DNA from: Opitutales bacterium
GTDB lineage: Bacteria > Verrucomicrobiota > Verrucomicrobiia > Opitutales > JABSRG01
NCBI GenBank assembly: GCA_028280845.1
Contig: JANQKZ010000055.1
Span: 1 to 49,648, forward strand
Direction: 5' to 3'
Length of the DNA stretch: 49,648 nt
Positions 1 to 49,648 of this stretch are shown here, piece after piece (positions within the stretch are counted from its first letter, which is position 1; each line of letters opens with the position of its first letter). Made by a program: the position numbers and the translations under genes. The notes beneath the pieces were generated by a model. The model searched no databases and was not told the origin of the DNA. It was given only the letters and a program-made list of their open reading frames with translations.

Positions 1-395
1 ATTCTTTCATGCCATTTCGCCAATTTTCCCTCTTCAAAATTTAGGGAAAATCGGATGTACACTTCATAGGCTACACTCACATCGTAGGTAATTGGTTCCC
101 GTATAATATGTCCTGAGGAATCCCGGTAACTGTGATATCGAGTAATAGGTCCCCCAGAACCAAATCGTTCACCTTGGTGGATTTCGTATACCCAACTCTC
201 TACCCCTTTCTCATCTGGCTCTAATTTTTTGTGTGGTTCCCCAAAGAGTTCTAGGACCTCTGTCATGGTGAGTCCGACTTTTAAATTATCTTTAAACTGC
301 CTTCCTGACACATCGGAAGACCTCGCCTCAGTTCTAGAACTAGTTGTTTCGCAACCTAAACTTAGGAGGAAAATCAAAATTAAGAAAATTTTCAA
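1..395 (-). CDS. Small lipoprotein with BamE/SmpA-like domain (partial, runs off the left edge)
   Basis: This reading frame starts at a TTG (complement of 393-395) and stays open to the window edge, about 131 codons. The N-terminus is MKIFLILIFLLSLGCETT if TTG is read as Met: a short hydrophobic signal ending in a lipobox (LSLGC), so an outer-membrane or periplasmic lipoprotein is predicted. The following segment, LKVGLTMTEVLELFGEPHK, resembles the G-M-T-x-x-x-V-x-x-x-x-G-x-P repeat of BamE/SmpA-OmlA domains, which recurs in many small envelope lipoproteins. The gene lies in the cassette array, only a few bases after a half attC site, and is AT-rich like its neighbours. The start is inferred from the signal peptide because no in-frame ATG lies before the lipobox. 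The real function is unknown. Confidence 0.6.
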   Translation of the reverse strand, partial: MKIFLILIFLLSLGCETTSSRTEARSSDVSGRQFKDNLKVGLTMTEVLELFGEPHKKLEPDEKGVESWVYEIHQGERFGSGGPITRYHSYRDSSGHIIREPITYDVSVAYEVYIRFSLNFEEGKLAKWHER

Positions 396-401
396 ATAGT
401 T

Positions 402-423
402 GGCCTCCACCTGCTTGTTATGT
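402..423 (-). repeat. Half attC site (R''-L'' arm only)
   Basis: Read on the minus strand this is ACATAAC followed by AAGCAGGTGGAGGC. The 7-mer ACATAAC (417-423) is the exact reverse complement of the GTTATGT that opens the same cassette at 1042-1048, as expected for the two ends of one integron cassette. The L'' arm AAGCAGGTGGAGGC is identical to that of the attC site at 3068-3115. The second half (L' and R') is missing: the lipoprotein gene starts directly behind it. The cassette junction therefore looks deleted and two cassettes look fused. Confidence 0.6.
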
Positions 424-431
424 AGATTTTT

Positions 432-980
432 TTAATTCTTTTTCGTCCGATTGAATAAGAGATTAGCGAATGCCTCGGCCTTCAGTATCAGAACTGCTGA
501 AACCCCAATAAAAATTGAGGTGTAAATTAAATTTTCCTTAGCATATGATGGAATTTTGGCCCCATAATATTCTTCGGGATATAATCCTGGATCTGGTGTA
601 TGAACTTGTTCTTTAAACCAATAGAAACCCTCAATGGCGAAGTCTGGAATTGAGGATATTAGAAACCAAATTCCAACCATGGTAATACCAATGTGTCCCA
701 TTTGGACTGAGTCGATACTTTGGGAAGGACTAATGTCTTTGTTTTCCCGGAATAAAAATTTGGAAAGTCTTCCTCCAAATAGGACTAAAAATAATCCAAC
801 AAGAATAGTGGGCAGCGAAAACAAAAGAGAGAAGGCAATATGAAGTAGAGAATTCCCTGGTCCAAAATTGCTGAACGATTGTGGTGTTCCGATGGAAATG
901 AAAACACCTGAAAAAAACTGAATTGTAATTATTACTCCAATAACTCTGAGAAAGACTTCTCCTAATCCTTGCTGACTCAT
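432..980 (-). CDS. Cassette-encoded integral membrane protein, unknown function
   Basis: A 182-residue protein with about four hydrophobic segments: near residues 10-30, 45-68, 95-112 and 150-168. It has a short acidic, proline-rich loop (around HTPDPGLYPEEYYG) before the last segment and a basic C-terminus. No known family was recognised. It is the only gene of a cassette bounded by complementary 7-mers at 1042-1048 and 417-423. The AT-rich composition matches the other cassettes and differs from the GC-rich genome to the right. An inner-membrane location is inferred. Confidence 0.6.
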   Translation of the reverse strand: MSQQGLGEVFLRVIGVIITIQFFSGVFISIGTPQSFSNFGPGNSLLHIAFSLLFSLPTILVGLFLVLFGGRLSKFLFRENKDISPSQSIDSVQMGHIGITMVGIWFLISSIPDFAIEGFYWFKEQVHTPDPGLYPEEYYGAKIPSYAKENLIYTSIFIGVSAVLILKAEAFANLLFNRTKKN

Positions 981-1041
981 AATTGAACAATTTTTTTCTT
1001 TAGCCTGCTTAATGTATCTCGGCTACCAACCATAGTAATAT

Positions 1042-1104
1042 ACATAACTTCTAAGTGAGGCGACGGGGGCGAGAGCCCTCGTTGCCTCGACTGCCTGGTT
1101 AGGC
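1042..1104 (-). repeat. attC recombination site of an integron cassette
   Basis: Read on the minus strand, the site opens with R'' GCCTAAC (1098-1104), which fits the RYYYAAC consensus, and closes with R' GTTATGT (1042-1048), close to GTTRRRY. Between them are an L''-like CGAGGCAACGAGGGC and an L'-like GTCGCCTCACTTAGAA, which can fold into an imperfect stem with the usual unpaired bases. The site is about 63 bp. It overlaps the stop codon region of the HIT gene, a common arrangement in cassettes. Confidence 0.75.
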
Positions 1105-1637
1105 TATTCATACTTTAGGTTCAAATGGGTTTGTATCTCTCGGATGATCTTTTCCTTTAGGGATTCTGTGACCGTTCGCCCTTTGTAAACGAAGGGCTCT
1201 CCGAACGTTTCATCGTTCCATTCTTCGCCTTCGAAATGCACTGGACTGGAGTACCTAGGAATGACGTGCAAATGAACGTGTGGGTTTGGTTTTCCGTCTT
1301 TGTATGGTGGATCTGGATTCGCAGAACGGTAGGCCCAGTTTCGCTGATAGTAAATATTGATTAGATCGGCTTTGAACGTTTCTTCCAATGCTACTTCCAA
1401 GTCGGAGATCAGGTCGATGAATTCACTCCTTTCATACTCATTGAATTCAGCCATTTTTCGGACGTGTCGTCTTGTAGCAACCAATACACTTGCAATGCTT
1501 GTTTGATCTGGGTGGAGGAGCACCTTGAACTGCTCAGTGAACGCAATAATGCGGTCGTCATTTTCTGGTTGAGTGCAAGTGATGCACTCCTTGTTCAGTC
1601 GCCGTTGCCTCCGCCGACTTGTTGGGTGTAATTTCAT
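1104..1637 (-). CDS. HIT-family nucleotide hydrolase or transferase
   Basis: The protein carries the histidine-triad motif near its C-terminal half, NPHVHLHVIPRY, which matches H-x-H-x-H and is the nucleophile region of HIT phosphoramidases and nucleotidyltransferases. A Cys pair (CITC) near residues 18-21 fits the zinc site of many HIT proteins. HIT enzymes hydrolyse or transfer AMP and related nucleotides in the cytoplasm. The open frame starts at ATG 1637, but codons 4-16 lie inside a degraded attC half site, so the N-terminus (HPTSRRRQRRLNKE) is recombination-site DNA. Either the protein has acquired this basic tail or translation begins later. An AAGGAG lies at the CxxC codons, with no good downstream in-frame start. 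The substrate is not predictable. Confidence 0.75.
   Translation of the reverse strand: MKLHPTSRRRQRRLNKECITCTQPENDDRIIAFTEQFKVLLHPDQTSIASVLVATRRHVRKMAEFNEYERSEFIDLISDLEVALEETFKADLINIYYQRNWAYRSANPDPPYKDGKPNPHVHLHVIPRYSSPVHFEGEEWNDETFGEPFVYKGRTVTESLKEKIIREIQTHLNLKYE
1590..1627 (-). repeat. Degraded attC half site inside the HIT reading frame
   Basis: On the minus strand ACCCAAC (1621-1627) is followed by AAGTCGGCGGAGGCAACGGC. The 7-mer is the exact reverse complement of GTTGGGT, the R' that opens this cassette at 2057-2063. The L''-like GGAGGCAACG is shared with the other sites. No matching L' and R' follow, so only half of the site is preserved. A separate short inverted repeat, GAGTGCA/TGCACTC, lies just beyond at 1571-1589. 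Confidence 0.55.
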
Positions 1638-1658
1638 TTTCGTTTAGAAATTGATGCA

Positions 1659-2039
1659 TCAGGGGACGAATACATTCTTGGTTTTTGGAAAACCCTTCAG
1701 ATTCGAAAAATTTCTCTTTCCAAGCTCTTTCTGAACCCAATCAACTTTGTCGTCATAACCAACTTTTAAGAATATAATTTTGATCCCTAATTGTTTAGCT
1801 TCTTGGATAACTGTTCTTAGCGTTTGCCGGGCGAATCCTTTTTTGTAGAACTCGGGTTGTGTATCAAGTCGCCAGATTGCTCCTGCGGGTAGCGGCGGAT
1901 GTCCGTAGGATCTTACCCATTCCGAAAGTTCAAGAGCGGCAAAAGAAAATTCTTTTAGCGTATTTTCTAATTCGATCTGATTTGTGGCTACATGCCAGAC
2001 CGCGGTAGATCTTCCGCTTTTTGTAATCCTTTCCTCCAT
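1659..2039 (-). CDS. GNAT-like acetyltransferase domain protein
   Basis: A 126-residue protein. The middle (AIWRLDTQPEFYKKGFA) followed by an amphipathic helix (RQTLRTVIQEAKQLG) and a hydrophobic strand (IKIIFLKVG) matches the layout of the acetyl-CoA binding core of GNAT N-acetyltransferases: a beta strand, a basic/glycine pyrophosphate loop, a helix, then a strand. The loop (KKGFAR) is less glycine-rich than the usual Q/RxxGxG/A. Substrate unknown. It is the first gene of a cassette that starts with GTTGGGT at 2057-2063. The start ATG at 2039 lies about 18 bases after the attC boundary. Cassette arrays often carry GNAT genes, which supports the call. Confidence 0.5.
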   Translation of the reverse strand: MEERITKSGRSTAVWHVATNQIELENTLKEFSFAALELSEWVRSYGHPPLPAGAIWRLDTQPEFYKKGFARQTLRTVIQEAKQLGIKIIFLKVGYDDKVDWVQKELGKRNFSNLKGFPKTKNVFVP

Positions 2040-2056
2040 ATGTATGATTTTGTCTC

Positions 2057-2150
2057 ACCCAACGACTTAGCTGAGGCGAAGACGACCGGCTGACCCTGCT
2101 GCTAAGCAGGCGGGGTGACTGGCGGCGTTGCCTCAGCCTGCTTGTTCGAT
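2057..2150 (-). repeat. attC recombination site with long terminal stem
   Basis: Read on the minus strand the site opens with ATCGAAC (2144-2150) and closes with GTTGGGT (2057-2063), which fits GTTRRRY. The L'' arm AAGCAGGCTGAGGCAACG and L' arm CGCCTCAGCTAAGTC pair around a variable centre that itself forms a stem (GCCTGCTTAGCAGCAGG region). The length is about 94 bp. ATCGAAC is the exact complement of the GTTCGAT that opens the same cassette at 3068-3074. Confidence 0.75.
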
Positions 2151-2647
2151 CATTTGTTTATTTTTGAATTTTTTCTATAGGTTTCCCAACTAAACTTGGT
2201 AGTTAAGCGTTCGTTACCAGTCGCTATAGCACCATAATCAATCAATTGCCATAGATCCTTTTGCTTTTTGAAGACAGTTACATAGTCGGCTCCGTAAAGT
2301 GGATCGCCGATATATAATTCTATAAATGCGTAACCATCCTCAGGAAAATCGACTTTATTTATGTCTACCCGCATCCACTTAGGTTCATCTTTGTATGAAA
2401 ATTCAGGAATCTTCTGGGATAGGTATTCTTTCAGTCTTTCAGAGTAGCTGTAACTGTCTACGGAAAATCTGTAAGCAGTATTGGGTGTCCTTAACTCATT
2501 GTAATGGTGCAGGACAGTCATAGCGACTAGGGTTTCTTCGTCTTTCATCCTGCCGTACTCGATCGATCTGGGATTGATGGTCGTGCAACCGGACCATAGA
2601 AGCATCCCCGGAAGTATGAATGAGAATAGTTTTAATTCTGTCCTCAA
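2150..2647 (-). CDS. Cassette-encoded lipoprotein, unknown function
   Basis: A 165-residue product starting at a TTG. The N-terminus has a short hydrophobic signal with a lipobox (LLWSGC, Cys about residue 21), so it is predicted to be a lipid-anchored envelope protein. The mature part is rich in Tyr and charged residues and ends in a basic tail. No domain was recognised. The start lies 12 bases after the stop of the membrane-protein gene in the same cassette, so the two are probably translated together. The cassette carries two genes, which is less usual than one. Confidence 0.55.
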   Translation of the reverse strand: MRTELKLFSFILPGMLLWSGCTTINPRSIEYGRMKDEETLVAMTVLHHYNELRTPNTAYRFSVDSYSYSERLKEYLSQKIPEFSYKDEPKWMRVDINKVDFPEDGYAFIELYIGDPLYGADYVTVFKKQKDLWQLIDYGAIATGNERLTTKFSWETYRKNSKINK

Positions 2648-2659
2648 TAATGTTAGTGG

Positions 2660-3058
2660 TTAGCTTTTTTGGTCCAACGGAAAGTTCTTTAAGAAAACAG
2701 GGGCCCAGATCCCAACTACAAGAATTGTCGAATAAATTATCATTCTTTGTGTGGCTGGGTTTTCGGCTCCTATGATGTAGATTTGCATGTATTGAGGCTG
2801 AGATGCTAAAGCCAGTCCAATAATGAAAACAATCAAGGCATGGTATCTGGTTTTCGCTTTTGCTAAACCATACGTTCTTAGACCAATGGATGCTATTAAT
2901 TCTATCCCGATGAATATGAGTGGCCCCCACTTTTGCTCCGCAGTATTTGGGCCTGTCGGAAATCCACCTGCTAATTGATACTGGATGAATACTAGTTGTA
3001 GTATTATTCCTAGCCACACAGCCCAAAACGATACGGTTGGAATTGGCTTATTGCTCAT
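2660..3058 (-). CDS. Cassette-encoded small membrane protein, unknown function
   Basis: A 132-residue protein with four predicted membrane segments, near residues 10-30, 45-65, 72-92 and 105-125, and a short lysine-containing C-terminus. No family recognised. The ATG at 3058 lies ten bases inside the cassette boundary (R' at 3068-3074), a typical position for a cassette ORF. It precedes the lipoprotein gene by 12 bases. A joint envelope role with that lipoprotein is possible but only inferred from proximity. Confidence 0.55.
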   Translation of the reverse strand: MSNKPIPTVSFWAVWLGIILQLVFIQYQLAGGFPTGPNTAEQKWGPLIFIGIELIASIGLRTYGLAKAKTRYHALIVFIIGLALASQPQYMQIYIIGAENPATQRMIIYSTILVVGIWAPVFLKNFPLDQKS

Positions 3059-3067
3059 TTTATTGTG

Positions 3068-3115
3068 ATCGAACGACCTAGCTGAGGCGGCGTTGCCTCC
3101 ACCTGCTTGCTAGGT
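3068..3115 (-). repeat. Short attC-like site at the right end of the array
   Basis: On the minus strand the site reads ACCTAGC (3109-3115), then AAGCAGGTGGAGGCAACG, CCGCCTCAGCTAGGTC and GTTCGAT (3068-3074). The arms GAGGC...GCCTC pair with unpaired bases as in attC stems. It is only 48 bp long, with almost no terminal variable part. R'' departs from RYYYAAC at one base. It is the last recognisable site; nothing to its right looks like a cassette or an attI. Confidence 0.65.
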
Positions 3116-3461
3116 GTTTCAATCAATGTCCATAATAAGATAAAACTGTAGTTACTTCTCCGATTTCCCAATTTCTTCCAGATGAGCTCGCTTTCCATAT
3201 GCCATAGCCGTAACTTGCACGAAGTGCCTGGGGCAACCGGATCTTGGGGAGACGGGTTGCCTATGAAGGAGATGTGGACGGGTGCGCGATTCGGAGTTGA
3301 GCACGCTACCGCCATTCGGAGCGGGTCCGTTTTTCGAGAGGTGTAGGGAGATCGGGGGTAGACAACCATCCGCCTGACTTTACGCGGTCAGGATAAGCCA
3401 TCGGATGGTGAATGGGAAGCCCTTTTCTAACGCATCCCTGTATAGGGATATGTCCCCGGCC
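3116..3461. other. Intergenic transition from cassette array to GC-rich genome
   Basis: No convincing gene is seen. An open frame on the minus strand (3055-3369) crosses the attC site and lacks any protein-like features, so it was not called. The composition changes from AT-rich to GC-rich near 3190. The only clear structure is the nested hairpin at 3366-3408. Confidence 0.5.
3366..3408 (-). terminator. Nested hairpin downstream of the propeller gene
   Basis: CCATCCG (3366-3372) pairs with CGGATGG (3402-3408). Inside it CCTGAC (3373-3378) pairs with GTCAGG (3387-3392) around an eight-base loop, leaving a nine-base bulge. It lies about 55 bases past the stop of the minus-strand gene ending at 3462. 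There is no clear U-tract, so it may be a processing or partial termination structure. Confidence 0.4.
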
Positions 3462-4829
3462 CTAATCGAGGAAGGTAGTGGCCGGGGGGAGGCGGATGAG
3501 CTGAATTTCGTAGATGACGTCGCGGGTTTCGGCGGGGAGGGCATCTCCCCGGGACTCCTGGATGGCCCGCATGCGTGCGGGATCTACGGTTTCGACCCAG
3601 GCGACGGAATAGATATGGCCGTCGGGGGCGATTTCGATGCTTTCGGTAAAGAAGACGCGCCGGTCATCGGGCCCGAGGACGGGGCCGTGGTCGACGGTTT
3701 CTGCGGTGTCGATGGCGTGGGTGATGAGGTGGACGTTGGCCTTGGTCGGGCGCCGACCGTCCCGCGGCAAGGCCGGCCCGTGGGCCAGGTAGAAGAGCGT
3801 GTTGTCGGGCCCGAGGGTGAAGCCCAGCTGGGTCCGCAAGGGATTGCGCAGGCCCTGGGGAACTCCTTCCGGGCGGAGGTTGGCGATGGAGCGGAGGCGT
3901 CCTTCGCTAGGGTCATACTCAAAGAGTTGGGAGCTGCCTCCGTGGAGTCCCCAGAAACTGGAGGTTGCCGGATTCCAGGTGATGGTGCGCCAGTTGCCCC
4001 AGAAGTAGTGAGGGACGGCTTCGAGCTTGAAATCGGCCTCGGCCGTAGTGAGGACGGATTTGAGCGAAAGGGGGGTGAAGCTCAGGGGGCGTTGCTTGGT
4101 GGCATCAAATTCCCAGATGCGGCCCCGGTTGGTGGAGCCATAGAGGCGTCCATCGGGCGCCACGGCGAGCTTGCGGCAGATGAATTCCCAGTCCTCGGCG
4201 TAGTGCCCCCATTCCCCCCGGGTCTGGGTGGCTCCGTATTGCTGGAAATTGCCGGTCCGGACTTCGTAGGTGAAGAGCAGGCCCGTGGGCCAGGTCAGGC
4301 CGTAGAGGCGCTGACGCTGGGTATCCATGGTCATGGTGATGATTCCCTCATTTTTGAGGGGGACCTGGGCCAGGCTTTTGAACTCTCCGCTCTCCAAGTC
4401 GTAACGCACGAAATGTCCCCCCGGGTAGGGATCCCTGCCATCATCCGGGATGAGGTTGGGGAGGGTGCCTTCGTAGGAGCTGGTGTGGGTGGCGAAGTAG
4501 AGGGCGCCCTCCGATTCGAAGAGGGGCGTGTGCACTTTTCCATGGGGGATCATCCGGTCGATGTCTTCCCCCAGGATGTCATTCATTTGAGCGATCTCCT
4601 CGATCTCCTCCGATTCGGGATCGAAGCGGTAGAAGCGAGCGGAAACCTGCTCATGGTGGGTGTTGACGGTGAAGTAGAGGTAGCCGTCGGAGGCGGCAGT
4701 CAGGCTGTGGTAATTGGAATCCCCTTCGAGGAATCCCGGGTCAAAGAGCTCGGCGGGAATGGTGGAGGCGGCGGTGAGCGGCAGGTACCCGAGTAAGGCG
4801 AAGAGCAGGAGAATGCAGCGCGTTTTCAT
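3462..4829 (-). CDS. Exported beta-propeller protein
   Basis: A 455-residue protein with a Sec signal peptide (MKTRCILLLFALLGYLPLTAAS). The rest is built from repeats of the form D-G-x-L/I-Y followed by F-x-x-D-P/A, for example DGYLYFTVN, DGRLYGSTN and DGHIYSVAW. These are typical blades of a WD40/NHL-like beta-propeller, probably six or seven blades. No catalytic motif was recognised. Propellers of this kind occur beside carbohydrate genes and may bind or cleave oligosaccharides. The gene follows the SSS symporter gene by 19 bases on the same strand, so the two form an operon. The role in periplasmic sugar handling is inferred from context only. Confidence 0.65.
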   Translation of the reverse strand: MKTRCILLLFALLGYLPLTAASTIPAELFDPGFLEGDSNYHSLTAASDGYLYFTVNTHHEQVSARFYRFDPESEEIEEIAQMNDILGEDIDRMIPHGKVHTPLFESEGALYFATHTSSYEGTLPNLIPDDGRDPYPGGHFVRYDLESGEFKSLAQVPLKNEGIITMTMDTQRQRLYGLTWPTGLLFTYEVRTGNFQQYGATQTRGEWGHYAEDWEFICRKLAVAPDGRLYGSTNRGRIWEFDATKQRPLSFTPLSLKSVLTTAEADFKLEAVPHYFWGNWRTITWNPATSSFWGLHGGSSQLFEYDPSEGRLRSIANLRPEGVPQGLRNPLRTQLGFTLGPDNTLFYLAHGPALPRDGRRPTKANVHLITHAIDTAETVDHGPVLGPDDRRVFFTESIEIAPDGHIYSVAWVETVDPARMRAIQESRGDALPAETRDVIYEIQLIRLPPATTFLD

Positions 4830-4848
4830 GAAAGTGGGATCGGGTGAT

Positions 4849-6552
4849 TTAACGGACGAGGAAATAGACCAGGGCGATGATGAAGGCGACGAGGGCCCAG
4901 CCGGCGAGAAAGCCCAGCATGGCCCGTCGGGAGGGCCGGGGAATTTCGAAGTTGGAATTGGGGAAGAGGGTTTGATTGGGCCGGGGTTCGACTCCGGCGG
5001 GGAGGGTGCAGGGCACGTCAGGGTTGGGCTCGGCCGTCAGCACCGGGGTATGCAGCAGCATGTAATACTGTTCGAGCTTCGCTTCCGATGTAGGCCGGGT
5101 AAACAGGCTGACAAGGATCCCGGTGACCAGACCGGCGGAGAGGTAAAACACCATCTGCCAGGGCAGGTAGATTTCCGGTTCACCGGAAATCTCTACTACG
5201 AAGCGGGCCGCATGTGCCCAGGAGAGTTGATCGAGGAAGGTGATAAAGAAGGCCTGGGTGGTCAGCCACCAGGTCGCGAGGGCGACGAGGGTGGAGGCCC
5301 AGGCGGCAGCGGCGGTGGCGCGGCGCCAGAAGAGGCCGAGCCAGAAGGCGATCCCCATCATGGGGGCAATCTTCCACAGGATTTCGAGCCCCTGGATGAC
5401 ATCCTCGAGCCAGTAGGCATAGCCCACGCCGAGCCCGACGACGCCGACGGCGGCAATTCGGGTCACGAGCAGGTAATGCCGGGTGGACTGGCCGGGGCGT
5501 AGCTTTTTATAGATGTTCTCCGAGAAGAGTCCGGACCCGGCGATCATGAAGGAGTCGCAGGAGCTCATGACCGAGGCGAGGAGGGTCGCGATGAAGAGGC
5601 CGAGGAGGCCGGGCCAGAGTTGGGTAAGAAAGTCATTCGCGAGGAGGCCATAGAGGTGGTCCGGGTGGACCTCGTTCCCCGCGAAATAGGCCACGCCGGC
5701 CAGACCGGTGAGCGCCCAGGCGACGGTGCAGAAGCGCTTGGTAAAGGACCCCACCATGAATCCGAACTGGCCCTCCCGCTCTGTGCGACCGGCTGCGGTG
5801 CTGGCCAGAATATGGGGCTGGGTCACGATGCCGACCAGTCCGTTGAAGGCGATGACTGCGATATAAAAGGCTCCGATTTCGGCGGGCGCGACGAGGGTGA
5901 ACATCTCCGGGTCATTGATGGTGGCCTTGAGCCCGGAAAGGCCGCCCACCGCCTGGAGGACAAATGGCAGGAGCAGGAAGGAGAACACAATGGTCAGGAT
6001 GCCCTGGATGAAGTCGGTGATGATGGCGCCTGCGAGGCCGCCCGCCGTCCCATAGGCGACAAACAGGAGGGTCATGACAATCATGGCCAGCTCGGGGTCG
6101 ATGGCTCCCCGGGTGGCCCCGGTGATGACCGCGCCGGATCCCTTCAGCATGAGGCCGATGGAGGATGCCATGAAGGCGATGCTGATGACGGAGTAGAGGA
6201 CGGCCACGCCGCGGGTATAGCGCAGTTCAAAGATATCCGCCGTCGTGAGGGCCCGGAAGCGCCGCATCATGGGAGCAATCAGCCAGTAAAACGGGGTGCC
6301 AAAGAGGTAGAGCCATTGATACCAGATCCCGGAAATTCCGTTGGTAAACGATTTGGACGCCACACTGACGGCCTGGTCGGAATGGGTGCCCGACCCGAAG
6401 GCGTGCATGGTCATCATCCATTTGCCAAAACGGCGCGGCATGATGAAGTCCCCCATTTCCTTGACGCGCCGGGCGGCCCACGCCCCGATGAAGGTGACCC
6501 CGATCAGGTAGACAATGATGACAAGGAGGTTGACGATGCCGAGACCAAGCAT
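4849..6552 (-). CDS. Sodium:solute symporter, SSS family
   Basis: A 567-residue protein with about 13-14 membrane segments, the usual size for the SSS family. The N-terminal GxxxxGxxxxRR start (GAWAARRVKEMGDFIMPRR), the GSGTHSDQAVSVAS stretch after the first segment, GGLAGAIITDFIQG and SSCDSFMIAGSGLFSENIY are characteristic of SSS transporters, which couple Na+ influx to uptake of sugars, sugar acids or amino acids. The C-terminus has LFPNSNFEI.RPSRR before a last segment, a feature shared with the symporter at 46131-48239. It is the first gene of an operon with the propeller gene and is divergent from the sulfatase gene. A candidate operator lies at 6617-6629. Substrate unknown; a sugar or uronate is inferred. 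Confidence 0.9.
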   Translation of the reverse strand: MLGLGIVNLLVIIVYLIGVTFIGAWAARRVKEMGDFIMPRRFGKWMMTMHAFGSGTHSDQAVSVASKSFTNGISGIWYQWLYLFGTPFYWLIAPMMRRFRALTTADIFELRYTRGVAVLYSVISIAFMASSIGLMLKGSGAVITGATRGAIDPELAMIVMTLLFVAYGTAGGLAGAIITDFIQGILTIVFSFLLLPFVLQAVGGLSGLKATINDPEMFTLVAPAEIGAFYIAVIAFNGLVGIVTQPHILASTAAGRTEREGQFGFMVGSFTKRFCTVAWALTGLAGVAYFAGNEVHPDHLYGLLANDFLTQLWPGLLGLFIATLLASVMSSCDSFMIAGSGLFSENIYKKLRPGQSTRHYLLVTRIAAVGVVGLGVGYAYWLEDVIQGLEILWKIAPMMGIAFWLGLFWRRATAAAAWASTLVALATWWLTTQAFFITFLDQLSWAHAARFVVEISGEPEIYLPWQMVFYLSAGLVTGILVSLFTRPTSEAKLEQYYMLLHTPVLTAEPNPDVPCTLPAGVEPRPNQTLFPNSNFEIPRPSRRAMLGFLAGWALVAFIIALVYFLVR

Positions 6553-6616
6553 GGAAGGAGATAGTCGCGTTTTCCCTATGAAGGCCGATCCCTCCCGGGG
6601 AACGAGGGATTACGGG

Positions 6617-6629
6617 TTTTATTGTAAAT
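6617..6629. promoter_or_regulatory. Candidate LacI-type operator between symporter and sulfatase genes
   Basis: TTTTATTGTAAAT fits the shared odd palindrome TTTAY-N-RTAAA found in most divergent promoter regions of this window. It sits between the divergent start codons at 6552 and 6679, about 50 bases from the sulfatase start. Confidence 0.45.
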
Positions 6630-6678
6630 GCGGAAAGGGGGTTTCCTGGATGGCCGGGGCTCCACTAGGATGGATCCT

Positions 6679-8244
6679 ATGCTTCGGATACGCTTCCTTT
6701 TGCCCGTCCTGGTGTTCGTTCCCGGCTTGAGTTGTCTCATGGCGGAGGCTAGGCCGAAAGCTGAGCCGATGGATATCCTCTTCATCATTGTGGATGACCT
6801 CAATGACTGGGTGGGGCCCCTGGGCGGACATCCGCAGGTGGAGACGCCACACCTGGACGAGCTGGCGACCGATTCCTTCGTTTTTACCAATGCGCATACG
6901 CCTTCCCCCGCCTGCCAGCCCGCCCGGTATGCCTTGTATTCCGGGTTACATCCGGTGTCCAGCGGGTGGTATGGCAACTATTTTGAGACGGGGGTTCATG
7001 AAATGGCCGAGCGCCTGCAATCCGTGACGCATTTGCCGGCCCGGTTACAGGCAGCCGGCTACCACACTGCAGGAGGCGGAAAAGTGTATCACGCCGCGGT
7101 CAACGACTACTGGCCTTTTGATCAGTGGGACGAAGTCATGCCGGTATGGGAGGTGCCCGAAGCGTGGTGGCAACGCATCCCAACCCGGTATGATAAGCTC
7201 TACCACCCGTTTCCCGAGGATGGGGGGGCGATCTGGGCGGAGCTCGGAATCCGGGCGGGGTATTCCCTGACGGGAGGCCCAATCGAACGGGATACGCTGC
7301 CGGATGGCCTGATGTTTGACGAAATGATCACCGCGTGGGCGCTGGACCAGATGGATCTGCCCAGGTCCCAACCTCAATTTCTGGCCGTGGGGTATGTGCG
7401 TCCCCATGTTCCCTATACCGTTCCTCCTGAATATTTTGATGCCTACCCCCTGGATGACCTGTATATTCCTGACAGTCCTGGCGGGGTGCTGGATGATGTC
7501 CCGATTCTGGGCAAGGCCATGACCTATGGGTTAGCTACCGGAGGAGATGAGGCGGTGGTTCGCCGCCTGGGTGAAAGGTATCGTCGCGAGCTGATTCAAT
7601 CCTATCTAGCCTGTATCACCTTTGTGGATACCGAGATCGGGAAGCTTCTGGATGGGCTCAAAGCGGCAGGACGCTGGGAGGACACCATCATCATCGTGAC
7701 TTCGGACCACGGGCAGAATTTTGGAGAAAAGCGGAACTGGCGGAAGATGTGTCTTTGGGAAGAGAGCACACGGGTACCGCTGCTGATTCGGGTTCCGGGG
7801 CAGGGTGGAGCCGGGCGGCAGATTGGCGAAGCCGTGAGCCTGCTTGACTTGTATCCCACCCTGATGGACCTGGCGGGGATCGAGGCGCCGGATCACCTGG
7901 ACGGGGTGTCCCTTGTCCCCCTGATGCGCGACCCAACTGCAGAGCGCGGCCGGCCGGTATTGATTTCCTGGCAGGCTGGGAACCATGCCCTGCGTAGCCG
8001 CGACTGGCGCTATATTCGGTATCGGGATGGGTCGGAGGAACTCTACGACCACCGGAGTGATCCTGAGGAACAGACCAACCTGGTAGGACTTGCCGAGGTG
8101 GAGGCCATTCTTGAATCCATGCGGGCCTCCCTGCCGAAGGAAACCGCTCCCCCGGTGTCCCCCACGGCACGGGATCATGATTTTGTGGATCGCGTGTTAT
8201 TGCGATGGGCCGAGGACGGGGTGCCGGACTGGGTGGAGGAGTGA
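6679..8244 (+). CDS. Exported sulfatase of the iduronate-2-sulfatase type
   Basis: Using the ATG at 6679 (AGGA eight bases upstream; signal peptide MLRIRFLLPVLVFVPGLSCLMA follows) the protein has 521 residues. Metal ligands IIVDDLND (Asp39-Asp40) are followed by the formylglycine motif ACQPAR, with Cys79 in the C-x-P-x-R pattern that an anaerobic or FGE-type maturase converts to the catalytic aldehyde. TSDHGQNFGEK provides the second metal pair and a Lys. The C-terminal half (LRSRDWRYIRYRDGSEELYDH and DPEEQTNL) is typical of sulfatases that remove 2-O-sulfate from uronic-acid sugars. It probably acts in the periplasm on a sulfated glycan. No maturase gene is in the window. It is divergent from the symporter operon. 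Confidence 0.9.
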   Translation: MLRIRFLLPVLVFVPGLSCLMAEARPKAEPMDILFIIVDDLNDWVGPLGGHPQVETPHLDELATDSFVFTNAHTPSPACQPARYALYSGLHPVSSGWYGNYFETGVHEMAERLQSVTHLPARLQAAGYHTAGGGKVYHAAVNDYWPFDQWDEVMPVWEVPEAWWQRIPTRYDKLYHPFPEDGGAIWAELGIRAGYSLTGGPIERDTLPDGLMFDEMITAWALDQMDLPRSQPQFLAVGYVRPHVPYTVPPEYFDAYPLDDLYIPDSPGGVLDDVPILGKAMTYGLATGGDEAVVRRLGERYRRELIQSYLACITFVDTEIGKLLDGLKAAGRWEDTIIIVTSDHGQNFGEKRNWRKMCLWEESTRVPLLIRVPGQGGAGRQIGEAVSLLDLYPTLMDLAGIEAPDHLDGVSLVPLMRDPTAERGRPVLISWQAGNHALRSRDWRYIRYRDGSEELYDHRSDPEEQTNLVGLAEVEAILESMRASLPKETAPPVSPTARDHDFVDRVLLRWAEDGVPDWVEE

Positions 8245-8316
8245 TTGGGGTCGTCGGGGACGTTGACCCTCCCGCAATGGATACCTGGTTAACTTTAAGC
8301 GCTTCTGTTTATGGGC

Positions 8317-8330
8317 TCGCGTAAACGCGA
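8317..8330. repeat. Palindromic intergenic element TCGCGT-AA-ACGCGA
   Basis: A perfect six-base inverted repeat with a two-base loop, extended by GGG/CCC outside a single unpaired C. It lies in the convergent gap between the sulfatase and DUF1080 genes. It may be a REP-like element or part of a bidirectional terminator. Confidence 0.4.
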
Positions 8331-8411
8331 CCCCTACGGCCTGGATTCAGTGGGAAGTGTGAATCAGAGCATGCCGCGGCTGGACGGGTCGTCCAACCCT
8401 CAGGTTGAGCA

Positions 8412-8440
8412 AAACCGGCGGGATACCATCCCGCCCTCCC
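8412..8440. repeat. 29-bp hairpin repeat, copy 1 (AAACC-stem-ACC-stem-CTCCC)
   Basis: GGCGGGAT (8417-8424), loop ACC, ATCCCGCC (8428-8435): a perfect eight-base stem flanked by AAACC and CTCCC. A second copy at 34096-34124 has the same flanks and loop with two compensated stem changes. It lies between convergent genes and may terminate transcription from both sides. Confidence 0.55.
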
Positions 8441-8513
8441 AGTTCTCTCTAACATCTGGAGCCTTAACTTAGGGCTATTCGGGCCATATCATGATGTTTG
8501 AGGTTATCGCGCT

Positions 8514-10058
8514 CTACTGTTCAGGCAGTTCGCTGATCAGGCGGAGTTCGATATTGCGGTAAAATACCTCGGCCCCCTCTGACTGGATCTGAATTTTGCC
8601 GCGGCGCAAAGGGATCTCCTCGCCGTCGATGATTCGCACCATGCTGCTGCCGCGCGCCACGATTTCGCCATTGACGATATGGATGGCCTCACCATTGACG
8701 CACATGATTTCGACCCTATTCCACTCGCCGAGCGGCCTCTCGAAATCGGCTGACTTGATTACACGGAACCCAAATTCGCCGTCAAAATCGACCACCTCCA
8801 AGCTGCCATTGGGATCGTATATCCGCGCAAAGTCCTCGCCTGGTTTGGAGGTAGCCATGGCTCGTGTGCCCGGAAACATGATGAAGTCCCCGAAGTCGCC
8901 GTGACGAATCTGGCACTCCGGTGCAATCATAAAGTCCCTCAGGTCGAAGGCTGCCCCACGTTCACCCGTACCGTAGTAGATCAGGCCGCTGTTCCTGGCC
9001 TTATCCAGGCGCGGCTCCCACTTCAGGGTGCCCCATTTCACTTCCAGGCGCAGGTGAAAATTATCGTATTCAAACAGGCTGGTCAACGCCCCGTAGATTT
9101 CACCAGAAATGCGGATAGCCGGCTCACAATCTTCCTCTACCACGGTGAAAACATTGCGCGGATCATTCTCCAGGCCAAGGGGTGCGGTATACTCACCGGC
9201 ATTATTTTTTGGCAGGTCCAGGCCTCGCACCGTCGGGTGGGGGATGCCCAGCCAACGATGCCAGCCATCCAGGTTCTTGCCATTAAAGAGCGACCACCAT
9301 TCACCCGTTCCCCTGGCGTCAAAGGTCGAGGGAGTGCTGTGTTCGCCACCCAGTTCCTTGATGCGCACATTGCGGTAGCGCACGATCGAGCCATGATCCT
9401 GCAGCACGATGTGCCCCTTACGAATCGCGGCGTATTCCGGGTATTCGATGAACTTTGAGGTGGCCACCTGGCTGAGCCAGGCATTGCTGCCGTGAAGGTA
9501 CTCCACCGCCAGGATGCCGTTCAGCCAGTGCTGGACGTGCGGACCGTCCACAACGATACGGGCGGTGTTCCAGTTTCCGGGGGGAAAGGCGATATCTTGC
9601 GCCGGACCCTGCAGGGCGTAATTCGCGCCACTGAAATGGAAGGGTGGGTTGGACTTGCGGTCCGGGCGCTCCATCACCTGGAATTCCGGTCCTGTCCAAT
9701 AAGGGCGGCTGCTGGTCTCCTGCACCATGTACATGACACCGCTATTGCCGCCCTCTACGATGTTGTATTCAAACTCGAGGACAAAATTCTCGTATTTACG
9801 GCGGGTCATTAGATCGCCACCACCCTCAACGAACTCGGCGTGATCCTGTCCTGGCTCAAAGAGGCGGGTGATCGCGCCATCCACCACCTGCCAGCCATCC
9901 GGCACGGTTGTCATACGATAGCCACGCCAGTGCGAGAGGTCGTCGTCGACCAGGTCGACCCAGGTTTGCGCATCCGCATAGAGCAGGCAACTGCTGCCCA
10001 GTGCGGCGAAGAGTAAGAGTAGTCTATGAACAGGGTGTAGACGAGGTGGGGATTTCAT
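8514..10058 (-). CDS. Exported protein with two DUF1080 (3-keto-disaccharide hydrolase) domains
   Basis: A 514-residue protein with an N-terminal signal sequence (hydrophobic stretch LHRLLLLFAALGSSCLLYA). Two DUF1080 domains follow. The first, about residues 30-235, starts WVDLVDDDLSHWRGY and includes NSGVMYMVQE, PEFQVMERPD and YRNVRIKEL. The second, about residues 255-510, starts WWSLFNGKNLDGWH and includes NSGLIYYGTG, APECQIRHGDFGDF and YRNIELRLI. These concanavalin-like domains are known to bind or hydrolyse 3-keto-glycosides or other glycans. Duplication within one chain is visible directly. The gene stands alone and is convergent with the sulfatase gene. It acts outside the cytoplasm; which domain is catalytic cannot be told. 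Confidence 0.85.
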   Translation of the reverse strand: MKSPPRLHPVHRLLLLFAALGSSCLLYADAQTWVDLVDDDLSHWRGYRMTTVPDGWQVVDGAITRLFEPGQDHAEFVEGGGDLMTRRKYENFVLEFEYNIVEGGNSGVMYMVQETSSRPYWTGPEFQVMERPDRKSNPPFHFSGANYALQGPAQDIAFPPGNWNTARIVVDGPHVQHWLNGILAVEYLHGSNAWLSQVATSKFIEYPEYAAIRKGHIVLQDHGSIVRYRNVRIKELGGEHSTPSTFDARGTGEWWSLFNGKNLDGWHRWLGIPHPTVRGLDLPKNNAGEYTAPLGLENDPRNVFTVVEEDCEPAIRISGEIYGALTSLFEYDNFHLRLEVKWGTLKWEPRLDKARNSGLIYYGTGERGAAFDLRDFMIAPECQIRHGDFGDFIMFPGTRAMATSKPGEDFARIYDPNGSLEVVDFDGEFGFRVIKSADFERPLGEWNRVEIMCVNGEAIHIVNGEIVARGSSMVRIIDGEEIPLRRGKIQIQSEGAEVFYRNIELRLISELPEQ

Positions 10059-10311
10059 ATGAACGTAAGATCATTTGAAGTTTCAGCAGGGTAGAATGGC
10101 ATAAGGAGAGTGATCGTCGTTCCCTGTGGCAATGCTCTTTTACTTTCAGCTTGAGGACATCCCAATGCCATGGAACAAGCTGCGTAAGATCTGCCCTGGC
10201 CATCCTGCAAGCAGGGGGGCCGGACGTCTTGCCGTAGCAGGTTTGAGGGATATGAGGGCTTGAGGAGTGCGTTCCCCTTGCAAATCCGGTCAGGACTGAC
10301 ACGATGCGGAC

Positions 10312-10809
10312 ATGATCGATCCGAAAACCGCCGCCCTGTTGAACGAGCAAATTGGCCATGAGTTTGAGGCCAGCATTCAATACGTCGCGCATGCGACGTG
10401 GTTTGCCAGTGAGACCCTTCCCGAGTTGTCCCGCTACTTTTCCAAGCAGTCGGACGAGGAGCGCGAGCATGCGCTGAAAATGATTCAATACCTCAATGAT
10501 ACCGGGCAAACCGTAACCATCCCCGAAATCCCGAAGCCGGTGTCGACCTTCGATTCTGTTGCGGATGCCGTCCAACTGGCCTACGATCAGGAGGTGCGGG
10601 TGACACGCCAGATCGAGGCGATCTACAATACGGCGGCAGAGGCGAATGACCGCCTCACCCAAAATTTCCTCCAATGGTTCCTGGAAGAACAAGTCGAGGA
10701 AGTCTCCGGCATGGACGCCCTGATCACGGTGGTGAAACGGGCCGGTGACAACCTCTTCCGGATCGAGGAATACGTTGCCCGTGAAGGGCACCCCGAAGAC
10801 GCAGAATAA
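10312..10809 (+). CDS. Ferritin-like iron storage protein
   Basis: A 165-residue four-helix ferritin. The iron ligands expected for bacterial ferritin are present: HEFEASIQY in helix A, SDEEREHA (E-x-x-H) in helix B, the acidic/Gln pair in helix C region (YDQEVRV) and FLEEQVEEV in helix D. It stores iron or detoxifies peroxide in the cytoplasm. The start at 10312 gives the usual MxDPKxxxLLNEQI N-terminus. No ribosome-binding site is obvious. It is a single gene, followed 96 bases later by the antiporter gene; no functional tie to the sugar genes is seen. Confidence 0.9.
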   Translation: MIDPKTAALLNEQIGHEFEASIQYVAHATWFASETLPELSRYFSKQSDEEREHALKMIQYLNDTGQTVTIPEIPKPVSTFDSVADAVQLAYDQEVRVTRQIEAIYNTAAEANDRLTQNFLQWFLEEQVEEVSGMDALITVVKRAGDNLFRIEEYVAREGHPEDAE

Positions 10810-10905
10810 AGCGGTCCATCGAAGGGTTGAGCGCTTTCGCTTTATTCTATCGTAAGATAAGTTTCCTTCTTGTGCAGGGGAGAGGAATTTAGAACCTAAG
10901 GCTTC

Positions 10906-12315
10906 ATGGCGAATACCCAAATCCAATTTCGCGGTGGGGCTGCCGTTTCGGCCCTGCCCATGGTTTTCTTCATCCTATGGGCCGTGGCGATCTGCCTGAG
11001 TGGTGCCCCTGATGTGCGGGGCTTGATTCTCGGGTTAATCATCGGCCTCAGCTTGAGCCTGTTCCTGGTGAAAGGCAGTTGGTGGGCCTATTGCGAAGAG
11101 ATCTTCACGGGGATGGCCAACCGGATCGGAGTGGTCACCATTGTGTGCTGGTTGTGGGCCGGTATGTTTGCCCAGGTGCTTCGGGCCGGAGGATTGGTCG
11201 ACGGTCTGGTCTGGCTTGGCATGCAGTCCGGGGTCGATGCGGGCATGTTCACGGCCCTCACGTTTCTCCTGGCTGCGCTGTTCAGCTCTGCGGTGGGAAC
11301 CGGATACGGAACGACCGTCGCCTTCTGCACGCTGATGTATCCCGCGGGAGTGGTCCTGGGGGCCGATCCTGTGGTGCTCTTCGGGGCTATCCTTTCGGGG
11401 GCGGCCTTTGGAGATAACCTCGCTCCAGTTTCGGATACGACGATTGTTTCTGCCACGACGCAGGAAACCGACATCCCCGGGGTCGTTCGAAATCGCTTTA
11501 AGTATGCGATCATTGCGGCGGTGCCCGCCCTGGCCTTGTTTTTGTTCATGGGCAGCAACGGGGGCGATGGGGTGGAACTCGCCATTGCGCAGGATCAATT
11601 GGGTCCCAGCGGCCTCCTCCTGCTGATACCCTTTGCTTTGGTCATCGCATTAGCCATGACAGGCAATCACATCATTCTGGCTCTGACCCTGGGTTTAGTC
11701 ACCGCGGTCGGCATGATCCTCCTTTTCGGGCTCAGTGAGTTTTCGGCCATCGCCGCCATCGACCGGGAGGCCGGCCTGTTGACGGGTGCCTTGACGGACG
11801 GCATTGGCGGATACGTGGAAATGGCGGTTCTTGTTCTACTCATCATGTCCGCCAACCACATCATGCGGCTGGGAGGTGCGTTCGATATGATCAAGCGGGC
11901 CGCGCTCGCCTTCGCCAAAGATTCGGTCCGGCGAGCCGAGCTCGTGATCTGCTCCTTTGTCGCCAGCCTCAATGTATTCATTACGGTGAACACCGCGGCC
12001 GAGATCGCGGCAGCTCCCATGGTCAGCGATATCGGAAAGGCCTTTAAACTCCATCCTTACCGGCGGGCCAATTTTCTGGATTCCATCACTTCAGCCCTCG
12101 GTTACATTTTCCCGTGGGGGGGTGGGGTTCTCATCGGCTATGTCACCTTGCAGTCGCTAAAAAACAGCACGTTTCCCGATCTACCTCTGGTCAACCCGAC
12201 CGATGTCTGGCCCTATGTCTTTCATGGGTGGCTTCTCGTCGCTGTCATGTATGGCGCGGCCATCACCGGGTTCGGGCGCAAGTTTGAAGAACCCCAGGCG
12301 ACCAAAGACTCCTGA
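10906..12315 (+). CDS. Na+/H+ antiporter, NhaC family
   Basis: A 469-residue membrane protein with about 11-12 hydrophobic segments. The central block SSAVGTGYGTTVAFCTLMYP followed by GAAFGDNLAPVSDTTIVSA is the hallmark of NhaC-type transporters (GD-N-x-SPxSDTT), where the Asp residues take part in ion exchange. A second conserved block near the C-terminus (ITSALGYIFPWGGG) fits the same family. It probably exports Na+ or another cation in exchange for protons, or exchanges related organic substrates, and would help a cell that uses Na+-driven SSS transporters. The first residues contain no signal peptide. Confidence 0.85.
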   Translation: MANTQIQFRGGAAVSALPMVFFILWAVAICLSGAPDVRGLILGLIIGLSLSLFLVKGSWWAYCEEIFTGMANRIGVVTIVCWLWAGMFAQVLRAGGLVDGLVWLGMQSGVDAGMFTALTFLLAALFSSAVGTGYGTTVAFCTLMYPAGVVLGADPVVLFGAILSGAAFGDNLAPVSDTTIVSATTQETDIPGVVRNRFKYAIIAAVPALALFLFMGSNGGDGVELAIAQDQLGPSGLLLLIPFALVIALAMTGNHIILALTLGLVTAVGMILLFGLSEFSAIAAIDREAGLLTGALTDGIGGYVEMAVLVLLIMSANHIMRLGGAFDMIKRAALAFAKDSVRRAELVICSFVASLNVFITVNTAAEIAAAPMVSDIGKAFKLHPYRRANFLDSITSALGYIFPWGGGVLIGYVTLQSLKNSTFPDLPLVNPTDVWPYVFHGWLLVAVMYGAAITGFGRKFEEPQATKDS

Positions 12316-12365
12316 TCCTTTGAGGAAATTGTAGCTGGATACCGACTTATAGGTAATTACCTTTT

Positions 12366-12378
12366 GGCGGCGTCCGCC
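12366..12378 (+). terminator. Short hairpin after the antiporter gene
   Basis: GGCGG-CGT-CCGCC, a five-base GC stem with a three-base loop, about 50 bases after the antiporter stop. No clean T-tract follows, so its role as a terminator is tentative. Confidence 0.3.
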
Positions 12379-12504
12379 TCTGAGGTGGGGTTGTTTTCGA
12401 GAGCAAGGAGATTCTATCCGGTATCCTTCCTTGTGGCTGTACGCTTGTGAGAAACCGCTCTTGGGCGGAAAATGGTGACATAACCCAGAAGGTATCTTTG
12501 ATTC

Positions 12505-12955
12505 ATGAAAGATAAGCCTTATATCCCACTTTCAGACCCAAATGAGACATGACGTACTTTAAGTAGCGGTGGCCAAGTGCACCTTCCTCAGGGAAAATAC
12601 TTATTTCTTACTTTAGGAGCAAAATATGGAAGTGCTCTTTCCCGGTTAGTTTCTCAAAAAATTTGGCTAAATTCCGCTGGTACACAAATTCAAACACCAT
12701 GGAGTAAATGGTCGGAAATGGTGGACCCAGCAGATTGGTTATGATTTCGTTTTGGTCTTTCCTAGGAGTGTTGTATCCCTAAAGGATTAGTTTGGTTACA
12801 GTTATCCATCCATCAAGATTGGTGAAGTAGAATTAACCTTGAGCGTTTCAGGTGGGACCGCTGAAAAAGAGTGGACTGAACAAGTACAACAATTCTGCCA
12901 TACTTCTGTTGGATCTTCCCATCATCGTGACTCGCTAAGGGCGTTCAGGACGAGA
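12505..12955 (+). pseudogene. Decayed reading frame of unknown family
   Basis: From ATG 12505 the translation reads MKDKPYIPLSDPNET, meets a TGA at 12550, then continues in the same frame with protein-like sequence (for example GKYLFLTLGAKYGSALSRLV and WSKWSEMVDPADWL) to a TGA at 12742. Shifted by one base, a further protein-like stretch follows from about 12791 (IKIGEVELTLSVSGGTAEKE, EWTEQVQQFCHTSV). This pattern of coding-like segments broken by stops and a frameshift suggests a dead gene. The family was not recognised. The strand and frame are inferred from amino-acid composition only. Confidence 0.35.
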
Positions 12956-13046
12956 ATAGGGGATCCGCAGCGGGGAGATTCCCCTTACACCTGCCGGCGG
13001 TGTTGCGTAATGGTGGAACACTTCTTAGTGTTCACTAATCCGGGCA

Positions 13047-14219
13047 TTAATTTACTGGAGGGACCGGATGATCTGATCCGGGTGTGCTGCCTCGTGACCG
13101 GTTTAAATGCATGGCGTTAACTCTATTCCTTATTTCCTTACGAATCTTGGTATCTGGGTCTCCTTCCTCATCCATATGCCAGCGCTTAAGATAGGGTTCG
13201 AGTAGAGAAAAGTTATCTGCCTCCCTAAGGCTATCATCATTACGGAATTCCTGAATAGCTGCCACTGTTGTGTCGCTAATTTTCTCGTCCATTTGTGCCT
13301 TTCCCCGCGTCTTTAAGGACCTAATAACTGAAGATACTAGAATTCCTAATGTGACCACACTAATCAAAATAACGATTATATCGAACCATGGGGCATAGGT
13401 GTCACGAATATCCTCAATATACCCAATAGCCCAACCGATTAGGAACATAACAGCCCCTCCACCCAATCCAGCGCCCAAGACCCCTGGGACACGAAGCATA
13501 AAGGCACCTACGGCTAAAGCGCTTACGATTCCTCCACCGAGCATAAAGAATGCTGAAATTCTGGCATTATTTTTAGCCCGCATTTGCCTTTTTTCCTGAT
13601 TCTCAGCTTCTCTCTGATTTGCTAAGGCAACTTCAGCTACGGTCTTTTGTTTTTCGAAATCCGAAACGGATGCTACCAAGTTCTGAGTGGTTTTTCCAAG
13701 TTCTTCTTTTTGCGCCTCTATATCGGCTTCAAGCTCCTCCTTCTTCTTTTTGAGAACTTCGGATTCTGCGTCCAATTCATCAAGCCGTCGCTGCAATTTC
13801 TTTTTGTCTTCCTCGGATTGACTGAGTGCAAGGCGAAGATCCTCTACAATATCAAGTTTTGCCTTATCACTTGGGGTCAGTAGATTTGCACTCGCTTTTT
13901 CCAGGTGTTTCCCGGTCAAATCTGTGTATTCGTTTTGTTGGACGTTTTTCTCATTGGCAAATCCAGCTTTGTAAACTTGATCGGTTACAAATTGTTTTTC
14001 CTCCGTATTGGCGGTTTTCAAATTTTCATAGTTCTGTTGTAAGGCCTTTTGCTCGTTCTGTACTTTATCTACTCCATCCTGGATTTCTTTGAGGGTTTCT
14101 CCCATTTGCTTTACCGATTCCTGTGATACAACGTATTTTGTTTTGTGGTCACATCCCTGGAGTAGTAGTGCAAGTAGAGTGAGATGAATTAGATTCGAAA
14201 TTTTAGATAGAAATTTCAT
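13047..14219 (-). CDS. Coiled-coil lipoprotein with C-terminal membrane segments, unknown function
   Basis: The longest frame begins at 14315, but the ATG at 14219 gives a clear lipoprotein signal (FLSKISNLIHLTLLALLLQGC, Cys23), so that start was chosen. Residues about 30-215 are charged and heptad-like (QSEEDKKKLQRRLDELDAES and KKKKEELEADIEAQKEELGK), a long coiled coil. Two or three hydrophobic segments follow, about residues 225-305, with glycine-rich stretches (GVLGAGLGGGAVMFLIG), then a charged cytoplasmic-like tail. A lipid anchor plus transmembrane helices is unusual and suggests a protein spanning the envelope. AT-rich relative to neighbours. No family recognised; it could come from a mobile element. 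Confidence 0.6.
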   Translation of the reverse strand: MKFLSKISNLIHLTLLALLLQGCDHKTKYVVSQESVKQMGETLKEIQDGVDKVQNEQKALQQNYENLKTANTEEKQFVTDQVYKAGFANEKNVQQNEYTDLTGKHLEKASANLLTPSDKAKLDIVEDLRLALSQSEEDKKKLQRRLDELDAESEVLKKKKEELEADIEAQKEELGKTTQNLVASVSDFEKQKTVAEVALANQREAENQEKRQMRAKNNARISAFFMLGGGIVSALAVGAFMLRVPGVLGAGLGGGAVMFLIGWAIGYIEDIRDTYAPWFDIIVILISVVTLGILVSSVIRSLKTRGKAQMDEKISDTTVAAIQEFRNDDSLREADNFSLLEPYLKRWHMDEEGDPDTKIRKEIRNRVNAMHLNRSRGSTPGSDHPVPPVN

Positions 14220-14709
14220 AAGGTGAGAAGAAGAGAGGGTAACGAGCGGAGAGATGGGAATCTGCTCTATGAGGCATCTCTGGTTGGTTTGTGGTCTGCG
14301 ATGAATCAGAAGCAATTCCTTTCCCTACCTAATTTAAGGTAATCTCAAGGATGACTTGGAAAACAATGAGCTGCTTTGGCGCACTCTGTTAGCTGCAATA
14401 GCTGCTATTTGAGGTGAAAACGTCTGCAAGGAATTTGCTTTTTGTAGCGTCAACCATCGAGGTTTGAGTTGTGGTGGCAGGGGGCATAGTTAGGTAGAGC
14501 TGGGTGGCTGCATCGACGTCACTTGCTAAAACCAGTAAATGAACTTCATCTTTAGCTTAACCACCCTCAATCAGTTTTCCGTGGATTTTGGGGGCCGGCA
14601 TGCCTTCACCCTGGTCGTTGCCAAAAGTTCCCTGCGCTGGCCAGCGGCCTGAGGTCAGGTCGCACCAAGTTTCTCATATTTCTGAAAACAGCTTCTAACC
14701 GAATCGCTG
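14220..14709. other. Intergenic stretch with gene remnants
   Basis: About 490 bases without an intact gene. The minus strand holds a 38-codon coding-like fragment (14557-14673) and, beyond its stop, another open stretch of about 50 codons without a start (14393-14556, for example AKDEVHLLVLASDVDAATQ). A weak match to the shared palindrome (ATTTAAGGTAATC, 14332-14344) lies upstream of the lipoprotein gene. Confidence 0.4.
14557..14673 (-). pseudogene. C-terminal remnant of an unidentified gene
   Basis: After an in-frame TGA the frame encodes ETWCDLTSGRWPAQG, then GTFGNDQGEGMPAPKIHG, and ends at TAA. The Trp-, Gly- and Pro-rich composition looks like the end of a real exported or carbohydrate-related protein whose upstream part is gone. 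No family was identified. It lies just downstream of the PhyH gene on the same strand. Confidence 0.3.
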
Positions 14710-15603
14710 CTAAAAGTTATCCTGCATGGCGGCATGGCAGGAGGCGGGCTTGCCATCCGGTTCCACAAAGATGCGGTCGAAGGCCTCGCGGGAGATGATC
14801 GGATTTTGCACCGCCCGGTAATGAAATTGCAGGGCCCGCCGGCGTTGATCGCTGGTATTGGGCGGGGTAAAATGGGGCAGGGTGCTGTGGAAAATCAGGA
14901 TGCCTCCGGGTTCGAGGGGAACGGGAACCACGTTCGCGCTCTCCAGGCGGTCAGGGAGGATTTCACAGTCGGTGGTGTGTTTATGCTTGAGGGGACCGGC
15001 GCGGTGCCCCCCTTTCCAGACATGCATGCACCCGTTGTCCGGGGCCGCTTCGTCGATGGCGATCCAGACGCCGACCATCAGGTCGAGGTTTTCTACCCGG
15101 AAATAAGCATTGTCCTGATGCCAGGGCTTCATGACCCCACCGGGGGGTTTTAGGAGGCCCATGCTCTGATAAATGGTAATCTCCCCTCCAAGCAGCTCCC
15201 GCAGGAGGGGCAGGATTCGTGGATGCTTCAGGGCGATGTGCTGGAAAATGGGGGCTTCGTTTTCGAACCAGGTGAGTTTGCGCACATGCGCTTCCAACTC
15301 GTCCAAGCGGTCGGGCGAGGGGGTGTAGCCGGGTTCGACCTGGAAGTAGAAATCGGAGGTTTTTGAATTGAAACGGGCGCCGGAGTAGTTTGTCCCGTCG
15401 GCTTCGTCCCTGGCTTGGAAGGTGGAGAGCTCCGCATTAAAGGCGTGGCTGCGGATGAGTTCGGAGATGGAGGAGCGGACCTCCCCGACCTCCCCGGGAC
15501 TGAGGGCATGATTGAAGGCAAGGAATCCATCTTCCTCGTATTGCTTCCGGAGGGCAGGGGTGAAGGAATCGTGAAAAGGAGGGAAGGGTGTTTCGACGGC
15601 CAT
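14710..15603 (-). CDS. Phytanoyl-CoA dioxygenase (PhyH) family protein
   Basis: A 297-residue cytoplasmic protein of the Fe(II)/2-oxoglutarate dioxygenase fold. The iron-binding H-x-D is in KPWHQDNAYFRV, the distal His in HSTLPHFTPPN and the 2-oxoglutarate-binding Arg in QRRRALQFHYR. N-terminal YEEDGFLAFNHALSPGEV is the usual PhyH opening. Such enzymes hydroxylate varied small molecules; in this phylum they are often found beside sugar catabolic genes. It is transcribed away from the seven-gene operon, sharing a divergent promoter with an operator-like palindrome at 15665-15677. Substrate unknown. Confidence 0.85.
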   Translation of the reverse strand: MAVETPFPPFHDSFTPALRKQYEEDGFLAFNHALSPGEVGEVRSSISELIRSHAFNAELSTFQARDEADGTNYSGARFNSKTSDFYFQVEPGYTPSPDRLDELEAHVRKLTWFENEAPIFQHIALKHPRILPLLRELLGGEITIYQSMGLLKPPGGVMKPWHQDNAYFRVENLDLMVGVWIAIDEAAPDNGCMHVWKGGHRAGPLKHKHTTDCEILPDRLESANVVPVPLEPGGILIFHSTLPHFTPPNTSDQRRRALQFHYRAVQNPIISREAFDRIFVEPDGKPASCHAAMQDNF

Positions 15604-15664
15604 TATCCTCTAAATTAATAGCGGTAATGCTTGAAAGATTCAGCATTTTTCAGGGCACCAAAGG

Positions 15665-15677
15665 GTTTACGGTAAGC
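15665..15677. promoter_or_regulatory. Candidate operator GTTTAC-G-GTAAGC
   Basis: An odd palindrome with one mismatch, between the divergent PhyH and SDR operon starts. The stretch GTTTACGGTAAGCCG is repeated exactly at 28297-28311 in another divergent promoter, and the next four bases differ at only one position. Confidence 0.55.
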
Positions 15678-15729
15678 CGGTGGAGACCTAGAGTGATGGC
15701 CATTCCCATCCCTAAATATTTTGATAGCA

Positions 15730-16488
15730 ATGTCCATGGATCGATTTAAAAACCAAACTGTTATGATCGCAGGCGGGGCCCAGGGAATCGGACTGGCCGC
15801 AGCCCACCGGCTGGGTCAGGAGGGAGCCCGGTTGATTCTCCTGGACCTGGTCGAGGAGAGCGGAGAACAGGCCGCCCGCGAACTGGAAGCTGCGGGGCAT
15901 TCCGCCCGGTTCATTCCGGTGGATGTTACGTCACCGGATCGGGTGAACCGGGTCTTTTCGGATCTGGAGCGGGAGGGGATCGCATTGGATGCCGTCGTCC
16001 ACACGGCAGGGGTGGTCGGGCCGAACGGCCTGAAAAGTGGGGATGTCCAGTTGAGCGATTTTGAAACCACCATCCGGGTCAACTTAATCGGTTCTTTTAT
16101 CATTCTGCAGGCCGCACTCAAGCTGATGCTGCCCAGAAATTACGGGCGAATCCTGTTTCTGGCCTCCGTAGCCGGGAAGGAGGGCAATGCCGGTATGTCG
16201 CCTTACTCGAGTTCCAAGGCAGGCGTGATCGGCATGGTCAAATCCGCGGGGAAGGAATATGCGGAGAGCGGGGTGACGATTAACGCCCTCGCGCCGGCCA
16301 CCATCATGACCCCGATGGTCGAGGGAATGGAGCCCGCCCAAATCAAATATATGACCGATAAGATCCCGATGAAACGCTGCGGGCAGTTGGATGAGATTGC
16401 GGGGTTAATTGCCTACATCATCTCAAAGGAAAACAGTTTTACGACCGGATTCACTTACGATATGACCGGAGGCCGGGCAGTGTATTGA
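15730..16488 (+). CDS. Short-chain dehydrogenase/reductase (first of the operon)
   Basis: A classical SDR of about 250 residues. The cofactor loop MIAGGAQGIGLAAA (T/GGxxxGxG) sits at the N-terminus, LDL after beta 2 suggests NAD(H) preference, HTAGVVGPNG replaces the usual NNAG, and the catalytic Ser-Tyr-Lys is in LASVAGKEG...YSSSKAGVIG. It oxidises or reduces a secondary alcohol/ketone, most likely on a sugar or sugar acid given its neighbours. ATG 15730 was chosen; ATG 15736 is also possible and neither has a clear ribosome-binding site. It begins the operon continuing through 22643, with gaps of 34, 7, 9, 77, 10 and 21 bases. Confidence 0.85.
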   Translation: MSMDRFKNQTVMIAGGAQGIGLAAAHRLGQEGARLILLDLVEESGEQAARELEAAGHSARFIPVDVTSPDRVNRVFSDLEREGIALDAVVHTAGVVGPNGLKSGDVQLSDFETTIRVNLIGSFIILQAALKLMLPRNYGRILFLASVAGKEGNAGMSPYSSSKAGVIGMVKSAGKEYAESGVTINALAPATIMTPMVEGMEPAQIKYMTDKIPMKRCGQLDEIAGLIAYIISKENSFTTGFTYDMTGGRAVY

Positions 16489-16522
16489 TTCCATGAGCTG
16501 ATCTTTTACCCTTTTCCCCGCC

Positions 16523-17374
16523 ATGCTTACCCCCAGATTTTCCTGCGCCGATTTTACGTTTCCGCTCCTGCCTCACGACAAGGTCCTGGCCTTGATTCAG
16601 CTCCTTGGGATTGAGGCGGTGGATCTGGGGGTCTTCGAGGAGCGGTCGCATCATTTCCCCAGCCAGGTCCGTGCTGACGTGAAGGGCATGGCCGAAGCCA
16701 TGCGGTCCAACTTGGAACAAAAGGGATTGACGGCCGCGGATGTCTTTGTCCAGACGGGGCCCGAACCGCCGGTGGCCGCCGCGAATGACCCGGATCCGAC
16801 GGTTCGCGCGGAGAACCGCGAAATCCTGAAGGCTATGGTGGAATACGCCGCACTGTTGGGCTGTTCCCACGTGACCGGACTGCCGGGCGTAAGGCACGAG
16901 GACGTGGATCCCCAACAGGATTGGTCCCTCGCGGTGGAGGAGACGGCCTGGCGGATGGAAACCGCCCGCTCGGCTGGATTGACCTATGCCATCGAAGCCC
17001 ATGTGGGATCGATCCTGCCTGATCCGGAAACCACCCTTCGTTTCATTGAGGCATGTCCGGGGATCACGCTCACCTTGGACTACGGTCATTTTGCCTACCA
17101 GGGCATGTCGAATGAATCGGCGCATCCGCTGTTGGCGCATGCTTCTCATTTTCATGCAAGAGGCGGTGCAAACGGCCAGCTGCAGTCCACGATGAAAGAA
17201 AATACGATTGATTACGGAGCGATTGTGCGCGGCCTGGCGGCGGCAGACTACACCGGGTACCTGTGTCTCGAGTATGTCTGGATTGATTGGGAGGGGTGCA
17301 ACCGAACTGACAACGTTTCCGAAACCCTTTTATTGAAAGCGGAATTGGAAAGGCATATCCGGGAGCTCTCCTGA
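16523..17374 (+). CDS. Sugar phosphate isomerase/epimerase-like TIM barrel
   Basis: A 283-residue AP-endonuclease-2 type TIM barrel (xylose isomerase-like). Features include GIEAVDLGVFEERSHH near the first strands, TGLPGVRHEDVD, the metal-binding Glu in YAIEAHVGSI, the Asp-His pair in LTLDYGHFAYQG, FHARGG and the last Glu in CLEYVWIDWEG. Family members isomerise or epimerise sugars or their acids at a divalent metal. Cytoplasmic, no signal peptide. It starts 34 bases after the SDR stop and ends seven bases before the GH43 gene, so it belongs to the same transcript. The substrate is not known. Confidence 0.8.
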   Translation: MLTPRFSCADFTFPLLPHDKVLALIQLLGIEAVDLGVFEERSHHFPSQVRADVKGMAEAMRSNLEQKGLTAADVFVQTGPEPPVAAANDPDPTVRAENREILKAMVEYAALLGCSHVTGLPGVRHEDVDPQQDWSLAVEETAWRMETARSAGLTYAIEAHVGSILPDPETTLRFIEACPGITLTLDYGHFAYQGMSNESAHPLLAHASHFHARGGANGQLQSTMKENTIDYGAIVRGLAAADYTGYLCLEYVWIDWEGCNRTDNVSETLLLKAELERHIRELS

Positions 17375-17381
17375 CCGACGT

Positions 17382-18731
17382 ATGATCTCCGGCCATGTGT
17401 GTTGCATTCGGACGATCGGTCTCTGGCTGACCTTTATCCCCTGGCTTGCTGCTATGAATCCGATCACCCCCCCCGGGACTTATCTGGCTGACCCCACCGC
17501 ACGGGTTCTGGATGACGGGCGCGTGGTGATTTATGGCTCGGTGGACGAACAGTGTGAGCATTACTGCTCCTATCGCCTGGATGCCCTGGTTTCTGAGGAC
17601 CTGGAGGCGTGGACCTTGCATCCGGGGATATTCCACTCGCGCGGGGAAAATGACCGCCTGGCGGGAACGGATGCCACCCTCTTTGCTCCGGACGTGATCG
17701 CGAAGGACGGCCGGCACTACCTGTATTATTGTACACCGGACCGGAACCACGCAGAAGGGGTGGCGGAGTCGACGGATCCCCTGGGTCCGTTTGAAATGGC
17801 AGAAAAGCTGGACCTGGGCTCCTGGGATGAAATTGATCCCGGTGTCTTCATTGATGATGACGGGCAAGCCTATTATCTGTGGGGGCAATTTTCGCTCAAG
17901 ATGGCCAAGCTGGATTCCTCAATGCGGGCGATTGACCTATCCAGCCTGAAAACCGATGTCCTGACGGAAGGGGAGCACTTTTTTCATGAAGGGGCTTTTT
18001 TGTTTAAGCGGGCCGGGGTGTATTACCTGGTCTACGCGGATATCAGCCGGGCGGATATGCCGACCTGCCTGGGGTATGCGACAAGCGATCATCCGATGGG
18101 GCCATACACCTATCGAGGCGTCATCATCGACAACCGGCAATGTAACCCGGGCAACTGGAATAACCATGGATCCGTCGCTGAGGTCGGTGGCCAATGGTAT
18201 GTCTTTTACCATCGCTCCACCCATGGTTGTAACACCATGCGGAAGACGTGCGTGGAACCGATTTCGTTCCGGGATGACGGATCCATTCCTGAAGTGCCCA
18301 TGACCACGCAGGGGGTGGGGTCGCCGCTGGCCTTAAACACACGAATCGAGGCTGCGAGCGCCTGCCTGCTTTTTGGTGGGGCGACCATTCGCCTGGAGGG
18401 CCCCGAGCATGATGTCTTGGCGGATATCCAGCGAGGGGATAAGGCAGCCTATAAATATGTCGATTTCGATAAGGGCGCCCGACAGGTGGAAATGCGCCTG
18501 AAAGCCGGCCCTGGAGGAGGACAGCTCTGGGTGCAGGCCGGCCAGCCGTGGCACCGGTCCATTGCCCGGATCGAGGTTCCCGCGGGGGGCGACACAGATT
18601 GGCAAACCGTGCGGGTCCCCACAGACCCGGAGGTGAAGGGGGTTCAAGCGGTTTGGCTCTATTTTCGAAGTGAACCCGGGGAAAGCTGGGCGGTGGATTG
18701 GTTTACCTTTCATTCGGATCTCGCTTTTTGA
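17382..18731 (+). CDS. Exported glycoside hydrolase family 43 with C-terminal CBM6-like domain
   Basis: A 449-residue protein with a hydrophobic N-terminal signal (about residues 8-25). The five-bladed catalytic domain has the three GH43 acidic residues: Asp37 in YLADPTARV (general base), Asp152 in EIDPGVFIDDDG and Glu203 in FFHEGAFLFK (general acid). FAPDVI at about residue 101 is also typical. The remaining ~120 residues, with YKYVDFDKGARQVEMRLKAG and HRSIARIEVPAGG, match a family 6-like carbohydrate-binding module. GH43 enzymes usually release alpha-L-arabinofuranose or beta-xylose. It supplies the extracytoplasmic sugar for the operon enzymes. The fine specificity is not predictable. Confidence 0.9.
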   Translation: MISGHVCCIRTIGLWLTFIPWLAAMNPITPPGTYLADPTARVLDDGRVVIYGSVDEQCEHYCSYRLDALVSEDLEAWTLHPGIFHSRGENDRLAGTDATLFAPDVIAKDGRHYLYYCTPDRNHAEGVAESTDPLGPFEMAEKLDLGSWDEIDPGVFIDDDGQAYYLWGQFSLKMAKLDSSMRAIDLSSLKTDVLTEGEHFFHEGAFLFKRAGVYYLVYADISRADMPTCLGYATSDHPMGPYTYRGVIIDNRQCNPGNWNNHGSVAEVGGQWYVFYHRSTHGCNTMRKTCVEPISFRDDGSIPEVPMTTQGVGSPLALNTRIEAASACLLFGGATIRLEGPEHDVLADIQRGDKAAYKYVDFDKGARQVEMRLKAGPGGGQLWVQAGQPWHRSIARIEVPAGGDTDWQTVRVPTDPEVKGVQAVWLYFRSEPGESWAVDWFTFHSDLAF

Positions 18732-18740
18732 CTGACCGCC

Positions 18741-19907
18741 ATGCTTCCCCGTCGCTTCCAGAAATCCATCTCCCGTCGTTCTGCCCTGAAAGTGGGAGGA
18801 GCGGCACTGCTTGGTGGCTTTCTGTCCGGGCCGGGGGTCGCTTCCAATCATTTGCCCATGAAATCGAAATGTATCCCGGTAGTCCATACGACCGACCTTT
18901 ATCAGCCTCCACAAGACCCGGATGACCAGGTTGACCTGGCCACTGTCCTCGGCCTGGAGGAGCTGGATGTTCGCGGAGTCATTCTGGATTGCACGGATCG
19001 TTTCCTGGTCGCGAAGCCGACGGGCTGGGATATCGATCGAAACCCGGGCCATGTTCTGGTGGAGCAGATCGCCCACCTGTGTGGTCGCTCCCTGCCCGTA
19101 GCGAGGGGCCCCGTCTCCCCTTTGAACCACCCACGGGATACGGCGCTGGACCGGCCCGTTGCGGACCAGGCGGGAATTGAGTTGTTGCTTGAGCTGCTGA
19201 AGACGAGCGAAGACCCAGTCCTGATCACGGTTACGGGATCGGCCCGGGTCGTGACGGCCGCCTTTAACCGGGAGCCTGAGCTGATGCGGGCCAAAACCCG
19301 GGCGGTGGTCCTGAACGCAGGTTCCACCGGGGGTTCGAAGCGAGAGTGGAATGTGGGCCTGGATTTGAATGCCTTCATCGGGCTCTGGCAGAGCGACCTT
19401 CCCATCCACTGGTATCCCTGTGGCACCGAAAAGAGCGCTTTCGTGCGCCAACATGAACGCGGAACCTACTGGAAGGTGAAACATGACGTGCTTTTCCATG
19501 AATTGGCCCCATCTCTGCGGTCGTGGTTTGCCTATGGCTTTTCCGGAAGTTCCCGGGAGGATTCGATTCGGGCCCTAGATGATATGAGTGGTGGACCGGA
19601 GTGGCAGGAGGTGCTGCAGGGGGAGCGCAACCTCTGGTCCACGGCGTCTCTCGTGATGGCTGCGGGACGAGTCCTGGCGAGGACAGCAGAGGGGTGGCGT
19701 TTTATTTCGAAAGGCGAATCCAGGCCCCTCGAGACCTGGCCCTGGCGTATCGACCCGATCGAGGCGGAAGTGGATCCGGAGGGACGGGTGAGCTGGAAGC
19801 TCGCTGACCGGGAGACCGGACGTTACCTTTTTGGACGCAAGCCGGACCTCGCCTATGGGGAAGCCATGGCTGAAGCCCTGAACGCACTGCTGCGCGCCTT
19901 ACGGTAA
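18741..19907 (+). CDS. Tat-exported nucleoside hydrolase-like protein
   Basis: A 388-residue protein with a twin-arginine-type signal (SRRSALKVGGAALLGGFLSG). The mature part opens with a calcium-binding Asp cluster, QPPQDPDDQVDLATVL, equivalent to the DxDxGxDDAxAL motif of inosine-uridine nucleoside hydrolases, followed by ELDVRGVI. A later NVGLDLNAF resembles the NxxxDP-type segment. True nucleoside hydrolases cleave N-ribosides; exported members in sugar operons may act on other glycosides. The Asp cluster differs from the consensus, so activity on nucleosides is uncertain. It starts nine bases after the GH43 stop. Confidence 0.75.
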   Translation: MLPRRFQKSISRRSALKVGGAALLGGFLSGPGVASNHLPMKSKCIPVVHTTDLYQPPQDPDDQVDLATVLGLEELDVRGVILDCTDRFLVAKPTGWDIDRNPGHVLVEQIAHLCGRSLPVARGPVSPLNHPRDTALDRPVADQAGIELLLELLKTSEDPVLITVTGSARVVTAAFNREPELMRAKTRAVVLNAGSTGGSKREWNVGLDLNAFIGLWQSDLPIHWYPCGTEKSAFVRQHERGTYWKVKHDVLFHELAPSLRSWFAYGFSGSSREDSIRALDDMSGGPEWQEVLQGERNLWSTASLVMAAGRVLARTAEGWRFISKGESRPLETWPWRIDPIEAEVDPEGRVSWKLADRETGRYLFGRKPDLAYGEAMAEALNALLRALR

Positions 19908-19984
19908 AGGCGGTGGGTTTCTGACATTGCCCGGATGGCGTCCCACCGTTAGCTTTCCCCCTCAAACCCCTCCCTCTCCTTTCT

Positions 19985-20731
19985 ATGCGTGGATTAAAAG
20001 GAAAAGCAGCCATCATCACCGGCGGTCTCGGCGACCTTGGTTATGCCAGTGGAAAACGCCTGGTGGAGGAGGGTTGTCAGGTGGCGCTTTTTGATGTGAA
20101 GCCGGATGCGGAAGGGCGAGCAAAGGCAATCGGCTGCCTGCATTGGCAGGTGGACCTGAGGGACGAGGCCGCGGTGCGAGCAGCCTGCGCGGCGGTTGAA
20201 GCGGAGTTGGGGCCGGTGTCCGTCCTGGTCAATTCGGCCGCGGTCTTCATTTTGAAAGGGATCGAGGGCGAGGCCGAGGATTGGGATACCATGATGGAGG
20301 TCAACGTGCGGGGGGCGGCTTTTATGTGCAAATATGTGGTCCCGCAAATGAAGCAGGCCGGCGGGGGCAGCATCATCAACTTCTCTTCCGTGTCCGGATT
20401 TGTGGGTCAGCCCCGGTTTTCCACCTACACGGCGACGAAATTTGCCCTTCGCGGGGTGACCCGAAGCTGGGCGATTGATCTGGCGCCTGATCACATTCGA
20501 GTGAATACCCTTTGCCCGGGATATATTTACACCAGCGCCTTTGTCCAGTCGTGCAAGGACCTGGGTCTGGATGAGGAAGAAGAGAACCGGAAAGCCTCCG
20601 CCAAACACCTGCTGAATCGACAGGGACGTCCCGAGGAGGTGGCCGCAGGTGTGGCCTTCCTCGCCAGCGATGACGCCTCCTTCATGACGGGGAGCGACCT
20701 GGTCATCGACGGAGGATACCTGGCTACTTGA
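19985..20731 (+). CDS. Short-chain dehydrogenase/reductase (second of the operon)
   Basis: A 248-residue classical SDR. The cofactor loop is ITGGLGDLGYASG, FDVKPD follows beta 2, VNSAAVF stands in the NNAG position, and the catalytic residues are in INFSSVSGFVG and YTATKFALRG (Ser, Tyr, Lys). C-terminal LVIDGGYLAT is typical. It is only distantly similar to the first SDR of the operon, so the two probably act at different steps. A 77-base gap separates it from the nucleoside-hydrolase gene, and ten bases separate it from the cyclase gene. A sugar or sugar-acid dehydrogenase is inferred. Confidence 0.85.
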   Translation: MRGLKGKAAIITGGLGDLGYASGKRLVEEGCQVALFDVKPDAEGRAKAIGCLHWQVDLRDEAAVRAACAAVEAELGPVSVLVNSAAVFILKGIEGEAEDWDTMMEVNVRGAAFMCKYVVPQMKQAGGGSIINFSSVSGFVGQPRFSTYTATKFALRGVTRSWAIDLAPDHIRVNTLCPGYIYTSAFVQSCKDLGLDEEEENRKASAKHLLNRQGRPEEVAAGVAFLASDDASFMTGSDLVIDGGYLAT

Positions 20732-20741
20732 TATTCCAACC

Positions 20742-21368
20742 ATGAAACTGATCGATCTCTCCCATCCGTTAGAACACGGCCAACAGACCTTCCCCTTTGA
20801 CCCGAAACTGTCCATCGTCCCGCATGGAAATACCCGGACCCTGAAGTATAATATCACCCAGATTTCGATGAGCACGCATCAGGGCACCCACCTGGATGCC
20901 ATGTACCATTTCATTGATGAGGGAAAAACGCTGGATGCCATGCCCCTGGATTGGTTTTACGGGCCGGCCCGCATTATCCGCATTCCGAAACAGGCCGGAG
21001 ATGAGGTGACTCTTGAGGACTTTCAGGCCTTTGAGGAATATCTGACCGAGGGAGCCCGAATCATTTACCAGACCGATTGGTATAAGCACTTTGGATCCGA
21101 TAACTTTTTCACCGAGTTTCCCAGCATGACCCTGGAGGCCGCGGAATACCTGGCCTCTCGCAAGCTACGGATGATCGGAATGGATACCCCGACTCCCGGA
21201 CAAGCCTTTTATGAGATTCACCATGCCCTGTTGGGGGTCGAGATGGTCATCGTGGAAACGCTGACCAACCTCGATGCGCTTCCCGACACCTTCACCTTCA
21301 TCGGCTTTCCCCTGAACATTAAGGGGAGGGACGGGTCACCCATAAGGGCCGTCGCCGCCGTGGACTAA
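20742..21368 (+). CDS. Metal-dependent cyclase/hydrolase (kynurenine formamidase-like)
   Basis: A 208-residue cyclase-family protein. The family signature is present at the N-terminus: DLSHPLEHG and then the metal-binding STHQGTHLDAMYHF (HxGTHxDxxxH). GARIIYQTDW and RMIGMDTPTPG are further conserved stretches. Members hydrolyse amides or lactone-like rings or dehydrate keto acids. In a sugar-acid operon a lactonase or dehydratase role is a reasonable inference. Cytoplasmic. It begins ten bases after the SDR stop. Confidence 0.85.
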   Translation: MKLIDLSHPLEHGQQTFPFDPKLSIVPHGNTRTLKYNITQISMSTHQGTHLDAMYHFIDEGKTLDAMPLDWFYGPARIIRIPKQAGDEVTLEDFQAFEEYLTEGARIIYQTDWYKHFGSDNFFTEFPSMTLEAAEYLASRKLRMIGMDTPTPGQAFYEIHHALLGVEMVIVETLTNLDALPDTFTFIGFPLNIKGRDGSPIRAVAAVD

Positions 21369-21389
21369 AGGGGGCTTTGGCGAGTAGAT

Positions 21390-22643
21390 ATGAAGCGTAG
21401 ACGTTTTTTTGAATTGCTGGGGGCGGTGCCTTTGGCCGCAACCGCAGCATCGGCCGGTGCCACATTCGATGGGGGAGTCCACCGGCCTGGACGACCGGAT
21501 TGGGCGGCCGTCCGAGATCTCTTTCCCCTGGATTCGAGCCGGGCCTATCTCAACACGGGGGGCTTAGGTCCGGCAGCCGCGCCGGTCCTGGAAGGCATAC
21601 ACCGGCAACACCAGCTGTCGGCCGTGGAGGGCGAGCATCATCATGACCTGTTGAATGACGTGCGCGCGACCGCGGCTGAATTTTTCGGGGCAGACCCGGA
21701 GGAAATCTGTTTCACCCGAAATGCCTCCGAAAGCAACTCGATCATTTGCGCCGGCCTGGATTTGAAGCCGGGAGATGAGGTCATCTTTGAATCGCATGCC
21801 CATCCGGGGGGTTCCTTTGCCTGGTTGAACCGGCAAAAGGTGGACGGGATTCGCGTGCGGATTTTCGATCCCGATCCGTCTAGCCCCGAAGGCAATCTCG
21901 AGCGTATTGCCGACCTGATTAATCCCAGGACCCGGGTCATCCAAGTCAGCCATGTGACTGCGCCGACAGGGCTACGGTTTGATGTGGATGCGATTTCCCG
22001 AATGGCCCGCGAGCGCGGCATCTGGTTTCACATCGACGGTGCCCAAAGCGCGGGAATGTTTGAGATCGATTTACATCAGCTGCAATGTGACTCCTACGGA
22101 ACCAGTGGCCACAAGTGGCTGAACGGGCCCATTGAAACCGGCCTGCTCTATATTGCCAAGGCACGCATGGATGAGGTGCAAGCCAGCCATCTCGGGGCCT
22201 ACTCCAGTGATTCCTATCACCTGCCGGATCAGTTTGAGGTGGTGCCCCGGGCGAGCCGCCATGAGTATGGAACCCGGAACGCCGGGCAAGTCGTCGGATT
22301 GGGCCTGGCGCTTGAATTGCAGGATCGTATCGGTCGTCCCACGATTGCCCGACATGGGCGTGATCTGGCAGATTTGGCCAGGGCCCAATTGAGCAGCCTG
22401 AAAGCAATCGAAATCCTGACGCCGTCCCGTCCTGAAATGTGCGAGTCAATTCTGACTTTCAGCATACCCGGGCAGGCCTGCGGCGACATCAATCAATATC
22501 TTTCCCTTGAGCACAATTTGCGTTGCCGCGTCGTGAACGAGCGCAACCTGAACGCGGTGCGCACCTCCTGGCATGTGTATAATAATGAGCGGGAAGTCGA
22601 TCGGCTCGTGGCCGGCGTGCGGGGGTATTTGAAGACGATATAG
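21390..22643 (+). CDS. Tat-exported class V aminotransferase-like protein
   Basis: A 417-residue PLP enzyme of fold type I, resembling isopenicillin-N epimerase/cysteine desulfurase relatives. The PLP lysine is Lys242 in YGTSGHKWLNG, and the cofactor Asp216 is in FHIDGAQSAG. FTRNASESNS is the phosphate-binding region. The N-terminus (KRRRFFELLGAVPLAATAAS) looks like a Tat signal, so the protein may be folded with PLP and then exported. This is unusual for an aminotransferase in a catabolic operon. It is the last gene of the operon: its stop lies two bases from the stop of the convergent RidA gene. Confidence 0.8.
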   Translation: MKRRRFFELLGAVPLAATAASAGATFDGGVHRPGRPDWAAVRDLFPLDSSRAYLNTGGLGPAAAPVLEGIHRQHQLSAVEGEHHHDLLNDVRATAAEFFGADPEEICFTRNASESNSIICAGLDLKPGDEVIFESHAHPGGSFAWLNRQKVDGIRVRIFDPDPSSPEGNLERIADLINPRTRVIQVSHVTAPTGLRFDVDAISRMARERGIWFHIDGAQSAGMFEIDLHQLQCDSYGTSGHKWLNGPIETGLLYIAKARMDEVQASHLGAYSSDSYHLPDQFEVVPRASRHEYGTRNAGQVVGLGLALELQDRIGRPTIARHGRDLADLARAQLSSLKAIEILTPSRPEMCESILTFSIPGQACGDINQYLSLEHNLRCRVVNERNLNAVRTSWHVYNNEREVDRLVAGVRGYLKTI

Positions 22644-22645
22644 GG

Positions 22646-23176
22646 CTACTCTTCCACCTCGACAATCATTTCGATTTCCACGGCGGCATTCAAGGGAAGC
22701 GAGCTGAACCCGGCTGCGGCCCGGGCGTGTCTTCCCTTTTCTCCAAAGACCTCGACGAGCAGGTCGGAACAGCCGTTGATGACGTTGGAGTGTTTCGAAA
22801 AATCGGGAGTGGCATTCACCATACCGAACACTTTAACGATGCGCTTCACCCGGCTTAAGTCCCCGAGTTCATGCTTCAAGGTAGCCAGGAGGGCAATGGC
22901 GGAGAGATGGGCGGCCTCCATGCCTGCTTCCACGCTGAGATCGTCTCCCAGTTTCCCGGTGATGACCGCGCCATCCCCGAGTCGTGGCAGATGGCCCGAT
23001 AAGAAGACCAGGTTGTCCACCCGGACGGCTCCCACGTAATTTGCGATAGAGGGGCTCACCTCGGGAAGCTCAATTCCGAGGGAGGCCAAGTTCGCTTCAG
23101 GAGTTCCTGCCCGGACGGGGGATGATGCCAGGCAGAGGCCGAGGAGGATAGCGAAAGCGATGAGGCAATATTTCAT
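22646..23176 (-). CDS. RidA/YjgF-family protein with signal peptide
   Basis: Starting at ATG 23176 the 176-residue protein has a Sec signal peptide (MKYCLIAFAILLGLCLASSP) followed by a complete RidA domain: NYVGAVRVDNLVFLSGHLPR, EAGMEAAHLSAIALLATLKH, FSKHSNVINGCSDLLVEVFG and HARAAAGFSSLPLNAAVEIE. RidA proteins deaminate reactive enamines; the usual catalytic Arg is replaced in the region around HARAAAGFSSLP, where Arg is present two residues after His. Export is atypical. It follows the M28 peptidase gene by 46 bases on the same strand, so it may work on peptide or amino-sugar products in the periplasm. The upstream extension to 23377 is not believed. Confidence 0.8.
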   Translation of the reverse strand: MKYCLIAFAILLGLCLASSPVRAGTPEANLASLGIELPEVSPSIANYVGAVRVDNLVFLSGHLPRLGDGAVITGKLGDDLSVEAGMEAAHLSAIALLATLKHELGDLSRVKRIVKVFGMVNATPDFSKHSNVINGCSDLLVEVFGEKGRHARAAAGFSSLPLNAAVEIEMIVEVEE

Positions 23177-23222
23177 AATGAGGGTATGGCTGAGCGTGAG
23201 GGAGGTCTTGGCGCAGAGGTCC

Positions 23223-24668
23223 TTAATTTGACGATTCGGTGTTTTCCTTCTCGGGCGCGGGGATGTCGGCGAAGGGCCATTGGCCCGCCTTGACCATCCG
23301 TTCTTCCAGGCCGGCTTTGCGGAATAATGCCGCGGTCTCTTCGCGGGAATAGCGGCGCAAGGCGGATTCGGTGTCATTCGCGAGATGATGGACGAGCAGG
23401 GCGGTAATGGCAGAGGACTGGGCTAAGAGCTTGGGATCGACTTTATCCAAGGTATCGGCCATGTCATGGTAATACCGCACATCCTCTGCGGGAATGGGGG
23501 CATAAAACGTGATGGCGGGGAAGCCCTCCAGGATGAAAGGGTGGTGGTCGCTCCCCATCCATGGTTTGTTCGCCAGTTTCCTGGGCAGGGCCATGGCCCC
23601 CAGTTGGTTGGAGAAGGACTCGAGGACGGGAACCAGTTCATCGAAACCCATCGCATTGATACCCTGGATCTCGCCTACCATATCCAGGTTAATCATGACC
23701 CGTATGGGGGCATCCCGGTGGGCTTCTACGTATCGTCGAGCGCCCCAGAGGCCCCACTCCTCCGCATTGAAAAATACCAGAACGACGGTGTAGGCGTTGG
23801 TTGATGCATGCTTCTGGAGCAGACGCCCTACCTCGTAGAGCTGGGCGACCCCGAGCCCGTTGTCCAGTGCCCCCTGGCTCAGATCCCAGGAGTCAAAATG
23901 GGCTCCAAGGATGATTTGTGCATCAGACCGGCCGGGAAGGATGGCGACCAGGTTTTCGCTGGTCATCGGCTTATTTCTGGAGCGGGTCTCGAGTTGGGCG
24001 ACCACCGGCATATCTACCTCGAGTTGGGCTTCGAGGCGAAGCCCATCTTCCCGGGTGATGCTGAACATGGGGAAGGGCGGTGGCTTGCCTTCATGGTTGG
24101 CCACCCGGGCCAGGAGCTGTCCGCCATTGACCCGGTTCATGAGAAGGGCGCCCAAGACCCCGAAATCCTCGGCCAGGCGGAGGGCCTGATCATGGTTGAG
24201 ACGAACGGACGAGGGGACCAGGATGATGTGCCCGGAAAGGCTATCCGGTTCCATTTCGTCAAAGTTGGTCGACTCCAGCCGGATGACCGGAGCTTCAACG
24301 GGTTCCTGCTGCTGAACGTAGCCTAAGGCAACGGCCCGGAGGGAGCGGACTTCCGGTTGCAGGAGAGTGACCCGGTCCTCTCCGCGGATCCAGCCCGGGT
24401 GGTCAAAGGCTTCCCGGTGAACCCGCAGGCCAAGCGCTTCCAGTTCTGCCTGGAGAAAGTCGAGGGACCTGGCATTGCCGGGAGTGCCGGGAAGGCGATG
24501 CCCATAGCGGGTGACCATGGTTTCCAGAAAGGAGTACGCCTCCTCGTTGATCAGGGCGTCCCCGAGCATGGCTTCGGCGGGATCGGCATCCAGCGGATGA
24601 CAAACCGACAAACAAGTGAGGAGAAAGATGGGGGCAAACAGGGATGGCTTCATCTGGAAATCTACCAT
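23223..24668 (-). CDS. Exported zinc peptidase, M28 family
   Basis: A 481-residue protein with an N-terminal signal (KPSLFAPIFLLTCLSVC). A protease-associated insert occupies about residues 110-225. The two-zinc site of M28 is complete: His257 (GAHFDSWD), Asp269 (GALDNGLG), Glu303-Glu304 (NAEEWGLWG), Asp329 (INLDMVGE) and His401 (YYHDMADT). It is likely a carboxypeptidase or aminopeptidase acting in the periplasm. ATG 24668 is used; ATG 24653 is an alternative that gives a cleaner signal peptide. It is third in the minus-strand operon starting at 28240. A perfect 13-base palindrome (24704-24716) lies 35 bases upstream. Confidence 0.9.
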   Translation of the reverse strand: MVDFQMKPSLFAPIFLLTCLSVCHPLDADPAEAMLGDALINEEAYSFLETMVTRYGHRLPGTPGNARSLDFLQAELEALGLRVHREAFDHPGWIRGEDRVTLLQPEVRSLRAVALGYVQQQEPVEAPVIRLESTNFDEMEPDSLSGHIILVPSSVRLNHDQALRLAEDFGVLGALLMNRVNGGQLLARVANHEGKPPPFPMFSITREDGLRLEAQLEVDMPVVAQLETRSRNKPMTSENLVAILPGRSDAQIILGAHFDSWDLSQGALDNGLGVAQLYEVGRLLQKHASTNAYTVVLVFFNAEEWGLWGARRYVEAHRDAPIRVMINLDMVGEIQGINAMGFDELVPVLESFSNQLGAMALPRKLANKPWMGSDHHPFILEGFPAITFYAPIPAEDVRYYHDMADTLDKVDPKLLAQSSAITALLVHHLANDTESALRRYSREETAALFRKAGLEERMVKAGQWPFADIPAPEKENTESSN

Positions 24669-24703
24669 TAAGCCCTTCGGGGGGATGATCTAACCTATTC
24701 GAA

Positions 24704-24716
24704 TTTTATTATAAAA
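24704..24716. promoter_or_regulatory. Candidate operator TTTTAT-T-ATAAAA
   Basis: A perfect six-base palindrome around one central base in the 64-base gap upstream of the M28 gene. It fits the shared TTTAY-N-RTAAA motif, except that the position after the centre is A. It could give the M28-RidA pair their own regulated promoter inside the longer operon. Confidence 0.4.
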
Positions 24717-24732
24717 CGGGCTAGTGTGGTGT

Positions 24733-25905
24733 CTAGAGTGATGGAGGAATCCCGGGGGTGGGTAGACTGTCGCGGTAGGCAGCATTTATCGCGTCCCATG
24801 TCCGGTCAAAGGCCCAATCCCCTTTGAGAAAATGCTGTAAGGGGATCCCGGCATCCTCCTGCAAGGAGACATAGCCATCGTATCGGGGTCTGACAATGGC
24901 CTGTTCATGGGCTTCCCGGGTCAGTTCGAAGAAACAGTAGGAGAGGGTATTGAGGGTTTCATCCTCCCATGCGGAACACTCCGCAGGCTGGCCTCCGGCA
25001 AGACTGTAAATCCCGGCCTGGATATCCGGGCGGGCGCAGAAGAGGGAAAACTCCAAGGCCTCCTGAATGTGCCGGCAGGATCGTGTGATGGCGAGTCCGG
25101 TGCCGCCCAGGACGCTTTTCAAGGGGACATTTCCTTCGAGTAAAGGCAGATTCCCGAAACGCAGGGGAGCCTCGGTGAAGGAGGGGCGGCTATAATTGTT
25201 ATAACTATAGGCAAAAGGGTTGTAGGCCACCTCTTCCGTTCGGGTCATGGTTTCCGCCAGGCGAATGGGGTTGGCTTCATAAATAAAGGGGTTCATACCT
25301 TCCGCCATGCGCTTGAGTCGTTCCATGGCTTCTTTAGCCGGCTCCGTTTCGGCGATCTGGTCGGCGCGGGAATAGGGTTCGGCCTGAAGGGCTTCCAGGA
25401 GCATCGACCAGTTGAGGAACAGATCGGCCGGGAAAGCGGGCATGGCGGCCAGGCCGGCATCGGCCAGAGACACGGCCTCAAAAAAGGTCTGGGGTGGTTG
25501 CCGGTTGGCCTTCCGGAGCAGGTCGGGCCGCCAGGAGGGAACCGGCGTCGCACAATCAATGGGAATGGCCAGATGCTGCCCCTCGTAGCGATAGCTGGCC
25601 CAGGAGGGACCCACAAACCGGCTTTCCATCTCAATGAGGAGGGAGGGCTCAATGCGTTCGCCTAAATCCAAAACCAGGTTCTTTCCAAAGCAGAAGCCGG
25701 CCCAGGGATGGTCAATCACGATCAGGTCGAAGCGGTCGGCGAGTTGGTCGATCGGCATATGCCCGAACTCGTGGAGCGACCGTTTTTCCCAGCGGATCCG
25801 GGTGCCCGGGTTCAGCTCTTCGAAGCGTTGAGCGGTCGCGATCAGGGGGGGCAGGGCGCGACTGTGGTCCCAGGTGATTCCTTTGAGTTCGATGGGTTCG
25901 GGCAT
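24733..25905 (-). CDS. Solute-binding-protein fold without signal peptide
   Basis: A 390-residue protein resembling ABC-type sugar-binding proteins: GITWDHSRALPPLIATAQRF, LIVIDHPWAGFCFGKN, HLAIPIDCATPVPSWRPDLL and GGTGLAITRSC follow the cluster B substrate-binding layout. The N-terminus (MPEPIELKGITWDHSR) is polar, with no signal peptide or lipobox, and no permease or ATPase gene is nearby. It may therefore be a cytoplasmic sugar binder or sensor rather than a transport component. An upstream start with a signal is not available before the GH42-like stop 43 bases away. It is second in the operon starting at 28240. Confidence 0.75.
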   Translation of the reverse strand: MPEPIELKGITWDHSRALPPLIATAQRFEELNPGTRIRWEKRSLHEFGHMPIDQLADRFDLIVIDHPWAGFCFGKNLVLDLGERIEPSLLIEMESRFVGPSWASYRYEGQHLAIPIDCATPVPSWRPDLLRKANRQPPQTFFEAVSLADAGLAAMPAFPADLFLNWSMLLEALQAEPYSRADQIAETEPAKEAMERLKRMAEGMNPFIYEANPIRLAETMTRTEEVAYNPFAYSYNNYSRPSFTEAPLRFGNLPLLEGNVPLKSVLGGTGLAITRSCRHIQEALEFSLFCARPDIQAGIYSLAGGQPAECSAWEDETLNTLSYCFFELTREAHEQAIVRPRYDGYVSLQEDAGIPLQHFLKGDWAFDRTWDAINAAYRDSLPTPGIPPSL

Positions 25906-25948
25906 GCGGAGTGATTGTGTATGGGGAGGTGTGAATTGGGATCTGTGA

Positions 25949-28240
25949 TTACTCTTCGTATTGGATGTATACCTTTTCCCATTCCTGGTCGTACTCGTTC
26001 AGGAGGACTTTACCGGTGTCAGCGTCAAGCAAGACAGTATTGGGTCCTTCGGGCAGGTCCAGGGAAATGGTGGTCCCGTTGCGTAGACGAATATCCCTGA
26101 GGCCTCCGGTCAGGGTATGCATGACAAGGATTCCATCTCCCCCGTAGAAGAAGGCGTCCGGCTCGCCGTAGATGTGAGCCCCGGCACGTTCAAGCAGCAA
26201 CCGAAGCGGTTGGGTTTGTTGACTGGGCAGGCTGACAAACCAGGCCTGGTGATCCTTCATCGTTTTTTGGGCAATAGCCACCGCACCGCCTTCGGTGAAG
26301 TGAGCTATGGCATCGGCCTCCGGGTCGTTCACGGCGAAAACGGGACTAAAGGGAGCGTCGCCTACCTGGTAGAGGACATCCTCCCGGCCGGAAAGGGGAA
26401 GGCTGATTTCCGGAGCCTCATCGAACCGGGCGGTTTCCAATTTAAACCCGGTCAGCTGTTCCACCAGGGTAAGCCCGGACTCTCCCTGGTCTTCGTCAAT
26501 GAATCCAGGGGCATAGAACCAGAAGATCCGGCGACCATCGGCGGCCACTCTGTCCTGGATATAGGCGCGCTCTTCCTGATCGAGCAGGTAGGTGTTATTA
26601 AAGACCACGACCCGATATTGCTCCAGGTCGACCTTGGGCAGGTCGTCCAGATGAATCGGGTCAAAGATGATCCCGCTGCGGAAGGCAGCCAGCGTGTTGT
26701 GGTCAATCAGCGTATGACTTACCGGGTCTGAATCGGTTAGGCTGGCTGTGTAGTAAAAGCTGTCGGTGTCGTAGACAAAGAGGACATCGGCCTCGGTCCG
26801 GTAGGGCTCCTCCAGGGCCTGTTGCCGGAAGAGCCGGTGCATCTGCTCGACTTGTCGCATGACGACCGGCTGGTCCCAGTTTCCCTGGCTTCCGGCGTGT
26901 TTGGGGCGATAACCGTCCAGATCGACCCCGGCTACATTAAAATCGTAAAACCAGAGCCCCATGCCCTTGGTGAAACTGAAACTCACATTGCGCCGGATGT
27001 CGGCTACACTGCGCTGGACGGCGGTGTGGTAGTGGTCCATGCCATATTTCATGACCGGTAATTTGGGCTCCACGTCCATTTCATCCAGCCACAGTTTGTT
27101 GTTCAGGCGGACGGAGGTGATCAGGCTCCGGGAGCGGTAAGGATCCCCCAGGTCGATGGATTCGGGGCCGTAGGCCTGAGGTCCGCTCAGGTAGTCGATG
27201 ACATCGGATTCGAGGATTCTGCGGAGTTGGAGATGTCCACCCGGGGCCTGCCGGCCAAAGACGGAAAAGTAGTAGCCATAAAAGGTCCCGGTAATGATGG
27301 GTCGTGGCCAATGCGTTTTCACCAATCCGGCGAAATGGATGATGTTGTCCGCCACGACCTGGTGCATGCACTCGAAGTAATCGATCACCTTTCGCTCGGT
27401 TTTCAAATCGCGAATGAGCCCGTCGGTGGCCCGCTCATCCATTCCGGGAGCGGTGACCGTTTCGAACCTAATGTCCGGTTGGTTCCAAGCGGCGCGGAGG
27501 GCGTCCTCGGTCTGATATTTTTCCCGCAGCCAGGATTGAAAGGCCTGGGTCATGGGTGCACTAACATCGGGCTCGTTGGCGAAAAAGCCCCAATTATGCC
27601 ACTCTCCGTAGACCCCATTGGCCACCTGGATGCCGATCAGGGCATTGGCCTCAGGGGTTTGCGAAAAGGTTTCCAGGAATTGAGTAAACTTCTCGGATAT
27701 TTTCGCTTTCCACTTTTTGGAAGCCATGCTCACCCGCCGAACCGGTCCATTATCATGCTCGATGATCCGGAGCAGGGCGTAAGCCTGTTCTTCCTTGTAA
27801 TCGGTGTCGGCATATTTGACCCATTCCTCCGGGTGTTGGTGCAACCACCAACGGGGAGCCCGTAAATGAAAGCGAAAGATGACCGCGGCATCCGGGCAGG
27901 CCTGGAGTGCACCGGCGATCTGTTTGCGAGGGATCGTCAAATCCCACCCGTCTTCCTCGGTCCAGATATGTTCGAGGGAGACATCAAACTGAAAGAGATG
28001 GATGCTGCTCCGGCAAAAGTTCCTGATGTTGTGCTGGGGCAGCTCCTCCCACGTCCAGCGACCGGAAGGGGTGTCGGTAAGCGCGTAGATCATGGGGTAA
28101 TGGGGCTCCCCGTCGATCATGATCATGGGGCGACCCTGCACCATTTCCACATGGCTGGATTTAGGGGATGGAACCGCAGAAGCGGAGTTGAAAGATAGCA
28201 AAGACATCGTGAGTAAGAGGAGAAGGGGTGGGTATCCCAT
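25949..28240 (-). CDS. Exported GH42-like glycoside hydrolase
   Basis: The ATG at 28240 gives a Sec signal peptide (GYPPLLLLLTMSLLSFNSAS) and a 763-residue protein; an upstream TTG at 28291 is less likely. The layout is a (beta/alpha)8 barrel to about residue 450, then a Rossmann-like trimerisation domain (VLFVYDTDSFYY, VVFNNTYLLDQEE) and a C-terminal beta domain, as in GH42 beta-galactosidases. The candidate acid/base is Glu213 in NGVYGEWHNWGF, where GH42 normally has Asn-Glu. The candidate nucleophile is Glu387 in LWLDEMDVE. The family assignment is therefore approximate, and it may belong to a related clan-A family. Probably removes a terminal hexose in the periplasm. Confidence 0.75.
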   Translation of the reverse strand: MGYPPLLLLLTMSLLSFNSASAVPSPKSSHVEMVQGRPMIMIDGEPHYPMIYALTDTPSGRWTWEELPQHNIRNFCRSSIHLFQFDVSLEHIWTEEDGWDLTIPRKQIAGALQACPDAAVIFRFHLRAPRWWLHQHPEEWVKYADTDYKEEQAYALLRIIEHDNGPVRRVSMASKKWKAKISEKFTQFLETFSQTPEANALIGIQVANGVYGEWHNWGFFANEPDVSAPMTQAFQSWLREKYQTEDALRAAWNQPDIRFETVTAPGMDERATDGLIRDLKTERKVIDYFECMHQVVADNIIHFAGLVKTHWPRPIITGTFYGYYFSVFGRQAPGGHLQLRRILESDVIDYLSGPQAYGPESIDLGDPYRSRSLITSVRLNNKLWLDEMDVEPKLPVMKYGMDHYHTAVQRSVADIRRNVSFSFTKGMGLWFYDFNVAGVDLDGYRPKHAGSQGNWDQPVVMRQVEQMHRLFRQQALEEPYRTEADVLFVYDTDSFYYTASLTDSDPVSHTLIDHNTLAAFRSGIIFDPIHLDDLPKVDLEQYRVVVFNNTYLLDQEERAYIQDRVAADGRRIFWFYAPGFIDEDQGESGLTLVEQLTGFKLETARFDEAPEISLPLSGREDVLYQVGDAPFSPVFAVNDPEADAIAHFTEGGAVAIAQKTMKDHQAWFVSLPSQQTQPLRLLLERAGAHIYGEPDAFFYGGDGILVMHTLTGGLRDIRLRNGTTISLDLPEGPNTVLLDADTGKVLLNEYDQEWEKVYIQYEE

Positions 28241-28296
28241 ATGCTCCACTTTAAAAAATGCCGCGGGGTTTTCAGGATTTTTCTGAAGCAACCGGA

Positions 28297-28309
28297 GTTT
28301 ACGGTAAGC
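28297..28309. promoter_or_regulatory. Candidate operator GTTTAC-G-GTAAGC (second exact copy)
   Basis: The same 13-mer as at 15665-15677, with two further identical bases on its right. It lies in the divergent promoter between the GH42-like and glycosidase operons, 57 bases upstream of the former and 71 upstream of the latter. Confidence 0.55.
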
Positions 28310-28379
28310 CGCTGGGAGAGGTTGGGCTCGAGCTCAAGAGCAGTAGATTTCTCGTATCCTGAATCTAGTTCTTTAGATC

Positions 28380-29480
28380 ATGCACTCAATGAACCAGCGA
28401 CGCTTTACGATTGGTTTGCTTTTCCCCCTGGCTCTCTTTTCCGCTGAAATGGACTTTGATTTATCGCATCCTCCTGCTCCTGACCAAGTATCCCGGTGGT
28501 CGGAAAAATTCCGGAACTGGCATTATTATCCGGATCATGTGATTCCGGCTAAGCCAGAGATCGAGGGGGTGGAGGGAGTCTACATGACTGATGTTCCCAC
28601 GGTCTTTCAACTGGAAGGAGATCCCAAATATTATATGAGCTTTGTTGGATTCGACGACCGGGGTTACCAATCATTTGTCGCTGAAAGCACCGACTTGCTG
28701 AATTGGTCCAACATCCAGCTTGCGCTGGGATTCGGGGAGCTGGGGAGTTTTGATTACGGAGGGGTGGTCCTGGGTGCCTTCCTCTACGAGGACTATGGCC
28801 TGAAATCCCCACGGCTTTTGAAACAGCATGAAGGGGACTATGTGTCGCTCTATCTTGGCTTTCCCCGGCAGGGAGGCTATGAATTGCGGCCTGGGGGGCA
28901 GGGAGTTGCCGTCAGCCGGGATGCGATCCTCTGGGAGCGGAAGTTGCAGGATCCCATCTTATCGATTTTTCAGGAGGACGTGAAAGAATGGGAAAAAGAC
29001 TGTATCTATCTTCCCTGGCTGGTGGAGCATGAGGGCCGTTACTACAATTTCTACAATGCGGCCAACGGGAAGCATGAACAAATGGGACTCGCCACCTCTG
29101 AGGACCTGTGGTCATGGACACGGTTTCCGGATAACCCGGTCATCGCGAATGGTCCTGAAGCGAGTTACCATCAAGTCTTTTGTGCAGACGGCAAAGTTTT
29201 CCGGGATGAGGACCACTGGGTAATGATCTTCTTTGGGGTGGGCCGGGGCGGCGCACACATCATGGCCGCATATTCCTATGATTTGGTCCAATGGACTGTA
29301 GACCCGGAGCCTCTCTACAAGGCGAAGGGTCATCCAAACGGGCTGGATTCGCAATATGCCCACAAGGTATCGATCCTCTGGAACCCGGAGAATGAGACCT
29401 TTTATATGTTTTATAATGCGGTGGGAGATAAAGGTCGAGGAATTGGGCTGCTCACCAGTAAACCACTGGCAAGGCCATGA
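28380..29480 (+). CDS. Five-bladed-propeller glycosidase-like protein (GH43/GH32 fold)
   Basis: A 366-residue protein with a signal-like N-terminus (RRFTIGLLFPLALFSAEM). Repeated blade motifs such as TDLLNWSN, LYLGFPRQ, YYNFYNAANG, ATSEDLWSWTRF and YSYDLVQWTVDP are the S/T-x-D-x-x-x-W pattern of glycosidases in the GH32/43/68/130 superfamily. Possible acidic catalytic residues are in MTDVPTVFQ and EWEKDCIYLPW, but the family cannot be fixed by eye. Its stop overlaps the next start by four bases (ATGA), so it is translationally coupled to the TIM-barrel gene. It probably acts outside the cytoplasm. Confidence 0.7.
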   Translation: MHSMNQRRFTIGLLFPLALFSAEMDFDLSHPPAPDQVSRWSEKFRNWHYYPDHVIPAKPEIEGVEGVYMTDVPTVFQLEGDPKYYMSFVGFDDRGYQSFVAESTDLLNWSNIQLALGFGELGSFDYGGVVLGAFLYEDYGLKSPRLLKQHEGDYVSLYLGFPRQGGYELRPGGQGVAVSRDAILWERKLQDPILSIFQEDVKEWEKDCIYLPWLVEHEGRYYNFYNAANGKHEQMGLATSEDLWSWTRFPDNPVIANGPEASYHQVFCADGKVFRDEDHWVMIFFGVGRGGAHIMAAYSYDLVQWTVDPEPLYKAKGHPNGLDSQYAHKVSILWNPENETFYMFYNAVGDKGRGIGLLTSKPLARP

Positions 29481-30262
29481 CATCGGGGAACTTCAAAACC
29501 GGCCTGGTCTCCATCAGCTTTCGGGAGGAGTCCGTTGAGACTTTAATTGAAGCCGTTCGGCAAGCCGGACTGGAAGGAGTTGAGTGGGGCGGGGATGTCC
29601 ATGTTCCCCATGGTAACCTGAGCCGGGCCGAGGAGGTGAGGCGGTGGACCGAGGAAGCCGGACTGCAGGTGTCCGCCTATGGCTCATATTACAAGTTTGA
29701 GGATTTGGCCGGGGGCGGCGGACCCGAGCCAAGCGCAGTGCTCGACACGGCTGAAGCGCTCGGGGCTAGCATGATACGGCTGTGGCCGGGGGCTGTCGGA
29801 ACTGTGGACGCCTCGGCCGAATGGCGGCAGGTCCTGGCTGATCGCACTCGGGAAATAGCGGAAGCTGCGGTCCTACGCGGCCTCGAGCTGGGGTTCGAAT
29901 TCCATGACCATTCCCTGACGGACACACCGGAATCGACCCTGTCTTTACTGCAACTGATCGGGCACCCTGCCGTCAGCACGTTCTGGCAACCCTACTTGCA
30001 AACCAGCCCTGAAGAACGGATGGCGGGCCTGGAAATCGTGCTGGACCGGGTCACGAATATCCATGTGAACTATTTCGATCAAAACCCCTGGCCCGACAAC
30101 CTGCCCCTTCAGTCGGGCACGGCCGAGTGGGTCGAATACCTGAATCTGTTAAAGGAAACCGGCAGGGACCATTGGCTGACCATTGAACACGTCCGGGGTC
30201 ACCGCCTGGACCAGTTCGCCGACGATGCCCGGGTGCTGAAATCCTGGGTGGAAACCCGTTGA
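29477..30262 (+). CDS. Sugar phosphate isomerase/epimerase-like TIM barrel
   Basis: A 261-residue AP-endonuclease-2 type TIM barrel. The opening KTGLVSISFREESVETLIEA with GLEGVEWGGDVHVPHG, the central LGASMIRLWPGAVG, the metal Glu in LGFEFHDHSL and a His-containing NIHVNYF, followed by a final Glu in WLTIEHVRG, match xylose-isomerase-like epimerases. Cytoplasmic. It overlaps the glycosidase gene by four bases and is followed after 75 bases by an NHL-propeller gene. Probably it interconverts the sugar released by the upstream glycosidase; the exact substrate is unknown. Confidence 0.75.
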   Translation: MTSGNFKTGLVSISFREESVETLIEAVRQAGLEGVEWGGDVHVPHGNLSRAEEVRRWTEEAGLQVSAYGSYYKFEDLAGGGGPEPSAVLDTAEALGASMIRLWPGAVGTVDASAEWRQVLADRTREIAEAAVLRGLELGFEFHDHSLTDTPESTLSLLQLIGHPAVSTFWQPYLQTSPEERMAGLEIVLDRVTNIHVNYFDQNPWPDNLPLQSGTAEWVEYLNLLKETGRDHWLTIEHVRGHRLDQFADDARVLKSWVETR

Positions 30263-30337
30263 ACCGTCCGGATTCTCCTGATTTATCTGCTTAGGCAAAG
30301 CGCTGATCCTTCTTAATCTACCGACTCCTTCATCACT

Positions 30338-31252
30338 ATGAATCACACCTACAAATGGATTGAGGACTGGGTGACCATACCCGAGTCCCCCCTCTCAACC
30401 AGCAACGGTCGTACCCACGGCATCGTCGAATCGAAAGCCGGCTTGATCTATCTCTTTCATCAGGCTGTTCCTTCAGTCGTGGTCTACGATGCAGATGGTG
30501 TTTTCCAGAAATCCTGGGGAAATTTCCCCGGGGCGCATGGAATGACCCTGGTCGAAGAGCATGGGGTGGAATACCTTTGGCTCACGGATCAGGATACCCA
30601 GAAAGTCGTGAAGACGACGCTGGATGGGGAGGAACTCCTGGAGCTCCACCGCCCGGACCACCCTCTCTATGCGGAGAAACCCTATGTTCCGACCTGGGTT
30701 GCGGTGAATGAGGAGCGCCATGGCGGCAATGGGGATCTCTGGGTGACGGATGGGTATGGGTCCCATCTCATCCACCGATATGACAAACAGGGGAATTACC
30801 TGACCTCCATCGATGGGACGGAAGGCCCGGCCGGATTATTCGAATGCCCGCATGGGATCTGGATTGGGCCGCGCCAGGGAGCGCAGCAGCTTTATATCGC
30901 GGACCGAACCAACAAACGTATCCAGGTTTATGATACCGAGGGCAATTTTCTTCGCGTTTTTGGAAATGACTTCCTGACGAGCCCGGACATGTTCTTTCCC
31001 TGCGGAGAATACCTGATCATACCCGAGCTGGAGGCGCGGCTCACCATACTGGACGGGAATGACCAGCCGGTTGCCCGGTTTGGTGTAAATGACGAAGTCT
31101 CGGCCCGGGAAGGCTGGCCCAACAATCGCGACCTGGTGGAGGAAGGAAAATTTAACAGCCCCCATGGAGCCTGTGCCGATGCAAAGGGAAACCTGTTTGT
31201 CGTGGAATGGATCACTGGCGGACGCGTGACCAAGTTGGAAAAACAGGAGTGA
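30338..31252 (+). CDS. NHL-repeat six-bladed beta-propeller protein
   Basis: A 304-residue protein without a signal peptide. NHL-type blades are visible: VVYDADGVFQKSWGNFPGAHG, LWLTDQDTQKVVKTTLDGE, LWVTDGYGSHLIHRYDKQG, LYIADRTNKRIQVYDTEGNF and HGACADAKGNLFVVEW. The pattern GNLFVVEW and the His/Asp residues at blade edges recall peptidylglycine lyase or gluconolactonase-like propellers, so a sugar lactonase or lyase role is possible but unproven. It is last in the operon after the TIM-barrel gene. Confidence 0.75.
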   Translation: MNHTYKWIEDWVTIPESPLSTSNGRTHGIVESKAGLIYLFHQAVPSVVVYDADGVFQKSWGNFPGAHGMTLVEEHGVEYLWLTDQDTQKVVKTTLDGEELLELHRPDHPLYAEKPYVPTWVAVNEERHGGNGDLWVTDGYGSHLIHRYDKQGNYLTSIDGTEGPAGLFECPHGIWIGPRQGAQQLYIADRTNKRIQVYDTEGNFLRVFGNDFLTSPDMFFPCGEYLIIPELEARLTILDGNDQPVARFGVNDEVSAREGWPNNRDLVEEGKFNSPHGACADAKGNLFVVEWITGGRVTKLEKQE

Positions 31253-31559
31253 AGGTCTTGGGATTTCACCTAGGTCAATCGTAGCGGCCTGCTTTCGGAT
31301 TAACCTAAGAGGCTGCTTGCTAAAAAATGAAAATGACCTTTCACGGCTATTTGCCAGGTAAGGGCAAGGCTGCACGCCCTGAGCGGTGTAGATGGGGACT
31401 ACCGGACTGACTGGAACTTAGGTAAAAAGACTCTAGCGCGCATGTTAAATGAACAGGAGGAAACGGAGTGAATGGAGGGTTGGTAGTTTTTCGTGCTTGG
31501 TTTTTCGTTTTTGAGGTCGTTTTTGAGGTCCATTTCTTTGTGTAGCGACAGTTCTCCCT

Positions 31560-31800
31560 TCCCCCATCTTGTATCATAGCGCTGGTGCGATCGTGGAAGA
31601 GCTACAGTTGCTTGTTGATGCGGTCGTCTCTCCCCTCTAGCAATACAACGGGTCGTAGCGTTTTTCAGGTCGGCTTCGATATTGGTGATGGCGAACCGAA
31701 GATTATCCCCTTGGGTCCATGCTCGGCCTTGTAGAGAGCTCAACGCAATCCCTTCCAGCTTTTGGCGTAGGCCAAGCCCTGGAAGAGTCTCTGTTGGGTT
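31560..31800 (-). pseudogene. Decayed IS1380-family transposase fragment
   Basis: On the minus strand one frame reads WTQGDNLRFAITNI, then about 15 codons on RCIARGER. Shifted by one base it continues GRDDRINKQL, stop, LFHDRTSAMI. Together this follows the C-terminal signature of IS1380 transposases (NPRFVVTNL, then YCARGxxENRIKEQ and LFADRTS). A frameshift and at least one stop make it non-functional, and only this part remains. The family match is from memory of the motif, not a search. Confidence 0.55.
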
Positions 31801-31856
31801 CCGGTCTGCTCGGTATGATTGATATCTGGTACCTTTAGGGGCTGAAGGCATGGGCA

Positions 31857-31900
31857 GGTTTACGGTCAGATGGCCGGATAGATAGATTTTTCCGTAAACC
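31857..31900. promoter_or_regulatory. Inverted pair of operator-like sites upstream of the epimerase gene
   Basis: GGTTTACGG (31857-31865) and CCGTAAACC (31892-31900) are perfect inverted copies separated by 26 bases. The right-hand site extended to 13 bases, TTTTTC-C-GTAAAC (31887-31899), fits the shared palindrome with one mismatch. It lies 65 bases upstream of the start at 31964. Confidence 0.45.
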
Positions 31901-31963
31901 CTCAACCGGCCTTGGCCTCAGTCACTAAGCATGCGTAGGGTTTGGAGTCGTTTATAACCTGTT

Positions 31964-33007
31964 ATGGCTATCGATTCTGAACTTCTTCTCCCTCTGGTTC
32001 CCGAGGAGGTTGAGCAATTTCTCTCTCAGCCTGAGTCGGCTACGCTTTCCACGCTTCAGGGTTTGCCAGGGGACATCATTGTATTGGGCGCTGGAGGGAA
32101 GATGGGGCTGCACCTGTGTCTCATGTTGAAACAGGCCGTCGACCAGCTCGGCCAGAACAACACCATTTACGCGGCCTCCCGATTCCAGTCCCTGAACAGT
32201 GACCAGGCCTACCTTGAGGCGGGAATTGAGGTGTTAAAGGGCGATTTCCGGAACGAGGTGTTCATCAATCAGCTGCCTCGGTGCGAAACCGTTTTTTATC
32301 TCGTGGGAGCTAAGTTTGGCACCACGGACAGACCCGAACTGCTTGAGGAGATTAATGTCAAGGTAGCGGGGCGTTTGGGTGAATACTACCGGGACTCCCA
32401 TATCGTGGCCTTTTCTACGGGCTGCGTGTATTCCTACACCAACCCGGAATACGGTGGATCTACCGAGGCGAGCCCCACTGACCCGGTGGGGGATTATGCT
32501 CAGTCTTGTCTGGGTCGTGAGGTTCAGTTTGCCACCCTTTCCCGGAAGTATGGGACGCCGGTGGCCCTTATCCGGCTCAACTATTCCACGGAATTTCGCT
32601 ATGGCGTGCTGGTGGATATCGGCACGCGGGTGCTGCAGGGAGAACCCGTAGACCTGACCATGGGGTACCTGAACCTGATCTGGCAACCCGATGCCTTAAA
32701 CCATATCATTCGTTGCCTCGACCTGGCTGGGTCGCCGGCGGTTCCGATTAATATTACCGGTCCCGATATTTTAAGTGTCCGGGATTTGGCCGAACGGTTC
32801 GGCCAGGTCTTTGGAACGACACCCCGGTTTCAGGGGGAACCGGCGGAGTCCATGTGGCTCAGCGATGCTTCCCACTCACACCGCATGTTTGGCAAGCCAG
32901 TTACCGACCTGGAGGCAATGATTCAATGGACGGCAGCCTGGTTACTCAAGGTGGGCCAAACCCATGGAAAACCGACCGGCTTCGAAAAGCGGGACGGGAA
33001 ATTTTGA
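31964..33007 (+). CDS. NAD(P)-dependent epimerase/dehydratase-fold protein lacking the catalytic lysine
   Basis: A 347-residue extended-SDR protein. The cofactor loop IIVLGAGGKMGLHL is near residue 40, preceded by a short N-terminal extension. STGCVYSYTN fits the Ser/Thr strand, but the active-site motif YxxxK reads YAQSCLGRE: Cys occupies the Lys position. The C-terminal half (LNLIWQPDALNHIIRCLDLA) is normal for UDP-sugar epimerase relatives. The missing Lys suggests loss of classical redox chemistry or a binding role. It is followed 19 bases later by the DapA-like gene. Confidence 0.8.
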   Translation: MAIDSELLLPLVPEEVEQFLSQPESATLSTLQGLPGDIIVLGAGGKMGLHLCLMLKQAVDQLGQNNTIYAASRFQSLNSDQAYLEAGIEVLKGDFRNEVFINQLPRCETVFYLVGAKFGTTDRPELLEEINVKVAGRLGEYYRDSHIVAFSTGCVYSYTNPEYGGSTEASPTDPVGDYAQSCLGREVQFATLSRKYGTPVALIRLNYSTEFRYGVLVDIGTRVLQGEPVDLTMGYLNLIWQPDALNHIIRCLDLAGSPAVPINITGPDILSVRDLAERFGQVFGTTPRFQGEPAESMWLSDASHSHRMFGKPVTDLEAMIQWTAAWLLKVGQTHGKPTGFEKRDGKF

Positions 33008-33026
33008 TGTGGAATCACGACAAATC

Positions 33027-34094
33027 ATGCCACAGCTAGCACCAGACGTTTGGGATCTTCTATGGGATGGAACCGTGATTCCGGCCCATCCACTCGCCTT
33101 GAATCAGGAGCGTCGTTTGGATGAGCGGCGCCAGCGCGCATTAAGCCGATATTATCTGGATGCCGGCGCAGGAGGGATAGCGGTGGGGGTCCATACCACT
33201 CAATTCGAAATTCGTGACCCCCGGCATGGCCTCTATGAGCCTGTCCTCTCCCTGGCCGCAGAAGAAATGCTGCGGTATGAGGATCGGACCGGTCAGCGGC
33301 GGGTTCGGGTAGCCGGGATTGCCGGACCTACGAATCAGGCTGTCCGGGAGGCAGCGGTGGCCAAGGTACTGGGCTATGACCTGGGCCTGGTCAGTTTGGG
33401 CGCTTTAGGAGAAACAGACAACGATGGCTTGATCGATCACCTGAAAGCCGTGGGCGACGTGATTCCCATTTTTGGCTTTTACCTGCAGCCTTCCGTAGGC
33501 GGGAGGCCCCTGGAATATTCGTTCTGGCGACGCGCCGTGGAGCTCGAGGCCATGCGGGCGATAAAGGTGGCTCCGTTTAACCGCTACCTGACTCACGATG
33601 TGGTCCGGGCCGTGGCGGATGGCGGACGTGCCCATGACCTCGCACTCTATACGGGCAACGATGATAACATCATTTTTGATCTCTTGGCCCATTACCGATT
33701 CGAGGAACCCGATGGCCCTGTGCTGGGCTTTCGAGGAGGGCTGCTGGGCCAGTGGGCCGTCTGGACTCAAAAAGCCGTGGAGATGATGGATGAGATCAAA
33801 GCGATGCGCCGAGCCGGAGAGTCACCCGGTCCCACCTGGTATGTGAAGGCCCAGCAATTGACGGATGCCAATGCTGTCCTGTTTGACTTTGCCAATGCCT
33901 TTCACGGTTGTATCCCGGGTATTCATGAAGTGCTGCGCCGCCAGGGTTTGCTGGAGGGGCTTTGGACCCTCAATCCGGCGGAAACGCTCTCACCGGGGCA
34001 GGTCGAGGAACTGGACCGGATTTACCGGATCTATCCCTGGCTCCACGATGATGCCTTTGTGGAGGCGAATCGGGATCGGTGGTTGAGCGGGTAG
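33027..34094 (+). CDS. Dihydrodipicolinate synthase (DapA)-family aldolase-like protein
   Basis: A 355-residue class I aldolase-fold protein when started at ATG 33027; the longer frame from 32964 overlaps the upstream gene. AGAGGIAVGVHTTQFEIRD takes the place of the usual GTTGE loop. IPIFGFYLQPSVGG and the Schiff-base Lys in MRAIKVAPFNRY are in the expected places. DapA relatives condense or cleave 2-keto acids, for example 2-keto-3-deoxy sugar acids to pyruvate plus an aldehyde. With the epimerase-like gene it probably handles a sugar acid. Cytoplasmic. Confidence 0.75.
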   Translation: MPQLAPDVWDLLWDGTVIPAHPLALNQERRLDERRQRALSRYYLDAGAGGIAVGVHTTQFEIRDPRHGLYEPVLSLAAEEMLRYEDRTGQRRVRVAGIAGPTNQAVREAAVAKVLGYDLGLVSLGALGETDNDGLIDHLKAVGDVIPIFGFYLQPSVGGRPLEYSFWRRAVELEAMRAIKVAPFNRYLTHDVVRAVADGGRAHDLALYTGNDDNIIFDLLAHYRFEEPDGPVLGFRGGLLGQWAVWTQKAVEMMDEIKAMRRAGESPGPTWYVKAQQLTDANAVLFDFANAFHGCIPGIHEVLRRQGLLEGLWTLNPAETLSPGQVEELDRIYRIYPWLHDDAFVEANRDRWLSG

Positions 34095-34095
34095 T

Positions 34096-34124
34096 AAACC
34101 GGCCGCATACCATGCGGCCCTCCC
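34096..34124. repeat. 29-bp hairpin repeat, copy 2
   Basis: AAACC, then GGCCGCAT (34101-34108), loop ACC, ATGCGGCC (34112-34119), then CTCCC. Against copy 1 (8412-8440), 25 of 29 bases are identical, and the four differences are two paired, compensating stem changes. It lies two bases past the DapA-like stop, between convergent genes. Confidence 0.6.
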
Positions 34125-34163
34125 GGGTTGTTTCAGTTGGCCGCTTTTTCAATCGTGTGAGAT

Positions 34164-34940
34164 TTACATAAATTGCTTAGATCGCAGTAATTCCACAAAC
34201 ATCTCGGAGACTTGCTGGTGGAGCGTTTTCGAGTACTTCATGTCGGAGGTATAGTAATGGGCTACGCTGGTGATACCGGCTTCGTTTAATTTATCCTGCA
34301 TACCGGGGATCCGGGAATACCGGGTCCAGGTTTGTTTTTCAAATTCCCGGTAGAGGTCGGTGATTTCCTGGTCTGTTTTCGGATGGTAAGTTTCCTCATG
34401 AATGATGGCATCCATCGGGAGGCGCGCCCGCACTTCTGGGATCTCTTCATCCGGATAACCTACTACCAGACTGGTCACCGGGACGACGTTTTCCGGCAGG
34501 TTGAGGTGCTCAGAAATTTTGTCAGAGGCCCACAGGGTGGTTCCCATATAACAAATGCCCAAGCCGCGGGATTCGGCCGCAACAGCGACGTTTTGCGCGG
34601 CGATGACTGCGTCTGCCATGCCGGTCAGGAACCCGAGAAAATCGTCGAAGGATCCTTTGGCCTGGTGGATCTTGAGCCAACGCCGGATCCGGTAAAAATC
34701 GGAACAAAAGGTCAGGACAACGGGTGCCTGAAGGATCATCTTCTGGCGGGAATGTAATTCGTATAATTTCTCACGGCTTGCGTGCTCCCTGGAAATCACC
34801 ACGCTCCAACTTTGCATGTTTCCCGAGCTGGAAGCCCGTTGGCCGCAGTAAATGAGGTCACGCAGGAGGGTATCCTCTATCGGGTCCGATTTAAACCGCC
34901 GGATGGATTTATGGTTCTTGAGGTGTTCGATGATTTCCAT
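34164..34940 (-). CDS. Nitroreductase-family flavoprotein
   Basis: A 258-residue protein when started at ATG 34940, which gives the standard N-terminus MEIIEHLKNHKSIRRFKSDP. FMN-binding features are the RRF segment, QRASSSGNMQSWSVVISRE and the C-terminal part of the domain GLGICYMGTTLW with VVPVTSLVVGYPDE. It resembles the NfsA type of nitroreductase. It reduces nitro compounds, quinones or other acceptors with NAD(P)H in the cytoplasm. It lies downstream of the amidohydrolase operon but is separated by 134 bases that hold a strong hairpin, so it is probably expressed separately. Confidence 0.85.
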   Translation of the reverse strand: MEIIEHLKNHKSIRRFKSDPIEDTLLRDLIYCGQRASSSGNMQSWSVVISREHASREKLYELHSRQKMILQAPVVLTFCSDFYRIRRWLKIHQAKGSFDDFLGFLTGMADAVIAAQNVAVAAESRGLGICYMGTTLWASDKISEHLNLPENVVPVTSLVVGYPDEEIPEVRARLPMDAIIHEETYHPKTDQEITDLYREFEKQTWTRYSRIPGMQDKLNEAGITSVAHYYTSDMKYSKTLHQQVSEMFVELLRSKQFM

Positions 34941-35006
34941 GGATGTGGCTTTATAGTTTATGGCGGAGTCTCGCGCCAAGCCCCCCTTTGAACAGTCCAA
35001 AGCATG

Positions 35007-35032
35007 GGGATGGGAGGGAGGTTCCCCATCCC
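35007..35032 (-). terminator. GC hairpin downstream of the amidohydrolase operon
   Basis: GGGATGGG (35007-35014) and CCCATCCC (35025-35032) form an eight-base stem with a ten-base loop, 42 bases past the amidohydrolase stop. No U-tract is visible. It probably ends the minus-strand operon or reduces read-through into the nitroreductase gene. Confidence 0.45.
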
Positions 35033-35074
35033 GCCACCCGGAAAGTCCTGAATCGATTCCGGATCGGCTTCGGC

Positions 35075-36700
35075 TTACTTTCCCGGCAAGCTGACCTGAT
35101 CAATGATGCGGCGCATGTTGCGGCCGAGGATGTTGCGTTTGGCCTCCTCGCTGATGTCGGCGTAGGCCACCCAGCCGAACTGGGGGAAGGGGTCGCGCAT
35201 GGGGCAATCGGAGCCGTAAACGACCCGCTCGGACCCGACCTGTTCGCTCATCCACTCGATCGTTCCGTTAGTCACGGAAGTAAAGGTGATCTCGCAATGG
35301 CAATTGGGGTAAGCTTTGGCCAGGGCAACGTGGTCCCGGGCGTGCTTCCAGGTCCACCCGGAATGGGCGAGGAGGTAATTTACATTCGGAAAGCGTGTAG
35401 CCAGGTCGTGCATCTCTTCGATGAAGTTATCGCTGGGATGCATCTTGGCGAAGAGGTGGTGTTCATTGGCGTAGTCCCACCAGGGGTAGAAGCGAGGATC
35501 ATTATAGGGGATTCCCATGCGGGGAAAGTAAGGCTTGAGTCCCATCATGCCATGGTCTTCGTAGCAGCTTTTGAGGGCGGCTTTCCACTCATCAGGATCT
35601 TCCAGATAGTTCGGGTCAAAGACAGCATACCCGATGAACTGGTCCGGGTGAGCTTTCAGGCCCCGTTTGGTCTCTTCGTTTCCGATCTCATAATCCGTCC
35701 ATATCCCGGTCCATGGGCTCGCCACGGTGATATTGACCCCAAGACGATTGTTACGCTCCACCACGGCATCGAGGTCAGCCCCATTCATAAAGACTCGGGT
35801 GGCCCCCTGAGTCTCTTCGTGGGTGAAGTGGGCGTGCGCATCGATGACTTCCATGTCCTCGATGGGGAGCCCGTCCAGGGCGCGATCCAGGATGGCGTCA
35901 TCGGTTCTGGGTTCTGCATAAGGTTCGGGTAGATCGACGCCCAGGAGCCTGGCCAGGTTGCCACCCGCGATGGCGTTGCGCTGTTCCCCGGTCAATTCCG
36001 AATAATCTACGTAGGCCCGGGCGGCCCCGAGCGATTTTTCAAGGGCCTCGGTGCCAAAAAGCAGCTGCTCGTGTCCTAGGGTTCGACACCAGTATTCGAG
36101 CATCCGGTTACCCTGATAGTTCGAAAATTCGAAATGCAGATTGGGAAAGGCTTTGGCGTAGGGGGTGAGCTGGCGGGTGGCTTCCCAGCGCACCCGGTGA
36201 AGGAGTATGTTCAACTGGGGAAAGTGTTCACAGGCCCAGCGCAGCTCTTCCCAGCTCATTTGGCCATGACCATGATCATCCAGTCCACGATCCACGATGA
36301 GGAGGATGCCGGCGGCTTCGAGGGCCTCCAACATCTGTCCAAAGCCGATATCATTGACCTCGAATTCAAATACGCGCGGGTAAATTTTCAGTGCGCGGAC
36401 CCCGGCATCTTCCATCTGTTTGACCAGATCAGCCGGGGCTGGGACTTCTCCGGTATGATGGGGAAGTCCTATCCAGCAGGGGTAGAGACGTTCATGCTCC
36501 CGGCAGATTTCGTCTACGATAGGATTACCTACTCCGGGATGCACTTCGGCGGCAACGTTGTGGTAGACCAGGGCGCCATGAATCGCGCATCGCTCCATCT
36601 CCGAGACGAGTTTGTCCGTTTTCCACGGCCCCAGGATATCTTTACCGGCCCGCTTGCCTACATAGGCAAAACTATCAAAGTAAATCGTATCTTTAGCCAT
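35075..36700 (-). CDS. Tandem amidohydrolase-2 protein: degenerate first domain, intact second domain
   Basis: Starting at ATG 36700 the protein has 541 residues and two similar TIM-barrel domains. The second (about 280-541) keeps the metal and catalytic residues: His289 and His291 (VIDAHAHF), Lys389 (GLKPYFP), His421 (AKMHPSD), His446 (LLAHSGW) and Asp498 (VYGSDCP). In the first, HxH is replaced by Phe-Ala-Tyr (FDSFAYVG) and the last Asp lies in LFGTEALEK, so it probably cannot bind metal. The family decarboxylates or hydrolyses carboxylic acids and lactones. It starts two bases after the aminotransferase stop, in the operon beginning with the SSS symporter. Confidence 0.85.
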   Translation of the reverse strand: MAKDTIYFDSFAYVGKRAGKDILGPWKTDKLVSEMERCAIHGALVYHNVAAEVHPGVGNPIVDEICREHERLYPCWIGLPHHTGEVPAPADLVKQMEDAGVRALKIYPRVFEFEVNDIGFGQMLEALEAAGILLIVDRGLDDHGHGQMSWEELRWACEHFPQLNILLHRVRWEATRQLTPYAKAFPNLHFEFSNYQGNRMLEYWCRTLGHEQLLFGTEALEKSLGAARAYVDYSELTGEQRNAIAGGNLARLLGVDLPEPYAEPRTDDAILDRALDGLPIEDMEVIDAHAHFTHEETQGATRVFMNGADLDAVVERNNRLGVNITVASPWTGIWTDYEIGNEETKRGLKAHPDQFIGYAVFDPNYLEDPDEWKAALKSCYEDHGMMGLKPYFPRMGIPYNDPRFYPWWDYANEHHLFAKMHPSDNFIEEMHDLATRFPNVNYLLAHSGWTWKHARDHVALAKAYPNCHCEITFTSVTNGTIEWMSEQVGSERVVYGSDCPMRDPFPQFGWVAYADISEEAKRNILGRNMRRIIDQVSLPGK

Positions 36701-36702
36701 AA

Positions 36703-37920
36703 CTAGAGAACCGCTTTTATGGATTGGTGCAGGGTTCCAATGGTTTCGTCGATATCGGACGCCTGATGGGTGTAGGTGACAAACCACTGCTCGTTGGCGA
36801 AAATTCCCCGACTGTAGAGTTGGTCGAACAGACGTTGCCGCAGATCTCCCGAGTCCGGGTCGAAGTGGATGGCACCCGCGTGGGGGAGGCCGCCCATTCG
36901 GGCGGGAAAGTCCGTTTGCTGAAACACTTCGTCGAAGCCCTGGTTGAGTCGTTCCCCCATGGCAACCAGGTGTTCATGTACCGGCTCACGGTTATAAATT
37001 TCCATGACCTTTTTCCCGGCCGCAAGACTGAGGGTGTCGCCGGCATAGGTGGTTGTGATGATGGTTTCATCGAGGGCATCCATCCACTCCGCTTTGCCGG
37101 CGTAGGCGGCGAGGGAATAGCCATTGGATATGCCCTTGGCGTAGGCGGAGAAATCGGGAACGACCCCGAAAAACTCGGGAGCGCCTCCCTTGCCCAGGCG
37201 GAAGCCGGTGAGGACTTCATCAAAAACCAGGGCGACTCCATATTCATCACACTTTTCCCGCAGTTTCCGAAGGTAAGGTTTGGAGGGGGGTTGTCCCCAT
37301 TCCACCGGAACGACCTGGGCGGCGGCCAGTTGATCGCCATGCCGGTCAAACACACGTTCCACGGCTTCCAGATTGCCATAGGGGACCTCGTGGACGAAAT
37401 CATTCAAAGCCAGGGGAATACCGGGTTTTGGCCAGGCGAGGGAAAACCAGTCCATGTAGCCATGGTAGCCGCTGGTCAGCATGTGTTCTCGCCCGGTGCG
37501 GCTTCGGGCCAGGCGGAGGCAGCAGGCGTTGGCGTCGTTACCGGTTTTCATGAAGCGAATCTTATCTGCCCATTGAACGGTTTCGAGGATGGCCTCGGCG
37601 GTCTCCACCTCGAGGGGACTGGCCATACTGAACAGGACTCCGAGCTGAATCTGTTCACGGACCGCCGCATCCACCTCGTCATATCGATAGCCGAGAACAA
37701 TGGGACCGAGGGCGGCCCGGTAATCGATGTATTCTTTTCCATCCACATCCCACATGCGACACCCCTTTGCCTGTTGGATGAATGGGGGACGGCTGGGGAT
37801 GAAGTCGTTGTCGTAACGCTTGGCGTTGGTTTGCGTGCCCCAGGGAATCCGCCGCAGGGCGCGCTCGTAGAGCTCCCGGTGGGCGGGACTCATGGAGTCA
37901 GTCGGTGTCAGAGTCTTCAT
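36703..37920 (-). CDS. Class III aminotransferase of the glutamate-1-semialdehyde aminomutase type
   Basis: A 405-residue PLP enzyme when started at ATG 37920. The PLP lysine is Lys262 in AYAKGISNGYSLAA, the cofactor Asp234 is in LVFDEVLTGFR, and KTGNDANACCLRLARSRTGR binds the phosphate. It resembles GSA aminomutase (HemL), but a heme pathway role is unlikely in this operon. More likely it transaminates a keto or aldehyde sugar derivative. It lies 35 bases after the lyase gene and two before the amidohydrolase gene. An upstream extension to 38037 overlaps the lyase and is rejected. Confidence 0.85.
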   Translation of the reverse strand: MKTLTPTDSMSPAHRELYERALRRIPWGTQTNAKRYDNDFIPSRPPFIQQAKGCRMWDVDGKEYIDYRAALGPIVLGYRYDEVDAAVREQIQLGVLFSMASPLEVETAEAILETVQWADKIRFMKTGNDANACCLRLARSRTGREHMLTSGYHGYMDWFSLAWPKPGIPLALNDFVHEVPYGNLEAVERVFDRHGDQLAAAQVVPVEWGQPPSKPYLRKLREKCDEYGVALVFDEVLTGFRLGKGGAPEFFGVVPDFSAYAKGISNGYSLAAYAGKAEWMDALDETIITTTYAGDTLSLAAGKKVMEIYNREPVHEHLVAMGERLNQGFDEVFQQTDFPARMGGLPHAGAIHFDPDSGDLRQRLFDQLYSRGIFANEQWFVTYTHQASDIDETIGTLHQSIKAVL

Positions 37921-37955
37921 GGCATAGTAAATAGTAACATAAATAGAGCTGATAA

Positions 37956-39965
37956 TCAGGAGGCGATTATCTGAACTTCGGGGCGTGGTCCGGTGGTATA
38001 AACGGTCGCATCCAGGCGGCGGGACTTGAACCGCCATCCACCCTCTATCGCGCTAACCGTGCCTGCGATCGAGGCTGATTTTCCTGTCCGGGTTGCCTCA
38101 AACAGGGTAATGATTTCGTGATTGAGGGTTTCGCCGGAGCGGATTTCAAGGAAGGGGAAGTCGCCCGTCTCGGGAGGGACATCGAGCTTTCCGATCCCTG
38201 TCGTGAGTCCATTTTCCGAGGCGGTCTGAATCGAAAGGGATGCGGCCGGGCGCCGGATACTGGCGGTGAGACTCGGGCCAAGGCTTATTCGGCCCTGGCC
38301 GTCGGCATTGTCGGGGTAAAACCGCAGGTCGACCGTTTGAGGTCGGTAACGCAGTTGAACCTGGTCGATCAGGATGACCGTTTCCGGCTTGGCGAATATG
38401 ACGGTTCGCAGCACTTTAAAGACATGAAGATTATCGATGAGGTAGGCGGCGGTGGCATCGCTGGTCCACCAGACTACCCCCCCTCGATCTTCGAAATTTA
38501 AGACCGTGGCATAGGCCTGGCTGTCGTTGGTTCCCTCGCTGCCATCATGATAGGTGTGTCCCTTCCCATCGATGAGGACGCAGTTGTGGCCCCGGGTGAG
38601 CCGGATGGGCCAGCCGTCGTGGCGCCAGTCATAGGCGGCTCCAAAGTGGTCGTTGAGGAGACGTTCACCGTTGTACTTATAGATAAATGAATTGCGGTCG
38701 GCGTGTTCATGGTTGGCGGGTCCTCCACTTTTAAAGGCCAAGTAGGCATCGTTCGGCTCCCAACCGGTCCGGCAAAGTATCCAGTCGAGGTCGTTGTGGA
38801 CATTCTTTAAGGCAGGGGAGGGGGATACAAGGGGGAGTTCCGAATCATACCAGAGAAAATCCATGAACATGCGGGGGTTGCTACAGTGGTCCGCCGCCCA
38901 GCGGGCATAGCGGTTTCCTGTTTTCCGGCCAATCCAGGAGGGGATGCCGGCGCCCACTGAGCTGCGGGCATCGCTGTAATTCACGATGTCGGGTTTTCCG
39001 TCCAAGTGTCTCCCCATCTGCATCGTGAGGATGAAATCAATGACGCCGTCCAGGTTGGCGTCGTTGCCCCAATCTACTTGTCCCCCCTGGAGTTCATAGG
39101 CCTCGAAAAAGGAAAAGAGGGTGCGCAGTGTATAATCGGCATAGCTGAGGCCCTCAAAGTAACTGCCGTCTGGAGAGAACAGATGGAGGACCTTTCGTGA
39201 GCTATCGATGGCATGCTTTAACCAGGCATTGGCCCGGGAGTCTTGACCCTGCAGGGCCAGGGCCCCCATCCCAAGGGCCGCGGTAGGAGCAGCACGGAGA
39301 TTGTTTGCTCCAAGGATCATGGGCCAACGCTCCATCGAGATCTTATAGAAATCGGTATGATTCTCGTCGAAGTCCCAGCCATGGTCGTGGGCCCAGTTAT
39401 CCATGTCATCCAAGGTGTGGAAACAGGCGATGCAGCCCTTTTCCGCAATCGAGGCGAGTAACTCCTGATCGAGGTCTTCGTCTATGGCATCACCGAGGAC
39501 CTCCCGTATCCAGAGCAGGCGTTTGGTGGTATAGGATGCCCGTTGGATACCGAGGACATGGTTTTCCTTATCAAGGAAGTAGTCCCACTTGGGCTGGTTC
39601 AAATAGAATCGGATACCCTCCAGCAGAGTCCGCTCGAGGGCAGGATCCGGTTCGACCAGATGCACGAGGGCCATCTGGTTCATGAGGCGTAGCGGGGCTG
39701 GAAAATCATAGACGATATCCCCCGAATCCAGAAAGGTCCGGATGGCGGGCTTTACCTGCTCGGGATGGGTTTTTTTAAAGGTTTGATAGAGGGGGCGCAG
39801 AACGGGTACCGCGGTGTTGGCTCGAATTCGAGGGAGGTCTTGGGGGAGAAAAAACAAACGAGACCCGGAGGTGCCTGATGGAGCCATCGCCCCTTTCAGG
39901 GATGGAAGTAAGGGGGTGAACAGAATGGAAGTCCCTCCGAGTTGTAGCAGCTTTCTACGATTCAT
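37956..39965 (-). CDS. Exported heparinase II/III-like polysaccharide lyase
   Basis: A 669-residue protein with a Tat-like signal (MNRRKLLQLGGTSILFTPLL). An (alpha/alpha) toroid occupies about residues 50-370 (NNLRAAPTAALGMGALAL, DGSYFEGLSYADYTLRTL). It is followed by the heparinase II/III-like beta-sandwich, with the hallmark GPANHEHADRNSFIY (H-x-H-x-D) and TRGHNCVLIDGKGHTYHDG. Such enzymes cleave uronic-acid polysaccharides (heparin, alginate, chondroitin or ulvan types) by beta-elimination, in the periplasm. The start lies two bases after the symporter stop, so cleavage and uptake are coupled. The substrate class is inferred; the exact PL family is not clear. Confidence 0.85.
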   Translation of the reverse strand: MNRRKLLQLGGTSILFTPLLPSLKGAMAPSGTSGSRLFFLPQDLPRIRANTAVPVLRPLYQTFKKTHPEQVKPAIRTFLDSGDIVYDFPAPLRLMNQMALVHLVEPDPALERTLLEGIRFYLNQPKWDYFLDKENHVLGIQRASYTTKRLLWIREVLGDAIDEDLDQELLASIAEKGCIACFHTLDDMDNWAHDHGWDFDENHTDFYKISMERWPMILGANNLRAAPTAALGMGALALQGQDSRANAWLKHAIDSSRKVLHLFSPDGSYFEGLSYADYTLRTLFSFFEAYELQGGQVDWGNDANLDGVIDFILTMQMGRHLDGKPDIVNYSDARSSVGAGIPSWIGRKTGNRYARWAADHCSNPRMFMDFLWYDSELPLVSPSPALKNVHNDLDWILCRTGWEPNDAYLAFKSGGPANHEHADRNSFIYKYNGERLLNDHFGAAYDWRHDGWPIRLTRGHNCVLIDGKGHTYHDGSEGTNDSQAYATVLNFEDRGGVVWWTSDATAAYLIDNLHVFKVLRTVIFAKPETVILIDQVQLRYRPQTVDLRFYPDNADGQGRISLGPSLTASIRRPAASLSIQTASENGLTTGIGKLDVPPETGDFPFLEIRSGETLNHEIITLFEATRTGKSASIAGTVSAIEGGWRFKSRRLDATVYTTGPRPEVQIIAS

Positions 39966-39967
39966 GA

Positions 39968-41830
39968 CTAATCATGGGGGAGTTCAGATGGAATATGGTG
40001 GCGCTCCTGGTAGCGATTCACGGCTTGAATGACGAGGATGCCCACCCCGAGGGCGATGAGGCCGGCCACGGTATTGAGGATCCCCCCCTCCGAAAATGTG
40101 GGAAAAGTCAGCAGGATAAGCAGCACTCCCATACCAACTGCCAGGCGACCCATGAAACGGTAAGATTGCAGACCCTCCGGTCCGATTTTGGTATCGGGAT
40201 GGGAGTGGGCCGGGGTTTTCATATCCTTCTCGAAGGACTCGATTCGCTCCCTGAAGGCTCCTTCCCGCTTGTTAAAAAAGGAGGTCACGTAAAACACTCC
40301 CCCGCTGACAATGAGCCCGACCAGCGCATTCAACTCATATCGGGTGAGTTCAAGGCCAAACCAGGTCACCGCAACATCCGAAAACAGCACATTCATGGCA
40401 GTGGGTGCCACCCCGCTCTGGAAGGAAGCGTATACCCCTACGCCGAGAACCGCAACGACCCCGGCGGTCACCGAAGCGATGGCCGACCACCACGGGGTTT
40501 TTGTCCAAAGCAGGCCGATAAACACGGGGACAAAGAGCGTGATCTTGTAAAGGGACTCGGCTTTCATATAGACGTCAAAAGCTCCCCCATACTTCTGGAC
40601 ATTGAAGGCCACCCAAATGGCGAAGATTCCCAGCAAGGCCACGCAGGTTTTGCCCACAAGCAACTGCCTCCGCTCGGTTGGTACTTTGCCCGAAACCCGG
40701 GAGGCAATCGGGACGTAGACATCTTTGGTCAGGACGGCCGCCAGCCAGTTGAAGAGTGTATCCGTGGAGCTCATCGTGGCAGAAAAAATAGCTGCGGCGA
40801 GCAGACCCAGCATGCCATGGGGCAGGACCGCCAGAGCCAGGGTAACAAAGGAGGCTTCAGAGGGCTTTTCCAGGTTGGGCCAGAGGTTCCCCATGTCGGG
40901 GAAGAGGATTGGCGTGGTGAAGACCGGGGCGATCCACATCATGGGAAGAACGAAGGACATCACTCCGCACCACAGGGCCATTTTTTTGGTGTCCCGTTCA
41001 TCCGCCACGCTGTAATAACGCTGTGCGATGTGCCAGTTCACATTATATCCGAAAATGATGTAGATGAACCAGGTGGGCCAGAAGAGCAGAGGTTTGCCAT
41101 CAAGCCTGACTTCAAAGTAACCCTCCGGGGCATCCTGGAAGAGGCGAGCCACGCCCTCGATCGCATTGCCGTCGCCGAGAAGGACAAAGGCCATGGGGAT
41201 CATGATGACCGTGACGAGGAGCACGATGAGGAATTGGATGCCATCCGTGACCATAACGGCCCACAGCCCGCCCAGGGTGGTGTAAATGACAAGGACCAGG
41301 CCGGTGACCAGCAGGGTGAGGTCAAACCCGCTCAAACTGGCGAAGCCGAGGTCGAAGGTCAGCTCGCTGATACCCAGGGCGGTGGAGATGAAAATACACA
41401 GGGTGTAAATCATAATACCCAGGACGAGGGTATTGGGTACCACGGCGAGCAGGGTATAAAAGTAGGTCGTATTTTGAGAAAACCGCCGGGTCAAGAACTG
41501 CAGGGGGGTGTCAATACGGGTCCTCCGCCAGAGTGGCCCGAAGAGGAAGAAGCCCAACATGTAGGCCGGCAGGGCGAAGCTGAAAAGCACCACGGCACCC
41601 CCGCCGTTTCCATAGGTAATGCCGGCGGCTCCGACAAACATGAAGGCGGAAAACCCCGAGACAAAGAGGGAGACCATGGAGAGTTTCCAGGGAACATGCC
41701 CTCCGCCCTTGAAGTAGTCCGTAGTCTTGCGGTTAAAGCGCGCGACGAAAAATCCAACGGCCAGTATGGTCGCCATGTAGAGCGCCAGGACAAAATAATC
41801 GAGACCATTGAGAAAGTTTAATTCCGGCAT
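39968..41830 (-). CDS. Sodium:solute symporter, SSS family
   Basis: A 620-residue protein with about 13-14 membrane segments. N-terminal FVARFNRKTTDYFKGGGHVP is the R-x-x-x-D-F/Y-x-GG motif of SSS sugar transporters. GGLWAVMVTDGIQFLIV and SATMSSTDTLFNWLAAVLTKDVY are the conserved sodium-site regions. It is less like the other two symporters of the window than they are like each other and lacks their PNSN tail. It is the first gene of the operon continuing to the lyase, aminotransferase and amidohydrolase. It probably imports the unsaturated uronides that the lyase makes. A palindromic operator (41924-41936) lies 94 bases upstream. Confidence 0.9.
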   Translation of the reverse strand: MPELNFLNGLDYFVLALYMATILAVGFFVARFNRKTTDYFKGGGHVPWKLSMVSLFVSGFSAFMFVGAAGITYGNGGGAVVLFSFALPAYMLGFFLFGPLWRRTRIDTPLQFLTRRFSQNTTYFYTLLAVVPNTLVLGIMIYTLCIFISTALGISELTFDLGFASLSGFDLTLLVTGLVLVIYTTLGGLWAVMVTDGIQFLIVLLVTVIMIPMAFVLLGDGNAIEGVARLFQDAPEGYFEVRLDGKPLLFWPTWFIYIIFGYNVNWHIAQRYYSVADERDTKKMALWCGVMSFVLPMMWIAPVFTTPILFPDMGNLWPNLEKPSEASFVTLALAVLPHGMLGLLAAAIFSATMSSTDTLFNWLAAVLTKDVYVPIASRVSGKVPTERRQLLVGKTCVALLGIFAIWVAFNVQKYGGAFDVYMKAESLYKITLFVPVFIGLLWTKTPWWSAIASVTAGVVAVLGVGVYASFQSGVAPTAMNVLFSDVAVTWFGLELTRYELNALVGLIVSGGVFYVTSFFNKREGAFRERIESFEKDMKTPAHSHPDTKIGPEGLQSYRFMGRLAVGMGVLLILLTFPTFSEGGILNTVAGLIALGVGILVIQAVNRYQERHHIPSELPHD

Positions 41831-41923
41831 GGTGAATCGGGGGTAACACTGCAGACGAAAATGCGCTGCAAGGATACCATTTCAGCCAATCTAGACTGGC
41901 GGAGGGAGAGGATGCGCCCGGCA

Positions 41924-41936
41924 GTTTATGGTAAAC
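41924..41936. promoter_or_regulatory. Candidate operator GTTTAT-G-GTAAAC
   Basis: A near-perfect odd palindrome (one mismatch) in the divergent gap between the SSS operon and the exported protein at 42049. A second, weaker site TCTGAC-C-GTAAAG lies at 41977-41989 in the same gap. Confidence 0.55.
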
Positions 41937-42048
41937 TTTATCGGGCTGTCCCCGGGGCTTCGATGAAGCCTGAATATCTGACCGTAAAGCGGACAAGGGA
42001 ATGACTCCTGATGGTTGTTGGAGTGGATTCGTGGCGAATATCGACAAC

Positions 42049-42567
42049 ATGAAGCCATTTTACTTTTCCTTATCTCTGGTCCTCCTGCTGGGAGGGCTGC
42101 CATTGACGGTTTCAGCCAATGAACAGCTGGCTGGTTCCTGGGTAACTGATGCGGAGCTCAGCACCCCGCTCGATCCGTTCCGGCGGGTAGAACTGGACAT
42201 TCAGGTGGAGGGCAAGATTGTCACGATCGAAGAAACTTTCACGACCGGCCGCCGGAACCATACGGAAACCTATAGAATTGATACATCGAAGGAGCTCAAC
42301 CGGGTGCCGGTTTCCTGGTGGTCGGCCAATCGTCATATCGGGGCTTACATTGGTGGCGATCAGGTGATGAAAATTCAGGCAGACTGGATTGATGAGGGGC
42401 AAACCTTGCGGCTCAAATCTGATTTCGTCCTGGAGACCTCCCAGTCGGAGACTCCCGTGCGAACCTACACCGAATATCGAATTTCGCGGGATGGTTCACG
42501 CCTGACGAAGCTGGAGCTCCGTTCCAGCCGAAACCTGCCCATCGTGCACGTCTTCAACCGTAAATAG
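42049..42567 (+). CDS. Small exported protein, unknown function
   Basis: The ATG at 42049 gives a 172-residue protein with a Sec signal (MKPFYFSLSLVLLLGGLP, cleavage near VSANEQ). The mature part is predicted to be all-beta (ELDIQVEGKIVTIEETFTTG, HTETYRIDTSKELN, YTEYRISRDGSRLTKLELRS), like a single lipocalin-like or DUF-type sandwich. No family recognised. The longer frame from 42001 adds a non-signal extension and is not preferred. It is followed 19 bases later by the GxGYxYP gene in the same operon, so a carbohydrate-related role is inferred. Confidence 0.65.
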   Translation: MKPFYFSLSLVLLLGGLPLTVSANEQLAGSWVTDAELSTPLDPFRRVELDIQVEGKIVTIEETFTTGRRNHTETYRIDTSKELNRVPVSWWSANRHIGAYIGGDQVMKIQADWIDEGQTLRLKSDFVLETSQSETPVRTYTEYRISRDGSRLTKLELRSSRNLPIVHVFNRK

Positions 42568-42586
42568 TATTACAGGAATTGTATCC

Positions 42587-44260
42587 ATGAAACTGGTACC
42601 CAACGCTTTCTTCTTTCTTTCCAGCCTGTGCTTTGCCATTGGCGAGATACAGCTCGATATGCACGATGCCCCTGCCGATTACGATGAGAACGAGCCGAAG
42701 TCGGCCTATCTCATGGAGTTCGGGACTCAATGGTACATGGACGAGGATATTCCCGACTACGCCATGCTGATCAGCCTGCAAGGGCTCGCGAACCAATCCG
42801 GTCCCTTGCTCTATTTTGTTTATCCCGATTCCTGGCCATGGAAGATCACCCGGCCGCTGAAGGAGTTTTATGAGGAACGGCACAATTTTACCTTTGATAA
42901 GCTCTTTACCCCGCGGGAAGCTTTACAGGCCCTGGGGAGTCATGCCAAGGGCTATGTGGTCTGGGATAAGGAAGTTCGGACCTCCCTCATTGTGGCCTTT
43001 ACGGTGGCTGGACTGGAGGACGCCATTGTCATCAATGAAGACCAGATCCCACTCGCCGAGTCGGTTGGCCTGGAAATGCTGGCGGACCTCCGGGGCGATT
43101 TCCGGGGCATGAATGATGCGGAAATTTACAAGATTGCGATGGATCGCTACTGGGATCAGACGAGTAAAGACATCGTGATCTGGTTGGGTGGCTATCATAA
43201 TCGCCGGATGGAACCCGGGATCGCAGATTATGGGATTTACCGGGGAGCCTTTTTCACGGATTTGTCCGCCAATCCTAAGGATGTGGAGGAATTGGCCCTC
43301 CACAAAGAAATCCTGGAGGACATGAAACCACAATCTTTTGTGATGGGATGGCACTCCTACGGAAAGGATACCGAGGGGCAGCATGTGACCCTGACATCCA
43401 GTTATGGGCTTCGAATGGAGGGGCTGAACAGTTTACCCAACATCAGTTTCAATACCCAGATTCCCTGGACCAAGGATTTTGAATTTAAAAACAACCACAA
43501 CGTCGAGCCGGATGAAGAACTGGTAGCGGAGGAAAAGGTTTATCTGTCTCTCATCCAAACCGATAGTATGGGGATTGGCGCATGGACTAAACCCGGTCGG
43601 GGTCGGATTCCCTATGCCTGGCAGATACTCGGTGGGCATGCCTTGAAATTTCAACCCGCTTCAGCGCAATACTATGCGGAGAGCGCCACCCCGAATGATT
43701 ATTTTATCGCCGGGCTGACCGGGCCGAGCTATATGTATCCCAAGCCCATCCCCGAAGAGCACTTCTGGCCCCTGATGGAATTGAATAAGCTGCAAATGGA
43801 TGTGCTGGACCTTCGGGTCATGGAAATCATGGACTATTCCGAAGGGAATCGACATGTGGGCAATACCGATCTGCCAAAGGAGGTGGTGGACCGGTATTAC
43901 AAGGCGTATCCGGATGTAATTGGTTTTATCAATGGCTATGGTGCAGCCCGTACCTTTGATCTGCGCAACGGAGTGCCCATGATATCGTATGATTATTACC
44001 TGGGTATCCATCGACCCGAGGACCAAGCTCTGGCCGACCTTGAAGAGCTCATTGCCTTGAACGCCAAACGGCCTTACTTTCTTCTGATTCACGTGAGAGA
44101 ATCCACCAATATTGACCGGGTGGCCAACATTGTGGAACGCCTGGGCGACGAAGTCGAAGTGGTGCCCCTCGACGTATTTTTGAAGCTGGCGGCCAGCAAT
44201 AAAACCTACCGGACCCGATATCAGGAGCCGGGTGATCCCGTGGATCTAAATGATTTCTGA
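42587..44260 (+). CDS. Exported GxGYxYP-family putative glycoside hydrolase
   Basis: A 557-residue protein with a short signal sequence (KLVPNAFFFLSSLCFAIGE). The mature part opens with YMDEDIPDYAMLISLQGLAN, typical of the GxGYxYP N-terminal domain. The family motif appears as GLTGPSYMYPKP, with Ser in place of the second Gly. VIWLGGYHNRR and PYFLLIHVRESTNIDR are further conserved blocks. The family is predicted to be a glycoside hydrolase-like TIM barrel of unproven substrate. It is second in a plus-strand operon divergent from the symporter/lyase operon and so is likely co-regulated with it. Confidence 0.8.
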   Translation: MKLVPNAFFFLSSLCFAIGEIQLDMHDAPADYDENEPKSAYLMEFGTQWYMDEDIPDYAMLISLQGLANQSGPLLYFVYPDSWPWKITRPLKEFYEERHNFTFDKLFTPREALQALGSHAKGYVVWDKEVRTSLIVAFTVAGLEDAIVINEDQIPLAESVGLEMLADLRGDFRGMNDAEIYKIAMDRYWDQTSKDIVIWLGGYHNRRMEPGIADYGIYRGAFFTDLSANPKDVEELALHKEILEDMKPQSFVMGWHSYGKDTEGQHVTLTSSYGLRMEGLNSLPNISFNTQIPWTKDFEFKNNHNVEPDEELVAEEKVYLSLIQTDSMGIGAWTKPGRGRIPYAWQILGGHALKFQPASAQYYAESATPNDYFIAGLTGPSYMYPKPIPEEHFWPLMELNKLQMDVLDLRVMEIMDYSEGNRHVGNTDLPKEVVDRYYKAYPDVIGFINGYGAARTFDLRNGVPMISYDYYLGIHRPEDQALADLEELIALNAKRPYFLLIHVRESTNIDRVANIVERLGDEVEVVPLDVFLKLAASNKTYRTRYQEPGDPVDLNDF

Positions 44261-44349
44261 GGAAAAAACGGTAGACGTGGCTTGCCCTCGGGTTCCATCA
44301 CACTTCGGGTAACCCACTGGGTGGCGCACTCCGGCTCCAAGAATCCGTT

Positions 44350-45933
44350 TTATTGGTAAATCACTTTAATGGCGGTTCCACCGGAGATCTTGGTTTCGAA
44401 ATCGAGATACCGGCTGGATTCTACCGTGGATTCCTGAAAGCTCAGGTCCTTTCCGTCAGCAGAGACCCGCGCAATCTTTGCCTTGGCCGGGATGGGAATA
44501 TGGAAGGTGGCCGCCGTTGCCTTTGCCTCGACCTCCAAGTCGATCCCGGAATCGTTTTCCTGGAAGGCATAACCCACAGATTCACCGGAAGCCGCATAGC
44601 CGGAATTGACTTCGGCTTCGGATACGTCGGCAAATCTCCAGCGAGGAGCGAGGTGGATCCGGTCGAAGAGGCGACCTTCATCCCGGATTCCGGCCAGTCC
44701 TTCCACCAGGCCGTAAATCATGGCGGTTGACCCCCAACCGTCGGTGGGTTGAGCATCCGGGCTGGTGCTGGTCTCCCTGGTAGCCGGTTCTCCGCTGGGA
44801 AAATACCACAGATGGGTTTCATTTTTCTCTGAGATCAGGGAGTAATACTGCTTCAAGGTCTGAACCCCGGCTGTCTCCATACCACTGGTCAGGTAGGCGC
44901 GGGCCAGCTCCCCGCCAACGAGCGGCATAATACCTCCGTTACAGTAGGCCCCGCCGATGATTTTCTCATCACCAAAGACGCCGTCAGGGAAAGGTGGATC
45001 CATGGAGAACCACTCGGCAAACGAATCGGTTTGCTCCCGGCGGGATTGATACTCCTTGAGAATGGATATAGCCCGTTCCTGGGGGACCACACCCCGGTTA
45101 ATATTCATCGCGTTGCTGAAACTCAGCTGACTGGCTTCGTCGACCCCATCGATGGTGACCGGGTTCAGCTTTACAAAGTGGGTGTAGAATGTTCCATTCC
45201 AACACACCTCATTGAGCCGAGTCTTGAGCCTTTCGGCAAAGGATTCCCAATAGGCTGCCCGGTCTCCCTGACCAAAAAACCAGTATATCAGGGCCAGTTG
45301 ACGGCAGGCTTCATAATATCCGCTGTTGTCCCCGTGGAGGATTCCCCAAAAGGTGTTATCATCGATCTGGAATTGGAGCCAATCGTGGTGGCCCGCGGAA
45401 TAGGCGAAATCCCAGGAGTCGATGGTGTAGGGACGCTTGACCAATTGGTGTTGTTCATCCCACCTCCAGGGGTGGGTGAAAACATAATCCAAGGCCTTTT
45501 CCATGTGGGGAATCAAGCCCTGGATCCAGGGGTCGTCGCCTGTGGCCTGCCAGGCGAGGAAAGCAGCTTTAATGAACCGGTACTCCACGTCGGCCTCCAC
45601 AGGAACCCGCACATACTTCGTCCAGTTCTCCCGTTCACAGGGCAGCTTTTCCGGTTGGGTAGTGAAGTAATCGAAGATGCGACCATTCAGGGCCTGCGTT
45701 TCGGCGAAATGGGTCACGGCCGACTGCAGGTCGTTTTCAAAATAGCGGAATCCCCGCATCATGTCAGAGTGATCCCGGATCCAGACTGAGGGGGCATCCG
45801 GCGAGCGGTAGCCCCGGATTGCCTGTCCATCGATAACCATATCCATGGTGTCGTTTTCCAGAAATTTACGGACCCGGGGGAGCATGTCGTCAAACTCTGC
45901 TCTGCCGGTGCGAATCGTGTTCATTTGAGCCAT
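44350..45933 (-). CDS. (alpha/alpha)6-barrel glycosidase-like protein
   Basis: The frame is open from 45984; ATG 45933 (MAQMNTIRTGRAEFDDMLPR) is chosen as the likely start, giving about 527 residues without a signal peptide. Aromatic and acidic motifs of six-hairpin glycosidases are visible: WIRDHSDMMRGFRYFEND, YTIDSWDFAYSAGHHDW, WNGTFYTHFVKL, GGAYCNGGIMPLVGGELARA and DGWGSTAMIYGLVEGLAG. A small C-terminal beta-sandwich follows. The fold resembles GH63/GH37/GH78-type enzymes and amylo-alpha-1,6-glucosidase relatives; the exact family cannot be fixed. Asp in IRDHSD and Glu in ELARAY are candidate catalytic residues. It is divergent from the third symporter. Confidence 0.7.
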   Translation of the reverse strand: MAQMNTIRTGRAEFDDMLPRVRKFLENDTMDMVIDGQAIRGYRSPDAPSVWIRDHSDMMRGFRYFENDLQSAVTHFAETQALNGRIFDYFTTQPEKLPCERENWTKYVRVPVEADVEYRFIKAAFLAWQATGDDPWIQGLIPHMEKALDYVFTHPWRWDEQHQLVKRPYTIDSWDFAYSAGHHDWLQFQIDDNTFWGILHGDNSGYYEACRQLALIYWFFGQGDRAAYWESFAERLKTRLNEVCWNGTFYTHFVKLNPVTIDGVDEASQLSFSNAMNINRGVVPQERAISILKEYQSRREQTDSFAEWFSMDPPFPDGVFGDEKIIGGAYCNGGIMPLVGGELARAYLTSGMETAGVQTLKQYYSLISEKNETHLWYFPSGEPATRETSTSPDAQPTDGWGSTAMIYGLVEGLAGIRDEGRLFDRIHLAPRWRFADVSEAEVNSGYAASGESVGYAFQENDSGIDLEVEAKATAATFHIPIPAKAKIARVSADGKDLSFQESTVESSRYLDFETKISGGTAIKVIYQ

Positions 45934-46003
45934 GTCGTAAAGATATTGATGGGATGTAGAGACGACCATGGCAAGGAAGCACATCGCACCAAGGAAGGCC
46001 CGG

Positions 46004-46016
46004 TTTTACTGTATAT
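46004..46016. promoter_or_regulatory. Candidate operator TTTTAC-T-GTATAT
   Basis: It fits the shared palindrome TTTAY-N-RTAAA with one mismatch (T for A). It lies between the divergent glycosidase and symporter starts. The local sequence GGTTTTACTGTATATCC resembles GGTTTTATTGTAAATGC at the first symporter promoter (6615-6631). Confidence 0.4.
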
Positions 46017-46130
46017 CCCAACGTCGCATTGTAGCGGATCATCCTGATGGCAGACTTGTCGAATATTGAACTGAACCCCAATCTCTGAGATATACGGCAA
46101 CCAAGTCCGGTTGATTTCTCCAATTTCTAT

Positions 46131-48239
46131 ATGCACGTTTTCGGTCTTCATATCCTCGATCTCCTGGTTCTCCTGGCCTACCTCGTCATCATCCTCTACC
46201 TCGGCAAAAAGGCGGGTGAGAAAAATGAAGATACCGAAGATTTCTTTCTCGCCGGGCGTTCACTGGGAAAGTTTTTTCAGTTCTTCCTGAATTTCGGCTC
46301 TTCCACAAATGCGGACCAGGCGGTGGCCGTAAGCCGGGAAACGTATCGGCAGGGCGTAGGGGGAATGTGGATACAATTTCTGGTTCTCTTTGTAACCCCA
46401 TTCTACTGGTTTACTTCTCTGTTTTTCCGGCGGGTTCGGCTGACCACGACGGGGGACTATTACACGGAGCGCTTTCGCAGCCCCTTCCTGGGAGGCAGCT
46501 ATGCCGTCTTTACCTTGTTCATGGCCTTTGTCGGTGGCGGGGTGGGCTACATGGTCGCGGGTAAAACCATGATGGCCCTGACCCCCAAACCCGCTGAAGT
46601 CTTGACCGTGGAGGAACGGACAAGCGTGGAAGAATTTATCGAGTTTCAGGACCTGAACACTCTGACTGTTGATGAGCGGACGGAGGAACAGCAGGTTCGC
46701 TGGGAGGTGCTGCGTCAGAAAAATCTTCGCGGTGAGCTAAAGTCATTCTACTCCTACACGGATCCGCTCACCTTTTATCTGGCCTATGGAATCATTGTCG
46801 CGGTCTATACCATGATGGGAGGGTTCCGGGCAGCGGCGATTACGGACAGCATACAGGGAGTCCTCATCATCATTTTTTCGATCATCCTGATTCCGTTAGG
46901 GCTGGCCAAGTTGGGCGGTTTTTCCGGACTCCACGCCTCGGTTCCTGAATACAAATTTGAGTTGTTCGGCTCCGTGTCATTGAGTGATTACGCATGGTAT
47001 ACAATCGTCGCGATGTTTTTGAGCCAGTTGGTCGCCATCGTGGCCACGGCAGCCCAGATGCAGGTATCGGGTTCGGCCACAGACGAGAAGTCTGCCCGTT
47101 TCGGCATCATTGGCGGTATGTTTTTCAAACGCCTGCTTATGCTGTCATGGATTCTGGCGGGGCTCATCGCGATTGGCTTATATGCCGGGCAGCTCCATGA
47201 TCCGGATTTAGCCTGGGGTTACATGAGCCGGGACCTGTTGATTCCCGGAGCAATTGGACTGATGCTGGTCGGTATCCTGGCCGCTAATATGTCGACCCTG
47301 GATGCTGGATCGGTGGCGAACTCGGCGCTGTTCATTCGGAATCTGTACCAACCCCTGCTTCCGGGGAAATCTGAGAAGCACTATATCCTGGTGGGACGCA
47401 TTGCTATTGCCGTCACTTTGCTAGGTGGAATCGGGGCCGCGCTTTACATCGACAACCTCTTGGAGCTCTTCAAATATTTTATTTCAATTCCAGCGATTTT
47501 TGGAGCTCCGCTCTGGTTAGGTTTCATCTGGAGGCGACTTACCCGACCGGCAGTCACGGTGGAAGTGATTGTGTGCTTCCTGCTGTTTGCCCTGATCCCC
47601 AACATCTTTATTTCCCTGGATTGGGCTCGAACCAACCCGAATTTCCTGGTGCAGACCGAGGGCTACACTCACATGTATAAAGCTCCCGCCTTAGAAGAAG
47701 ATGTTGAATTGGGCCGGGCCGAAAATGTGGGGGATACCATTGAGAAGGAAATCTACATACCACCCAAGGGTATATTTTTTGAGCGGGTGGCCCGTCAAAA
47801 TCCGGAAGATCCCAATTCCCCCCTGATCGGTTTAGGACGGTTCGAGGCTGAAATCTGGGTGCTCAGTTGGTTCGGTATCGATTTTACCCAATTCAAAAAG
47901 TCAGAGCTGGTGGCGGTGCGCTTCGGGTTTACAGCCATTTTCCCCTTTGTCCTGCTCATCGGTATCTCGCTGCTGACCCGGCCGGTGGAGAAGGAGCATT
48001 TAGACTATTTTTATGGGAAACTCTACACCCCGGTTCAACCTGATCCAGAGAAAGACAAAGCTGCTGTGGCGGCCACAGCAGCAAATCCCGAAAGCGTCCG
48101 GCATCGCAAGCTCTGGCCCAACAGTAACTGGGAAATTGCGAAACCGACGCGGCTTGACCTATACGGTTTTCTCGGGAGCTGGGTGATGGTCGGTTTCATC
48201 ATCTTCCTCCTATGGGCGATGGTGAATCTCGGGAAGTGA
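46131..48239 (+). CDS. Sodium:solute symporter, SSS family (long form)
   Basis: A 702-residue protein, longer than the usual 500-600 residues. SSS hallmarks are LGKKAGEKNEDTEDFFLAGR, GSSTNADQAVAVSRETYRQG and GGFRAAAITDSIQGVLIII. Two soluble insertions are seen: about residues 150-205 (acidic, charged) between membrane segments, and about residues 495-590 before the last core segment, the latter rich in Glu and Asn. The C-terminus LWPNSNWEIAKPTRLDLYG matches the tail of the symporter at 4849-6552, so the two form a subfamily. It probably imports the product of the divergent glycosidase. A GC hairpin follows the stop. Confidence 0.9.
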   Translation: MHVFGLHILDLLVLLAYLVIILYLGKKAGEKNEDTEDFFLAGRSLGKFFQFFLNFGSSTNADQAVAVSRETYRQGVGGMWIQFLVLFVTPFYWFTSLFFRRVRLTTTGDYYTERFRSPFLGGSYAVFTLFMAFVGGGVGYMVAGKTMMALTPKPAEVLTVEERTSVEEFIEFQDLNTLTVDERTEEQQVRWEVLRQKNLRGELKSFYSYTDPLTFYLAYGIIVAVYTMMGGFRAAAITDSIQGVLIIIFSIILIPLGLAKLGGFSGLHASVPEYKFELFGSVSLSDYAWYTIVAMFLSQLVAIVATAAQMQVSGSATDEKSARFGIIGGMFFKRLLMLSWILAGLIAIGLYAGQLHDPDLAWGYMSRDLLIPGAIGLMLVGILAANMSTLDAGSVANSALFIRNLYQPLLPGKSEKHYILVGRIAIAVTLLGGIGAALYIDNLLELFKYFISIPAIFGAPLWLGFIWRRLTRPAVTVEVIVCFLLFALIPNIFISLDWARTNPNFLVQTEGYTHMYKAPALEEDVELGRAENVGDTIEKEIYIPPKGIFFERVARQNPEDPNSPLIGLGRFEAEIWVLSWFGIDFTQFKKSELVAVRFGFTAIFPFVLLIGISLLTRPVEKEHLDYFYGKLYTPVQPDPEKDKAAVAATAANPESVRHRKLWPNSNWEIAKPTRLDLYGFLGSWVMVGFIIFLLWAMVNLGK

Positions 48240-48240
48240 G

Positions 48241-48264
48241 CCTGGTCCACAGAACCGGACCAGG
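48241..48264 (+). terminator. Hairpin after the third symporter gene
   Basis: CCTGGTCC (48241-48248), loop ACAGAACC, GGACCAGG (48257-48264): a perfect eight-base stem starting one base past the stop codon. No T-tract follows. It lies between convergent genes. Confidence 0.55.
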
Positions 48265-48360
48265 AGGATATCTGGAGTAGAGATCCTTGAAACCGTTTAA
48301 GAGGGCTCACGCCTACTACGGCGTGTCGGGAACACGATGCCCAGGGAAGGTCGAAGCATC

Positions 48361-49446
48361 TCAGGCGGCGGCGACAGCCTTTTTGCCGCTCGAGGATGGT
48401 TTTTTTCGACGCTTTTTCGGTTTGATACCGGGAGCGCTCTCCCCATCTATCCATTCTCCCCGAATCAGGGTGACTGCCGGATTATCAGAGGGTCCCAGAC
48501 TTTCATTGGCCAGCTTAGTTTTCAGGATATCGATCGCCGTAGCGCCGATTTTCCGATAGCCGACCTGGACCTGGGCGATTTCACCATAGTCCTCCGTGGG
48601 CGGGGCCAGGGCGGCAAACGAAATTTCGCCAGGAATGTCGAAACCAGCCTCAAGCAGCCAATCGTAATGATCGACATTGGGGCTGTAGACAATATCGGGA
48701 CGCGTTTTCTTTACCCAGGCTACCAGCTCATCAGGAGTGATTTCTTCCTGGGCAAGCGGTGGGATGCGGGTGGCTTCAGCCAAGGATTTCTGATACCACC
48801 CTAAGTAGCATTGATACAGATGATTGGACCGTTCGTCTTCGTTATGCGTCGTGCAAAACCCGATCCGTTTATATCCCTTCTCAGCCATGTTTTGGATTCC
48901 AGTGTGCATGGCCTGGTAAAAGTGAGGGTGAACCTGGTTAAAGCCCAGTTTCGCAGCTACGGAACAGGTAGACACGCCAATAAAGTTTTCCTGCGGAAGC
49001 GAAAACACATTCCGCAGTTTCTCGACGGGCAGCACCACAATTCCACGAATTCCACGGGTTTCCAGGATTTGGATAGTCCGTTCGATACGCATTCCCGGCT
49101 CGTTCAGCCAAAAGTCAGTGGTTTTGAACCCCAGCTCTTCTGCGCGTTCTATGGCCCCTTGTCGCACGAGGAGAGAGTCCCGGTCGAATTCTTCCAAAGG
49201 GCGTTTCTTCGCATTGAGGAGGGCAATCACCGGCTCTTCTTTGCTGATGTCCCGCTTCCTCAGGTAACGCATCAGTTGCGTCAGGTTGGGGTCTGGGGTG
49301 TAGCCTTGTTTGATGGCTATTTCTTTTATTCGTCTACGGGTCTCTGGGGCGACCCGGGGATGATCGCGAAGGGCCATGGATACTGTCATCCGGCTGACCC
49401 CAGCTTCTTTTGCAATCGTCTTACAAGAAGGCCTTTTGTCGTTCAT
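48361..49446 (-). CDS. LacI-family transcriptional regulator
   Basis: A 361-residue LacI/GalR-type repressor. The N-terminal helix-turn-helix is clear: CKTIAKEAGVSRMTVSMALR, followed by the hinge region RRRIKEIAIKQGYTPDPNLT. The ligand-binding domain of the periplasmic-binding-protein type follows (GIRGIVVLPVE, GYKRIGFCTTHNEDERSNH, IVYSPNVDHYDWLLEAGFDI, YRKIGATAIDILKTKLA). The C-terminus is a basic tail (KPKKRRKKPSSSGKK) that is unusual and could add DNA affinity. It is the only regulator in the window and is a good candidate to bind the palindromes upstream of the sugar operons. A weak copy of that palindrome lies in its own promoter (49539-49551). Confidence 0.9.
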   Translation of the reverse strand: MNDKRPSCKTIAKEAGVSRMTVSMALRDHPRVAPETRRRIKEIAIKQGYTPDPNLTQLMRYLRKRDISKEEPVIALLNAKKRPLEEFDRDSLLVRQGAIERAEELGFKTTDFWLNEPGMRIERTIQILETRGIRGIVVLPVEKLRNVFSLPQENFIGVSTCSVAAKLGFNQVHPHFYQAMHTGIQNMAEKGYKRIGFCTTHNEDERSNHLYQCYLGWYQKSLAEATRIPPLAQEEITPDELVAWVKKTRPDIVYSPNVDHYDWLLEAGFDIPGEISFAALAPPTEDYGEIAQVQVGYRKIGATAIDILKTKLANESLGPSDNPAVTLIRGEWIDGESAPGIKPKKRRKKPSSSGKKAVAAA

Positions 49447-49538
49447 TTAATGGGGGTAGTTTGATTTAGTCAGGCTGTTAAGGCCACGATTCACGGTGCC
49501 TAATATAAGAGATGGGCGGCAACGGAGATCACCGATGC

Positions 49539-49551
49539 TTATAAAGTAAAT
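49539..49551. promoter_or_regulatory. Weak operator-like site upstream of the LacI gene
   Basis: TTATAA-A-GTAAAT: the right half matches the shared palindrome and the left half has two mismatches. It is 93 bases upstream of the LacI start, compatible with autoregulation. Confidence 0.25.
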
Positions 49552-49648
49552 AAGTAACGACCTGAAGTCAAGGTAGGGGGGGGATAAAAACTACCTAAAC
49601 CTCTGTGCAAAAGACAGATCTAAACTAAAGTTTGGTCCAAGGCCAGCA

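Follow-up and report, generated by a model that had tools for sequence, protein, structure and literature searches.

Cassette clusters lacking an integrase (CALINs; Cury et al., IntegronFinder) are an established class of chromosomal element. Several origins have been proposed for these common clusters, namely integrase loss, off-target insertion and rearrangement; loss of a recognisable intI is one of those given in PMC8618304. In experimental evolution of Vibrio cholerae with a highly recombinogenic array, the integrase was seen to become inactivated, which prevents cassette loss (PMC11023631). In class 1 integrons, cassettes may be fused through partial loss of an attC site, as in blaGES-1/aacA4, and in the fused cassette studied both genes were transcribed and excised together (PMC4670013). 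Integrons have been recorded in Verrucomicrobiota and in many other phyla (PMC8618304).

The window analysed here is the whole of contig C31 (49,648 nt) of an Opitutales assembly (62 contigs, 97.7% complete). The array at its left end is a further CALIN, with at least two tandem attC sites in one orientation, on the chromosome and with no intI near. It differs from the average CALIN in its number of sites (about 16 versus almost 6; PMC9024848), in being split between contigs, and in having several half or degenerate sites. With the superintegron type of sedentary chromosomal integron in Vibrio it shares the single orientation, the mostly unknown genes, and one cassette in which a small upstream ORF overlaps a ParE toxin gene. 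On the other hand, it is much smaller, no intI was found, the attC lengths are heterogeneous (about 47 to 147 nt), and attI and Pc were not recognised. The likeness to the class 1 fused cassettes lies in the union of two ORFs where the attC of the first cassette is partly lost. Here, however, the array is chromosomal and integrase-less, only the R''-L'' 5' half of the site is left, and the next gene follows almost immediately.

We consider it probable that this is a large, decaying chromosomal CALIN that remained when the integrase/attI end was lost, and that the window contains its integrase-proximal end.

Extent and content of the array

The features of the window, including the first genes of the right chromosomal flank, were as follows.

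1..410, minus strand: lipoprotein-like cassette ORF, open at the contig end and completed through the overlap with C56
405..423, minus strand: attC site 5 (half), consisting of R'' ACATAAC, the spacer and part of L''; 5' arm seen, 3' arm absent
432..980, minus strand: cassette ORF, 182 aa, membrane-like, no family
1042..1104, minus strand: attC site 4, complete, 63 nt, R'' GCCTAAC to R' GTTATGT; R1 28.3 bits, E 4.9e-6; training site
1104..1637, minus strand: HIT-family ORF, frame reading through half attC site 3; Pfam HIT E 5.1e-9
1603..1627, minus strand: attC site 3 (half), consisting of R'' ACCCAAC, the spacer and L'', without L' and R'; 5' arm with 20/24 consensus matches, 3' arm absent
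1659..2039, minus strand: GNAT acetyltransferase-like cassette ORF, 126 aa; Pfam Acetyltransf_1 E 2.4e-5
2057..2150, minus strand: attC site 2, complete, 94 nt, R'' ATCGAAC to R' GTTGGGT; E 3.6e-11 in the genome search; training site
2150..2647, minus strand: second ORF in the cassette of the 132-aa ORF, 165 aa, lipoprotein-like, no family
2660..3058, minus strand: cassette ORF, 132 aa, membrane-like, no family
3068..3115, minus strand: attC site 1, complete, 48 nt, R'' ACCTAGC to R' GTTCGAT; R1 67 bits, E 6.9e-18; training site
3123..3260, minus strand: putative C-terminal part of a first cassette that is truncated at its 5' end, ...SYGYGIWKASSSGRNWEIGEVTTVLSYYGH and stop, no start codon; the frame ends 7 nt before the R'' box
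3462..4829, minus strand: kelch/strictosidine-synthase-like gene, right chromosomal flank
4849..6552, minus strand: SSF sodium:solute symporter gene, right chromosomal flank; Pfam SSF E 9.7e-28

The preliminary description had reported three exact 7-mer pairs, and all were found in place: GTTCGAT/ATCGAAC (3068 and 2144), GTTGGGT/ACCCAAC (2057 and 1621) and GTTATGT/ACATAAC (1042 and 417). On the minus strand, each pair consists of R', where a cassette starts, and R'' in the attC belonging to that cassette. The count of three cassettes stood as far as the pairs were concerned, but only half of an attC, lacking L' and R', is present at 1627 and at 423, and the HIT-family gene at 1104-1637, between the second and third cassettes, had been overlooked.

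The array, placed at 1-3115 in that description, is real but does not end at base 1. C31:1-99 is identical to C56:36093-36191, the last 99 bases of C56, and this 99-mer was found nowhere else in the assembly. This unique overlap indicated that the array continues into C56, and de Bruijn assemblies are expected to show such a pattern between adjacent contigs. The earlier option of a 'broken distal end of a chromosomal integron' was not supported: the contig break is an overlap of the assembly, 99 bp long, and lies within the array.

Once joined, the array extends from C31:3115 to about C56:27,080; it covers about 12 kb and has about 16 attC-like sites, which share one strand. A pattern search had placed more attC on C56, on the same strand as those of C31, and the C56 part (about 27,080-36,191) has about 11 further attC-like sites. 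By arm scoring, the C31 sites were at 3115, 2150, 1627, 1104 and 423 (minus strand), and the C56 sites at 36020, 35322, 34568, 33877, 33049, about 31930, 30758, 29552, 28658, 27865 and 27127. The site near 31930 is divergent and was called by eye; it and the site at 30758 are badly degenerate. The GC content of the array is mostly 0.36-0.47, versus about 0.6 in its surroundings; one cassette, near C56:32,000-33,000, is high in GC.

The cargo named by Pfam consisted of a GNAT acetyltransferase, a HIT protein, a ParE toxin, a glyoxalase-like protein, an alpha/beta hydrolase, a nucleotidyltransferase, a HAD hydrolase and an INT_rpt protein; the remaining cassette products had no Pfam name. The INT_rpt (integrase repeat unit) match was to a cassette-borne repeat protein of 332 aa (E 2.6e-6; 12827-13825 of L023, on G000:C56). 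In the ParE-type toxin cassette (16570-17036 of L023), a 61-aa upstream ORF without a Pfam match overlaps the toxin start. The small ORF is likely the antitoxin, and its pair with ParE is probably intact. A defence role of the HIT cassette was considered and rejected, as the ThsC-like match was weak (E 1e-4) and there were no partner genes.

Support for the attC sites

The pairing of R' with R'', which the preliminary description had put forward as an integron cassette property, held across the joined array. Seven of the 10 consecutive pairs matched at all four variable positions; the permutation mean was 0.79 full matches, and none of 20,000 permutations reached 7. The arm motifs also exceeded the Markov-shuffled control, with 3 versus 0.0 per window for the 3' arm (score at least 14) and 7 versus 0.9 for the 5' arm (score at least 17).

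An attC covariance model of 48 positions was built from nine sites of the array. This search, suggested in the preliminary description, gave matches in the window and in C56, including the C56 sites 34568, 35322 and 27127, which were outside the training set. The L boxes were paired in 86% of cells in the model sites. For the nine sequences used in training, covariation counts did not exceed those of shuffles, and support for the attC sites therefore rests on pairing, model scores and independence. A strict scan for R/L complementarity recovered site 2 only, and arm scoring and the covariance model were used instead. The Rfam scan of the window gave no match, nor did the exact attC pattern match outside this genome in the genome_contigs collection.

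Folding of the bottom strands, also suggested earlier, bore out some of the sites. The folds of site 2 (z -3.76; 0/200 shuffles as good) and site 4 (z -5.58; better than all 200 shuffles) stood out, whereas that of site 1 (z -1.71) was suggestive only and those of several C56 sites were not significant.

Applied to G125, an order-level relative, this model found 14 attC sites in a row on one strand beside an integron integrase, the nearest about 4.7 kb from the IntI gene. The degeneracy of some C56 sites would speak for chance repeats that resemble attC and are unrelated to integrons, but such an origin is contradicted by the R'/R'' pairing statistics, by the model E-values and by this array next to a genuine IntI. 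We give that explanation a negligible probability.

The model also detected orphan attC sites at four further loci of the same genome. The scores of these non-training sites were 45.1 bits on C11, 41.3 bits on C14 and 24.5 bits on C55; a second C14 site (16.9 bits) and the site on C62 (E 0.015) were weaker.

Three of these contigs showed other features. On C55, two TIR-effector-like ORFs (PADLOC E 2e-9 and 2e-6) lie around a lone attC-like site (ORFs and site in 5965-7918 of L075, G000:C55, with the site at 7162-7203). On C62, the weak attC and a half attC right before an ORF start occur in a low-GC patch (7651-8260 of L024, G000:C62), a small cassette island of its own. On C14, a tandem repeated motif (VTARLRLGSGVALHFLRPAEAGRKWVEARGGSEAFE...) is located upstream of an XerC-like gene (2534-3244 of L002, G000:C14) and is possibly a non-coding repeat.

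The integrase-proximal end and the chromosomal locus

The preliminary description had noted no integrase in 3116-4829. Profile searches of the genome with Phage_integrase, TIGR02249 and NF011946 found no integron integrase there or elsewhere in the assembly. No protein exceeded the TIGR02249 or NF011946 cut-off, and the top matches were Xer-type. Two Xer-type proteins were present: one on C8, above the XerD cut-off, and one on C14, matching XerC best and below its cut-off. The IntI-specific insertion, present in the IntI of three relatives, is missing from them. A tblastn search with the IntI of three relatives gave nothing in the array contigs. The assembly also contains two short unrelated recombinases. 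The tyrosine recombinases of C38 and C55 were rejected as the integrase: they are short, match integrase_gron poorly or not at all, and have an IntI insertion that is lacking or could not be recognised.

Within the order, integrase genes are frequent, with 41 such genomes among the 177 sampled. They include that of G001, the closest relative and the only one from the same family, whose IntI lies near the end of a 24,880-base contig; no convincing attC was found in the contig stretch examined around it.

The proximal end of the array is inside the window, without intI. Before the first attC, the start-less frame at 3123..3260 ends in ...VLSYYGH and a stop, and the GC content shifts there from about 0.43 to about 0.6. 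We interpreted this frame as the remnant of the first cassette, marking the broken integrase-proximal end. The 5' part of the cassette, with the expected attI/intI side, looks to be gone, so that the truncated cassette abuts the chromosome. Neither an intI remnant nor attI was recognised at this end, and we therefore infer integrase loss from absence.

Could this be a complete integron whose integrase simply escaped the assembly, through fragmentation or incompleteness? With 62 contigs and 97.7% completeness, an intI elsewhere in the genome is conceivable, and draft assemblies overestimate CALINs (PMC9024848). However, the array is bridged by the unique 99-bp overlap, chromosomal genes stand at both ends, and the integrase-proximal side runs on for 46 kb of the window, which makes such an artefact very improbable. 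The CALIN option of the preliminary description gained support, as both array ends border chromosomal genes and the proximal end lies in the window without intI.

To the left, on C56, the array is followed by genes for an AGE-type epimerase, nagB and nagA. The array thus sits between the AGE-type epimerase gene (C56) and the kelch-like and SSF symporter genes (C31). Homologs of the kelch-like protein, 54-57% identical, were found in six order-level relatives, and the flank-gene scan also gave one 55%-identical MAG contig, labelled Rhodothermia. The kelch gene adjoins nagB in all four loci where nagB was found (G031, G322, G098 and the Rhodothermia MAG contig), with SSF, AGE and nagA nearby as far as the contigs reach. 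The order in G031 and G322 is AGE-nagA-nagB, then kelch-SSF facing them; the contigs of G098 and the Rhodothermia MAG are short and show only parts of it.

No attC was found at these four loci. In G146, G223 and G312, the kelch homolog occurs without the other flank genes nearby and also without attC. The positions of nagA and nagB relative to AGE in this genome differ from those in the relatives. The flank order in the relatives supports the C31/C56 join and the array as an addition to the locus, present here and absent from the loci of relatives, which were compared from outside the genus. The gene order is accordingly not fixed among relatives. The preliminary description had held that a fixed order, or an attC model without matches, would count against its reading, and neither was observed.

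Alternatively, the array may never have had its own integrase. A cassette would have been seeded off-target between AGE and kelch by an integrase elsewhere (on the chromosome or a lost plasmid), and others added later by attC x attC recombination. The relatives, with flank genes and no attC, are in line with this, and insertion off-target is among the proposed CALIN origins (PMC8618304). The further attC loci on C11, C14, C55 and C62 fit off-target insertion by an integrase acting in trans equally well, which counts against integrase loss. On the other hand, the truncated cassette at the proximal end is not expected from clean insertion at a secondary site, and the array exceeds the CALIN mean of almost 6 attC (PMC9024848), off-target loci presumably being small. 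We consider off-target seeding unlikely and prefer loss of the integrase end.

Half sites and decay of the array

Under integrase loss, the cassettes would have been gathered by an integron integrase recombining folded attC bottom strands, and the intI/attI end would then have been lost by a deletion cutting into the first cassette. Without an integrase the array would be frozen, and its decay would consist of point changes in the R boxes and deletions of attC 3' halves, the latter fusing neighbours into permanent two-gene units. Without a Pc promoter, expression of the cassettes would have to rely on local promoters.

The 3' half (L'/R') is gone from at least two attC sites (1627 and 423), which joins neighbouring cassettes into two fused units (GNAT with HIT, and the 182-aa ORF with the lipoprotein). 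Half site 3 passes directly into the HIT ORF, which has no cassette start of its own because the 3' half of the site was deleted. The HIT frame opens at an ATG upstream of the half site, but it aligns with the structure 2oik of the HIT family only from residue 14 on; the native coding probably starts near this residue. Half site 5 is likewise fused to the lipoprotein-like ORF that follows.

These half sites would fit decay following integrase loss. In G125, which has an integrase, all 14 attC sites printed keep both arms, a comparison that is biased because the model requires both arms. At C31:1627, C31:423 and C62:13200, the start of the next gene comes almost directly after the half site. 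This might reflect a recurrent specific event, by recombination or hairpin-driven deletion within attC that ends at the next gene's start, although we find this distinctly doubtful. If true, cassette arrays that have lost their integrase would become permanent operons through such events.

In this genome, a large array with a visibly broken proximal end occurs together with further attC loci and with attC sites at differing stages of decay, and the corresponding loci of relatives are uninterrupted. The case adds to the integron record of an order in which an integrase was found in 41 of 177 sampled genomes.
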